IMG/VR virus record: IMGVR_UViG_3300047457_000824 | Location: 1 to 26,978 of that record | From: a virus | Length of the DNA stretch: 26,978 nucleotides | Direction: 5' to 3' (one strand) | Shown here: positions 1-26,978 of the stretch, in pieces | How positions within the stretch are numbered: the first letter of the stretch is position 1 | Layout of the letters: each line of letters opens with the position of its first letter | Notes under the pieces: model-generated | What the model was told of the DNA's origin: nothing | Database searches by the model: none | The model's input: only the letters and a program-made list of their open reading frames with translations | Made by a program: the position numbers and the translations under genes

Positions 1-3
1 GTA

Positions 4-9
4 TATAAT
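4..9 (+). promoter_or_regulatory. Probable -10 box (TATAAT) of a sigma70-type promoter, cut by the window edge
   Basis: TATAAT followed by AG lies at the extreme left edge. The matching -35 box would fall outside the window, so only half of the promoter can be seen. The octamer TATAATAG recurs at 469, 13389, 14509 and 22474, each time with a TTG-starting -35 box exactly 17 bases upstream. Transcription would start near base 16, just before the possible pseudoknot leader of the gene at 81. Confidence 0.4.
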
Positions 10-19
10 AGATGGTATG

Positions 20-60
20 TTGCAAGGAAAGCCCCAATCTTGCAATATTATTGAAGGGGT
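20..60 (+). promoter_or_regulatory. Possible H-type RNA pseudoknot in the leader of the first gene
   Basis: TTGCAAG (20-26) pairs perfectly with CTTGCAA (39-45). The 12-base loop between them carries CCCC (32-35), which can pair with GGGG (56-59) downstream, giving a classical H-type pseudoknot. A competing nested fold pairs CAAT (35-38) with ATTG (50-53). The structure ends six bases before the GAAGG ribosome site of the gene at 81 and would begin about four bases after the inferred transcription start. T4 gene 32 mRNA has a leader pseudoknot used in autoregulation, so a regulatory role is plausible, but this is inference from base pairing alone. Confidence 0.4.
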
Positions 61-80
61 GTTTTGTGAAGGTATATTAT

Positions 81-377
81 ATGTCTAATGCTCTTAATTC
101 GTTTGTGACTTATCTTGCTGATGGCAACACTCTTACGAGCCGCCAGGTTCGTTCGATGTTCAAGGTCGACAATGCTGCCGATCTCGCCTATCGTGCTCGC
201 AATGAGGGTATCTCTGTATACACCAATCGCGTGACGAACAGCCGTGGTCAGAAGGTGTTTGCTTATCGCCTTGGCAATCCTTCGACTCAGTTCGAGAAGT
301 ATCTCGATCAGGGTCAGATTGCGCGTGCTCGCAAGACCCTTTACCGCGATGCAATCAGCGTCTCGATGACTGCCTAA
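81..377 (+). CDS. Small conserved phage protein, winged-helix-like
   Basis: A 98-aa protein of unknown function. The start at 81 is chosen because GAAGG lies upstream at a normal distance and the sequence beginning MSNALNSFVTYL looks like the start of a family of small T4-like phage proteins I recall. The segment LTSRQVRSMFKV (about residues 17-28), then a second helix (AADLAYRARNEG) and a likely beta wing (ISVYTNR...VFAYRLG), reads as a winged helix, suggesting DNA or RNA binding. It appears monocistronic: it has its own -10 box and a strong terminator hairpin after the stop. Codons are GC-ending more often than in the next gene, as in a highly expressed gene. Function is not assigned. An upstream in-frame start at 12 lacks a ribosome site. 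Confidence 0.75.
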   Translation: MSNALNSFVTYLADGNTLTSRQVRSMFKVDNAADLAYRARNEGISVYTNRVTNSRGQKVFAYRLGNPSTQFEKYLDQGQIARARKTLYRDAISVSMTA

Positions 378-407
378 TTTTGGCGGAGCAAAACCGTTCT
401 GGTTCTC

Positions 408-430
408 GTGGGGGCATTCCTTGCCCCCAC
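408..430 (+). terminator. Strong hairpin, probable terminator
   Basis: GTGGGGGCA (408-416) pairs perfectly with TGCCCCCAC (422-430) across a 5-base loop. The trailing sequence AGTTTCATTT is a weak U tract. It sits between the stop of the first gene (377) and a consensus promoter (446), which fits a transcription-unit boundary. The rest of the 378-494 gap holds only this hairpin, the promoter and the next ribosome site. Confidence 0.7.
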
Positions 431-445
431 AGTTTCATTTGGGGT

Positions 446-474
446 TTGACATTGAATTCTTCTGGATATATAAT
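446..474 (+). promoter_or_regulatory. Perfect-consensus sigma70 promoter for the base-modification operon
   Basis: TTGACA at 446-451 and TATAAT at 469-474 are separated by exactly 17 bases, matching the bacterial housekeeping consensus at all twelve positions. The next base pair is AG. The ribosome site AGGAG (484-488) and the ATG at 495 follow directly. This implies early or middle transcription by unmodified host RNA polymerase of the whole run of overlapping genes from 495 to at least 6223. Confidence 0.85.
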
Positions 475-494
475 AGCATGAGCAGGAGAAAATT

Positions 495-1787
495 ATGACC
501 AAAGTAATTATTGCAAAAACTAAACTTGACTGTGAGCATTTGCTTGGTCAGTTCTTGAATGATTCTCATTTTGATAATGTAATCAATGAAGACACGGATT
601 GCTATTTTCAAAGCGAAGATGAAGGCAATATTGCATTCAAGTTTCGCAAAAACTACTTCAGCAAAGAACAACAAGATGCTGCATATGCAGGATTGCGTGA
701 AGCAGCAACACAAACTCAGAATCGTGGACTTGCTGCTGGACCGAAAGGTGAAAAATGTGGTGGTCGCGAATGGGTGACTGAATTCCAATTGCGTGCTATT
801 GACTATCTCAAGAAGCAAGCAGAGAATTCTGTCATTCAAGTCAATGTACAAGATGAAATTGATTTACTTCGTGCAAGATATGAAAGCGAGAATACATCAA
901 GAGGTCTTGTTTGGTTGAGTGCAAAAGTCAAAGAAGATGAATTTGATTTTGAAACTTGGTTGAAGAAAGTTGTAACACTTCCAATTCAAGAAAGAAAACA
1001 AGAAGCACAAGGAGTTGAAGAGACTTATATTTCTGATACAACTTATGCCAATGTTGTATTCTCTGGCATTGCTGGTTGGTTTGATCGTTATCCTCGCATT
1101 CCTTATGGTCGTGCAACAGCGTACACTCAGCACTCATACGATAAATTCAAACTTGCGTTTCCATTTTTACAAACATTGGATCGCGGTTTTGCAGAGTTAC
1201 TACCAACTCGTCATGCTGCGCAGCGTGAAGCAGCAGATAAAATCGATCCAGCGTTTCTGGTTCCAGAAACTGTGTTCACTACGATTACTGTGAACAAAAC
1301 ATTTAGAACAGCAGCACATCGTGATGCTGGTGACTTTACAAATGGCTTGAGCAATCTTCTTGTTCTATCTAATAATGGAAACTTCACAGGTGGATATCTA
1401 ATTCTACCTGAAGTTCGTATTGCTGTGAATGTGCGACCAGGTGACTTGTTATTAGTTAATAATCATGAGTACATTCACGGCAATACACCTATTGAAATGC
1501 AAGATGAAGTCGCAGAGCGCGTGAGTCTTGTTTGTTACTTGCGTGAGAAGATGCTCGAACTTGGAAGTAAAGAATATGAAGATCATCGATATAATTATGT
1601 TGAGTCACGTCGAAAGAACAAAGAACACAGACTCCAGCGACGTCTTTGGAACGGTATTTCCGAAGGAATGTGGGACGAACAAGAGTGGTATGACTACTTG
1701 GAAAAGAATGGTGGAAGAAAGATGGTCGAGAAGTATCATCCAAAAGCATATGAAAAAATTTCTACCCTAGAAGATTTGTTCGACTGA
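495..1787 (+). CDS. JBP/TET-family 2-oxoglutarate/Fe(II) dioxygenase, probable DNA thymine (or 5-methylcytosine) hydroxylase
   Basis: A 430-aa protein whose residues about 190-350 match the JBP/TET DNA-base dioxygenase pattern. They show TAYT (208-211), a VFTTITVN block (260-267), RTAAHRDAGD with iron ligands H275 and D277, GGYLILPE, and HEYIHGNTP with the distal ligand H328. R342 in ERVSLVCYLRE is the likely 2-oxoglutarate-binding arginine. This is the same motif order as kinetoplastid JBP, which hydroxylates thymine in DNA to 5-hydroxymethyluracil. The N-terminal 180 residues contain PKGEKCGGREWVTEFQLRAI and look phage-specific; the C-terminal 80 residues are charged. It is the first gene after a perfect promoter and heads a run of hypermodification genes, which favours thymine as substrate. 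5-methylcytosine remains possible. AGGAG precedes the start. Confidence 0.85.
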   Translation: MTKVIIAKTKLDCEHLLGQFLNDSHFDNVINEDTDCYFQSEDEGNIAFKFRKNYFSKEQQDAAYAGLREAATQTQNRGLAAGPKGEKCGGREWVTEFQLRAIDYLKKQAENSVIQVNVQDEIDLLRARYESENTSRGLVWLSAKVKEDEFDFETWLKKVVTLPIQERKQEAQGVEETYISDTTYANVVFSGIAGWFDRYPRIPYGRATAYTQHSYDKFKLAFPFLQTLDRGFAELLPTRHAAQREAADKIDPAFLVPETVFTTITVNKTFRTAAHRDAGDFTNGLSNLLVLSNNGNFTGGYLILPEVRIAVNVRPGDLLLVNNHEYIHGNTPIEMQDEVAERVSLVCYLREKMLELGSKEYEDHRYNYVESRRKNKEHRLQRRLWNGISEGMWDEQEWYDYLEKNGGRKMVEKYHPKAYEKISTLEDLFD

Positions 1788-1788
1788 T

Positions 1789-2478
1789 ATGTGTGCAGTA
1801 ATTGGTGCTTATATTGATAATCCTAGTTCTAAGGATTTGATCACTCTCACAAATGTCTTTCGTGAATCTAGTATTCGTGGGTTGCATGCAACTGGTGTGT
1901 CATGGGTTTATGGTAATGGAATCCATACGATGATTTCTGCAACTCCAGCAGGAAAGTTTATTGAAGCGCATCCACTAGAAAAGATGATCAATGAAGACGG
2001 CAATTTATATCTGATTGGTCATTGCCGCTATTCAACATCTGATCTCAACTACAATCAACCACTATGGGATGAGAGTCTTGCGATTGTTCACAATGGCGTT
2101 GTGAGCCAAGAGATGCCTGAGAAGTGGAAAGATCTTTACGGATATGATTGTAAGACTCGTAATGATTCTGAGTTGATTCTTCATACACTCAAAGCAAATA
2201 AATCTCCGCTTGTTGAGTTTGCTGATGCCTCAATGGCTGTTGTTGAACTATACAAAGAAAAGAAACTTCGTTTCTATCGCAATGGCAAACGACCAATATA
2301 CTTTACTTCTTTGTCAAATGGTGTTATAATTACTTCTACGAAAGACATTGCTGTGCGCTCTGATCTTCCAGGATCTGCTGAAGTGCCGATGAATCATTAT
2401 GTTACTGTAACAAAGGGTGTCTTTCATATGAAGATGGTACTGATTGATAATGCGAAGGATTTACAACATGTACGATAA
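1789..2478 (+). CDS. Class II glutamine amidotransferase (Ntn-hydrolase)
   Basis: A 229-aa protein starting Met-Cys, so that Cys2 becomes the N-terminal nucleophile as in GlmS/PurF-type amidotransferases. Supporting motifs are GLHATG (31-36), GHCRYST (77-83, with the glutamine-binding Arg80) and HNG (101-103). Such domains hydrolyse glutamine and pass ammonia to a partner synthetase. No synthetase domain is fused here; the natural partner is the amidoligase encoded next, whose start overlaps this stop by 11 bases. The start falls two bases after the dioxygenase stop, so translation is probably coupled. Stand-alone class II amidotransferases paired with amidoligases are a known phage arrangement. 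The substrate is not visible from sequence. Confidence 0.85.
   Translation: MCAVIGAYIDNPSSKDLITLTNVFRESSIRGLHATGVSWVYGNGIHTMISATPAGKFIEAHPLEKMINEDGNLYLIGHCRYSTSDLNYNQPLWDESLAIVHNGVVSQEMPEKWKDLYGYDCKTRNDSELILHTLKANKSPLVEFADASMAVVELYKEKKLRFYRNGKRPIYFTSLSNGVIITSTKDIAVRSDLPGSAEVPMNHYVTVTKGVFHMKMVLIDNAKDLQHVR
2302..2330 (+). promoter_or_regulatory. Weak candidate sigma70 promoter inside the amidotransferase gene
   Basis: TTTACT (2302-2307) and TATAAT (2325-2330) are spaced by 17 bases. The -10 is perfect but the -35 matches only four of six positions and the site lies inside coding sequence, so chance is a real alternative. It would drive the amidoligase gene. Confidence 0.22.
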
Positions 2479-3340
2479 AACTACATTTACATATGGTGCT
2501 GAGATTGAATGGGGTGATATTGATCGCCGCATGAGCATTCCTCCGACTCTCGGTAAATGGGAATATGCTGAGACTGATATTGTAAATCTTCGCCCACCAT
2601 TTGAGTTTCGTGCATGTGACCCACTCGGCAAAGAACCGTATATGGGTGGCGAAGTCAACATGATGCCAACAAAGACATGGCAGGAACAAGTTGATCGTAT
2701 AATGAAACTTTATGAGATGTTTTTGGAATATGGCAACCAGCCAACGGCTTCATGTGTCAATCATGGTCACATTCATGTCTTTGTTCCAGGATTGAAAGAA
2801 GATGTTGCTGGTCTCAAGCGACTTGTCGGATACATTCAAGACAATCAGGCAGATACTATTGAAGCCTGTTATCAATTTCATGAGACATCTGAAATGAAGC
2901 AGTGCGATGGTGCCAAGATGTATCTGAAGTTTGATGGTGGTCGACCGATGCCAGAGTATATGTGCGATAATATTATCGAACTGACTACTGACTTTGATCA
3001 CTTTATCAAACTACATGCTGCTGGCAAGGATGGTGTATCAATGGGTCGCCCATTTCGATACGCAATCAATACTTACTGCATGAAGCATACTGGCACAATT
3101 GAGTTCCGTTGCTTCCGCTCGACAACAAAGCGAGAAGAAATGGAATCTCAATTTAGATTCGTAGAAAACTTCATCGATGCAGCACTCAACGGCGGACCGT
3201 CTGTTCGTGAAATTCTTGCTGAAGGAAATTATAAATTCCCACCATTCAAATGGAATCTTGATGAATACTTCGGTTGGCAGCAAACCAAGTATCCGAAAGA
3301 GCGTGGTGAAAAGAAACGTGAGTTTCATGACGCTGCGTGA
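2468..3340 (+). CDS. Amidoligase (glutamine-synthetase-fold COOH-NH2 ligase)
   Basis: A 290-aa protein with the amidoligase signature: GAEIEW near the N-terminus (residues 10-15, metal-binding glutamates E12 and E14), GEVN (61-64), a histidine cluster NHGHIHV (98-104, H99/H101/H103) and TIEFRCFRST toward the C-terminus. The family (Pfam amidoligase enzyme type) forms amide or peptide bonds between a carboxylate and an amine using ATP. The start at 2468 has AAGGA eight bases upstream and overlaps the amidotransferase stop; the more upstream in-frame ATGs lack this. With the glutamine amidotransferase before it and a GNAT acetyltransferase after it, it forms a decoration module that could amidate the amino acid attached to a modified base. 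The actual substrate is inference. Confidence 0.8.
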   Translation: MYDKTTFTYGAEIEWGDIDRRMSIPPTLGKWEYAETDIVNLRPPFEFRACDPLGKEPYMGGEVNMMPTKTWQEQVDRIMKLYEMFLEYGNQPTASCVNHGHIHVFVPGLKEDVAGLKRLVGYIQDNQADTIEACYQFHETSEMKQCDGAKMYLKFDGGRPMPEYMCDNIIELTTDFDHFIKLHAAGKDGVSMGRPFRYAINTYCMKHTGTIEFRCFRSTTKREEMESQFRFVENFIDAALNGGPSVREILAEGNYKFPPFKWNLDEYFGWQQTKYPKERGEKKREFHDAA

Positions 3341-3848
3341 AACAAGTCGCGATGAATTTGTCGCGCATATCACTGAAAGCAAAGCAGATTCTTTTGCTAA
3401 AACTTTCGTAGCAAAAGCAGATATGCAGGATCAGTGGCAATATTGTATTGGATATTGGGAAGGGGCGGCGGAGCAGGAACTGGCTGGCGCGATCATCACA
3501 ACTCGCTCGAAGAAAACCCCATACATATTCAATCTTCAGTTACTACACACTTTTGCTAAACATCGTCGTAAAGGTATTGCAAGAATACTTACTCAAGATT
3601 CTCTTGATCGCGCGCAAGGTCTCGGCACCAGTTACTATCGTGTTTCAGCAGAGCCTGGAGCAGTTGCATTCTATGAAGCAATGGGCTTTCGATTCTTAGG
3701 AAAACAGAAAAGTGGATGCTCTCTGAGCATGTTCAAGATCAATGGTACGAATTTCGCTGATGGGCTTTATGATCTTTCGGATCCTGTGATATATAACGCA
3801 GTGAATAAAAAAGGAAAGGGTGGTTGTGTCGAAGTCTTTGCGCCGTGA
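3327..3848 (+). CDS. GNAT-family N-acetyltransferase
   Basis: A 173-aa protein with the GNAT core. The acetyl-CoA loop is KHRRKGIARIL (78-88, R/QxxGxA pattern), followed by a helix and the motif SAEPGAVAFYEAMGFRFLG, typical of the C-terminal half of the fold. The start at 3327 overlaps the amidoligase stop by 14 bases; the long in-frame extension upstream is only a shadow of the amidoligase gene. GNAT enzymes acylate primary amines. In this neighbourhood the likely acceptor is an amine on the hypermodified base or its precursor, since GNATs occur in other phage thymidine-hypermodification clusters, but a protein or metabolite target cannot be excluded. Confidence 0.85.
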   Translation: MTLRETSRDEFVAHITESKADSFAKTFVAKADMQDQWQYCIGYWEGAAEQELAGAIITTRSKKTPYIFNLQLLHTFAKHRRKGIARILTQDSLDRAQGLGTSYYRVSAEPGAVAFYEAMGFRFLGKQKSGCSLSMFKINGTNFADGLYDLSDPVIYNAVNKKGKGGCVEVFAP

Positions 3849-4839
3849 ACAATTTATTCGCTGGTATGCGTGGTCATTGAAATATAATGATTGCGATCCA
3901 GCAGTGTGGTGTACAAATTATTTGCACAAGCGATACGAACACAATGACGAAGAACGTCTATGGTTTGCGTGGTTGTATGGTAACACATATCAACTACCAA
4001 CTGCATGGGTTCTGAAGAATGAGTTCCCAGATTATGAACTCGCTACTGTGGATCGTATTCGCTGGTGGAATAGTCACAACTACAAGAGACTGAGATACCA
4101 AACAGATACAAAGTGGAACAAGGGTCATTTGCCAGCCATGTTCGAATCTTATCAAGAGTTTATTGGCAATAGAACACAACGAGAAGTTTTGGAGAATTAT
4201 TATGGCGACAATGAACAACAAACTTTCGACAACCTTTGGAATAATCTTAAAAACTCTCTTTACAAATTTGGTCGCTATTCCACTTGGTTTTATATGCAGC
4301 ATCTCGCTCATACTGCTGGCATTGACTGCATACCTACTTCTCTCATGCTTTCTGATTATTCTGGCTCTCGCTCACATCGTAATGGTTTGCATCTTGCCCT
4401 CGGCGAAGATGACAAGTACGATACAAGACTTACTGCTGGAGAATGCAATGACCTTGAAAGTGAAGCGAAAGACATACTTGAAGAAACAAGAGGAAGATTT
4501 CCTGAACTCAAATTACAGGTAGATTTCTTCACGATGGAAACTTGCCTTTGTTCGTTCAAGAAAATCTTTCGTGAACATCATGGGCGATATCTTGGTTACT
4601 ATCTCGATCGCCAGTCTGAAGAAATTCAGCAAGCAGAAAAGGATGGCTGGACTGGTATTGAGTGGAATGTATTGTGGCAATCAAGAGATGAAACTCTTGA
4701 CCCAAGACTTGCAATTCGTAATGCTACAATCAACAAAGAAAAGTTTACTTCTTATGTGAGAAGTGGTAGAATAGATCGTCTTGAGTGGATGTTTTCAGAT
4801 GAAACCTCAGTACAACAAGGACTAGAAGCACTATGGTAA
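3826..4839 (+). CDS. Thymine-hypermodification protein: probable amino acid:DNA transferase (aGPT-Pplase family) or HMUDK helical-domain relative
   Basis: A 337-aa, Trp/Tyr-rich, probably all-helical protein. The features I associate with the alpha-glutamyl/putrescinyl-thymine pyrophosphorylase (amino acid:DNA transferase) group and the related 5-hmdU-kinase helical domain are the N-terminal SLRREQFIRWYAWSL block, a central RYSTWFYMQHLAHTAGI, SRSHRNGLHL, and a C-terminal ETCLCSFKKIFREHHGRYLG followed by YYLDRQSEEI. That assignment rests on recalled family patterns plus the adjacent kinase gene and needs profile confirmation. The proposed reaction is displacement of pyrophosphate from 5-pyrophosphoryloxymethyl-dU in DNA by an amino acid. 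The start is GTG, either 3826 (AAAGGG five bases upstream) or 3820; both overlap the GNAT gene. The kinase start overlaps this stop by 7 bases. Confidence 0.6.
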   Translation: MSKSLRREQFIRWYAWSLKYNDCDPAVWCTNYLHKRYEHNDEERLWFAWLYGNTYQLPTAWVLKNEFPDYELATVDRIRWWNSHNYKRLRYQTDTKWNKGHLPAMFESYQEFIGNRTQREVLENYYGDNEQQTFDNLWNNLKNSLYKFGRYSTWFYMQHLAHTAGIDCIPTSLMLSDYSGSRSHRNGLHLALGEDDKYDTRLTAGECNDLESEAKDILEETRGRFPELKLQVDFFTMETCLCSFKKIFREHHGRYLGYYLDRQSEEIQQAEKDGWTGIEWNVLWQSRDETLDPRLAIRNATINKEKFTSYVRSGRIDRLEWMFSDETSVQQGLEALW

Positions 4840-5405
4840 GAGTGATTGCAATGGGTGGTGAGCCAGCAACTGGCAAGACTACGTTGATGTTTCGATTGAT
4901 TTCGATGGCTGATGACTGGCAAGTTGTCAAGCCACAGAAGTTACTTGATGCAATGTATTCCAAGAAACTGAATCTGTATATTCTTGGCAAGTATGCAAAC
5001 GACGGTAATGTGTTTCAAGGAACAGATCGTTTGAGTATGGCTGTTCAACCAGATGCAGAGAAATTCTTTTCTGAACTATGGTATGAAGAAGGTGCGAAAA
5101 CAAATGTCATCTTTGAAGGTGATCGCCTGTTCAATGGTAAACTACTAGACAAACTTTCAGAGTGGTTTCCAAACTCATTCAAGGTTCTTGTTCTTTCAGC
5201 ATCACATGATATCAAAGAACAGCGCCATGTTGATCGTAAAGACGACCAAGATGACAAATTCAAAAATTCTCGTGCGACGAAAATCTCGAATATAATGGGG
5301 TCGCTGACTCTCATGGACTATATAGAGACAATGGTCAACGAAAATCTCGATGATCAGTCTAAGATTATTGACAATATTAGAAAATTTTACAACTGGAGTG
5401 AATAA
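4833..5405 (+). CDS. P-loop kinase, probable 5-hydroxymethyl-dU DNA kinase
   Basis: A 190-aa P-loop protein with Walker A GEPATGKT (residues 9-16). It also has LGKYANDGNVFQGTDRLSMA in the first half and VIFEGDRLFN near the middle. The GTDRLSM block after a GKY motif is what I recall of 5-hmdU DNA kinases, which phosphorylate 5-hydroxymethyluracil in DNA as the activating step of thymidine hypermodification. It overlaps the preceding transferase gene by 7 bases, and that pairing is the strongest context support. It is distinct from the dNMP kinase at 6230, which has a different P-loop and length. A generic nucleotide kinase role is the main alternative. AAGGA lies about 11 bases before the ATG. 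Confidence 0.72.
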   Translation: MVRVIAMGGEPATGKTTLMFRLISMADDWQVVKPQKLLDAMYSKKLNLYILGKYANDGNVFQGTDRLSMAVQPDAEKFFSELWYEEGAKTNVIFEGDRLFNGKLLDKLSEWFPNSFKVLVLSASHDIKEQRHVDRKDDQDDKFKNSRATKISNIMGSLTLMDYIETMVNENLDDQSKIIDNIRKFYNWSE

Positions 5406-5407
5406 TT

Positions 5408-6223
5408 ATGCAGTTAGAAGTCTCTGTAGAAGAACTACGCAAAAATAAACTATTTGTTGCAACCCCAATGTATGGTGGCTCTGCGCATGGAATGTATCTA
5501 AAGTCTTGCCTTGATCTTCAATCTGTGTGTACACAGTACGGCATTGAAGTTCGTTTTTCTTTCATCTTCAATGAATCTCTTATTACTCGTGCACGCAATT
5601 ATCTCGTAGATGAGTTCCTCCGAGCAGAAGGATTTACGCATCTATTATTCTTAGATGCCGATATTCATTTTGATCCACGCGATGTAATTGCATTGCTTGC
5701 TATGAATAAGGATGTCATTGGTGGACCATATCCAAAGAAATCGATCAAGTGGGGTGCAATCAAGGAAGGCGTGAAGCGTCATCCTGAAATTACTCCTGCT
5801 GATATGGAAAAGTTGGCTGGTGATTTCGTCTTCAATCCAGTTCCAGGAACAGAAAAGTTCTCAGTTGCTGAGCCGATTGAAGTTCTTGAGATTGGCACAG
5901 GTTACATGATGGTCAAGCGTGAAGTTTTCGGCAAGTTTGCTGAAGCATATCCACAATTGAAGTATCGTCCAGATCACGTTGGTCAAGCCAACTTCGATGG
6001 TTCACGTTACATTCATGCTTACTTTGACACTGTTATTGATAGCGTTGCAAATGGCGGTCGTGGTTCAGACCGTTACTTGTCTGAAGACTATATGTTCTGC
6101 CAGTGGTGGAGAAATATCGGTGGTCAAATTTGGTTATGTCCTTGGATGAAGACGCATCATGTTGGAACCTATGCGTTCACTGGTGATATGCCAGCCGTTG
6201 CAAACTTCGTCGGATCTCTATAA
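5408..6223 (+). CDS. GT-A-fold glycosyltransferase
   Basis: A 271-aa protein with ATPMYGG (18-24), an RARNYLVDEFL helix (61-71) and the metal-binding DxD in LLFLDADIHFDP (D83, D85). Further on are PYPKKSIKWG and LSEDYMFCQWWRNIGGQIWL, a likely acceptor-side or catalytic acidic region. This family is common in T4-like phages. There is no signal or membrane segment. GGAG (5395-5398) nine bases upstream supports the start, two bases after the kinase stop. Its position at the end of the base-modification run makes a DNA-base glycosyltransferase acting on hydroxymethyl pyrimidine an attractive idea. Glycosylation of host or virion surface molecules is equally compatible with the sequence. Confidence 0.75.
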   Translation: MQLEVSVEELRKNKLFVATPMYGGSAHGMYLKSCLDLQSVCTQYGIEVRFSFIFNESLITRARNYLVDEFLRAEGFTHLLFLDADIHFDPRDVIALLAMNKDVIGGPYPKKSIKWGAIKEGVKRHPEITPADMEKLAGDFVFNPVPGTEKFSVAEPIEVLEIGTGYMMVKREVFGKFAEAYPQLKYRPDHVGQANFDGSRYIHAYFDTVIDSVANGGRGSDRYLSEDYMFCQWWRNIGGQIWLCPWMKTHHVGTYAFTGDMPAVANFVGSL

Positions 6224-6229
6224 TCATAT

Positions 6230-6901
6230 ATGATTGTCGGACTCGTTGGCTTTATCGGAGCAGGGAAAGGTACAGTTGCAGATCTCTTGGTCGAACGTCA
6301 TGATTTCTTCAAAGAGAGTTTTGCAAATAGTGTGAAGGATTCCTGCGCCGCAGTGTTTGGTTGGAATCGTGCCATGCTTGAGGGTGACACTCCAGAATCT
6401 CGAGCATGGCGCGAACAACCAGATGAGTGGTGGTCTAAAAAGTTTGGTCGTGAATTCTCACCCAGACTCGCATTACAATTGATGGGCACAGAGGCAGGAA
6501 GGGATGTTTTTCATCCTGACCTCTGGGTTCACACAGTCTTGCGTCGATGCGAACAGGCACCATGGAATAATTATGTTATTGCTGATGTGAGATTCCCAAA
6601 TGAAATCAAGGCTATTAGAGATTCTGGGGGACATGTTATTCGTGTTCGTCGTGGTCCTGATCCTGAGTGGTATGATTTGGCTCGAGAGTGCAATCTGGGG
6701 TATCACAATCTAGATGTGATGCGTAATGCATATTCAGAAGTCCATTATTCTGAATGGGCTTGGATTGGTTCTGACTATGATATTGTAATGGATAATAATT
6801 GTAGTTTGGATGAGTTGACCAGTAGGGTTGACAAAATAGTTGATTCGTTATATAATAATCGTGTTGAAGCAATTGAGGTCGTAAATTATGAAACTTTCTG
6901 A
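6230..6901 (+). CDS. 1: Deoxynucleoside monophosphate kinase (T4 gp1-like)
   Basis: A 223-aa P-loop kinase. GFIGAGKGT (7-15) is Walker A, SFANSVKDSCAAVFGW resembles the substrate-binding helix, LQLMGTEAGRDVFHPDLWV is highly characteristic of T4 gp1-type dNMP kinases, and VIADVRFPNEIKAIRDSGG is the Walker B/NMP region. The enzyme phosphorylates dGMP, dTMP and, in T4, hydroxymethyl-dCMP to diphosphates for the replisome-coupled dNTP pool. The start follows the glycosyltransferase stop by six bases and has only a weak ribosome site. The 3' end overlaps the clamp gene by 14 bases and contains that gene's consensus promoter. Confidence 0.88.
   Translation: MIVGLVGFIGAGKGTVADLLVERHDFFKESFANSVKDSCAAVFGWNRAMLEGDTPESRAWREQPDEWWSKKFGREFSPRLALQLMGTEAGRDVFHPDLWVHTVLRRCEQAPWNNYVIADVRFPNEIKAIRDSGGHVIRVRRGPDPEWYDLARECNLGYHNLDVMRNAYSEVHYSEWAWIGSDYDIVMDNNCSLDELTSRVDKIVDSLYNNRVEAIEVVNYETF
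6828..6856 (+). promoter_or_regulatory. Perfect-consensus sigma70 promoter for the sliding clamp gene
   Basis: TTGACA (6828-6833) and TATAAT (6851-6856) with an exact 17-base spacer lie inside the 3' end of the dNMP kinase gene. The inferred start, near 6863, leaves a short leader of about 25 bases to the clamp ATG at 6888, with GAGG at 6875-6878. This gives the replication genes an entry point independent of the modification operon. Confidence 0.78.
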
Positions 6902-7571
6902 TGATACAGTGACAGTGCTCAAGAATTTCTCGAGCATCAACCAAAGTCTCCTTTTCAAGTCTGGCAATACTTTGAAAACCATTTCACCGCTGAAGACAAT
7001 CTTTGTCGAAGCAACAGTTGGTGAGAGTTTTCCAAAAGAATTTGCTTTATACGATTTGAATAAACTCCTCGCAAAGGTTTCTCTGTACAAGGATGCAGAG
7101 TTGGCGTTTGATGATGATAAAATCAATATCAGCACTGAGAATAAGAAGAAGTCTGATTATATCAAGTATTGTTCACCAAAGGTGATTGTAACAGCACCAG
7201 AAAAGCCAATTACATTCGGCGATCCTGATTGCTCGTTCAGCCTTTCGCAAGAAGATCTTGATTGGATGCGTAAGAGTGCTGGCATTTCTGGCTCACCAAA
7301 CTTTGTATTTGAGAGCGATGGTTCTACAATTCAGTTTATTGCAACTGATGTGAAGGATGATTCTGCTGATCAATCTAAGATTGAAATTGGATCAGTAACT
7401 GATGGTAAGACTTTCAAAGTTGTTATGAAGGTTGAAAACTTCAAGTTGCTTGATGGCTCATATGATGTTGCGATTGCAAAGAAAGGAATGGCGCAGTTCA
7501 AACACAAGACTGTTGCAATTACCTATTACATTGCGATTGAAGCATCAGCGTCGACATTTGGAGAAGATTGA
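6888..7571 (+). CDS. 45: DNA polymerase sliding clamp (gp45)
   Basis: A 227-aa protein, close to the T4 gp45 length of 228. The sequence has the acidic, beta-rich PCNA-like pattern: MKLSDDTVTVLKNFSSINQS at the start, an EFALYDLNKLLAKVSLY segment, YCSPKVIVTAPEKPITF in the middle and a C-terminal AITYYIAIEAS strand. The trimeric ring tethers gp43 to DNA and, in T4, also activates late transcription. It opens the clamp/clamp-loader block in T4 order (45, 44, 62, regA). GAGG sits nine bases before the ATG and a consensus promoter lies about 32 bases upstream. The polymerase encoded at 19923 ends in a hydrophobic tail suited to binding this clamp. Confidence 0.92.
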   Translation: MKLSDDTVTVLKNFSSINQSLLFKSGNTLKTISPLKTIFVEATVGESFPKEFALYDLNKLLAKVSLYKDAELAFDDDKINISTENKKKSDYIKYCSPKVIVTAPEKPITFGDPDCSFSLSQEDLDWMRKSAGISGSPNFVFESDGSTIQFIATDVKDDSADQSKIEIGSVTDGKTFKVVMKVENFKLLDGSYDVAIAKKGMAQFKHKTVAITYYIAIEASASTFGED

Positions 7572-7573
7572 TC

Positions 7574-7810
7574 ATGGCACTTGATAAAGCAAAGGTTCTG
7601 GGATGCCTTCAAGAAATCTCAAACTCACTCACTCGTATTGAAGCAGAGCGAGATCTCATCAAAGAGATTCTTCAGAAGATGCAAGACGAATGTGAGATTC
7701 CCAAGAAGTTGGGACGTAAACTGGCAAGGACTTATCACAAACGTAATTATGAAGAGGAAGTTGCAGAGCAGAGTGACTTCCAGACCATTTACGAAAACGT
7801 GGCTAAATAA
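7574..7810 (+). CDS. dsbA: DsbA-like late-transcription dsDNA-binding protein
   Basis: A 78-aa protein with a charged N-terminal helix (CLQEISNSLTRIEAERDLIKE) and the C-terminal block PKKLGRKLARTYHKRNYEEE...FQTIYENV. This parallels the T4 DsbA pattern of a short helix pair followed by LALYHKDNRDVFEAE. T4 DsbA binds double-stranded DNA near late promoters. The start at 7574 (ATG) is preferred over a TTG two codons upstream because GGAGAAG lies at good spacing. The gene sits three bases after the clamp gene, which fits co-expression with gp45. The assignment rests on short motif similarity and size. Confidence 0.6.
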   Translation: MALDKAKVLGCLQEISNSLTRIEAERDLIKEILQKMQDECEIPKKLGRKLARTYHKRNYEEEVAEQSDFQTIYENVAK

Positions 7811-7814
7811 AACT

Positions 7815-7890
7815 ATGGGGTGCGGCACTCTTTGCCGACGGTACTATCCGCCAGACTGCTCATCGTGAGGGTTCACCTCCTCCACCCCAT
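7815..7890 (+). other. Structured RNA element with tRNA-like branching between dsbA and the next gene
   Basis: ATGGGGTG (7815-7822) pairs perfectly with CACCCCAT (7883-7890), enclosing three small hairpins: CGGCA/TGCCG (7823-7827 with 7833-7837), CGG/CCG (7839-7841 with 7848-7850) and GAGG/CCTC (7867-7870 with 7876-7879). The last holds GGGTTCACCTCC, resembling a T arm. The total length, 76 bases, equals that of a tRNA, but the D loop lacks GG, the T loop lacks the expected A58 and no clear anticodon arm exists. It could be a tRNA relic, a processing signal or a leader structure for the gene at 7911. It fills nearly all of the 7811-7910 gap. Confidence 0.45.
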
Positions 7891-7910
7891 TCTCTCTCTG
7901 GAGTTATATT

Positions 7911-8078
7911 ATGCATAAATCTGAATTGCCTATTCTGATCGTAATTCTGTTGACCGCAATTTTCGCTCTTGCGAACACATACTTCCATTGGATTCCGTAT
8001 TCTGCACCTCCAGTCATGTTGATGATTGGGATCGCATTATATTCGTTATGGGAGCATAAACGTGGCAACAAGACGTAA
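7911..8078 (+). CDS. Small membrane protein, two predicted transmembrane helices
   Basis: A 55-aa gene too short for most ORF filters. The ATG at 7911 has a perfect GGAG (7900-7903) seven bases upstream. The protein begins MHKSELPILIVILLTAIFAL, giving one hydrophobic helix (about residues 7-21), then a polar NTYFHW turn and a second hydrophobic stretch (APPVMLMIGIALYSLW). It ends in a charged HKRGNKT tail, as expected for an inner-membrane protein with the tail in the cytoplasm. It overlaps the following Tat-signal gene by 17 bases, suggesting coupled translation and possibly a shared role at the host membrane. No family is recognised. Confidence 0.72.
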   Translation: MHKSELPILIVILLTAIFALANTYFHWIPYSAPPVMLMIGIALYSLWEHKRGNKT

Positions 8079-8385
8079 TTTCTTCAAGTATCTTGGACTT
8101 GCTGGTGGTATTGCTGGTGGTGGCGTAGTTGCTGCCGCAGCCGTTTTACCAGATTCTGAAAAAGCAAAGTGTATCAAGGAAATTGAATCTACTGGTTACA
8201 ATGGCAAATTAGCCATTGGTGCTGAGTATGGTGAACTGCGTCCAGCAGAACCTAATACATTCCGTTTTGGATCGCAGTTTGTTCCTGGAACTCAAAGGCA
8301 TGTAAAAGCAAGTATGACTGTCGGACCAGATGGTAATATGTACTTGTATACAAACGGTAAATGGCGTAGAATAGTAACTGAGTGA
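8062..8385 (+). CDS. Predicted Tat-exported small protein
   Basis: A 107-aa protein with a GTG start at 8062, chosen because GGGAG (8050-8054) is seven bases upstream and because it places TRRNFFKYLGL at residues 3-13. This matches the twin-arginine motif S/T-R-R-x-F-x-K. A Gly/Ala-rich hydrophobic stretch (GIAGGGVVAAAAVL) follows, as in Tat signal peptides. The mature part (about residues 31-107) is soluble and has FVPGTQRHVKASMTVGPDGN and ends MYLYTNGKWRRIV. There is no clear A-x-A cleavage site, so it may stay membrane-anchored. It is unusual to find a predicted exported protein between the clamp and clamp-loader genes. The TTG-initiated extension upstream has no ribosome site. Confidence 0.75.
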   Translation: MATRRNFFKYLGLAGGIAGGGVVAAAAVLPDSEKAKCIKEIESTGYNGKLAIGAEYGELRPAEPNTFRFGSQFVPGTQRHVKASMTVGPDGNMYLYTNGKWRRIVTE

Positions 8386-8401
8386 CAAGGAGTTTTATAT
8401 T

Positions 8402-9340
8402 ATGAATGAAGTGTTGTTTGTTGAAAAATACCGTCCTCATACTATTGCCGATTGTATTCTTCCAGAGGAATATAAAAGCACTTTTCAGTCGTATGTAGAT
8501 CGCAAGGAGATTCCCCATCTCCTTCTCTGCGGTGGACCAGGCACTGGTAAGACTACAGTCGCAAGAGCACTGTGTGATGAGATTGGTTGCGACTATTTGA
8601 TGATCAACGGTTCGGATGAGAGTGGTATCGACACTTTCCGAGTCAAGATCAAGAACTATGCAAGTTCAATGTCTCTCGGTGGTGGCAAGAAAGTCATCAT
8701 TATTGATGAAGCAGATTATTTGAATCCAAACTCAACTCAGCCAGCCATGCGTGCTGCGATGGAAGAGTTTGCTCATAACTGCACTTTCATCATGACTTGT
8801 AACTTCAAGAATCGAATCATTGAACCACTGCATTCTCGTTGCGCTGTAATTGAATTTAAACTTCGTAAAGAAGATAAACCCAAGATGGCGATGGCGTTCA
8901 TGAAGCGTGCAACGGAAATCTTGAATGCAGAAAAGATTCCGTTTGATAAAGCAGTCCTTGCTGAAGTTGTCAAGAAGCACTTCCCTGACTATCGCCGTGT
9001 TCTGAATGAACTACAACGATATTCTGTCAGTGGTAAGATTGACGCTGGCATTCTTTCAAGCATTGCTGATATATCATTGAATGATTTGATTACATCACTC
9101 AAAGATCAAAACTTCGGAGCAATGCGTAAATGGGTTGCTGACTTTGGTGGTGATGATCCTGCAAAAATCTATCGTAAGATCTATGATAGTTTATATGATG
9201 TGATGGATAAGTCTACGATTCCAAATGCAGTTTTGATTCTCGCAAAGTATCAATACCAAGCAGCATTTGTCGCCGACCAGGAACTGAACCTCACCGCATG
9301 TCTCACTGAAATGATGGTTGAGTGTAAGTTCAATGGCTGA
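8402..9340 (+). CDS. 44: Clamp loader large subunit (gp44), AAA+ ATPase
   Basis: A 312-aa AAA+ protein (T4 gp44 is 319). VEKYRPHTIADCILPEEY at the start is typical of replication factor C-type loaders. Walker A is GGPGTGKT (44-51), Walker B is VIIIDEAD (98-105), the sensor 1 region is FIMTCNF (129-135) and the SRC box is S145-R146-C147. It loads the gp45 ring onto primer-template junctions with gp62. AAGGAG (8387-8392) precedes the ATG. The gp62 start overlaps this stop by 8 bases, the usual arrangement for fixing the 4:1 subunit ratio by translational coupling. Confidence 0.93.
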   Translation: MNEVLFVEKYRPHTIADCILPEEYKSTFQSYVDRKEIPHLLLCGGPGTGKTTVARALCDEIGCDYLMINGSDESGIDTFRVKIKNYASSMSLGGGKKVIIIDEADYLNPNSTQPAMRAAMEEFAHNCTFIMTCNFKNRIIEPLHSRCAVIEFKLRKEDKPKMAMAFMKRATEILNAEKIPFDKAVLAEVVKKHFPDYRRVLNELQRYSVSGKIDAGILSSIADISLNDLITSLKDQNFGAMRKWVADFGGDDPAKIYRKIYDSLYDVMDKSTIPNAVLILAKYQYQAAFVADQELNLTACLTEMMVECKFNG

Positions 9341-9713
9341 CCTATTCAAAGAAATTATTCCGTCGATTCTTCAGACGAAGCAGTATGCTCTTCTGACAGA
9401 GCAGGACGAAAAGTCTTATTCAGCATTCATGGTCAATCGTGCTCTTTCTTTTCATAGAGACACCGTTCTATTAGCGAACGAAATGAATCGATACACGACT
9501 CTCGATAATAAACTCAAATATGATTTTCTCCTAAATATTGTTAGAGCCCAAAAGCGCCAATACTCTAAATGGCATAAAAAGGCTCAAAGTAGTGATTTGA
9601 GTGTTGTCAAGGAATACTATGGATACTCCGATGCAAAGGCAGAGGAAGCAATAAAAATCCTTTCTGATGACCAAATCGCCGCGATGAAAAAACAATTATA
9701 TAAAGGTGATTGA
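9333..9713 (+). CDS. 62: Clamp loader small subunit (gp62)
   Basis: A 126-aa protein directly overlapping the end of gene 44, beginning MADLFKEIIPSILQTK. T4 gp62 is longer (187 aa) and weakly conserved, so identification rests mainly on position between 44 and regA plus the helical, charged composition (KLKYDFLLNIVRAQKRQYSKWHKK). The start at 9333 is in frame, overlaps the gene 44 stop and needs no independent ribosome site if coupled. The subunit completes the clamp loader complex. Short gp62 versions occur in distant T4-like phages. Confidence 0.78.
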   Translation: MADLFKEIIPSILQTKQYALLTEQDEKSYSAFMVNRALSFHRDTVLLANEMNRYTTLDNKLKYDFLLNIVRAQKRQYSKWHKKAQSSDLSVVKEYYGYSDAKAEEAIKILSDDQIAAMKKQLYKGD

Positions 9714-9715
9714 TC

Positions 9716-10117
9716 ATGATTGAGAAATTGGTAGAAGTCACATTAGAAAAGCAAGACGACTTCCTCAAAGTCCGCGAGACGCTAACTCGTATCGGTGTTG
9801 CAGCAAAGAACGACAACATTCTTTATCAATCCTGCCATATCCTCCATAAACAAGGAAAGTATTATATCGTACACTTCAAAGAACTCTTTGAGTTGGACGG
9901 TAAGCCATCCAATATGTCTGACAATGACATTCAGCGTCGCAACACGATTGCGAATCTAATGGCTGAGTGGGGATTGGTCAAGTTGGTTGATGCAGACAAG
10001 ACAAAAGATAATGTTGCACCATTGAGCCAAATTAAGATTCTTCCGTTCAAGGATAAGAATGACTGGCAGTTGGTTTCCAAGTATACAATCGGGAAAAAGA
10101 AAAAGGATACTGTATGA
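9716..10117 (+). CDS. regA: RegA translational repressor
   Basis: A 133-aa protein (T4 RegA is 122) with the RegA pattern: a short N-terminal VEVTLEKQDDFLKVRETLTR, a central ILYQSCHILHKQGKYYIVHFKELF and a RRNTIANLMAEWGLVKLVD helix. RegA binds AU-rich sequences around start codons of early phage mRNAs and blocks translation, including its own and clamp-loader messages in T4. The start at 9716 is preferred over the TTG two codons earlier; AAAGGTGA lies upstream. The C-terminal GKKKKD tail is strongly basic. Position after gp62 matches T4 order. Confidence 0.9.
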   Translation: MIEKLVEVTLEKQDDFLKVRETLTRIGVAAKNDNILYQSCHILHKQGKYYIVHFKELFELDGKPSNMSDNDIQRRNTIANLMAEWGLVKLVDADKTKDNVAPLSQIKILPFKDKNDWQLVSKYTIGKKKKDTV

Positions 10118-10728
10118 TCTATTTGAGTGTGTATCGCCTTAATAATGATATAGAATTACCAACATACGGAACTACTTTAGCAAACTGTTTTGATTTATCA
10201 TTCCAACCAACAAGTAATGTTGTAACTGGATATGATTCATTCAACTCACCTATCGAACGACAAGTAAACTCGTTTGGAGAAATTTCAATTTATCCAGGAG
10301 ATCGTCTGTTGATTCCAACAGGCTTGATCTTTAAAATCGATCATCGCAAAACAATCGAAACATACTCAGATATATCACGTCCAGAATTACCATTACAGAA
10401 TCACAGCATTCGTTTGCATCCTCGCTCGGGTCTTTCGCTCAAGAAAGGTTTGATTCTAGCGAACTGCGAAGGTATTGTTGACGTTGATTATCAAGAAGAA
10501 GTGTTTGTGCTTTTGACAAACGTTTCCAAGATGCACGCAACAATTCGTAAAGGTGATCGTATTGCTCAAGGTGAGATTGCCTGCAACGAACCATTTCATA
10601 TTGCTGTATGCAATACACGTCCAACGAAACACTCTGAACGTGCTGGTGGATTTGGTTCAACTGGTGTTTCATCAGAAACTCCTCCGATGGAGGACTGGAA
10701 AGTCGATGGACCAACTAATTTTGGCTAA
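10114..10728 (+). CDS. dut: dUTPase (trimeric type), with an enlarged N-terminal region
   Basis: A 204-aa protein carrying dUTPase motifs: motif 1 as ANCFDL (23-28, usually AGxDL), motif 2 HPRSGLSLK (102-110), motif 3 ANCEGIVDVDYQEE (116-129, with the catalytic Asp), motif 4 RIAQ (149-152) and motif 5 ERAGGFGSTG (175-184). It hydrolyses dUTP to dUMP, preventing uracil incorporation and feeding dTMP synthesis. It is longer than the usual 140-160 aa: extra residues (about 29-56) follow motif 1 and a 20-aa tail follows motif 5. Motif 1 departs from consensus. The start overlaps the regA stop by 4 bases (ATGA). Confidence 0.85.
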   Translation: MIYLSVYRLNNDIELPTYGTTLANCFDLSFQPTSNVVTGYDSFNSPIERQVNSFGEISIYPGDRLLIPTGLIFKIDHRKTIETYSDISRPELPLQNHSIRLHPRSGLSLKKGLILANCEGIVDVDYQEEVFVLLTNVSKMHATIRKGDRIAQGEIACNEPFHIAVCNTRPTKHSERAGGFGSTGVSSETPPMEDWKVDGPTNFG

Positions 10729-10790
10729 ATAGAATTGGATGCCCATTTGGGGTCCATAACTATAAACTTGCTTACTAAAGGAGTTACAAA

Positions 10791-11228
10791 ATGACTAATA
10801 TCACAGCACTCACATCCGCATACTTCGATCGTCTTCTACCAACAGCACTTGGTTTCGAGAATTCGTTCGCTGCTCTTGACAATGCGGCTCATCTGCTAAC
10901 AGCAACTCAAAATGCATTTCCTCCAGTGAATGTCATCAAGAAAGATGATTACAACTTTATTCTGGAATTGGCAGTTGCTGGCTACAAACAAGATGAGATT
11001 GAAATCACTAGCGAGAGAAATTCTCTCAAAGTAACAGGCAAAAAGGCAGAAACAGACGAACGCAATTATCTTGTAAAAGGTATTGCTGGTCGTAAGTTCT
11101 CTCGCCAATTTGTTCTATCAGACACAGTTGTGGTTCGCGATGCTGCTCTTGCCGATGGCATTCTTTCAATTGAATTAGAAAATGTCATTCCTGAGGAACA
11201 GAAGCCTCGTAAGATTGAAATCAAATAA
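10791..11228 (+). CDS. hsp20: Small heat-shock protein (Hsp20/alpha-crystallin family)
   Basis: A 145-aa protein with an alpha-crystallin domain at about residues 43-140. FPPVNVIKKDDYNFILELAV is the first strands, GYKQDEIEITSERNSLKVTG is the core and FSRQFVLSDTVVVRDAALAD is followed by GILSIELE, the typical C-terminal beta hairpin. An RKIEIK tail stands in for the I-x-I motif. The N-terminal segment YFDRLLPTALGFENSFAALD resembles IbpA-like phage Hsp20 proteins. It is an ATP-independent holdase, also found in T4-like cyanophages. A strong AAAGGAG precedes the ATG. The 62-base gap before it contains an imperfect hairpin (GGA..CCCA/TGGGG..TCC) and no recognisable promoter. Confidence 0.92.
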   Translation: MTNITALTSAYFDRLLPTALGFENSFAALDNAAHLLTATQNAFPPVNVIKKDDYNFILELAVAGYKQDEIEITSERNSLKVTGKKAETDERNYLVKGIAGRKFSRQFVLSDTVVVRDAALADGILSIELENVIPEEQKPRKIEIK

Positions 11229-11242
11229 TTGAGAACTATATT

Positions 11243-11734
11243 ATGATTCGTGATGAACTATCGTGGGATGAATTGTTTATCTTACAGGCTACTCTGATCG
11301 CTCAGAAGAGCAAGGATCCGTCGACAAAGGTGGGGTGTGTAATCGTCAATGATGATAACGTCATCTTGTCGACTGGATTCAATGGCTTTCCTCGCGGCAT
11401 TGAAGAAGATTGGAAAGATCGTTGGAAGCGTCCAGAAAAGTACCACTGGGTTGAACATGCTGAACGCAACGCAATCTTCAATGCTGCTCGTGTTGGCGTT
11501 TCACTCAACAACTCACGCGCATATCTAAACTGGGAACCAAAGCCATGCGCTGATTGTACACGCGCATTGATTCAGGCTGGCATCAAGGAAGTCATTGGTC
11601 CGAATCGTCCATGGAAAGGAGTCGGTGCTGGGAAGCATTACTCGATCGACCACGCCGAAACCATGCTGCGTGAAGCAGGAGTCCGAATACGCTATTTCGA
11701 CCTGCCCCCAGAACTAGGGGAACCCCCATTCTAG
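11243..11734 (+). CDS. cd: dCMP deaminase
   Basis: A 163-aa zinc-dependent deaminase. STKVGCVIVNDD and STGFNGFPRG form the substrate-binding half. HAERNAIFNAA provides the zinc-binding His and catalytic Glu, and PKPCADCTRALIQAGI provides the two cysteine ligands (PCxxC). It converts dCMP to dUMP, the precursor of dTMP. Together with dUTPase upstream it channels nucleotides toward thymidylate, which suits a phage whose thymine may be hypermodified. Its start is 14 bases after the hsp20 stop with only a weak ribosome site. The final codons contain CCCCC/GGGG/CCCCC runs able to form small alternative hairpins. Confidence 0.92.
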   Translation: MIRDELSWDELFILQATLIAQKSKDPSTKVGCVIVNDDNVILSTGFNGFPRGIEEDWKDRWKRPEKYHWVEHAERNAIFNAARVGVSLNNSRAYLNWEPKPCADCTRALIQAGIKEVIGPNRPWKGVGAGKHYSIDHAETMLREAGVRIRYFDLPPELGEPPF

Positions 11735-11747
11735 GACCGCTCTCTCG

Positions 11748-11772
11748 GCTCTCTCCTCGGCGAGACAAGAGC
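11748..11772 (+). terminator. Stem-loop after the dCMP deaminase gene, weak terminator candidate
   Basis: GCTCTCTC (11748-11755) pairs with GAG (11762-11764) plus AGAGC (11768-11772), with a 3-base bulge and a 6-base loop. No U tract follows at once; a run of six T starts only at 11798. It lies in a 107-base gap between the end of the nucleotide-metabolism genes and a new promoter at 11807, so a transcript end or processing site is reasonable but weakly supported. Confidence 0.35.
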
Positions 11773-11806
11773 ATGTAAGTTATTGATTCTATTAGAGTTT
11801 TTTCCC

Positions 11807-11835
11807 TTTACAATTTCACCGAAATAGGCGATAAT
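11807..11835 (+). promoter_or_regulatory. Sigma70-type promoter for the small-gene cluster
   Basis: TTTACA (11807-11812) and GATAAT (11830-11835) are separated by 17 bases, each one mismatch from consensus. It lies in an intergenic gap directly before the gene at 11842. The predicted transcription start is within a base or two of that gene's ATG, which suggests a leaderless message. Confidence 0.6.
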
Positions 11836-11841
11836 TGTTGT

Positions 11842-12096
11842 ATGGTAAATAAAAACACTGTTGAAGTAGGTTCCGTCGTGAAGTCGCTCGATTTTCCGAG
11901 CACGACGGATTGTTATTATGTCGGTCTCGTGACTGCCATTCTTCCTGATGGCACTTTCCGCGCCAACAAGATCAAGCGTGTGTGGGAGGGTAAGATTGAA
12001 GAGAGGTTCTGGTCTGACACTTTCGTTGCTCCCCTTCCTGGTCAGCACATGTTCGACGATGAGTGGATTGAGCCGCGCATTCAGGTGGTTGCCTAA
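11842..12096 (+). CDS. Conserved small phage protein, possibly translated from a leaderless mRNA
   Basis: An 84-aa protein. VEVGSVVKSLDFPSTTDCYY (residues 7-26) and a GLVTAILPDGTF turn suggest a small beta-barrel that would bind a ligand or nucleic acid, and it resembles hypothetical proteins of T4-like marine phages. Function is unknown. No good ribosome site precedes the ATG, and the -10 box of the nearest promoter ends only six bases upstream, so initiation could be leaderless. It opens a series of short overlapping genes running to about 15594; the next ATG overlaps this stop by one base. Confidence 0.7.
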   Translation: MVNKNTVEVGSVVKSLDFPSTTDCYYVGLVTAILPDGTFRANKIKRVWEGKIEERFWSDTFVAPLPGQHMFDDEWIEPRIQVVA

Positions 12097-12311
12097 TGAA
12101 AACTCCATATTACGGAATGTTCACGGACGAAGGCAATGCTGCAGTCCATGAAATCGTTGCTGTGGCTTATCGGATCAATATCACTTGGCGAGTAGTGATG
12201 CAGATGCTGGAAAAACTCAGCAATATCAAAGGTTTCGAGGAAGCCACTGATACTGCGGTTCGTGATGAAGTTTGGTTTGCTCTTTCTCGGAGATTGAACA
12301 ATGGAAATTAA
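12096..12311 (+). CDS. Hypothetical small protein
   Basis: A 71-aa protein starting in a TAATG overlap with the previous gene, with AGGTGG seven bases upstream. It appears mainly helical (AAVHEIVAVAYRINITWRVV, then MQMLEKLSNIKGF and VRDEVWFALSRRLNN). No family, membrane segment or catalytic motif is recognised. Its 3' end overlaps the next gene by 11 bases. Confidence 0.65.
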   Translation: MKTPYYGMFTDEGNAAVHEIVAVAYRINITWRVVMQMLEKLSNIKGFEEATDTAVRDEVWFALSRRLNNGN

Positions 12312-12510
12312 TCGTCGTCATGGTGGTCCGTATGACCGTGGTTCTGCTGATAGTTACTATCGTCGCCCTCGTCGTCCGCACTTCTTCACAGAGGCAACAT
12401 ATGCCAGTGATGAGATTGAAGAGCGTTTCATGACCAAACAGCAAATTGCTGAGTACAATCTTGGTTTTGATGACAACGAAGCGTCTGGTTCTTTCAAAGA
12501 TTGGGGTTGA
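12301..12510 (+). CDS. Conserved small phage protein with an RHGGPYDRGSAD signature
   Basis: A 69-aa protein with RRHGGPYDRGSADSYYRRPR at the N-terminus and MTKQQIAEYNLGFDDNEASG followed by SFKDWG at the C-terminus. The same kind of signature, RHGGP(Y/F)DRG.AD.Y..R...PH, recurs in short proteins of many phages infecting Proteobacteria and cyanobacteria as I recall, always of unknown function. GGAG lies upstream and the start overlaps the previous stop by 11 bases. It may be a small regulatory or structural adaptor, but nothing in the sequence proves this. Confidence 0.75.
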   Translation: MEINRRHGGPYDRGSADSYYRRPRRPHFFTEATYASDEIEERFMTKQQIAEYNLGFDDNEASGSFKDWG

Positions 12511-12511
12511 T

Positions 12512-12736
12512 ATGAAAAAGCAAACTGAAACATTGTTGAGTGAAGCGATTGATTTGGTGGATGCTGCTGATCATCTTCTTGCAAATACGATGTCGCAGTA
12601 TGAACTGAGCGCGAAAGATTGTTATGATCTTGCTGAGAAACTTGAGCGTGCTCGCAATCTTCTTTTGGTTGTTGGCGATCGCAAGTATCAAACTGAGTTG
12701 AACAAAATTCCGTTGCCTGAAGGAGTGCCGTTCTAA
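12512..12736 (+). CDS. Hypothetical helical protein
   Basis: A 74-aa protein, start at 12512 right after the preceding TGA, with a GGGG(T) ribosome-like site. It is strongly helical (TETLLSEAIDLVDAADHLLA, then YDLAEKLERARNLLLVV), so a short coiled coil is likely. The C-terminus LNKIPLPEGVPF is extended. No family recognised. The longer frame upstream is a shadow of the RHGGP gene. Confidence 0.62.
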   Translation: MKKQTETLLSEAIDLVDAADHLLANTMSQYELSAKDCYDLAEKLERARNLLLVVGDRKYQTELNKIPLPEGVPF

Positions 12737-12966
12737 TGGGATTTTTCAAAGATATTGAGATTGATGTCATTGACATGTATCACAGCGATGGCATGAAGGA
12801 GACTGAGATTGCCACTTCGCTGGGAATTTCTTTGACGCAGGTTCACGAGATTCTCGCAGCATATGATCGCCGCGATGATGATGCTGACGCTGATGAAGAA
12901 ATTGTCAGTTATGATGATCTGGTGTTTGATCCAGGTGATGTTGATTACAATGCGGAGCACTACTAA
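12736..12966 (+). CDS. Small acidic protein with a helix-turn-helix
   Basis: A 76-aa protein. DVIDMYHSDGMKETEIATSL followed by GISLTQVHEIL (about residues 10-41) reads as a helix-turn-helix of the sigma-region-4/LuxR sort: a helix, the turn around LGIS and a recognition helix. The C-terminal half is extremely acidic (RRDDDADADEEIVSYDDLVF) and would mimic nucleic acid charge or contact polymerase. It could be a small transcription modulator or inhibitor; that is inference. Start in a TAATG overlap, AAGGAG 12 bases upstream. Confidence 0.68.
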   Translation: MGFFKDIEIDVIDMYHSDGMKETEIATSLGISLTQVHEILAAYDRRDDDADADEEIVSYDDLVFDPGDVDYNAEHY

Positions 12967-13190
12967 TGACTGACATGGCAAGAATTGTTGAATTGAGCCG
13001 TCAACTCAAAGAGTTGGGTTGCGCTGTTGTAATCTTTACAGAGGAAGAACTGCGTGGCGTTCGTGCTGATTATGTTCAAGATCGTTTGATCGAACTTGGT
13101 TGGGATGTCATTGACACTCTTGCTCATGATATCGAGACAGAACGATTGGCTCCACCGACTGATGAGGATTGGAACTGGGCAATCAAATGA
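12966..13190 (+). CDS. Hypothetical small protein
   Basis: A 74-aa protein with GGAG (12955-12958) seven bases before the ATG, which overlaps the previous TAA by one base. The pattern LKELGCAVVIFTEEELRGVR looks like a beta-alpha unit, followed by YVQDRLIELGWDVIDTLAHD and an acidic tail ending DEDWNWAIK. No known family. The next small gene overlaps by 4 bases (ATGA). Confidence 0.65.
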   Translation: MTDMARIVELSRQLKELGCAVVIFTEEELRGVRADYVQDRLIELGWDVIDTLAHDIETERLAPPTDEDWNWAIK

Positions 13191-13297
13191 ATGATCCACA
13201 TTTGACATTCATCGTAGGCTTTCTTTTTGGTCTGATTGCAGGTATACTAGTCTGTATCCCAGCAAAACGAAAGGGGAGATATTATTATGATAAGTGA
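13187..13297 (+). CDS. 36-aa single-pass membrane microprotein
   Basis: A very short gene beginning in an ATGA overlap at 13187. The peptide is MNDPHLTFIVGFLFGLIAGI followed by LVCIPAKRKGRYYYDK. It has one hydrophobic helix of about 18 residues with glycine spacing (GFLFGLIAG) and a strongly basic tail, the N-out/C-in orientation predicted by the positive-inside rule. Phage single-helix proteins of this type often affect host membrane functions or superinfection. No homologue is recognised. The gene fills what would otherwise be a 96-base gap and its end overlaps the next start. Confidence 0.55.
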   Translation: MNDPHLTFIVGFLFGLIAGILVCIPAKRKGRYYYDK

Positions 13298-13508
13298 ATA
13301 TCGCCGTTCTATTCTTGCACCAAGGGCAAGAGTCCCGTTTGATGCGAGCAATCGCAAACATATGCTTGATTTTGCAAGGTTTGTGAAATATAATAGTTGG
13401 AGAGAAGGTTGCTCTTATTTCTTGGAAGATCCATACTCGGATATTCCTACGATGATTCGAGCCAAGATTGCTGATCATACTTTGTCTAAACTTGTGGAGA
13501 AAGTCTAA
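13287..13508 (+). CDS. Hypothetical small protein
   Basis: A 73-aa protein with an excellent GGGGAG ribosome site (13273-13278). It starts MISEYRRSILAPRARVPFDA and contains HMLDFARFVKYNSWREGCSY and IPTMIRAKIADHTLSKLVEK. Mixed helices, net basic. No known family. A possible internal promoter lies at 13366-13394. Confidence 0.65.
   Translation: MISEYRRSILAPRARVPFDASNRKHMLDFARFVKYNSWREGCSYFLEDPYSDIPTMIRAKIADHTLSKLVEKV
13366..13394 (+). promoter_or_regulatory. Candidate sigma70-type promoter inside a small gene
   Basis: TTGATT (13366-13371) and TATAAT (13389-13394, followed by AG) with a 17-base spacer. It sits inside the 13287-13508 gene and would serve the gene at 13508 and those after it. 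Support comes from sharing the TTG-N17-TATAATAG pattern with the stronger promoters in the window. Confidence 0.4.
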
Positions 13509-13696
13509 TGAGTGGAGGTGATTTTGAAGTGATGCCGAGAGGCACAATGGAAGAGTTGCGTGTGTTGCGCAAGTTTGTAAATGAAATGATTGCACTAACT
13601 GCAATTCATGACATGCCTGTGCCTTATGAAATGCGCGCAAAGATTAACGAAGTTAGTCGCTTCTATAACGAACATGTAGAAACTTATCCGCTATGA
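13508..13696 (+). CDS. Hypothetical small protein
   Basis: A 62-aa protein beginning in a TAATG overlap with GGAG about ten bases upstream. The main body is a long helix (MEELRVLRKFVNEMIALTAI) followed by MPVPYEMRAKINEVSRFYNE. Some phage small proteins with a similar helix-PVP-helix plan are known to me only as hypotheticals. No function assigned. Confidence 0.62.
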   Translation: MSGGDFEVMPRGTMEELRVLRKFVNEMIALTAIHDMPVPYEMRAKINEVSRFYNEHVETYPL

Positions 13697-14013
13697 TGAT
13701 CTATTGCGCTGCGCGTTTCAAACCCAAAAAGAAACGCAAAGCAAAAGGTGAAGTTGCTCGAAAGTATCGGCGCTCGGAAGCAGTTTCTGGTGTGTTGAGT
13801 ATTCCGAGTCTTTCATATGGACATCGTGTTGGTGCTGGCGATGCGCGAAAACTTGAGTCGTTGAACTCTGATCGTATCTTTACAGAAAAAAGAGAGAGCC
13901 TGAAATACACAGGCACTTTGGTGAGGGGTATTGCTACGATGCATAAATCGAACGCAGTACCAGTTATCAATGAAGAGCAGATGAAAGATATCTCGAGGAT
14001 GCGTCGCGGATGA
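13693..14013 (+). CDS. Hypothetical basic protein
   Basis: A 106-aa protein starting at 13693, or three bases later at a second ATG. The N-terminus is very basic (RFKPKKKRKAKGEVARKYRR), which suggests nucleic-acid or ribosome contact. The rest contains SIPSLSYGHRVGAGDARKLE and VRGIATMHKSNAVPVINEEQ, resembling hypothetical phage proteins with a conserved HKSN(A/L)VPV segment. No catalytic motif. It overlaps both neighbours by 4 bases. Confidence 0.68.
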   Translation: MMIYCAARFKPKKKRKAKGEVARKYRRSEAVSGVLSIPSLSYGHRVGAGDARKLESLNSDRIFTEKRESLKYTGTLVRGIATMHKSNAVPVINEEQMKDISRMRRG

Positions 14014-14177
14014 TCGGACGCATTCTCTGTTTCTTTGGTCTGCATAAATGGGAAGGATTGTGGCGAGAAAGCCGCTGCAGTTACTATCCCTTTGACATCC
14101 TTGTAAACAAAACTTGCAAACGATGCGGGAAAGTGGTTGTCCCGAAACAACCAAGTCGTCCATCTGATGAGGAATAA
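14010..14177 (+). CDS. 55-aa zinc-ribbon-like protein (DUF1660-like)
   Basis: A short gene starting in an ATGA overlap at 14010. The protein begins MIGRILCFFGLHKWEGLWRE and continues SRCSYYPFDILVNKTCKRCG, ending in a polar tail. The CFFGLHKW opening and terminal CKRCGK knuckle resemble the DUF1660 type of small prophage proteins (hydrophobic-Cys..GHKW...C..CG). Cysteines 36 and 39 plus His12 and Cys7 or Cys23 could bind zinc. Function unknown. Confidence 0.6.
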   Translation: MIGRILCFFGLHKWEGLWRESRCSYYPFDILVNKTCKRCGKVVVPKQPSRPSDEE

Positions 14178-14180
14178 TTT

Positions 14181-14390
14181 ATGAGTATTCGTTCAAAGGC
14201 TATTGTTGAAACGCTGAAGTCACTTGCATTTGTGACTGTTGTTGGTGTTGGTTGGTATATTCTTCTTGAGATTCTTGGTCTCCGATTGGGATTGATTCTC
14301 ATGCTTGTGAGCATGATGGGTTGGTTTGCTTGGTTGATATATGATTATTATGTCAACAAGTTTACCGTCGAAGAAAAGTTCAAACTTTGA
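14181..14390 (+). CDS. Small membrane protein, two transmembrane helices
   Basis: A 69-aa protein with a charged start (MSIRSKAIVETLKS), a first helix (LAFVTVVGVGWYILLEILGL), a short basic turn (LRLG) and a second helix (LILMLVSMMGWFAWLIYDYY), ending in a charged FTVEEKFKL tail. GAGGAA lies upstream of the ATG. Inner-membrane location with both ends cytoplasmic is likely. No family is recognised. The next gene starts inside this stop codon. Confidence 0.72.
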   Translation: MSIRSKAIVETLKSLAFVTVVGVGWYILLEILGLRLGLILMLVSMMGWFAWLIYDYYVNKFTVEEKFKL

Positions 14391-14572
14391 TCAGTCCCTG
14401 TAAAGGGATTTGCAAACTAGACACCCAACGTGAATATTGCGTTGGGTGTTTTCGCACAAAAGAAGAGATAACTGTTTGGACAAAGTTGCCTTTGTCAGAG
14501 CAGGAGCGTATAATAGAAGAATGCAGGCAACGTGAATATATACAACGTGATTCTCAAAATAATATTTTATAG
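14387..14572 (+). CDS. DUF1289 family protein
   Basis: A 61-aa protein with the DUF1289 signature: ISPCKGICKLDTQREYCVGC followed by FRTKEEITVW, with four cysteines (C5, C9, C18, C21) probably binding a metal, and then LPLSEQERIIEEC. The family is widespread in Proteobacteria, where its role is unknown. The only available start in frame is TTG at 14387, overlapping the previous TGA, because the conserved SPC motif begins at residue 3. This implies translational coupling to the membrane protein upstream. Likely acquired from a proteobacterial host. Confidence 0.8.
   Translation: MISPCKGICKLDTQREYCVGCFRTKEEITVWTKLPLSEQERIIEECRQREYIQRDSQNNIL
14486..14514 (+). promoter_or_regulatory. Candidate sigma70-type promoter before the gene at 14580
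   Basis: TTGCCT (14486-14491) and TATAAT (14509-14514, followed by AG) with a 17-base spacer, located inside the DUF1289 gene about 66 bases before the ATG at 14580. It shares the TTG-N17-TATAATAG pattern found at 446, 13366 and 22451. Confidence 0.48.
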
Positions 14573-14579
14573 GTGACTT

Positions 14580-15008
14580 ATGTCAAGAATGATATTTGAA
14601 TTTGAAGGTGAGATTTCTAGAGGTTCTTTTTATGATCGAAACTCTACAAAGTCTGTTACTATGCAGTTGAATGATGATGATCTGAGCGTCCATGAAATTC
14701 TAAATGAGTTTCAAAACTTTCTTTCTGCTGCTGGCTATAAATTTGAAGAAGGTGCAGAGTTGATCATTTCCAGTAAGAATGATGATTGGAATGATTCTTG
14801 GAGCACTGGCTCATGGAACGAAGAAGATGAAGTTAGAAGTAACCTTGATCTTGTTGATGCGCAGAAAAATTCAAAGTATAATTTCAGCGATGAAGAAGTC
14901 AACGCTGAAGTGATTCGAATTCGCGACAGCACTCCAGGATTGAGCGAGGAAGCATATGAACTTGCCGCATATCACAATCTTGCCAAGAAAGCAGACGAAG
15001 GAGTGTAA
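14580..15008 (+). CDS. Hypothetical acidic protein
   Basis: A 142-aa acidic protein. The first part (MIFEFEGEISRGSFYDRNST, TMQLNDDDLSVHEILNEFQN, FLSAAGYKF) looks like a small alpha/beta domain. The middle is an Asp/Glu/Trp/Ser-rich low-complexity stretch (KNDDWNDSWSTGSWNEEDEV), and the C-terminus is helical (SEEAYELAAYHNLAKKA). No family recognised. The start has a GGTGA site seven bases upstream. A basic 30-aa protein follows immediately. Confidence 0.68.
   Translation: MSRMIFEFEGEISRGSFYDRNSTKSVTMQLNDDDLSVHEILNEFQNFLSAAGYKFEEGAELIISSKNDDWNDSWSTGSWNEEDEVRSNLDLVDAQKNSKYNFSDEEVNAEVIRIRDSTPGLSEEAYELAAYHNLAKKADEGV
14854..14882 (+). promoter_or_regulatory. Weak candidate promoter before the 30-aa basic gene
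   Basis: TTGATG (14854-14859) and TATAAT (14877-14882) spaced by 17 bases inside the acidic protein gene. The -35 matches four of six positions. It would give a leader of about 120 bases to the gene at 15011. Confidence 0.27.
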
Positions 15009-15010
15009 TC

Positions 15011-15103
15011 ATGCCAGCCAAAACAGGAACAAAAGGTTTCGGAAAGGGTCGTGCTAAACTCGGTTCAAAGAAACGACAGGCTCGAAGAAAAAAGAAAAAG
15101 TAA
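15011..15103 (+). CDS. 30-aa highly basic microprotein
   Basis: A very short gene: ATG at 15011 with AAGGAG (14998-15003) seven bases upstream, and TAA at 15101. The product starts MPAKTGTKGFGKGRAKLGSK and ends KRQARRKKKK. Half of its residues are Lys or Arg and it lacks acidic residues, so it almost certainly binds RNA, DNA or an acidic protein if expressed. The strong ribosome site and tight packing (two-base gaps on both sides) argue it is real. It could be a ribosome- or nucleoid-directed host-takeover peptide, or a DNA-condensing peptide; both are speculation. Confidence 0.6.
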   Translation: MPAKTGTKGFGKGRAKLGSKKRQARRKKKK

Positions 15104-15105
15104 TT

Positions 15106-15594
15106 ATGAAGATCTCTATCGGTAAATATCCGAAGAAAGGTGAACAGAAAAAGTCTATTCGCATTGATCCATGGGATACATGGAACATGGCGCATACTCT
15201 TGCTGACATCATTCATCCGATGCTCAGGCAGTTGCATCAAACCAATCATGGTGCACCATTTACCGATGACGAAGATGTGCCTGAGCATCTTCGTTCTACT
15301 GCAGCCAAGCCCAAGAAGAACGAATGGGATACTGACTCCAATCACTTCAAGCGTTGGGATTGGATCATGAAAGAAATGATCTGGGCGTTTGGTGAACTTG
15401 CTAAAGATCGCGATCCTGACTTCTTCATCAAGAAGCCAAAGTACAAGTGGGTCAAGAAAGAAGGCACAGATTTCTCTGAGATGGTAACTGTGCGCGAAGG
15501 CGTCTACGATACAGAAAAAGCCAAAGCATACTATGCTCGCAAAAAGAATGCCTTCCGTTTGTTTGGTAAATACTACGAAAATCTTTGGGACTAA
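15106..15594 (+). CDS. Conserved hypothetical phage protein
   Basis: A 162-aa protein with KISIGKYPKKG at the start and the block IRIDPWDTWNMAHTLADIIH, then PMLRQLHQTNHGAP, EDVPEHLR and FKRWDWIMKEMIWAFGELAK. I recall this DxWDTW...HTLA.II.PML.QL...HG.P pattern as a widely conserved hypothetical of T4-like and other marine phages. The His/Asp/Trp-rich core may be an enzyme, but no reaction is known. The C-terminus is basic and aromatic. Function not assigned. Confidence 0.8.
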   Translation: MKISIGKYPKKGEQKKSIRIDPWDTWNMAHTLADIIHPMLRQLHQTNHGAPFTDDEDVPEHLRSTAAKPKKNEWDTDSNHFKRWDWIMKEMIWAFGELAKDRDPDFFIKKPKYKWVKKEGTDFSEMVTVREGVYDTEKAKAYYARKKNAFRLFGKYYENLWD

Positions 15595-15596
15595 TT

Positions 15597-16382
15597 ATGC
15601 AACCAGAAGTAAAAATTCATACAACAGTAAATGGCACAAGATATGCATTATTCACTCAACCAGAAATCATCTCTGATGAGATTAGAAAGAACAACTACTG
15701 GAATGTCTATAATTTAGAGATTGCCGATATTGTTCTGAGTGAAGTATCAAATAAAAGAGTTGTCGATGTTGGTGCTGGACTTGGTGGATTTACAGTTCCA
15801 CTTGCAATCAAATACATCAAGAAACACATTTTTGATTCGTTTGAACCAGTACCAGCGATCAATACACAACTCAATGCAAATGCATTATTGAATCGTCTTC
15901 ATAATGTTCGATGTCATAGAATTGGTGTCTATGATAAGAATGAAGTTGTTGAGCATCCAATATTTGATTTGGCTTCAACCAATCATGGCGGATTCTCATT
16001 TTTAGTAGATAGTTATACAAATCGAAGCATTCCAATTCCAAATGAAATCGATGTATCAGAACTGAGAATGCTTGATGACTTTCGTTTCGGTCAAGTTGGT
16101 CTGATCAAGATCACAGTGTCAGGGGCAGAACTTGAGGTTCTGCGTGGTGCTGAAAAAACAATCAATCAAAACGAGCAACCTGCATTGATAGTAGAATGCT
16201 GGAATGATGATTGGTATAATGAGAGAAAAAATAGCATGCTTGAATTGATCAAGCAGTATGGATACAAACAAGTGCTTGTTCGAAGGGGGTATATATTTGC
16301 ATTCAATAATGTTGACTTATCAAAACGTGTTGAAGCAAGAATGAATGAACAAATCCCTGGAAGCAGAGTTGTCTTCAAGTGA
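15597..16382 (+). CDS. FkbM-family SAM-dependent methyltransferase
   Basis: A 261-aa protein with the SAM-binding loop VVDVGAGLGGFT (55-66), the post-II acidic FEPVP motif (82-86) typical of FkbM methyltransferases, and LIKITVSGAELEVLRGAEKT, the family's (D/K)-x-EG.E..VL.G region. Here ITVSGAE replaces the usual ID.EG.E. FkbM enzymes O-methylate sugars or other small molecules. The start at 15597 is just after the previous stop; the TTG extension is unnecessary. It heads a five-gene block with two glycosyltransferase-like proteins and two further methyltransferases, pointing to glycan synthesis or modification. The next gene overlaps by four bases (GTGA). Confidence 0.82.
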   Translation: MQPEVKIHTTVNGTRYALFTQPEIISDEIRKNNYWNVYNLEIADIVLSEVSNKRVVDVGAGLGGFTVPLAIKYIKKHIFDSFEPVPAINTQLNANALLNRLHNVRCHRIGVYDKNEVVEHPIFDLASTNHGGFSFLVDSYTNRSIPIPNEIDVSELRMLDDFRFGQVGLIKITVSGAELEVLRGAEKTINQNEQPALIVECWNDDWYNERKNSMLELIKQYGYKQVLVRRGYIFAFNNVDLSKRVEARMNEQIPGSRVVFK

Positions 16383-17131
16383 AAGTTTCTGTTATAACAC
16401 CAACCACAGGCAACCCATATCTTGCAGAATGCATCGCATCAGTAAGAGCGCAAACATATCAAAATATCGAGCACATTGTAGTTGTTGATGGTAAAGAACG
16501 TTGGAGTAAGGCAGACGAAATTTTATTGGCTGCAGAATTTCCAAATGGAGTGAATGAGCATGTTTGCATTCTACCCTATCCTACAGGCACTAATCGTTAC
16601 AACGGTCACCGTGTGTATGGTGCTGCTACTTATTTCGCAGATGGCGATTATCATATTTGGTTAGATGATGACAATGTTCTTGAGCCAAATCATGTTGAAA
16701 GTCTCGTAAAAATTGTTCAAGAAAAGAAACTCGATTGGGCTTTTTCGTTTAGAAAGATTATAGATAAAGATAGCAATGTAATCTGTTTAGATGATTGTGA
16801 GAGTCTTGGTTTATGGCACTCTATTCTCAGCCCACAAGATTTCTTTGTTGACGTCAATTGTTATTTTGTCAAGAAAGAAGTGGCAGTGGGCATGAGCCCA
16901 GTTTGGTATCGCAAATTTCGCGAGCCAGGTCAGATGGAAATCGATCGAGCCATTGCATCAATACTAATGGGAAAACAAAACAATCTAAAGTATGATTGCA
17001 CTCGCGACTACACAGTAAAATATCGAGTTGGTAATACAGGACTCTCCGTTCAGGGAGAGTTTTTCCTTCGTGGAAACCAAGCGATGTTGCAATTGCATAA
17101 TAACAAACTACCGTGGAAGAATCATGGCTAA
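16379..17131 (+). CDS. Family 2 glycosyltransferase
   Basis: A 250-aa GT-A enzyme. VSVITPTTGNPYLAECIASV followed by RAQTYQNIEHIVVVDG (residues 3-38) is the classic nucleotide-sugar-binding start of GT2 enzymes, and DGDYHIWLDDDNVLEP (88-103) holds the metal-binding acidic motif (D96-D98). It probably transfers a sugar to a lipid, protein or glycan acceptor. The start is GTG at 16379, overlapping the FkbM stop; no ATG fits the conserved N-terminus. It overlaps the following methyltransferase by 8 bases. Confidence 0.85.
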   Translation: MKVSVITPTTGNPYLAECIASVRAQTYQNIEHIVVVDGKERWSKADEILLAAEFPNGVNEHVCILPYPTGTNRYNGHRVYGAATYFADGDYHIWLDDDNVLEPNHVESLVKIVQEKKLDWAFSFRKIIDKDSNVICLDDCESLGLWHSILSPQDFFVDVNCYFVKKEVAVGMSPVWYRKFREPGQMEIDRAIASILMGKQNNLKYDCTRDYTVKYRVGNTGLSVQGEFFLRGNQAMLQLHNNKLPWKNHG

Positions 17132-17765
17132 AACAATAAGCGATAAGATACATGGAATTGGAACTGACATCTTCCAAGATCTAGATATTCTGGAGAAAGA
17201 TACTCAGGGATGGTCAAGTACAGGAGAGAGTTTCAACGAAGCAATCAAAAAACTCAAACCCAAAACAATCATTGAAGTGGGGACTTGGAAAGGTGCCTCT
17301 GCCATAAACATGGCAAAACTTACTTTGGCTGAGGGCGTGAGTGATGTTGAACTTGAGATTGTTTGTGTTGACACATTTCTCGGCTCATATGAACACTATT
17401 GCACTATGGGAACATTTGATCTTCTAGAAACTAGAAAAAATGGTCGCCCAAAAATCTATGATCAATTCTTATCAAACATTTTTCATGAGAAACTACAAGA
17501 TGTGATTACGCCATTTCCAGTCGACTCTGGTAATGGTGCTCTTGCTTTGAAGGATTGGAATGTAAAAGCCGATTTGATTTATATCGATGCTGCTCATGAC
17601 TATGAATATGTAAAGATCGATTTGTTTCGATATTCAGAAGTTTTGAGAGAAGGTGGATATATGATCATCGACGATTGGCATCATAACCCAATCAAGACTG
17701 CTGCAAAAGAAGTGTTTGGTGATAAGGTTGTAGATTTTCATGGGAAGGCTGTATGGATCAAGTAA
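17124..17765 (+). CDS. Class I SAM-dependent methyltransferase (Methyltransf_24 type)
   Basis: A 213-aa protein with IIEVGTWKGASAINMAKL (49-66) as the SAM-binding loop, VCVDTFLGSYEHY as the post-II motif, and DLIYIDAAHDYEYVKIDLFR, the Asp-containing block characteristic of Methyltransf_24/CmcI-like enzymes, followed by GGYMIIDDW. The acceptor is unknown; linkage to glycosyltransferases suggests a sugar or polysaccharide. The start at 17124 is preceded by GGAAG and overlaps the glycosyltransferase stop. The longer reading frame upstream is a shadow. It overlaps its paralogue-like neighbour by 13 bases. Confidence 0.82.
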   Translation: MAKTISDKIHGIGTDIFQDLDILEKDTQGWSSTGESFNEAIKKLKPKTIIEVGTWKGASAINMAKLTLAEGVSDVELEIVCVDTFLGSYEHYCTMGTFDLLETRKNGRPKIYDQFLSNIFHEKLQDVITPFPVDSGNGALALKDWNVKADLIYIDAAHDYEYVKIDLFRYSEVLREGGYMIIDDWHHNPIKTAAKEVFGDKVVDFHGKAVWIK

Positions 17766-18544
17766 AAAAATATGTTGAGAGAGTCGAGTCTGCTCTCAAA
17801 TGCGCTAATGATAATCAGACAAAGTTGACAGAAAAGCAACTCAGTGAAGTCAAAGGATTATCTGGAAAGAAGATTAGAATTCTTCTAAATGAACTTGTGA
17901 AAGATGATACCAACTATCTAGAGGTTGGCACATTTACAGGCTCTACATTTATCAATGCAATGTATGGTAACAAACCGACATCTGCATTTGTCGTCGATTC
18001 ATTCTCGGCAAAAGATAGTTGGGAAATGGATATGAAAGTTGACGTTGAGTATTCTGGAATCAACGTCAAGAATGGATTATTTCTATATTTTCTAGACAAC
18101 TGCGAAGATAATGGCATCACAAACTTTACCTGCATACAAGGCGACTGTTTCGATCTTCTTCCGCCAGACAAGTTCGACATTCGTGATATCAACACGTATC
18201 TGTTCGATGCAGGACATACAAAAGAAGATCACACTCAAGCAATCACATACTATGTGAATTCTTTATCAGATGTATTCATTTATATTGTCGATGATTGGAA
18301 TACAGAAGCGGTCCGCGAAGGAACTCGATTGGGATTTGAATCGGCATATGTCAAAGTTCATAAAGAATGGGAAATATTCGGCAACACTCAAAAAGTAAAT
18401 GATGAAATTCACTATGATCCAGATTGGTGGAATGGCTATTATATTGCTGTCTGCGAAAAGCCATATGGATTTGTATATCCTGAAGAAGAAATTGATATCA
18501 AGCCTTTGTGGATGACAATTTCAGGAACTATTGGAGAAACATAA
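17753..18544 (+). CDS. Second class I SAM-dependent methyltransferase (Methyltransf_24-like)
   Basis: A 263-aa protein with YLEVGTFTGSTFINAMYG (55-72) as the SAM loop, FVVDSFSAKDSW as the second acidic motif, and TYLFDAGHTKEDHTQAITYY corresponding to the DAAHDY block of the preceding enzyme, then IYIVDDWN. The shared plan suggests distant relatedness between the two adjacent methyltransferases. A 45-residue N-terminal helix region precedes the fold and an extra tail follows. The acceptor is unknown. Its stop shares one base with the next ATG (TAATG). Confidence 0.78.
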   Translation: MDQVKKYVERVESALKCANDNQTKLTEKQLSEVKGLSGKKIRILLNELVKDDTNYLEVGTFTGSTFINAMYGNKPTSAFVVDSFSAKDSWEMDMKVDVEYSGINVKNGLFLYFLDNCEDNGITNFTCIQGDCFDLLPPDKFDIRDINTYLFDAGHTKEDHTQAITYYVNSLSDVFIYIVDDWNTEAVREGTRLGFESAYVKVHKEWEIFGNTQKVNDEIHYDPDWWNGYYIAVCEKPYGFVYPEEEIDIKPLWMTISGTIGET

Positions 18545-19236
18545 TGAACCCATGTATCGCATCTATATTCATGAACAATATTGATCAAAAACTTGTTGCT
18601 CTACAGAAACAAGTTGTTGAGAAATATAATGTATCAAAGATTCCACACTATCATGTATACACAGAGGCACCTCCTGGCTATACAATGGATAAACTTGTTG
18701 ATATGCTCGAACAAAAAGGGCATGATGCAATTATGTTCTTGGACATTGATTGTTTGCCTCTGGAAAATAATGCACTCAATTACTTTTTCGAAAGAGCATA
18801 TATGGGGAAGGTGATTGGCTCTGCACAACGAAGCAATCATATACAAAATGATCAACATGTTTTCTGCGCACCTCATAACGTAACATTCACTGTTGAGATG
18901 TATCGTAAACTTGGTAATCCGTCGTTTATGCCAAACTATCGTGGTGATGTTGCAGAAGAATTGACTTTTAGAGCCAGAGAGAGTAATATACCTATTGAGA
19001 TCTTGATGCCGTTGCATTATGATGCACCGCCAATTCGTATGGATTGGGAACCAAAAGATGCACCGCCATATTGGGATCTTGCTGATGGCATGCCGAAGTA
19101 TGGTATCGGTACAACGTTTGGTCTTACAAACGGAGATGGTACAACAATGGATTTGTTCTGGCATATGTACCAAAGTTTTCATCCAGGGCAAAATGAAAGA
19201 TTTACAAAGAAGTGTGAGGAATTACTCAATGGCTAA
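18544..19236 (+). CDS. Putative glycosyltransferase-like protein with a DxD motif
   Basis: A 230-aa protein. DAIMFLDIDCLPL (61-73) contains the D67-x-D69 motif after a hydrophobic strand, as in GT-A glycosyltransferases, and the region before it (KIPHYHVYTEAPPGYTMDKL) lacks a typical N-terminal P-x-(Y/F) sugar-binding start. The remainder (GDVAEELTFRARE and the His/Trp-rich C-terminus) could hold the acceptor site. It may glycosylate the same substrate as the GT2 enzyme at 16379. Family assignment is less certain than for that enzyme. The start shares a base with the previous stop. Confidence 0.6.
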   Translation: MNPCIASIFMNNIDQKLVALQKQVVEKYNVSKIPHYHVYTEAPPGYTMDKLVDMLEQKGHDAIMFLDIDCLPLENNALNYFFERAYMGKVIGSAQRSNHIQNDQHVFCAPHNVTFTVEMYRKLGNPSFMPNYRGDVAEELTFRARESNIPIEILMPLHYDAPPIRMDWEPKDAPPYWDLADGMPKYGIGTTFGLTNGDGTTMDLFWHMYQSFHPGQNERFTKKCEELLNG

Positions 19237-19435
19237 TCGTAGTGACTTTTTTAGTGCAAAACTTCCACGCAGCATCAAGCGCATGCTCACAATGGGTCAA
19301 GTGTATAACTTTACTGGTGATCAACATGCACGTGGTGATCTTCGTCGATCAATGATAAATGCTCACGCCAATCATGTTGGCTTCAAGATGAAGCGACATA
19401 ATACTGAAAATCGTGACGCAGGTGATAGTGAATAA
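19229..19435 (+). CDS. Conserved small phage protein
   Basis: A 68-aa basic protein beginning MANRSDFFSAKLPRSIKRML and containing HARGDLRRSMINAHANHVGF then KMKRHN. The pattern MANRSD(F/Y)F.AKLPR..KRML...H.RG..R..(M/I)..AHANH is one I recall from T4-like marine phages, without known function. Start at 19229 with GAGGA upstream, overlapping the previous stop by 8 bases. The longer frame upstream is a shadow of the glycosyltransferase gene. Confidence 0.75.
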   Translation: MANRSDFFSAKLPRSIKRMLTMGQVYNFTGDQHARGDLRRSMINAHANHVGFKMKRHNTENRDAGDSE

Positions 19436-19689
19436 TGCACTCTCTCAGAGAACTGAATGACTTTATGGTCTCTAAAGAAATAGAGATCAAAGAGTTTGGT
19501 GGTTGGTATATCAAAGTTGGCAAGGATACTTGGACAATGGCACATGACGTTTTCTATCGAAATGGATTGCCGCAAAGTCTGAGAGAAAAAGATTTATTTG
19601 ATAATTACAAAAGGAAGAAACAAAATGTCGAACATCAAAGCACTCAAACTCGTAAGTGGCGAGGAATTAGTAGTAGAAATTACAAATGA
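19435..19689 (+). CDS. Conserved small phage protein with extended C-terminal overlap
   Basis: An 84-aa protein with EIEIKEFGGWYIKVGKDTWT and MAHDVFYRNGLPQSL as its recognisable core, similar to short hypothetical proteins beside the polymerase gene in other T4-like phages. Function unknown. The last 21 codons overlap the following gene by 65 bases; the overlapped tail (QNVEHQSTQTRKWRGISSRN) is basic and probably poorly constrained. Start in a TAATG overlap. Confidence 0.65.
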   Translation: MHSLRELNDFMVSKEIEIKEFGGWYIKVGKDTWTMAHDVFYRNGLPQSLREKDLFDNYKRKKQNVEHQSTQTRKWRGISSRNYK

Positions 19690-19921
19690 AGAAGGGGATT
19701 TGATCACCTTCAAGAATCCTGTTGCTTGCGTAATGCAACGTCGACAAGATGGTCCTGCTCTTGGATTTATGCCTTGGATGCAAGCCGCCGATGGTCCTTT
19801 CACAATTAGTCGTGACAAGATTATTACTGCTGGTGATGTTGCCGAGGAAGTGAAAAACGGGTATAATCAAATCTTCGGGGCAGGAATAGTTGTTCCTCCC
19901 AAGGATTTGATTTTGGGGTAA
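19625..19921 (+). CDS. Conserved phage protein, probable Sm-like beta barrel
   Basis: A 98-aa protein starting IKALKLVSGEELVVEITNEE, then GDLITFKNPVACVMQRR, ...GFMPWMQAADGPFTISRDKI and a C-terminal NGYNQIFGAGIVVPPKDLIL. The opening matches the Sm1-like strand pattern (L.SGEE(L/V)V.E...E.GD.I..KNP), so an Sm/LSm-like fold is likely, and similar proteins occur next to replication genes in T4-like cyanophages. AAGGAAG precedes the ATG at 19625. It lies one base before gene 43, whose message carries strong hairpins, so an RNA-related role is tempting but unproven. Confidence 0.72.
   Translation: MSNIKALKLVSGEELVVEITNEEGDLITFKNPVACVMQRRQDGPALGFMPWMQAADGPFTISRDKIITAGDVAEEVKNGYNQIFGAGIVVPPKDLILG
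19839..19867 (+). promoter_or_regulatory. Candidate sigma70-type promoter for gene 43
   Basis: TTGCCG (19839-19844) and TATAAT (19862-19867) with a 17-base spacer, inside the Sm-like gene. The inferred start near 19874 gives the polymerase message a leader of about 50 bases. The -10 is perfect and the -35 matches four of six positions. Confidence 0.5.
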
Positions 19922-19922
19922 T

Positions 19923-22466
19923 ATGTCCGATTTTTATACTAACATCTGCGTCTCTGGGAAGTTTATCCTTCTCAGAGGCGTAGAGAATGATAAGAGGGTC
20001 AGACGGAAGGTCGAATTCCGTCCGACCTTTTTTCTTTCCAGCCAAGAAAAGTCTGAGTATACAACTCTTGCTGGTGAGTATGTGAAACCAATTCAGCCAG
20101 GAACAATTCCTGAGTGTCGTGAATTCTTAGAGAGGTACGAAAGTGTCGACAATTTTCCTGTTTTTGGGAATAATCGCTATGAGTATGCTTATATTGCTGA
20201 TGAGTATCCTGACGATATTCTTTGGGATGTCAGTAAAATACTTATTGCCTATCTTGATATCGAAGTTGGATCCGAAAACGGATTTCCAGAACCAAGAGAT
20301 GCAAACGAATCAATCACAGCAATCTCTATCAAAGTCAAGGGTAATTATTTTGTGTTTGGTTGCGGCGATTATAACAAGCATCGTGACGACGTGCACTATG
20401 CAAAGTGTCGCGATGAGTCCGACCTTATACGAAGATTCCTCGACTTATGGACAAGATGGCATCCAGATGTAGTCACTGGTTGGAACGTCGAGCAATTCGA
20501 TATTCCATATCTTGCGAATCGTATCACCAAACTCTTTGGTGAAGATGAAGCCAAGAAACTTTCTCCTTGGAATCGTATCAGCAAACGCGATACTGTGATG
20601 ATGAATCGTCCTGTGCAGTTCTATGATATTTCTGGAATTGCAATTCTTGATTACATTCAACTCTATCGCAAGTTTACTTATTCACAGCAAGAGTCGTACA
20701 GACTAGACAATATTGCTCACGTTGAGTTGGGTGAAAAGAAATTAGATTACTCTGAATTCGAAACGCTGCACCAACTCTACAAGCACGACTATCAAAAATT
20801 CATTGAGTATAACATCAAGGATGTCGAGTTGGTCGAGAAACTCGAAGACAAGATGAAGTTGATTGAGTTGGCGTTGACTCTTGCTTATGACAACAAAGTA
20901 AACTACGATGATGTGTTCACGCAGGTTCGTATGTGGGACGCGATTGTCTACAATTACTTGTTGAAGAAAAAGATTGTCATCCCTCAAATGAAGAAGGGAT
21001 CAAAGAGTTCGCAGTATGAAGGTGCGTATGTCAAAGACCCGATCCTTGGCATGCACGAATGGGTTGCGTCATTTGACTTGAACAGTCTGTATCCGCACTT
21101 GATCATGCAGTATAACATTTCGATGGAGACTTTGATTGAACCAACGAAGTATACTGATAACATGCGTGGCTTTATTCAGAACTGTAATGCCAACGTTGAA
21201 AATCTACTCAATCAAGAAGTTGACACTGCAATTCTAAAAGATCTTGGTGTAACTGTAACGCCAAACGGTCAGCTGTTTCATGTGAACAAGGGTCAAGGTG
21301 TTCTGCCTGAGATTATGGATAGCATGTACAAAGACCGCACACGCTATAAGAAGTTGGCAATTGAAGCCAAGAAGAAAATCGAAACTGTTCTTGAAGATAA
21401 GAATCAAGTGCAGTATCTCGAGAAACAAGTCGCGCGATATAACAATCTTCAGTTGGCAAAGAAAGTCACGCTAAACTCTGCTTACGGTGCACTTGGCAAT
21501 CAATACTTCCGCTTCTTTGATATTCGTATCGCCGAGGGCATTACTACAGCAGGTCAGTTGTCTATTCGTTGGATTGAAAAGAAGATCAACGAGTATATGA
21601 ACAAACTTCTCAAGACTCAAGATGAAGATTATGTGATTGCTTCGGATACTGATTCGATCTATTTGAATATGGGTCCGTTGGTCAAGAAGTTGTATCCAAA
21701 TGTTGATGATACTAAAAAAGTCATCAAGTTTATGGATAAGGTTTGCGATGATAAGATCCAGCCGTTCATTGATGCATCGTATGAAGAACTGAAAGAATAT
21801 GTCAATGCATATCAACAGCGTATGGAAATGAAGCGTGAGTCTCTTGCAGACAAAGCAATCTGGACTGCGAAGAAACGATATATTCTCAACGTGTATAACA
21901 GCGAAGGTGTAGCGTATGCCAAACCTAAACTCAAGATCATGGGTCTTGAGGCTGTCAAATCTTCTACGCCGTCTGCTTGTCGTGCGAAGATTAAAGAAGC
22001 AATCAATATCATCATGACTCAGAGTCAAGATGATTTGCATAAGTTCATTGACAAGTTTCGTCTAGAGTTCAGAAAATTGCCTGTTGAAGATATTTCATTC
22101 CCAAGATCGGTAAATGGTCTTGGTGAGTATGGTGATTCTGCAAGCATCTTCAAGAAAGGCACACCAATTCACGTGAAGGGTGCTCTTGTCTACAATCACT
22201 TCTTGCGTGAACTGAATCTCACAAAACGATACCAACAAATTCAAGAGGGTGAGAAGATCAAGTTTGTTTATCTCAAGCAACCAAATATCTTCAACAACAA
22301 CACTCTTGCATTCTTATCTGGTTTACCAAAGCAACTGGGTGCTGAACAATATATTGATTATGACTTACAATTTGATAAGTCATTTCTTGAGCCTCTTGAT
22401 ATCATTTTATCTGCTATTGATTGGCAAAGTGAAAAAGTTGATTCGCTGGATTGCTTTTTTGAATAA
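19923..22466 (+). CDS. 43: Family B DNA polymerase (gp43)
   Basis: An 847-aa polymerase (T4 gp43 is 898). The 3'-5' exonuclease begins with YLDIEVGSENGFP (D112 and E114, the same numbering as in T4) and continues with VVTGWNVEQFDIPYL (184-198) and YNIKDVELVEKL. Polymerase motif A is SFDLNSLYPHLI (383-394, D385), motif B is KKVTLNSAYGALGNQYF (513-529), motif C is ASDTDSIY (573-580, D575 and D577) and the KxY-type motif is KKRYIL (650-655). The C-terminus SLDCFFE is a clamp-binding tail like the T4 end. The start at 19923 follows the Sm-like stop directly. The first 40 codons hold two strong hairpins and four AGA/AGG/CGG arginine codons, unlike the CGT-rich remainder. Confidence 0.95.
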   Translation: MSDFYTNICVSGKFILLRGVENDKRVRRKVEFRPTFFLSSQEKSEYTTLAGEYVKPIQPGTIPECREFLERYESVDNFPVFGNNRYEYAYIADEYPDDILWDVSKILIAYLDIEVGSENGFPEPRDANESITAISIKVKGNYFVFGCGDYNKHRDDVHYAKCRDESDLIRRFLDLWTRWHPDVVTGWNVEQFDIPYLANRITKLFGEDEAKKLSPWNRISKRDTVMMNRPVQFYDISGIAILDYIQLYRKFTYSQQESYRLDNIAHVELGEKKLDYSEFETLHQLYKHDYQKFIEYNIKDVELVEKLEDKMKLIELALTLAYDNKVNYDDVFTQVRMWDAIVYNYLLKKKIVIPQMKKGSKSSQYEGAYVKDPILGMHEWVASFDLNSLYPHLIMQYNISMETLIEPTKYTDNMRGFIQNCNANVENLLNQEVDTAILKDLGVTVTPNGQLFHVNKGQGVLPEIMDSMYKDRTRYKKLAIEAKKKIETVLEDKNQVQYLEKQVARYNNLQLAKKVTLNSAYGALGNQYFRFFDIRIAEGITTAGQLSIRWIEKKINEYMNKLLKTQDEDYVIASDTDSIYLNMGPLVKKLYPNVDDTKKVIKFMDKVCDDKIQPFIDASYEELKEYVNAYQQRMEMKRESLADKAIWTAKKRYILNVYNSEGVAYAKPKLKIMGLEAVKSSTPSACRAKIKEAINIIMTQSQDDLHKFIDKFRLEFRKLPVEDISFPRSVNGLGEYGDSASIFKKGTPIHVKGALVYNHFLRELNLTKRYQQIQEGEKIKFVYLKQPNIFNNNTLAFLSGLPKQLGAEQYIDYDLQFDKSFLEPLDIILSAIDWQSEKVDSLDCFFE
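19945..19984 (+). promoter_or_regulatory. 17-bp RNA hairpin inside the start of gene 43
   Basis: Bases 19945-19961 pair with 19968-19984 over 17 base pairs (14 Watson-Crick and 3 G-U) around a 6-base loop, TTTATC. It begins 22 bases after the gene 43 ATG, within the footprint of an initiating ribosome's downstream side. In T4, gp43 represses its own translation by binding a hairpin at its ribosome site; this element could serve a similar purpose although it is displaced into the coding region. Whether it binds gp43 is inference. Confidence 0.6.
19995..20033 (+). terminator. Intragenic terminator-like hairpin with U-run in gene 43 (possible attenuator)
   Basis: Bases 19995-20008 pair with 20016-20029 (one A/C mismatch, one G-U) around a 7-base loop, followed by TTTTTT ending at 20033, the layout of an intrinsic terminator. 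A competing perfect 7-bp helix, AAGGTCG (20007-20013) with CGACCTT (20023-20029), also ends at the T run. Two mutually exclusive stems inside codons 25-37, directly after the hairpin at 19945, suggest transcription attenuation of gene 43. Confidence 0.5.
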
Positions 22467-22479
22467 AATGTTTTATAAT
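22451..22479 (+). promoter_or_regulatory. Sigma70-type promoter for uvsX
   Basis: TTGCTT (22451-22456) and TATAAT (22474-22479, followed by AG) with a 17-base spacer overlap the last codons of gene 43. The inferred start near 22486 lies about 20 bases before the uvsX ATG at 22508, enough to include its CGGAG ribosome site. No terminator is visible between the two genes. Confidence 0.65.
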
Positions 22480-22507
22480 AGATTAGTCCCCAAACGGAGA
22501 AATACAC

Positions 22508-23566
22508 ATGAGTTTGCTTGAAAAACTAAAGAAGAATACGACAATCAAAGACACTGCGATTCTTGCCAAGTCTAAGTTCTTTGCTGCGAAGGATATGATT
22601 CAGACCAGCATTCCTGTAGTGAATGTTGCGTTCTCTGGTGATCTTGATGGAGGCTTCACTCCTGGTCTCACCATGTGGGCTGGTCCGAGTAAGCACTTCA
22701 AGACTGCATTCAGTCTCTTGATGGCAAAGGCATATCAAGTAAAGTATCCTGACTCAGTTGTTCTGTTCTACGACTCTGAGTTCGGCACTCCACAAAACTA
22801 TTTCACTTCTTTTGGTATCGACACTGATCGAGTTGTTCATACTCCAATCACGGATGTTGAGCAATTGAAGTTTGATATTATGCAGCAGTTGAGCAACATT
22901 GAACGTGGCGAGCGAGTCATGATCGTAATTGATTCAATTGGTAACTTGGCTTCGAAGAAAGAAGTTGAAGATGCGATGGATGGTAAGTCGGTCGCTGACA
23001 TGAGTCGCGCCAAGCAAATCAAATCCCTGTTCCGTATGGTGACGCCACACCTCACCCTAAAAGACATTCCTATGGTCGTAGTAAATCATACCTATAAGGA
23101 AATAGGTTTGTATCCCAAGGATATTGTTGGTGGCGGAACAGGTTCCTATTACTCGGCTGATAACATTTATATTTTGGGGAGGCAGCAGGAAAAAGATGGC
23201 ACAGATCTCATTGGTTACAACTTTATCATCAATGTGGAAAAATCTCGCTATGTACGGGAAAAGGCGAAGATTCCTGTTACTGTGCGCTTCGATGGTGGTA
23301 TTAGCAAGTATAGTGGGCTCCTTGATATCGCTCTTGAGTCAGGTCATGTTATTAAGCCAAACGTTGGATGGTATGCCAAAGTAAATACTGCAACTGGTGA
23401 AGTTGATAGTAAGAAGTGGCGTTTGGCTGATACTGAATGTGCTGATTTCTGGGATAGCATTCTTGCCGATGAGAAATTCAAAGAATGGGTACGCAGTAAC
23501 TATCAGTTCAGTGCAGCAGTGGCTGGCAATTTGATTGATGAGGTTGTAGACGATGGTCATGAGTAA
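22508..23566 (+). CDS. uvsX: UvsX RecA-like recombinase
   Basis: A 352-aa recombinase (T4 UvsX is about 390). IPVVNVAFSGDLDGGFTPGL precedes Walker A, AGPSKHFKT (58-66), which matches the T4-type GPSKxFK(S/T) P-loop rather than the bacterial RecA form. Walker B is VMIVIDSIGN (137-146, D142), and VVVNHTYKEIGLYPKDIVGG then GTGSYYSADNI covers the DNA-binding loop region. It forms filaments on single-stranded DNA for strand exchange and recombination-dependent replication. A short acidic C-terminus (IDEVVDDGHE) is typical. CGGAG precedes the ATG and a promoter overlaps the end of gene 43. Confidence 0.94.
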   Translation: MSLLEKLKKNTTIKDTAILAKSKFFAAKDMIQTSIPVVNVAFSGDLDGGFTPGLTMWAGPSKHFKTAFSLLMAKAYQVKYPDSVVLFYDSEFGTPQNYFTSFGIDTDRVVHTPITDVEQLKFDIMQQLSNIERGERVMIVIDSIGNLASKKEVEDAMDGKSVADMSRAKQIKSLFRMVTPHLTLKDIPMVVVNHTYKEIGLYPKDIVGGGTGSYYSADNIYILGRQQEKDGTDLIGYNFIINVEKSRYVREKAKIPVTVRFDGGISKYSGLLDIALESGHVIKPNVGWYAKVNTATGEVDSKKWRLADTECADFWDSILADEKFKEWVRSNYQFSAAVAGNLIDEVVDDGHE

Positions 23567-24059
23567 AATTCAAGATCTCATTGCCAAGGTACAATTTTGG
23601 TACGCAACAAAGTATATACAACTTGACAAACATTATACTTTCTTTCTTGATTTGAATGGAGATTCTGGTTCATTCGCTGTCAAATTTTTGAAGAAATATG
23701 AAGGTGTGATTGTTGAATATACAAATGTCACAGTTGGTGAAAATGGATTGCTGACATTCGATTATGATATCATCTCAAATGTAAACAATTGTAATGTGAA
23801 GTCTAATAAATTTGAACGCTTTACTCAAAACGTAATGCGTAGTATGATTTATGAGGCTATCAAAAACGCTGAGAAGGAACAGAATGAAAACGGAAAACTT
23901 GATTTTGTCGAATCTGATTCGGAACGAGACATTTATGAGGAAGGCTCTGCCATTCCTGAAGAAGGAGTACCTGACCGAAAGCCACGAAAGAAAACTGTTC
24001 GACGAAATAAAGGCGTTCATTCTGAAATACAACAGTCTGCCTCCGACCGCAGCACTTGA
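23559..24059 (+). CDS. Hypothetical protein between uvsX and gene 41, with a 58-codon overprinted tail
   Basis: A 166-aa protein starting at 23559 (an in-frame ATG two codons earlier is an alternative), overlapping the uvsX stop by 8 bases. The first about 110 residues (YATKYIQLDKHYTFFLDLNG, then FAVKFLKKYEGVIVEYTNVT and a helix FERFTQNVMRSMIYEAI) look like a compact alpha/beta domain. The last 58 codons overlap gene 41 in another frame and encode a low-complexity tail, acidic then basic (SDSERDIYEEG..., RKPRKKTVRRNKG). T4 has gene 40 here, but I see no resemblance. Function unknown. Confidence 0.68.
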   Translation: MSKIQDLIAKVQFWYATKYIQLDKHYTFFLDLNGDSGSFAVKFLKKYEGVIVEYTNVTVGENGLLTFDYDIISNVNNCNVKSNKFERFTQNVMRSMIYEAIKNAEKEQNENGKLDFVESDSERDIYEEGSAIPEEGVPDRKPRKKTVRRNKGVHSEIQQSASDRST

Positions 24060-25260
24060 AATTAGTCTAAAAGAGTCAACGAAACTCACAGAGATTGAGT
24101 TAAATAAGTCACTAGAACTGCTGAAGGAAGTAGCAAGTGACAAATCAGAACAAAAACTCGAATGGCTTCTTGACACTACAGAAAAGTTTTGCCAAGAAAA
24201 AGCAATCTATAATGCTATCATGGACTCAATTCAGATTCTTGATGGCAAAGATGAAGCGAGGGGCAAAGGAAGCATTCCTACTCTTTTGTCTGATGCTCTG
24301 GGGGTTAGTTTCGATCCTCACATTGGTCACGACTTTTTGGATAATTACGCTGATCGGTATGATTTCTATCATCGTATCGAGAAACGAATCCCCTTCGATC
24401 TTGAATACTTCAACAAAATTACTAAAGGAGGACTGCCGCAAAAGACCCTTAACATTGCTCTTGCAGGTACTGGCGTCGGCAAGTCTCTGTTTATGTGCCA
24501 TGTGGCTGCTAGTTGCTTGGTTCAGAACTATAACGTTCTTTACATAACTCTTGAAATGGCTGAAGAGAAGATCGCTGAACGTATTGATGCGAATCTTCTG
24601 AATGTCTCTCTTGATGATCTCATGAACATGCCGAAAGACATGTATGAGAAACGCATGGGTAAACTCAAAGAGAAGGTCAAGGGTAAGTTGATCATCAAGG
24701 AATACCCAACTGCCTCTGCCAATCCTGCTCACTTTCGTGCATTGATCAACGATCTTGCGTTGAAGAAAAACTTTCGTCCAGATATTATTTTCATCGACTA
24801 TCTAAATATCTGTGCGTCGGCGAGAATCAAAGCAGGTGCGAATGTCAACTCCTACACCTATATCAAAGCGATTGCGGAAGAACTTCGTGGTCTTGCGGTG
24901 GAGAATAATGTACCCATTGTTTCGGCTACTCAGACGACTCGATCTGGCTTTAGCAACTCGGATCCTGGGCTAGAGGATACTTCAGAATCGTTTGGTTTGC
25001 CAGCCACCGCTGACTTTATGTTTGCATTGGTGAGTACTGAAGAGTTGCAACAGTTGAATCAGATCCTTGTGAAGCAGTTGAAGAATCGTTATAATGATCC
25101 GAATCTTCATAAGAGATTCACAGTTGGTATTGACCGAGCAAAGATGAAGTTGTATGATCTTGAGCAGAAAGCCCAAGATGCTGTGATGCAAGAAGCAGAA
25201 TCAAAGCCAGTCTTTGATCGTGGTCGTAGTACAGACAAGTTCAAGAATCTGAAGGTGTAA
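23884..25260 (+). CDS. 41: Replicative DnaB-type helicase (gp41)
   Basis: A 458-aa hexameric helicase (T4 gp41 is 475). The N-terminal domain (ENLILSNLIRNETFMRKALP) aligns with the T4 N-terminus, so the ATG at 23884 with AAGGA upstream is the right start. The linker PHIGHDFLDNYADRY parallels T4 SYVGHDWMDDYEARW. Walker A is AGTGVGKS (194-201); downstream are YITLEMAEEKIAERIDANLL, the Walker B strand IIFIDYLNIC, AIAEELRGLAVENNVPIVSA and ESFGLPATADFMFALV, all hallmarks of this family. It unwinds the fork and pairs with a primase. Its first 176 bases overlap the preceding gene. Confidence 0.94.
   Translation: MKTENLILSNLIRNETFMRKALPFLKKEYLTESHERKLFDEIKAFILKYNSLPPTAALEISLKESTKLTEIELNKSLELLKEVASDKSEQKLEWLLDTTEKFCQEKAIYNAIMDSIQILDGKDEARGKGSIPTLLSDALGVSFDPHIGHDFLDNYADRYDFYHRIEKRIPFDLEYFNKITKGGLPQKTLNIALAGTGVGKSLFMCHVAASCLVQNYNVLYITLEMAEEKIAERIDANLLNVSLDDLMNMPKDMYEKRMGKLKEKVKGKLIIKEYPTASANPAHFRALINDLALKKNFRPDIIFIDYLNICASARIKAGANVNSYTYIKAIAEELRGLAVENNVPIVSATQTTRSGFSNSDPGLEDTSESFGLPATADFMFALVSTEELQQLNQILVKQLKNRYNDPNLHKRFTVGIDRAKMKLYDLEQKAQDAVMQEAESKPVFDRGRSTDKFKNLKV
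25067..25095 (+). promoter_or_regulatory. Weak candidate promoter inside gene 41
   Basis: TTGTGA (25067-25072) and TATAAT (25090-25095) spaced by 17 bases. It is inside coding sequence and 165 bases before the next start, so it may be coincidence. Confidence 0.22.
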
Positions 25261-25883
25261 TGAAACTACAGAAGATTGAGAAAAGGGTTTATGCTCTTGC
25301 CGAAAATTGGGTCGGCGAGAAACATGTACCAACTATGATTCGTCAATTGAACAAAGCATTCAAACCTTTCATTGTTTGCTTTTCCTCTGGAAGATTTGAA
25401 GACGATTACTATCCTGATCACAATGTAATTGTGAACGGACATTACTGTAATCGAATTTCTGATATTATCCCAGAACACATATACATTCAATTGAATTTCC
25501 CAAAGGATGTTCAGAAAGTATCCATAACTGAGAAGGGTGCTAAGAATTTGGCTGTAAAGGTTATTCGTGCAATTCACCACGAATACCGTCATAAACATCA
25601 GCAGAAACAGCGCCCATTTCTTTTGCAAAAAGAATACAAACCAAAACCTAAACAGAATAAAATGAAGGCTATGTATTATGGAAATCCTGATGAGTTAGAT
25701 GCTCATGCATATGAAACTCAGGCTGAGAAGTTCGATATAAATAAATTGCGTTCGGCTCATAAGATTGGCTGGAGAGAGTGTGAAGCCATCTTTATGTATC
25801 GAAAAACTTTCCGAACTCAAGACCCAAAGGTCTGGCAAAAATTTCTAAAAAAGGTTTACAAGCAGAATGTTGAAGCCATCTGA
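25260..25883 (+). CDS. HExxH-motif protein, putative zinc metallopeptidase-like
   Basis: A 207-aa protein. VIRAIHHEYRHKHQQ contains H107-E108-x-x-H111, the zincin active-site motif, following a helix. About 30 residues later comes YYGNPDELDAHAYE (139-152), which resembles the (D/N)PDE.DA.A.E segment carrying the third ligand in phage metallopeptidase-like proteins. The N-terminal part (SSGRFEDDYYPDHNVIVNGH and IYIQLNFPKD) suits a small beta domain. Possible roles include protein processing or host-protein degradation; no substrate can be inferred. It shares one base with the gene 41 stop. Confidence 0.6.
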   Translation: MKLQKIEKRVYALAENWVGEKHVPTMIRQLNKAFKPFIVCFSSGRFEDDYYPDHNVIVNGHYCNRISDIIPEHIYIQLNFPKDVQKVSITEKGAKNLAVKVIRAIHHEYRHKHQQKQRPFLLQKEYKPKPKQNKMKAMYYGNPDELDAHAYETQAEKFDINKLRSAHKIGWRECEAIFMYRKTFRTQDPKVWQKFLKKVYKQNVEAI

Positions 25884-26841
25884 ACTTGGTGTGACTGGAA
25901 GAAAACGAAGTATTTCAGCACACGAAGATCTAGTTCTAAAGAAACTAAACAGTTTGTCGAATAAAAAAATTGCAACTGTCTGCAAGGACATCCTACAATC
26001 AAAATCTGGCGACAAGATCAATATTCCTACAGGAGTAAACACTCAGCATATAAATGAGATTACAAATTATTTTGCTGAAGTTGCTGGACCGATTTTAGCT
26101 GTGAAGAATAATTTGATTCCTGGTATTCGTATGACAAATATATGCGAATACTCAGTTTCTGATACAGAAGCATTGTATGACTTTATAATCTACAAGAATA
26201 ATAAACCTATTCTGATTTCAAATAAAGCACTCGAAGGAGCAACAAATACTCTCAAACCTGGAAATGTTATTCAAATTCTAAGTGAACCTGCGAATTCTGC
26301 ACTAAAGAAAAAGTGGGAGAAAACAGTACCATATAAAGTAATGCAAGTTTTGGATGAGAGTAATGTTGTAAGTGGACCGATCAAAGCGATCAAACAATTT
26401 TATCCAAGCACTTTCCCATCTATCAGAGTTGCTGATTATGAGAAAGTGATCCAAGTGATGTCAACAGGCAATGAGGCTAAGATCCCAAAAAGCGAAGTCC
26501 CTGCATCATTTATGAAAATCATCAATGAGAATCCTGATGCTTCAGCAAACTTCAAGAAACATGGAGCAGCACTAGCGTCGATGATCAACTTTTTGTTTGA
26601 GAAAGAACTCGCTAAATATTCAAAAAGCGATTCTTCATATCATGAATTGTTTGTCGATGCGACAAGCAAAAGTGTTTTGTTTATGAAATTCGGTATAGAT
26701 AGAAAGGGTGTTATGACTGCACTCATCTCTGATCCAAAAGAATCTTCTAAGAAAGCATTCTTGAGATCTAAACAAGGTGTAGAAAGAAGAAGCAGTAGCA
26801 CTGGAAAATTGAAACTTGATAAAATGGGTTTCCAACCTTGA
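25867..26841 (+). CDS. Conserved hypothetical phage protein, possibly PD-(D/E)XK nuclease-like
   Basis: A 324-aa protein overlapping the previous gene by 17 bases. The N-terminal part is helical and basic. Around residues 98-128, SDTEALYDFIIYKNNKPILI followed by SNKALEGATN resembles the D...(I/V)...ISxK block seen in phage proteins with restriction-endonuclease-like folds, where an Asp in one strand and Lys in the next form part of the site. The remainder (KYSKSDSSYHELFVDATSKS, LFMKFGIDRKG) is alpha/beta, and the C-terminus is basic and Ser-rich (RRSSSTGKLKLDK). The nuclease idea is tentative; otherwise function unknown. Confidence 0.6.
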   Translation: MLKPSELGVTGRKRSISAHEDLVLKKLNSLSNKKIATVCKDILQSKSGDKINIPTGVNTQHINEITNYFAEVAGPILAVKNNLIPGIRMTNICEYSVSDTEALYDFIIYKNNKPILISNKALEGATNTLKPGNVIQILSEPANSALKKKWEKTVPYKVMQVLDESNVVSGPIKAIKQFYPSTFPSIRVADYEKVIQVMSTGNEAKIPKSEVPASFMKIINENPDASANFKKHGAALASMINFLFEKELAKYSKSDSSYHELFVDATSKSVLFMKFGIDRKGVMTALISDPKESSKKAFLRSKQGVERRSSSTGKLKLDKMGFQP

Positions 26842-26847
26842 GGTTTT

Positions 26848-26978
26848 ATGACTACATTCGTGACTGGTGGTTTGGGATTTATTGGTTCTAACTTTGTATT
26901 TGCGCATCTAAAGAAGCATCCTGCAGATACAGTTGTCATCATAGACAATTACTCATACTCAGCAAATTCGAATAATAT
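26848..26978 (+). CDS. NAD-dependent sugar epimerase/dehydratase (5' part only)
   Basis: The reading frame is open from ATG 26848 to the window edge (43 codons seen). The product begins MTTFVTGGLGFIGSNFVFAH, containing the Rossmann motif TGGLGFIGS, then ADTVVIIDNYSYSAN with the acidic residue that binds the NAD ribose. This is the N-terminus of extended short-chain dehydrogenases such as dTDP-glucose 4,6-dehydratase or UDP-glucose epimerase. The exact reaction needs the missing part. A GAGG site lies a few bases upstream. It connects with the glycosyltransferases in the window as a source of nucleotide sugars. Confidence 0.85.
   Translation, partial: MTTFVTGGLGFIGSNFVFAHLKKHPADTVVIIDNYSYSANSNN

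Follow-up and report, generated by a model that had tools for sequence, protein, structure and literature searches.

A T4-like phage operon predicted to hypermodify thymine in DNA, with polymerase-type tails on its TET dioxygenase and its amino acid:DNA transferase

Organisation of the operon

Which base does the TET-like dioxygenase of this phage oxidise, what do the neighbouring genes add to that base, and where on the replicating DNA might they act? The window, by which we mean the whole stretch of DNA analysed, is a complete IMG/VR fragment of 26,978 bases from a T4-like phage. All features described below lie on the plus strand. An intrinsic-terminator-like hairpin (408-430) closes the upstream gene and is followed by a sigma70-type promoter, TTGACA-17-TATAAT, with a 17-base spacer (446-474). 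A sequence-only reading of this DNA had called this a single perfect promoter; perfect it is (12/12, a score shared by 22 of the 38 distinct regions lying upstream in relatives), but not single, as a second perfect promoter stands at 6828-6856, 5′ of the sliding clamp gene. The genes between 495 and 5405 overlap or nearly touch, as that reading had described, and the series runs on with a glycosyltransferase from 5408 and a deoxynucleoside monophosphate kinase at 6230-6901 (DNMK, 2.1e-10), the last of the tight series. Gene order is kept in tens of IMG/VR contigs and the arrangement is therefore not due to chance. The conserved operon behind a perfect promoter is thus confirmed, whilst the interpretation placed upon it, a complete pathway of thymidine hypermodification, is supported in part.

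The TET dioxygenase and its likely base

The first gene (495-1787) encodes a TET/JBP 2OG-Fe(II) dioxygenase, a putative thymine hydroxylase acting on DNA. The family assignment made earlier holds both by profile (PF12851, 9.5e-24, 83.9 bits against a cut-off of 34.9) and by predicted fold: the AF2 model (pLDDT 89.8) has the double-stranded beta-helix of TET proteins and matches human TET2 (7ne3) with Z 20.6 and rmsd 3.8 over 257 aligned residues. The Fe ligands H275, D277 and H328, plus Arg342, are invariant in an alignment of 35 sequences.

Two base-contacting positions bear on the substrate. D280 is common to the window-type TETs and to a sister group linked to C5-methyltransferases. Position 350, which aligns with the TET2 His in RISLVFYQH, is Arg in 54/54 window-type TETs and Asp in 47/51 methyltransferase-linked TETs. 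Where the flank is long enough, nearly all sister-group TETs have a C5-methyltransferase next to them, whereas none was found in a 173-kb relative or in any of four complete genomes that encode a related TET (Cr30, DLP6, C48C1 and S-CBWM1). The exception is an R-type TET contig (L217, a distant relative with a near-duplicate, L218), where a C5-methyltransferase lies ~5 kb away. Moreover, the 173-kb relative yielded neither a TS/dUMP-hydroxymethylase nor a ThyX. Taken together, the relatives lacking a C5-methyltransferase, the sister TETs beside one and the Arg350/Asp difference make thymine a likelier target than cytosine. The proposal that the pathway starts from oxidation of thymine within DNA is likewise the likelier reading, given the relatives without a C5-methyltransferase and a 173-kb relative without a dUMP-hydroxymethylase-type enzyme; most likely, the TET would oxidise thymine in place, within the DNA of the phage itself. 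The residue at position 350, Arg or Asp, offers a way, open to testing, to predict whether thymine or cytosine is oxidised.

We consider it rather unlikely that the TET instead oxidises 5-methylcytosine laid down by a host C5-methyltransferase, with the cassette decorating hydroxymethylcytosine. The best-matching solved TET-family structures are indeed 5mC enzymes (CcTet also 6mA), D280 is shared by both groups, and relatives of the operon's kinase occur in C5-methyltransferase+TET systems. Against this stand the five genomes without a C5-methyltransferase, R350 in place of Asp, and the solved structural relative of the operon's transferase, which works on a deoxyuridine derivative.

The amino acid:DNA transferase and the kinase

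The protein previously described as of the hypermodification transferase type is borne out as an amino acid:DNA transferase (ADDT; 3826, or 3820, to 4839), scoring above the cut-off in a PF18724 search (2e-19; 70.7 bits against 26.2). Its AF2 model (pLDDT 89.1) matches the 5-PmdU glycinyltransferase of PaMx11 (PUGT, 8z2m) with Z 18.2, and the next entry outside PUGT reaches only Z 10.3. A sequence search against the PDB gave nothing convincing, so this likeness comes from the fold only. The Cr30 ADDT search recovered just two loci.

The adjacent P-loop nucleotide-type kinase (4833-5405), a candidate for phosphorylating the hydroxymethyl base in DNA, carries the GKY...GTDRLSM motif noted earlier. 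Its placement among the known 5-hmdU kinase families did not stand: Pfam gave no match to PF18723 or PF18747, and hhalign against 5-hmdU DNA kinase profiles yielded at most a P-loop alignment (probabilities of 0.8 and 0.1 %). For Ploopntkinase3 (PF18751) the window kinase scores 15.6 bits against a cut-off of 27, and the profile is matched by 14 of 20 relatives, the best at 6.1e-10. These comparisons point to a distinct P-loop kinase that comes closest to Ploopntkinase3 and has relatives in the methyltransferase-linked systems above as well. The trio of TET, ADDT and kinase recurs with other gene orders: L203 and L204 have it next to podophage-type TETs, and L212 represents it in DLP6-type phages. 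A fusion partner in L204, read from its sequence as a PLP enzyme, was not confirmed by Pfam.

Polymerase-type tails and the sliding clamp

A new feature of the locus is that TET and ADDT end in what looks like a polymerase-type, clamp-binding C-terminal tail: ISTLEDLFD in TET (1758-1784) and, from tail comparison, QGLEALW in ADDT (4816-4836). Both resemble the C-terminus of the window's DNA polymerase B, DSLDCFFE (gene at 19923-22466). The candidate docking platform, the gp45 sliding clamp, is encoded at 6888-7571 (gp45-slide_C 4.9e-7, phrog_223 4.6e-62). In T4, hydrophobic-acidic C-termini of gp43, gp55 and gp33 bind gp45 (PMC2988020).

Using regexes devised with the TET tails already in view, we counted tails amongst distinct ORFs of window-type loci: 50/52 TETs, 30/41 ADDTs, 8/8 GT-B and 4/4 TAGT glycosyltransferases, 3/3 polymerases and 7/20 GNAT2 proteins carried one, as did 2/955 unassigned ORFs. 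None was found in these loci on the amidotransferase, amidoligase, GNAT, GT, dNMPK or gp45, nor on the kinase (0/27), which is expected to touch DNA. The regex gave 6 matches against a mean of 0.34 in shuffles. In a regex-free test, the ORF C-termini of each phage were ranked by likeness to the tail of its own polymerase. ADDT and the two 5-hmdU kinase-family proteins took the first three ranks in both the ViI-like Vibrio phage K446 (of 77) and Escherichia phage PhaxI (of 139). TET and TAGT came 1-2 of 580 in DLP6, TAGT came 1 of 310 in Cr30, and TET came 1 of 339 in G001, where the ADDT tail was missed; the window's own TET scored 13 points, only level with unrelated ORFs. The tail also picked out an unannotated DLP6 gene which proved to be a TET-associated glycosyltransferase, and is thus usable as a search tool.

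We think it improbable that the tails have a partner other than the clamp or owe their likeness to chance. Clamp binding is predicted from sequence, and the K446 and PhaxI tails (RKLW, NLLSMM) are unlike that of T4; however, the tails track each phage's own polymerase, the regex matches exceed those in shuffles, and podophage-type TETs, in whose examined neighbourhoods no gp45 was found, lack the tail in 33/33 cases. Polymerase-type tails on TET, on ADDT and on the K446 and PhaxI kinases suggest that hypermodification probably happens on the sliding clamp.

Tailoring genes and exchange of cassettes

Between TET and ADDT lie the three genes earlier called amidotransferase, amidoligase and GNAT, and profile matches agree with all three calls (for the amidoligase, via relatives). 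The class-II glutamine amidotransferase (1789-2478) matches GATase_6 at 9.2e-12 and has a conserved MC N-terminus, the putative nucleophile Cys2 following Met in relatives too. The GS-like amidoligase (2468-3340) is an optional part of the cassette; in the window it falls below the Amidoligase_2 (PF12224) cut-off (0.03; 14.6 bits against 22), whilst 11/11 relatives match (best 3.3e-7), and ExE, GGEV, HIHV and TIEFR are conserved motifs. The GNAT acetyltransferase (3336-3848; PF13673, 8.1e-13) is a candidate for acyl capping of the added amine. We dropped the idea that the amidotransferase merely serves the amidoligase, because the former stays in loci without the latter. A 447-aa insert between GNAT and ADDT had been read from its sequence as ParB-like, and Pfam gave no confirmation.

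The 51 relatives either carry ADDT, kinase and amidotransferase together (34) or have all three swapped for a glycosyltransferase other than that at 5408 (17, TAGT in 3 of these). Amongst cultured phages, Caulobacter phage Cr30 has TET, TAGT, ADDT and kinase, and Stenotrophomonas phage DLP6 has TET and TAGT. The locus thus looks like one in which a single TET feeds interchangeable amino-acid or sugar cassettes. Neither this swap at the same site nor the clamp tails on DNA-acting enzymes featured in the sequence-only reading.

It could be argued that DNA is modified by TET, kinase and ADDT alone, and that the amidotransferase, amidoligase and GNAT form a cassette unrelated to them whose target is some other molecule, which we regard as unlikely. 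Stand-alone amidotransferases do occur in phages without a TET match, Vibrio phage 2.275.O and phage Simon carry amidoligase relatives, and all three proteins lack the tail. Yet the amidotransferase comes and goes together with ADDT and kinase, an amidotransferase-amidoligase pair also adjoins ADDT, kinase and TET in a different order in L212, and one GNAT type in the same slot does carry the tail (7/20).

The GT-A-like glycosyltransferase (5408-6223; phrog_1574 6e-60, Anp1 0.00022, below cut-off) belongs to the same gene series and is present whichever cassette a locus carries. Together with the 17 swapped loci, this would fit a base-J-like, glycosylated final product in which the amino-acid genes play a minor part. 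We think this very unlikely, since homologues of the enzyme are found in Sinorhizobium phages and cyanophages unmatched by the TET search, it adjoins gp45 rather than TET in Cr30, and it has no tail.

Proposed pathway

Our preferred reading, which we hold to be moderately probable, is that the operon serves to decorate thymine in freshly synthesised phage DNA, with TET and ADDT docked on gp45; activities, substrates, step order and clamp binding are all inferred. TET would hydroxylate thymine in DNA at its methyl group, yielding 5-hydroxymethyluracil, and the P-loop kinase would phosphorylate its hydroxyl. On ADDT, the amine of an amino acid or a similar nucleophile would displace the phosphate, after which the amidotransferase and amidoligase may amidate the added carboxylate and/or GNAT may acylate the amine. 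TET and ADDT would dock on gp45 via their C-terminal tails, and the DNA-facing steps would therefore be clamp-tethered and probably replication-coupled.

More generally, and with slightly firmer confidence, we propose that gp45-bearing phages commonly copy their own polymerase's clamp tail onto base-decorating enzymes (TETs, TET-associated glycosyltransferases, 5-hmdU kinases, ADDTs and some methyltransferases), such that hypermodification is assembled on the clamp behind the fork, here starting with in-place thymine oxidation. Dense, selective hypermodification has to take place during fast replication, and the tails offer a direct and testable answer: the enzymes may ride the clamp.

Comparison with known systems

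T4 alpha-glucosyltransferase is likewise a base-decorating enzyme bound to the sliding clamp: it co-purifies with gp45, although modification levels in T4 reportedly do not depend mainly on this binding (PMC13216743). It differs in ending FKEQFDIITK, which is not a polymerase-type tail. Trypanosomatid base J, made by JBP1/2 and a glucosyltransferase, also involves hydroxylation of thymine in DNA followed by decoration (PMC6449724), but that system is eukaryotic and adds glucose rather than an amino acid; we liken the two by description, not sequence. The KP15/KP27 study found no TET/JBP, and the DLP6 paper gives no clear restriction result.

The phage C5-methyltransferase+TET systems, presumed to act on cytosine (Melnitz, L096-L166), share the TET fold family, a related P-loop kinase and a clamp-like TET tail, and differ in the C5-methyltransferase next door and in the Asp where the window TET has Arg350; no ADDT was found among the Melnitz neighbours scanned. 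The five-gene system of Rhodococcus phage Tonitrus groups genes predicted to encode a ParB-like and a TET-like protein, aGPT-Pplase2 and a 5-hmU kinase (PMC11955845). Both are TET-initiated thymidine systems by prediction, but Tonitrus is another phage type with another transferase clade, and its paper makes no mention of an amidotransferase, amidoligase, GNAT or clamp tails (PMC11955845).

With ViI, M6, phiW-14 and PaMx11 the window shares, by prediction, a kinase-activated 5-hydroxymethyl base, an amino acid attached via an ADDT or aGPT-PPlase fold, and later tailoring; its ADDT model matches PUGT of PaMx11 with Z 18.2. In those phages 5-hmdU arises at the nucleotide level (PMC6449724, PMC5977210), whereas the TET of this operon is expected to form it within DNA; the 173-kb relative yielded no TS-family enzyme, and the operon would proceed with a kinase of another family and with amidotransferase-amidoligase tailoring.

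Organisation of the TET operon

The window is a fragment of a T4-like phage and makes up a complete IMG/VR record. Its replication genes include those for gp45 (the sliding clamp), the clamp loader and DNA polymerase. Promoter scoring placed a sigma70-type promoter with a 12/12 match on the plus strand at 446-474, preceded by a terminator-like hairpin; the next perfect promoter, at 6828, lies ahead of gp45. Of 38 distinct upstream regions from relatives, 22 have the TET operon promoter, again with a 12/12 match. Behind it follow TET, amidotransferase, amidoligase, GNAT, amino acid:DNA transferase (ADDT) and kinase genes, neighbours overlapping or almost touching. The next two genes encode a glycosyltransferase and a dNMP kinase. 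Two further observations concern the replication region. Positions 15585-19236, amid replication genes, encode an FkbM methyltransferase, a GT2 glycosyltransferase, two Methyltransf_24-like proteins and a further GT-like protein. Directly upstream of the clamp loader, a 119-aa protein (8026-8385) has a twin-arginine-like N-terminus (ATRRNFFKYLG) and no match in Pfam.

TET (83.9 bits, cut-off 34.9) and ADDT (70.7 bits, cut-off 26.2) scored above their Pfam cut-offs, as did the amidotransferase and GNAT. The window amidoligase and kinase, scored alone, fell below; among relatives, Amidoligase_2 was matched by 11/11 amidoligases (best 3.3e-7) and Ploopntkinase3 by 14/20 kinases (best 6.1e-10). 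The AF2 model of TET (pLDDT 89.8) aligned with human TET2 (Z 20.6), CMD1 (19.4) and NgTET1 (19.1), suggesting a TET fold. That of ADDT (pLDDT 89.1) aligned with the solved structure of a phage PaMx11 enzyme, the 5-phosphomethyl-deoxyuridine glycinyltransferase (Z 18.2), the next unrelated structure being far lower (Z 10.3). The sequence-only reading of this helical protein as a transferase is thus upheld. The kinase does not belong to the known 5-hmdU kinase families: comparison with them gave no Pfam match, and profile comparison showed a P-loop at most.

In the pathway considered most likely, TET would oxidise thymine within DNA, the kinase would then activate the hydroxymethyl group, ADDT would couple an amine to it, and the amidotransferase, amidoligase and GNAT would tailor the coupled product.

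Exchange of the decoration cassette

A TET-based search gave 80 contigs, in which 51 loci spanning TET to glycosyltransferase were counted, window included. ADDT, kinase and amidotransferase were all present in 34/51 and all absent in 17/51, counts that are not independent events because several contigs are near-duplicates. Thirteen of the 34 cassettes were arranged amidotransferase-amidoligase-GNAT-ADDT-kinase, and 11 had the same order plus an insert of ~445 aa between GNAT and ADDT (e.g. L013:3529-4872 and L027:5082-6413, both without a Pfam match). The remaining 10 read amidotransferase-second GNAT-ADDT-kinase. Because the amidotransferase is retained where the amidoligase is missing, it may supply ammonia to a step other than the amidoligase's. 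In the 17 loci lacking ADDT, the slot was filled by a glycosyltransferase, either of GT-B type (14) or of the TET-associated family (TAGT, PF20691; 3). Decoration is exchanged while TET stays constant.

ADDT-kinase-TET also occur together in DLP6-type phages (L212), and contigs with podophage-type TETs (L203, L204) have the order TET-ADDT-kinase. Between TET and kinase, L204:6868-9006 encodes a 712-aa protein whose C-terminal half is ADDT and whose N-terminal half falls in phrog_3650. A Cr30 gene annotated as inositol-1-phosphate synthase (L003:17293-18474; KF301602.1 54208-55389) lies between ADDT/TAGT and a kinase homologue, possibly indicating an unusual sugar donor.

Target base of the TET

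Burke et al. reportedly showed in 2021 that phage TETs act on 5mC. An HhaI-like C5-methyltransferase adjoins Melnitz-type TETs (L096-L166) in almost all loci with enough flank. No C5-methyltransferase was found in window-type loci, in the complete genomes of Cr30, DLP6, C48C1 and S-CBWM1, or in a 173-kb relative; the sole exception to this pattern is L217/L218, where one lies ~5 kb upstream of an Arg350-type TET. Neither a TS-family enzyme nor ThyX was found in the 173-kb relative, and therefore neither hmdU nor hmdC would be made there as nucleotides by known routes. Position 350 is Arg in 54/54 window-type TETs and in all readable podophage-type sequences, and Asp in 47/51 methyltransferase-linked TETs. 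In profile alignment to TET2 it falls on the His of RISLVFYQH, which we take to be His1904, contacting the base. Thymine is judged several times likelier than cytosine to be the target.

Polymerase-like C-terminal tails

The TETs end in STLEDLF-like peptides, and the C-terminus of gp43, the T4 DNA polymerase, reads ASLDFLFG. In gp43, gp55 and gp33, the hydrophobic-acidic C-terminal ends are established epitopes for binding gp45 (PMC2988020). A single tail pattern, written with the TET tails already seen, was applied to ORFs of at least 80 residues. Only TET, ADDT and DNA polymerase carried it in the window, and likewise in the 173-kb relative (shuffled control for both combined, mean 0.34 matches). 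Counted over distinct ORFs, the window-type loci carried the tail on TET (50/52), ADDT (30/41), GT-B (8/8), TAGT (4/4), polymerase (3/3), second GNAT (7/20) and unassigned ORFs (2/955). It was absent from amidotransferases, amidoligases, first-type GNATs, kinases, dNMP kinases and clamps. The tail is found on DNA-facing enzymes and not on small-molecule enzymes, with the exception of the operon's tailless kinase; unlike it, the 5-hmdU kinase-family proteins of phages K446 and PhaxI are tailed. All podophage-type TETs (33/33) lack the tail, and no gp45 was seen in their examined contigs.

Because the pattern postdated sight of the TET tails, each ORF was also ranked, pattern-free, by C-terminal similarity to its own phage's polymerase tail. 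In the 41 kb examined of Vibrio phage K446, where the polymerase C-terminus is ARKLW, ADDT (TRKLW), HMUDK_hel (TKRLW) and HMUD2 (TKKLW) ranked 1-3 of 77 other ORFs; these and the polymerase, all with RKLW-type tails, lie within L262 12584-21185. The same three ranked 1-3 of 139 in Escherichia phage PhaxI (L261/L271; 55 kb examined), whose polymerase has a VNLLSMM-type end (VNLLSMMGKKG). Ranks 1-2 of 580 in DLP6 were TET and the hypothetical AAY80_028 (L226:5235-6098), which, found by its polymerase-like tail, is a TAGT (PF20691, 9.9e-10). TET ranked first in the 173-kb relative and TAGT in Cr30. In C48C1 a D12 adenine methyltransferase (L244:14480-15364) was first, with TET tied second with a baseplate protein; the methyltransferase ends in ESTLDAFFG, its polymerase in TLEDFFG, and it is possibly clamp-docked. 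The ranking was weak in two cases: in the window, TET did no better than tie with unrelated ORFs; in Cygsa01, HMUDK_hel came near the top and HMUD2 and ADDT did not. Taken with the tailless podophage-type TETs, the rankings therefore indicate that the tail follows each phage's own polymerase, as a shared clamp partner would predict.

Comparison with known systems

Operons of this TET-initiated kind were reportedly predicted by Iyer et al. in 2013. Proposals of TET-initiated thymidine systems already exist, that of Rhodococcus phage Tonitrus (PMC11955845) being one. The operon would work like the ViI/M6-type pathway, but lacks two of its defining features, nucleotide-level hmdU synthesis and a kinase of known family. 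No mention of a polymerase-type tail on hypermodification enzymes was found in the literature searched, and this clamp-like tail may be a new finding, although it could be reported elsewhere. The known precedent for clamp binding is T4 alpha-GT, which co-purifies with gp45 (PMC13216743); unlike the TET and ADDT described here, it has no polymerase-type tail.

Follow-up and report, generated by a model that had tools for sequence, protein, structure and literature searches.

Can a TET/JBP-family dioxygenase take the place of the dUMP hydroxymethylase in a phage? The locus described here raises this question. It belongs to a 26,978-base stretch of viral DNA from IMG/VR, a fragment that was analysed in full and is called the window below; the virus is T4-like, and its replication genes are of T4 type. 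The initial annotation proposed exactly such a replacement, with the dioxygenase probably acting on DNA, and both the operon structure and the reciprocal distribution of the two enzymes in related phages support it. We consider it likely that the TET/JBP enzyme hydroxylates thymine in phage DNA to 5-hydroxymethyluracil (5hmU), which is then tailored, and so replaces the dUMP hydroxymethylase of ViI, M6 and SPO1. As the window is an incomplete genome, whose own gene absences prove little, the argument from an absent hydroxymethylase is carried by its relatives. The features under discussion are collected in Table 1.

Table 1. Position, strand and supporting matches of the window features considered in this work
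Feature	Position	Strand	Basis
Small conserved ORF	12..377	+	Likely real start about 81 (MSNALNSF...); tblastn in loci; weak phrog_4973 match, 8.5e-05
TET/JBP-family Fe(II)/2-oxoglutarate dioxygenase, predicted DNA thymine hydroxylase	495..1787	+	430 codons; Pfam Tet_JBP, AlphaFold2, fold matches
Class II glutamine amidotransferase (Cys2), tailoring gene	1789..2478	+	GATase_6, 9.2e-12
Amidoligase (COOH-NH2 ligase, glutamine-synthetase-like), tailoring gene	2462..3340	+	Amidoligase_2
GNAT acetyltransferase, tailoring gene	3327..3848	+	Acetyltransf_10, 1.5e-12
ADDT (amino acid:DNA transferase), GTG start	3820..4839	+	PF18724, 2e-19
P-loop kinase, predicted 5-hydroxymethyl-dU DNA kinase	4833..5405	+	phrog_800, 4.5e-11
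Anp1-like glycosyltransferase	5408..6223	+	Anp1, 2.2e-04; phrog_1574, 6e-60
dNMP kinase	6230-6901
dUTPase	10114-10728
dCMP deaminase	11243-11734

The ORF does encode a TET/JBP dioxygenase: its match to Pfam Tet_JBP has an E-value of 9.5e-24 and scores 83.9 bits, where the cut-off is 34.9, and this match is not due to chance, because all 67 diverse relatives that were compared match the same model; phrog_24024, a family without assigned function, is matched across the whole length of the protein, and weak TauD and CsiD matches also occur. The iron ligands H275, D277 and H328 are invariant in the 67 sequences and R342, the 2-oxoglutarate arginine, is nearly so, and in the window enzyme they align with HRD and H..R of TET2. 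Every motif quoted by the initial annotation (GGREWVTEFQ, TAYT, VFTTITVN, HRDAGDF..GLS, HGNTP and R..SLVCYLRE) is present in the translation. The enzyme has 540 or more relatives in IMG/VR, and the named ones are Stenotrophomonas phage DLP6 (49%), Caulobacter phage Cr30 and phage C48C1 (45%), Synechococcus phage S-CBWM1 (29%) and Pelagibacter phage HTVC112P; contigs from bacterial and archaeal genomes, scanned once, yielded none. Several GenBank records call the protein 'SNF2 DNA repair protein', a name that no domain match backs. Where the IMG/VR relatives extend far enough upstream, the small ORF is nearly always conserved in front of the dioxygenase.

An AlphaFold2 model built from the 67 aligned relatives (mean pLDDT 93.9, pTM 0.87) shows a double-stranded beta-helix and has TET2 as its closest fold (Z 20.1, rmsd 3.5, 253 residues), followed by CMD1 (Z 19.4), NgTET1 (18.9) and CcTet (18.3); Z to these four ranges from 17.9 to 20.1, and the next fold group, AlkB/FTO, reaches at most 13.8. 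A Foldseek search run on the same model also gave TET2, CMD1 and NgTET1 as best folds, the match to these three spans residues 1-370, and in a sequence profile search TET2 was the best solved relative (2.5e-05). The earlier description of the protein as JBP-like, with TET and JBP1 named as structures to compare, holds for the catalytic domain only: neither the J-DNA-binding domain of JBP1 nor the SNF2 domain of JBP2 appears among its Pfam matches up to E 10, and TET2, CMD1 and NgTET1 rank first by fold. The N-terminal 180 residues had also been suggested as a possible source of DNA binding or site choice. Because the TET2 match begins at residue 1, with the early strands 3-7, 28-38 and 46-51 inside the matched range, the N-terminus is a part of the dioxygenase rather than an added domain, and a separate module of this kind is unsupported; a helical stretch at about 80-180 is without clear counterpart in TET2. 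The active-site residues do not settle the choice between thymine and 5-methylcytosine (5mC); D280, at H+5, presumably matches NgTET1.

Directly behind the dioxygenase stop (1787) the amidotransferase gene begins at 1789, as it adjoins the dioxygenase in other ADDT-type loci, and overlapping genes for the amidoligase, the GNAT protein, ADDT and the P-loop kinase continue to 5405. The initial annotation passed over this whole operon (1789-5405), having named the dCMP deaminase, dUTPase and dNMP kinase, all three of which we confirmed and located. The Amidoligase_2 match of the window copy is weak (0.03), and 13 of 16 relatives match the model, the best at 2.6e-08; the GNAT reading frame is open from 3177, with an ATG at 3327 that gives a 14 nt overlap with the end of the amidoligase gene. 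PF18724 is matched by 20 of the 23 members of the window ADDT family, which is found also in the 5hmdU phages ViI and M6, where ADDT co-occurs with a dUMP hydroxymethylase and without TET/JBP. As to the kinase, phrog_800 is common to the window protein and to the 5hmdU DNA kinase of M6, gp54 (2e-39). M6 gp54 matches the 5hmdU DNA kinase model HMUDK, whereas 28 of 30 members of the window kinase family match Ploopntkinase3 instead, the window copy itself scoring below the Pfam cut-off. BLAST of the window kinase and ADDT against M6 gp54 and gp55 gave no significant match; gp55 is the kinase helical domain, and the ADDT of M6 is located elsewhere in its genome. This operon with ADDT and kinase is the best evidence for the suggested replacement of the hydroxymethylase. 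Further downstream (15585-19236) the window encodes an FkbM-like methyltransferase together with two more methyltransferase-like ORFs and a pair of glycosyltransferase-like genes, a cluster that may make a surface or virion glycan.

The distribution of the hydroxymethylase was followed with PF00303, the thymidylate synthase/hydroxymethylase model, which detected all positive controls (SPO1 77.6, M6 66.3, T4 gp42 58.3 and ViI 54.0 bits). It has no match in the 26,978 bases of the window, in agreement with the initial annotation, and ThyX is not found there either. A dUMP hydroxymethylase elsewhere, which according to that annotation would refute replacement, was sought in relatives, both complete genomes and large contigs, and none was found: PF00303 has no match in DLP6, C48C1, S-CBWM1 or HTVC112P, in 45 related contigs, including one of 172,991 bases with dioxygenase, ADDT and kinase, or in 28 further contigs of 30-150 kb, which makes 73 related virus contigs in total, of up to 197 kb, the IMG/VR contigs being fragments. 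The PF00303 protein of Cr30 scores 372.9 bits, similar to T4 thymidylate synthase, against 54-78 for known hydroxymethylases, and phmmer seeded with the M6 hydroxymethylase gave 117 bits for SPO1, 110 for ViI, 33 for Cr30 and 22 for T4 td; judged by these scores, it is a canonical thymidylate synthase. A dedicated HMM, which we built from nine hydroxymethylase-type proteins, found nothing in the window, in the TET/JBP carrier loci or in the whole Zemanar genome, and among the loci searched it matched only M6 itself and T4 td. In each of six further ADDT phages a hydroxymethylase-type gene is present and TET/JBP is not; ViI, SPO1, M6 and T4 likewise have no TET/JBP. Among the phages examined, the absence of TET/JBP and of the dUMP hydroxymethylase is thus reciprocal. 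A hydroxymethylase of ThyX type has been hypothesised for SP-15 (PMC5977210), and ThyX is present in S-CBWM1, DLP6 and two large contigs. It cannot be a general answer, because C48C1, Cr30 and the 172,991-base contig are without it, and we rejected it as a hidden hydroxymethyl source.

What varies among the loci is the set of genes that separates the dioxygenase from an Anp1-like glycosyltransferase, itself constant. The latter closes the variable cassette and is found in most IMG/VR loci; it occurs also in Sinorhizobium phages without a dioxygenase match and was rejected as a dedicated partner. Among 88 non-identical TET/JBP loci with at least 4 kb downstream, on contigs of unequal length, ADDT without a cassette glycosyltransferase was found in 52 and a GT4 or TAGT glycosyltransferase without ADDT in 29, while both were found in one (Cr30, with a TAGT-like gene) and neither in six; the exclusion has a Fisher p of 3e-16, with relatedness ignored. 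Leaving out the loci fetched by the ADDT query (49, 29, 1 and 6) does not change the pattern, and the kinase accompanies ADDT in 51 of 53 loci. On the FastTree tree of the dioxygenase, some branches of which are long, about 15 switches between ADDT and glycosyltransferase are required; of 14 independent pairs that differ in ADDT, about 11 differ in the glycosyltransferase in the opposite sense and none in the same sense (median p 0.001). The hydroxylase stays and the tailoring genes are exchanged, as would be expected if two tailoring routes drew on a single common product.

A few cassettes have additional features. Some carry, between GNAT and ADDT, an extra protein of about 450-490 aa (L127:5181-6551, L099:2369-3835), one type of which has a ParB-like region (phrog_1033); ParB-like genes stand beside the dioxygenase in HTVC112P and Zemanar as well, and a ParB-like protein is a possible targeting factor. 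In phage C48C1 (L004:11353-13385) and in locus L272 the dioxygenase is followed by a 344 aa protein and then by UDP-galactopyranose mutase, which suggests a third cassette type with galactofuranose tailoring. An alternative cassette (L071:11296-12081) begins with a protein of 261 aa instead of the amidotransferase and GNAT, and this protein is without any Pfam or PHROG match.

It could be argued that the enzyme is a TET in the strict sense, which oxidises 5mC made by the host or by an unrecognised methylase, and that the neighbours tailor the resulting 5hmC. The closest solved structures are indeed 5mC oxidases, and Burke et al. in 2021 reportedly described a phage TET acting on 5mC. Some relatives pair the dioxygenase with TAGT, a family found in hmC-glucosylating T6-type phages (PMC13390438). 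However, a search for C5-cytosine methylase (PF00145) found none in 13 carrier records, 5 of them complete phage genomes, and 5mC is a less likely substrate for that reason; moreover, the commonest partners are ADDT and the kinase, characterised relatives of which act on 5hmdU, and the same pairing recurs in Zemanar and Tonitrus (PMC11955845), so that we regard oxidation of 5mC as unlikely here.

The dNMP kinase next to the cassette could serve hydroxymethyl-dUMP, as would be expected if free dTMP or dTTP were hydroxylated and 5hmdUTP entered DNA, replacing T wholesale. A dNMP kinase of that family was, however, not detected in Cr30, DLP6, C48C1, HTVC112P or Zemanar, and as a required partner it was rejected; because several carriers lack it, and because the fold is over residues 1-370 that of the DNA-acting TET2, CMD1 and NgTET1, hydroxylation at the nucleotide level seems to us very improbable. 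The initial annotation expected sequence-selective oxidation in DNA to leave a patchy modification. This expectation is unsupported; the final hypermodification of ViI, M6 and phiW-14 is partial too and biased to TG/TC (PMC6449724), so that patchiness would not separate the two routes. The diversity of 2-oxoglutarate dioxygenases and the TauD and CsiD matches might even suggest RNA, a protein or the glycan of the glycosyltransferase genes at 15.6-19.2 kb as the substrate, but with a full Tet_JBP match, a TET fold at Z 18-20 against at most 13.8 for AlkB/FTO, and linkage to ADDT/kinase or a glycosyltransferase in 82 of 88 loci, we find this scarcely credible.

Returning to thymine hydroxylation in DNA, we infer a pathway with its substrate, its action on the polymerised molecule, order of steps, choice of sites, final base and anti-restriction role as follows. 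The dioxygenase would hydroxylate the thymine methyl group in polymerised phage DNA to 5hmU, the P-loop kinase would phosphorylate the hydroxymethyl group and ADDT would displace the phosphate with an amino acid, after which the acetyltransferase, amidotransferase and amidoligase may tailor the side chain by acetylation and amide formation, and the resulting hypermodified base may block host nucleases. Sister phages would instead pass the product of this hydroxylase to a glycosyltransferase, leading to base-J-like glycosylated 5hmU. T4 beta-glucosyltransferase can glucosylate 5hmU in DNA (PMC4111573), and glycosyl tailoring of 5hmU is therefore chemically plausible. We may go further and suggest, with chances that appear to us evenly balanced, that a large T4-like phage group has a fixed post-synthesis TET/JBP and uses 5hmU as the common handle for exchangeable cassettes, and that the amidotransferase-amidoligase product is an undescribed thymine derivative. 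The cassettes exchanged would then, in this equally balanced suggestion, be of two kinds: one of kinase and ADDT, to which amidotransferase, amidoligase and acetyltransferase belong as well, and one of just a single glycosyltransferase that would make a base-J-like nucleotide.

Related phage TET/JBP systems were predicted earlier, and the window system is a variation on those; Iyer et al. in 2013 are said to have predicted phage systems that build on the products of TET/JBP enzymes. The literature already separates, for phages, hydroxylation of nucleotides from hydroxylation in situ by TET/JBP (PMC7824862). As far as we found, the reciprocal distribution with the dUMP hydroxymethylase, the exchange of cassettes next to a hydroxylase that stays the same, and the amidotransferase-amidoligase-GNAT-ADDT-kinase set are new, and we found no report in the literature of a phage TET/JBP shown to act on thymine. 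If true, such an activity might explain how 5hmU is supplied to 5hmU-dependent enzymes in phages without a dUMP hydroxymethylase, and the enzyme would be useful in the laboratory for introducing 5hmU or base J into DNA. Exchanging the tailoring genes while keeping the hydroxylase shows a way in which phages may alter the coating of their DNA to withstand host nucleases. The cultured phages Cr30, DLP6 and Zemanar carry the dioxygenase gene, and 18 restriction enzymes have been run on DLP6 (PMC5349666).

Among known systems, 5mC-acting TET2, NgTET1 and CMD1 share the fold and the Fe/2-oxoglutarate ligands of the window enzyme, and phage TETs sit, as it does, beside tailoring genes; unlike in 5mC systems, no C5-cytosine methylase occurs in the carriers examined, and their partners belong to thymine-modification families. 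Kinetoplastid JBP1/JBP2 have the same catalytic domain, proposed to convert T to 5hmU in DNA on the way to base J, a route that those window relatives with a glycosyltransferase after TET/JBP resemble, whereas the window enzyme is viral, comes with amino-acid tailoring and has no JBP1 DNA-binding or SNF2 domain. In M6, ViI and phiW-14 the accepted pathway leads from 5hmdU in DNA through phosphorylation by the 5hmdU DNA kinase to amine transfer (PMC6449724), with hydroxymethyl-dUMP made from dUMP in phiW-14 (PMC5977210); this pathway shares with the window an ADDT and, as predicted for the window, a P-loop gene of 5hmdU kinase type acting on the uracil 5-hydroxymethyl in DNA, but takes the hydroxymethyl from a nucleotide-level dUMP hydroxymethylase, the gene that is missing in the window, where TET/JBP stands instead. 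Mycobacterium phage Zemanar, an unrelated siphophage, has a ParB-annotated gene, Tet_JBP (26.1 bits, below the cut-off), ADDT (36.6) and Ploopntkinase3 (239.1) side by side at its genome start. The annotations of its gp2-gp4 (L289:785-3465) read queuine tRNA-ribosyltransferase, hypothetical protein and terminase small subunit, and the last of these names is also that of phrog_800, a family with DNA-base kinases. For Rhodococcus phage Tonitrus a 2025 paper describes a ParB/TET-JBP/aGPT-Pplase2/5hmU-kinase set and regards it as a putative thymidine hypermodification system (PMC11955845). This actinophage module has the same enzyme set as the window but is without the amidotransferase-amidoligase extension and the T4-like setting, and the TET/JBP of Zemanar is shorter.

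What the first reader, a model, noticed from the sequence alone, without database searches (positions are those of the whole stretch)
1789..3848. Glutamine amidotransferase, amidoligase and GNAT form a three-gene decoration module embedded in the base-modification operon
The three genes overlap by 11 and 14 bases and lie between the oxidase and the transferase/kinase pair. A lone class II amidotransferase with Cys2 and no synthetase domain needs an ammonia acceptor enzyme; the adjacent amidoligase with GAEIEW and HGHIH motifs fits. Amidoligase/GAT-II/GNAT associations in phages have been predicted to modify peptides or metabolites. Here they could convert the alpha-carboxyl of a thymine-linked amino acid into an amide and acetylate its amine, yielding a neutral bulky base.
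Basis: inference. Interest (0 to 1): 0.75.

Follow-up and report, generated by a model that had tools for sequence, protein, structure and literature searches.

The report
Glutamine-fed thymine amination and acylation genes
These three phage genes are very probably part of a pathway that rebuilds thymine in the phage's own DNA: one frees ammonia from glutamine, most likely for the neighbouring DNA-modifying transferase rather than for the amidoligase next to it, and the other two then probably decorate the new amine.

Summary
In detail: GAT-II 1789-2478, amidoligase 2468-3340 and GNAT 3327-3848 overlap by 11 and 14 bases, between a TET/JBP oxidase and an ADDT transferase/kinase pair. They are under purifying selection, with complete catalytic sites in GAT-II and amidoligase.

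The wiring is probably wrong. In loci picked by GAT-II alone, ADDT accompanies it in 78 of 79 (the exception is a cut contig) but the amidoligase in only 10. In loci picked by ADDT alone, GAT-II is present in 60 of 79, and the other 19 are cut at a contig end. Four divergent contigs (41-52% identical) fuse GAT-II to ADDT in one ORF. The amidoligase also occurs without GAT-II, mostly beside a flavin-dependent lyase, once beside QueF.

Most likely: TET makes 5hmU, the kinase activates it, GAT-II feeds ammonia to ADDT, which displaces pyrophosphate as PurF does, giving 5-aminomethyl-dU; amidoligase and GNAT then acylate the amine. Cassette, pairing and fusions are shown; all chemistry is inferred. 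LUZ24-like GAT-II/amidoligase modules lack ADDT and are a different kind. A new variant of thymidine hypermodification.

The parts
495..1787 (+). TET/JBP dioxygenase; presumed thymine 5-hydroxylase (makes 5hmU in DNA)
   Evidence: PF12851 83.9 bits, over cut-off; H275, D277, H328, R342 near-invariant in relatives. The 168 kb record of relative L076 has neither thymidylate synthase/dUMP hydroxymethylase (PF00303) nor cytosine-C5 methylase (PF00145), which points to thymine as substrate. Activity inferred.
1789..2478 (+). Class II glutamine amidotransferase (GAT2): glutaminase, probably the ammonia source for ADDT
   Evidence: GATase_6 over cut-off. C2, R30, G31, H78, R80, N102, G103, N125, D126 invariant except gaps in 245 rows. 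Model pLDDT 92; best VIA-align rows PurF Z 23.6 (3.1 A, 217 residues), GlmS 22.1, EgtC 20.6, AsnB 18.4. ADDT pairing and fusions.
2468..3340 (+). Virus-specific amidoligase (AMDL) with glutamine-synthetase/GCS-like fold; probably N-acylates the aminomethyl base
   Evidence: Amidoligase_2 sub-threshold, relative in L119 over cut-off. Model pLDDT 88, top rows YbdK/GCS-like 1tt4 Z 10.9 (4.5 A, 218 residues) and glutamine synthetase 4lnk Z 10.3 (3.2 A, 186). E12, E14, E62, H101, H103, R197, N201, E212, R214 invariant except gaps in 206 rows.
3327..3848 (+). GNAT acetyltransferase; probably acetylates the DNA-linked amine or the amidoligase product
   Evidence: Acetyltransf_10 48.9 bits, over cut-off; H79, R80, G83 near-invariant, fitting the acetyl-CoA motif (motif recalled); dN/dS 0.06. 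In most other amidoligase clusters an LMW-phosphatase-like gene is present instead.
3826..4839 (+). ADDT (amino acid:DNA transferase family); proposed partner of GAT2. GTG 3820 is an alternative start
   Evidence: PF18724 70.7 bits, over cut-off. The ADDT of phage Simon, of the other ADDT clade, matches the solved 'Glycinyltransferase' 8z2m/8z2n at 1e-60; tree.
4833..5405 (+). P-loop kinase; presumed 5hmU-DNA kinase that activates the hydroxymethyl group
   Evidence: Walker A GGEPATGKT; Ploopntkinase3 E 0.012, below cut-off. The gene after ADDT in phage Zemanar is a Ploopntkinase3 protein at 3e-71. Follows ADDT in most loci.
5408..6223 (+). Glycosyltransferase-like gene downstream of the kinase; membership in the pathway uncertain
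   Evidence: phrog_1574 6e-60 (that family has no named function), Anp1 below cut-off. Conserved after the kinase in the window's own lineage, but also present in phages DLP6 and Cr30 without the trio.

Best explanation
The trio is a branch of a phage thymidine-hypermodification pathway. TET hydroxylates thymine in DNA to 5hmU and the kinase activates it (pyrophosphate ester). GAT2 hydrolyses glutamine and hands the ammonia to the neighbouring ADDT, which displaces pyrophosphate to give 5-aminomethyl-dU; GAT2 and ADDT thus form a split, sometimes fused, PurF-like DNA aminotransferase. The amidoligase then uses ATP to join a carboxylic acid (perhaps an amino acid) to that amine, and GNAT acetylates an exposed amine. 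Shown here: the cassette, its conservation, the catalytic sites, the GAT2-ADDT pairing and the fusions. Inferred: every chemical step, the identity of the product, and the amidoligase and GNAT substrates. My estimates: the trio belongs to hypermodification 0.93; GAT2 serves ADDT 0.85; the product is 5-aminomethyl-dU 0.65; the amidoligase acylates that amine 0.5.
For: GAT2-selected scan: ADDT in 78 of 79 loci, amidoligase in 10 of 79; by 70% clusters ADDT 44 of 44, amidoligase 6 of 44, flavin lyase 0 of 44. ADDT-selected scan: GAT2 in 60 of 79; the other 19 start at a contig end within 2.7 kb upstream of ADDT; amidoligase in 27 of the 60. Four GAT2-ADDT fusion ORFs (L269, L315, L316, L317), 41-52% identical to one another, with all nine checked GAT2 residues. 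GAT2 fold nearest to PurF by Z. Amidoligase-selected clusters: ADDT in 31 of 31 representatives' records, GAT2 in 19, and in 9 of the 12 without GAT2 a DAO enzyme; the DAO of phage Simon matches the solved flavin-dependent lyase 8z2o at 7e-62 and sits beside a glycinyltransferase-like ADDT. Amidoligase next to QueF, hence possibly preQ1 (7-aminomethyl), in a Vibrio phage. tRNA parallel: MnmEG makes nm5U from ammonium, or cmnm5U from glycine followed by MnmC(o) (PMC3936742, passages). Pyrophosphoryl-hmU is the phiW-14 intermediate (PMC5977210, passages).
Against: No chemistry measured. ADDTs of isolates in whose fetched regions no GAT2 was found (Cygsa01, D506, Zemanar, Cr30) sit inside the GAT2-linked ADDT clade, and I found no residue that cleanly separates ammonia users from amino-acid users. 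Foldseek's E-value ranks EgtC, an amidohydrolase, above PurF, so GAT2 might hydrolyse a gamma-glutamyl bond. In the window GAT2 lies next to the amidoligase, not to ADDT, and in the loci tabulated the next recognised gene after GAT2 is the amidoligase in 124 and ADDT in only 6. The Vibrio phage record shows no TGT/DpdA family match (PF01702), so preQ1 in its DNA is unproven. Three GAT2-less clusters (L188, L220, L224) have no DAO match either. All GAT2/ADDT scans were seeded with members of this clade, and only the best 80 of more than 560 relatives were read each time.
Confidence: 0.6

Rival explanations
1. One reading: ADDT attaches an amino acid to 5hmU; GAT2 supplies ammonia to the amidoligase, which turns the alpha-carboxyl into an amide; GNAT acetylates the amine.
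For: GAT2 and amidoligase overlap by 11 bases in the window, and the amidoligase is the next recognised gene after GAT2 in 124 loci. The amidoligase fold includes glutamine synthetases, which use ammonia. ADDTs without GAT2 lie in the same ADDT clade. CmoY-type DNA amide ligases with a glutaminase domain are predicted to use ammonia (PMC12783734, section 13).
Against: GAT2 occurs without the amidoligase in 69 of 79 GAT2-selected loci; the amidoligase occurs without GAT2 in 12 of 31 clusters; the full-length fusions join GAT2 to ADDT, not to the amidoligase (the L111 double hit is a 121-residue fragment in a broken region).
Confidence: 0.15
2. GAT2 is an EgtC-like amidohydrolase: ADDT installs glutamine or a gamma-glutamyl compound and GAT2 trims it on DNA to reveal an amine or an acid, which the amidoligase and GNAT then cap.
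For: Foldseek's best rows are EgtC (4.5e-11); GAT2 is a lone glutaminase domain of similar length (229 residues); it alternates with a trimming enzyme, the flavin-dependent lyase.
Against: VIA-align puts PurF (Z 23.6) above EgtC (20.6). Fusion to a pyrophosphate-displacing transferase is the PurF arrangement.
Confidence: 0.12
3. The trio makes or modifies a peptide, metabolite or cell-wall component, as proposed for LUZ24-like phage modules, and lies in the operon by accident.
For: PaP3, Wheelbite and Vibrio 1.262.O carry amidoligase and GAT-II genes together, the first two also a gamma-glutamyl cyclotransferase, and no ADDT (0 of 3 records).
Against: In this clade ADDT is in the records of all 31 amidoligase cluster representatives and in 44 of 44 GAT2 clusters, across TET-based and thymidylate-synthase-based phages. 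Among the operon genes I scanned no cyclotransferase or ATP-grasp gene was seen.
Confidence: 0.05

Closest known systems
Glycinyltransferase plus flavin-dependent lyase of phage thymidine hypermodification (PDB 8z2m/8z2n, 8z2o/8z79)
   Same: Same ADDT family, presumed to act on activated 5hmU; the lyase occupies the place in the cassette that GAT2 has here; amidoligase relatives sit beside it (phage Simon).
   Different: Here GAT2 stands in for the lyase (0 of 44 GAT2 clusters carry it) and ADDT is of another clade. The molecule names come from the PDB listing; the biological setting of those entries is inferred.
PurF, glutamine PRPP amidotransferase
   Same: N-terminal class II glutaminase joined to a domain where ammonia displaces pyrophosphate; best VIA-align rows for GAT2.
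   Different: The transferase is ADDT, not a phosphoribosyltransferase; the substrate would be DNA; separate genes in the window.
MnmEG/MnmC pathway of tRNA (PMC3936742, passages seen)
   Same: Two routes to 5-aminomethyluridine: ammonium directly, or glycine followed by an FAD enzyme.
   Different: RNA; unrelated installing enzymes; functional analogy only.
CmoA/CmoX/CmoY carboxymethylcytosine system (PMC12783734; abstract, passages and section 13 seen)
   Same: Phage-encoded ATP-dependent amide-bond formation on a DNA base; some homologues carry a glutaminase domain; ParBc genes nearby.
   Different: CmoY is an asparagine-synthetase homologue acting on a cytosine-linked carboxylate; here the ligase has a glutamine-synthetase/GCS fold and the system builds on thymine.
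GAT-II/amidoligase modules of LUZ24-like phages (PaP3, L130)
   Same: GAT-II beside an Amidoligase_2-type protein.
   Different: No ADDT in the genome; other neighbours (COOH-NH2 ligase, RimK-like, cyclotransferase); amidoligase similarity marginal (hhalign probability 88.7).

Membership tests
Class II glutamine amidotransferase (glutaminase domain) | Cys2 nucleophile and glutamine-binding Arg/Asn/Gly/Asp, Ntn fold, Pfam score | tested here: met
   45.6 bits against 27; residues invariant except gaps in 245 rows; PurF Z 23.6
Pfam Amidoligase_2 (PF12224) | Score over Pfam's gathering cut-off | tested here: not met
   14.6 bits against 22; its relative in L119 scores 32, so it is a distant branch at best
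Glutamine synthetase / gamma-glutamylcysteine ligase fold of carboxylate-amine ligases | Shared fold over most of the domain | tested here: met
   1tt4 Z 10.9 (4.5 A, 218 residues), 4lnk Z 10.3 (3.2 A, 186), 226 chains with Z 8 or more; Foldseek TM-scores 0.3-0.46 only
Phage thymidine hypermodification system | Source of 5hmU, kinase and ADDT together | tested here: met
   TET/JBP and ADDT over cut-off; the kinase by position, own-family HMM and weak Pfam score only
Phage thymidine hypermodification system | Modified thymidine found in the DNA | not testable with these tools
   Needs nucleoside mass spectrometry; the window is a virus record without further genome
PurF-like amidotransferase (works like) | Glutaminase regularly paired with or fused to a pyrophosphate-displacing transferase | tested here: met
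   Pairing 78 of 79 and 60 of 79 (19 truncated); 4 fusions. That the GAT2-linked ADDT displaces pyrophosphate is inferred from the family
PurF-like amidotransferase (works like) | Ammonia as the nucleophile | not testable with these tools
   No discriminating residue found; needs an enzyme assay
LUZ24-type GAT-II/amidoligase module | Cyclotransferase/ATP-grasp neighbours, no hypermodification genes | tested here: not met
CmoY DNA amide ligases | Asparagine-synthetase homology | tested here: not met
   No Asn_synthase match in the trio; a different fold was found for the ligase

The most novel reading that the evidence does not exclude
A widespread viral system of four core genes (TET/JBP, GAT-II, ADDT, kinase) aminates thymine in DNA with the amide nitrogen of glutamine, through a PurF-like GAT-II/ADDT enzyme that is sometimes one polypeptide. 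A virus-specific branch of glutamine-synthetase-fold amidoligases has specialised in N-acylating aminomethyl groups on DNA bases, on thymine in most phages and perhaps on 7-deazaguanine (preQ1) in one Vibrio phage, so that phages carry base-linked amides.
Probability: 0.5. Interest if true: 0.85.

Novelty: new variant of a known kind. Interest (0 to 1): 0.74.

Why it matters
If true, phages have a second, ammonia-based route to aminated thymine besides glycine transfer plus flavin lyase, built on the chemical logic of purine biosynthesis, and they go on to form amide bonds on the base. That gives a named enzyme pair (best of all the natural single-chain fusions) for a direct in-vitro test, predicts exact masses, and assigns a role to a viral amidoligase clade and to lone GAT-II genes that databases leave unexplained or call GlmS-like.

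Tried and rejected
Amidoligase as obligate GAT2 partner: rejected because each occurs without the other. 'GAT2 tracks the mere presence of ADDT', from my first, clade-specific ADDT HMM: wrong, since one search showed PF18724 in the records of the GAT2-less representatives too; rebuilt and restated as tracking the ADDT clade. Ammonia-specific ADDT residues: none found. dUMP hydroxymethylase or C5-methylase as the source of the hydroxymethyl group: none in 10 related records, the largest 168 kb. LMW phosphatase elsewhere in the window's lineage: none in 6 records searched, of which 5 are of that lineage. TGT/DpdA in the Vibrio phage: none by PF01702. More relatives of Simon's amidoligase or of the L269 fusion by single-sequence scan: none beyond the query itself; the alignment scans were needed. 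Solved relatives of the window's ADDT, GAT2 and GNAT by sequence: none convincing. Isolated phages with a GAT2/ADDT pair: none seen in the listed rows of tblastn searches (not all records were listed).

Papers: 'Pathways of thymidine hypermodification' is not held, so what I know of its abstract (flavin-dependent lyases and acetyltransferases among the enzymes that sculpt the attached amino acids) is recalled and carries no weight in the counts; Iyer 2009 was seen only as a reference; Iyer 2013 is recalled. The listings of searches showed no open paper on GAT-II with ADDT, but only listings (and passages of a few papers) were read and the key paper is missing, so I claim no absence from print.
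Full report
What is there. The window is a 26,978-base virus record. Its first 7 kb hold TET/JBP, GAT2, amidoligase (AMDL), GNAT, ADDT, kinase, a glycosyltransferase-like gene and a dNMP kinase, then clamp and clamp-loader-like genes. The three genes of the finding are real, overlap as stated and are selected for function: dN/dS 0.06-0.22 where it could be computed. GAT2 keeps every catalytic residue checked in 245 rows and AMDL nine key residues in 206 rows, gaps apart.

Folds. AMDL falls below Pfam's Amidoligase_2 cut-off (14.6 against 22 bits), but an AlphaFold model from 31 sequences (pLDDT 88, pTM 0.89) matches YbdK/GCS-type ligases and glutamine synthetases (Z 10.9 and 10.3; Foldseek TM-scores to the query are only about 0.3-0.46). 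The GAT2 model (pLDDT 92) matches PurF best by Z (23.6), then GlmS (22.1), EgtC (20.6) and AsnB (18.4), while Foldseek's E-value puts EgtC first. A shared fold does not show function.

Who travels with the amidoligase. An alignment search with 13 AMDL rows found 455 viral relatives, of which the best 80 were read, and one hit in the prokaryote genome collection, on a 3.6 kb MAG contig that itself reads GAT2-AMDL-GNAT-ParB-like. Clustering the AMDLs of all loci fetched by relatedness up to then at 70% identity gave 31 clusters (L001 and the loci of named isolates L125-L136 were left out). PF18724 (ADDT) is in the record of all 31 representatives; of the 36 records searched only Vibrio phage 2.275.O lacks it. 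GAT2 is present in 19 clusters. Of the 12 without it, 9 have a DAO-family flavoenzyme: 7 by local HMM, 2 more by PF01266. Among the 19 with GAT2 the only DAO match is a sub-threshold one in L211. Fisher p, with that weak match not counted, is 1.1e-5, inflated because clusters share ancestry. Pfam's GATase_6 model is less sensitive (11 of 36 records) but has no match in any of the 12.

What the flavoenzyme is. In phage Simon the order is ADDT, DAO, AMDL, LMW-phosphatase-like, 5hmU kinase-like, HMUDK_hel, thymidylate-synthase family. Its DAO matches PDB 8z2o 'Flavin-dependent lyase' at 7e-62 and its ADDT matches 8z2m/8z2n 'Glycinyltransferase' at 1e-60. That branch therefore very probably attaches glycine and trims it. 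That the result is 5-aminomethyl-dU is my inference, in line with the tRNA parallel in PMC3936742 (passages read), where ammonium gives nm5U directly and glycine gives cmnm5U, which MnmC(o) converts to nm5U. 5-aminomethyluracil is named as a natural phage base in PMC11550810 (passages).

Who travels with GAT2. A GAT2-alignment scan (568 relatives, best 80 read, 79 new loci) gave ADDT in 78 of 79; the exception L288 ends shortly after AMDL, and its near twins L282 and L289 have ADDT. AMDL is in 10 of 79. The commonest content is TET-GAT2-ADDT-kinase with no amidoligase (43 loci). By 70% clusters: ADDT 44 of 44, AMDL 6 of 44, DAO 0 of 44 (78 of the 79 loci had a GAT2 domain long enough to cluster). 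The converse ADDT-alignment scan (594 relatives, best 80 read, 79 new) gave GAT2 in 60 of 79; each of the other 19 begins at a contig end within 2.7 kb upstream of ADDT, several inside AMDL or GNAT. AMDL is in 27 of those 60.

Fusions. In L269 one 670-residue ORF carries GAT2 (25-279) and ADDT (330-639) (sequence read). The ADDT scan added L315, L316 and L317. The four are 41-52% identical to one another and keep all nine GAT2 residues checked, so they are not copies of one assembly error. No full-length GAT2-AMDL fusion was seen; the L111 double hit is a 121-residue fragment in a broken region. AMDL is fused to the LMW-phosphatase-like domain in L188, and that domain to the kinase in L205.

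Trees. On the ADDT tree all 8 DAO-linked rows lie in one clade of 12 (support 100/99) and all 29 GAT2-linked rows among the other 34, which also hold four isolates in whose fetched regions no GAT2 was found (Zemanar, Cygsa01, D506, Cr30) and L073, whose upstream side is cut off (several long branches). On the AMDL tree the two contexts are mixed: GAT2 needs 4 changes, at least 3 forced by supported branches; L219 with GAT2 is sister to L222 and L229 with DAO (100/98). So GAT2 follows the ADDT lineage, while AMDL moves between the two kinds of ADDT.

Reading. ADDT chemistry on an activated hydroxymethyl (pyrophosphoryl-hmU is the known phiW-14 intermediate, PMC5977210 passages) plus a glutaminase is the PurF arrangement: ammonia displaces pyrophosphate. 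The product would be 5-aminomethyl-dU, the same amine that I infer for the glycine/lyase branch, which would explain why GAT2 and the lyase exclude each other while AMDL goes with either. In the one AMDL record without ADDT, Vibrio phage 2.275.O, the gene stands directly before QueF, with Vut_1 (YhhQ-like), QueC, GATase-like and GTP cyclohydrolase I genes. QueF makes 7-aminomethyl-7-deazaguanine, and two phages with such proteins carry dPreQ1 (PMC6884629 passages). An aminomethyl base is thus the suggested common denominator of AMDL's neighbours. GNATs of two kinds occur with or without AMDL, consistent with direct N-acetylation or with capping.

Limits. No nucleoside was measured. The scans are seeded with this clade. 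Other phage GAT-II/amidoligase pairs (PaP3, Wheelbite, Vibrio 1.262.O) have no ADDT (0 of 3), so the finding does not extend to them. The kinase is assigned by position and weak similarity. The gene order of the window is not universal.

Verdict. Observation confirmed; setting supported; wiring revised. The finding is a new variant of phage thymidine hypermodification with a glutamine-fed amination step and an amidoligase step, both testable with ordinary enzymology.

Noticed in passing
L020:3478-4869, L004:2339-3832, L058:11466-13067 and others: About half of the window's relatives carry an extra 460-530 residue gene between GNAT and ADDT (47 of 90 in the window's amidoligase cluster match my HMM). 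By eye a ParB-like stretch with differing N-terminal parts (one HNH-like); Pfam found nothing significant. It could be a nuclease tied to the modification.
   Followed up: partly
L119:4660-5121, L126:10860-11381, L205:3184-4257, L188:7215-9329: A low-molecular-weight phosphatase-like gene (CX5R motif in 92 of 93 sequences) stands beside most amidoligases instead of GNAT, and is fused to AMDL in L188 and to the kinase in L205. Its role is unknown.
   Followed up: partly
L091, L096-L101, L103-L106, L108; L300, L309: Variant cassette TET-GAT2-another GNAT-ADDT(-kinase) without any amidoligase.
   Followed up: yes
L211:10106-11611: A 502-residue flavoprotein between ADDT and kinase that by eye resembles tryptophan halogenases; it could halogenate a base adduct. 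Not tested.
   Followed up: no
L188:5584-6558; L224:10253-11665: In two clusters without GAT2 or DAO the neighbourhood of ADDT holds what by eye look like a PLP-dependent enzyme and a radical-SAM enzyme.
   Followed up: no
L125:9887-15095 (Vibrio phage 2.275.O): Amidoligase relative next to QueF, a YhhQ-like transporter, QueC, a GATase-like protein and GTP cyclohydrolase I, in a 7-deazaguanine cluster without a PF01702 match.
   Followed up: partly
L127, L128, L129: TET orthologues (45-49% identical) in phages DLP6, C48C1 and Cr30 have other next genes (peptide deformylase, hypothetical, cysteine dioxygenase), so the oxidase may feed several pathways; those of DLP6 and Cr30 are annotated as SNF2 DNA repair protein.
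   Followed up: no
window 12-377: A 121-residue protein upstream of TET is kept in most of the window's relatives whose contigs reach that far; weak phrog_4973 match, function unknown.
   Followed up: no
L234 (RGSB01000076.1): The only prokaryote-genome hit is a 3.6 kb contig in an Actinomycetota MAG that reads GAT2-AMDL-GNAT-ParB-like, so probably a binned phage fragment.
   Followed up: no
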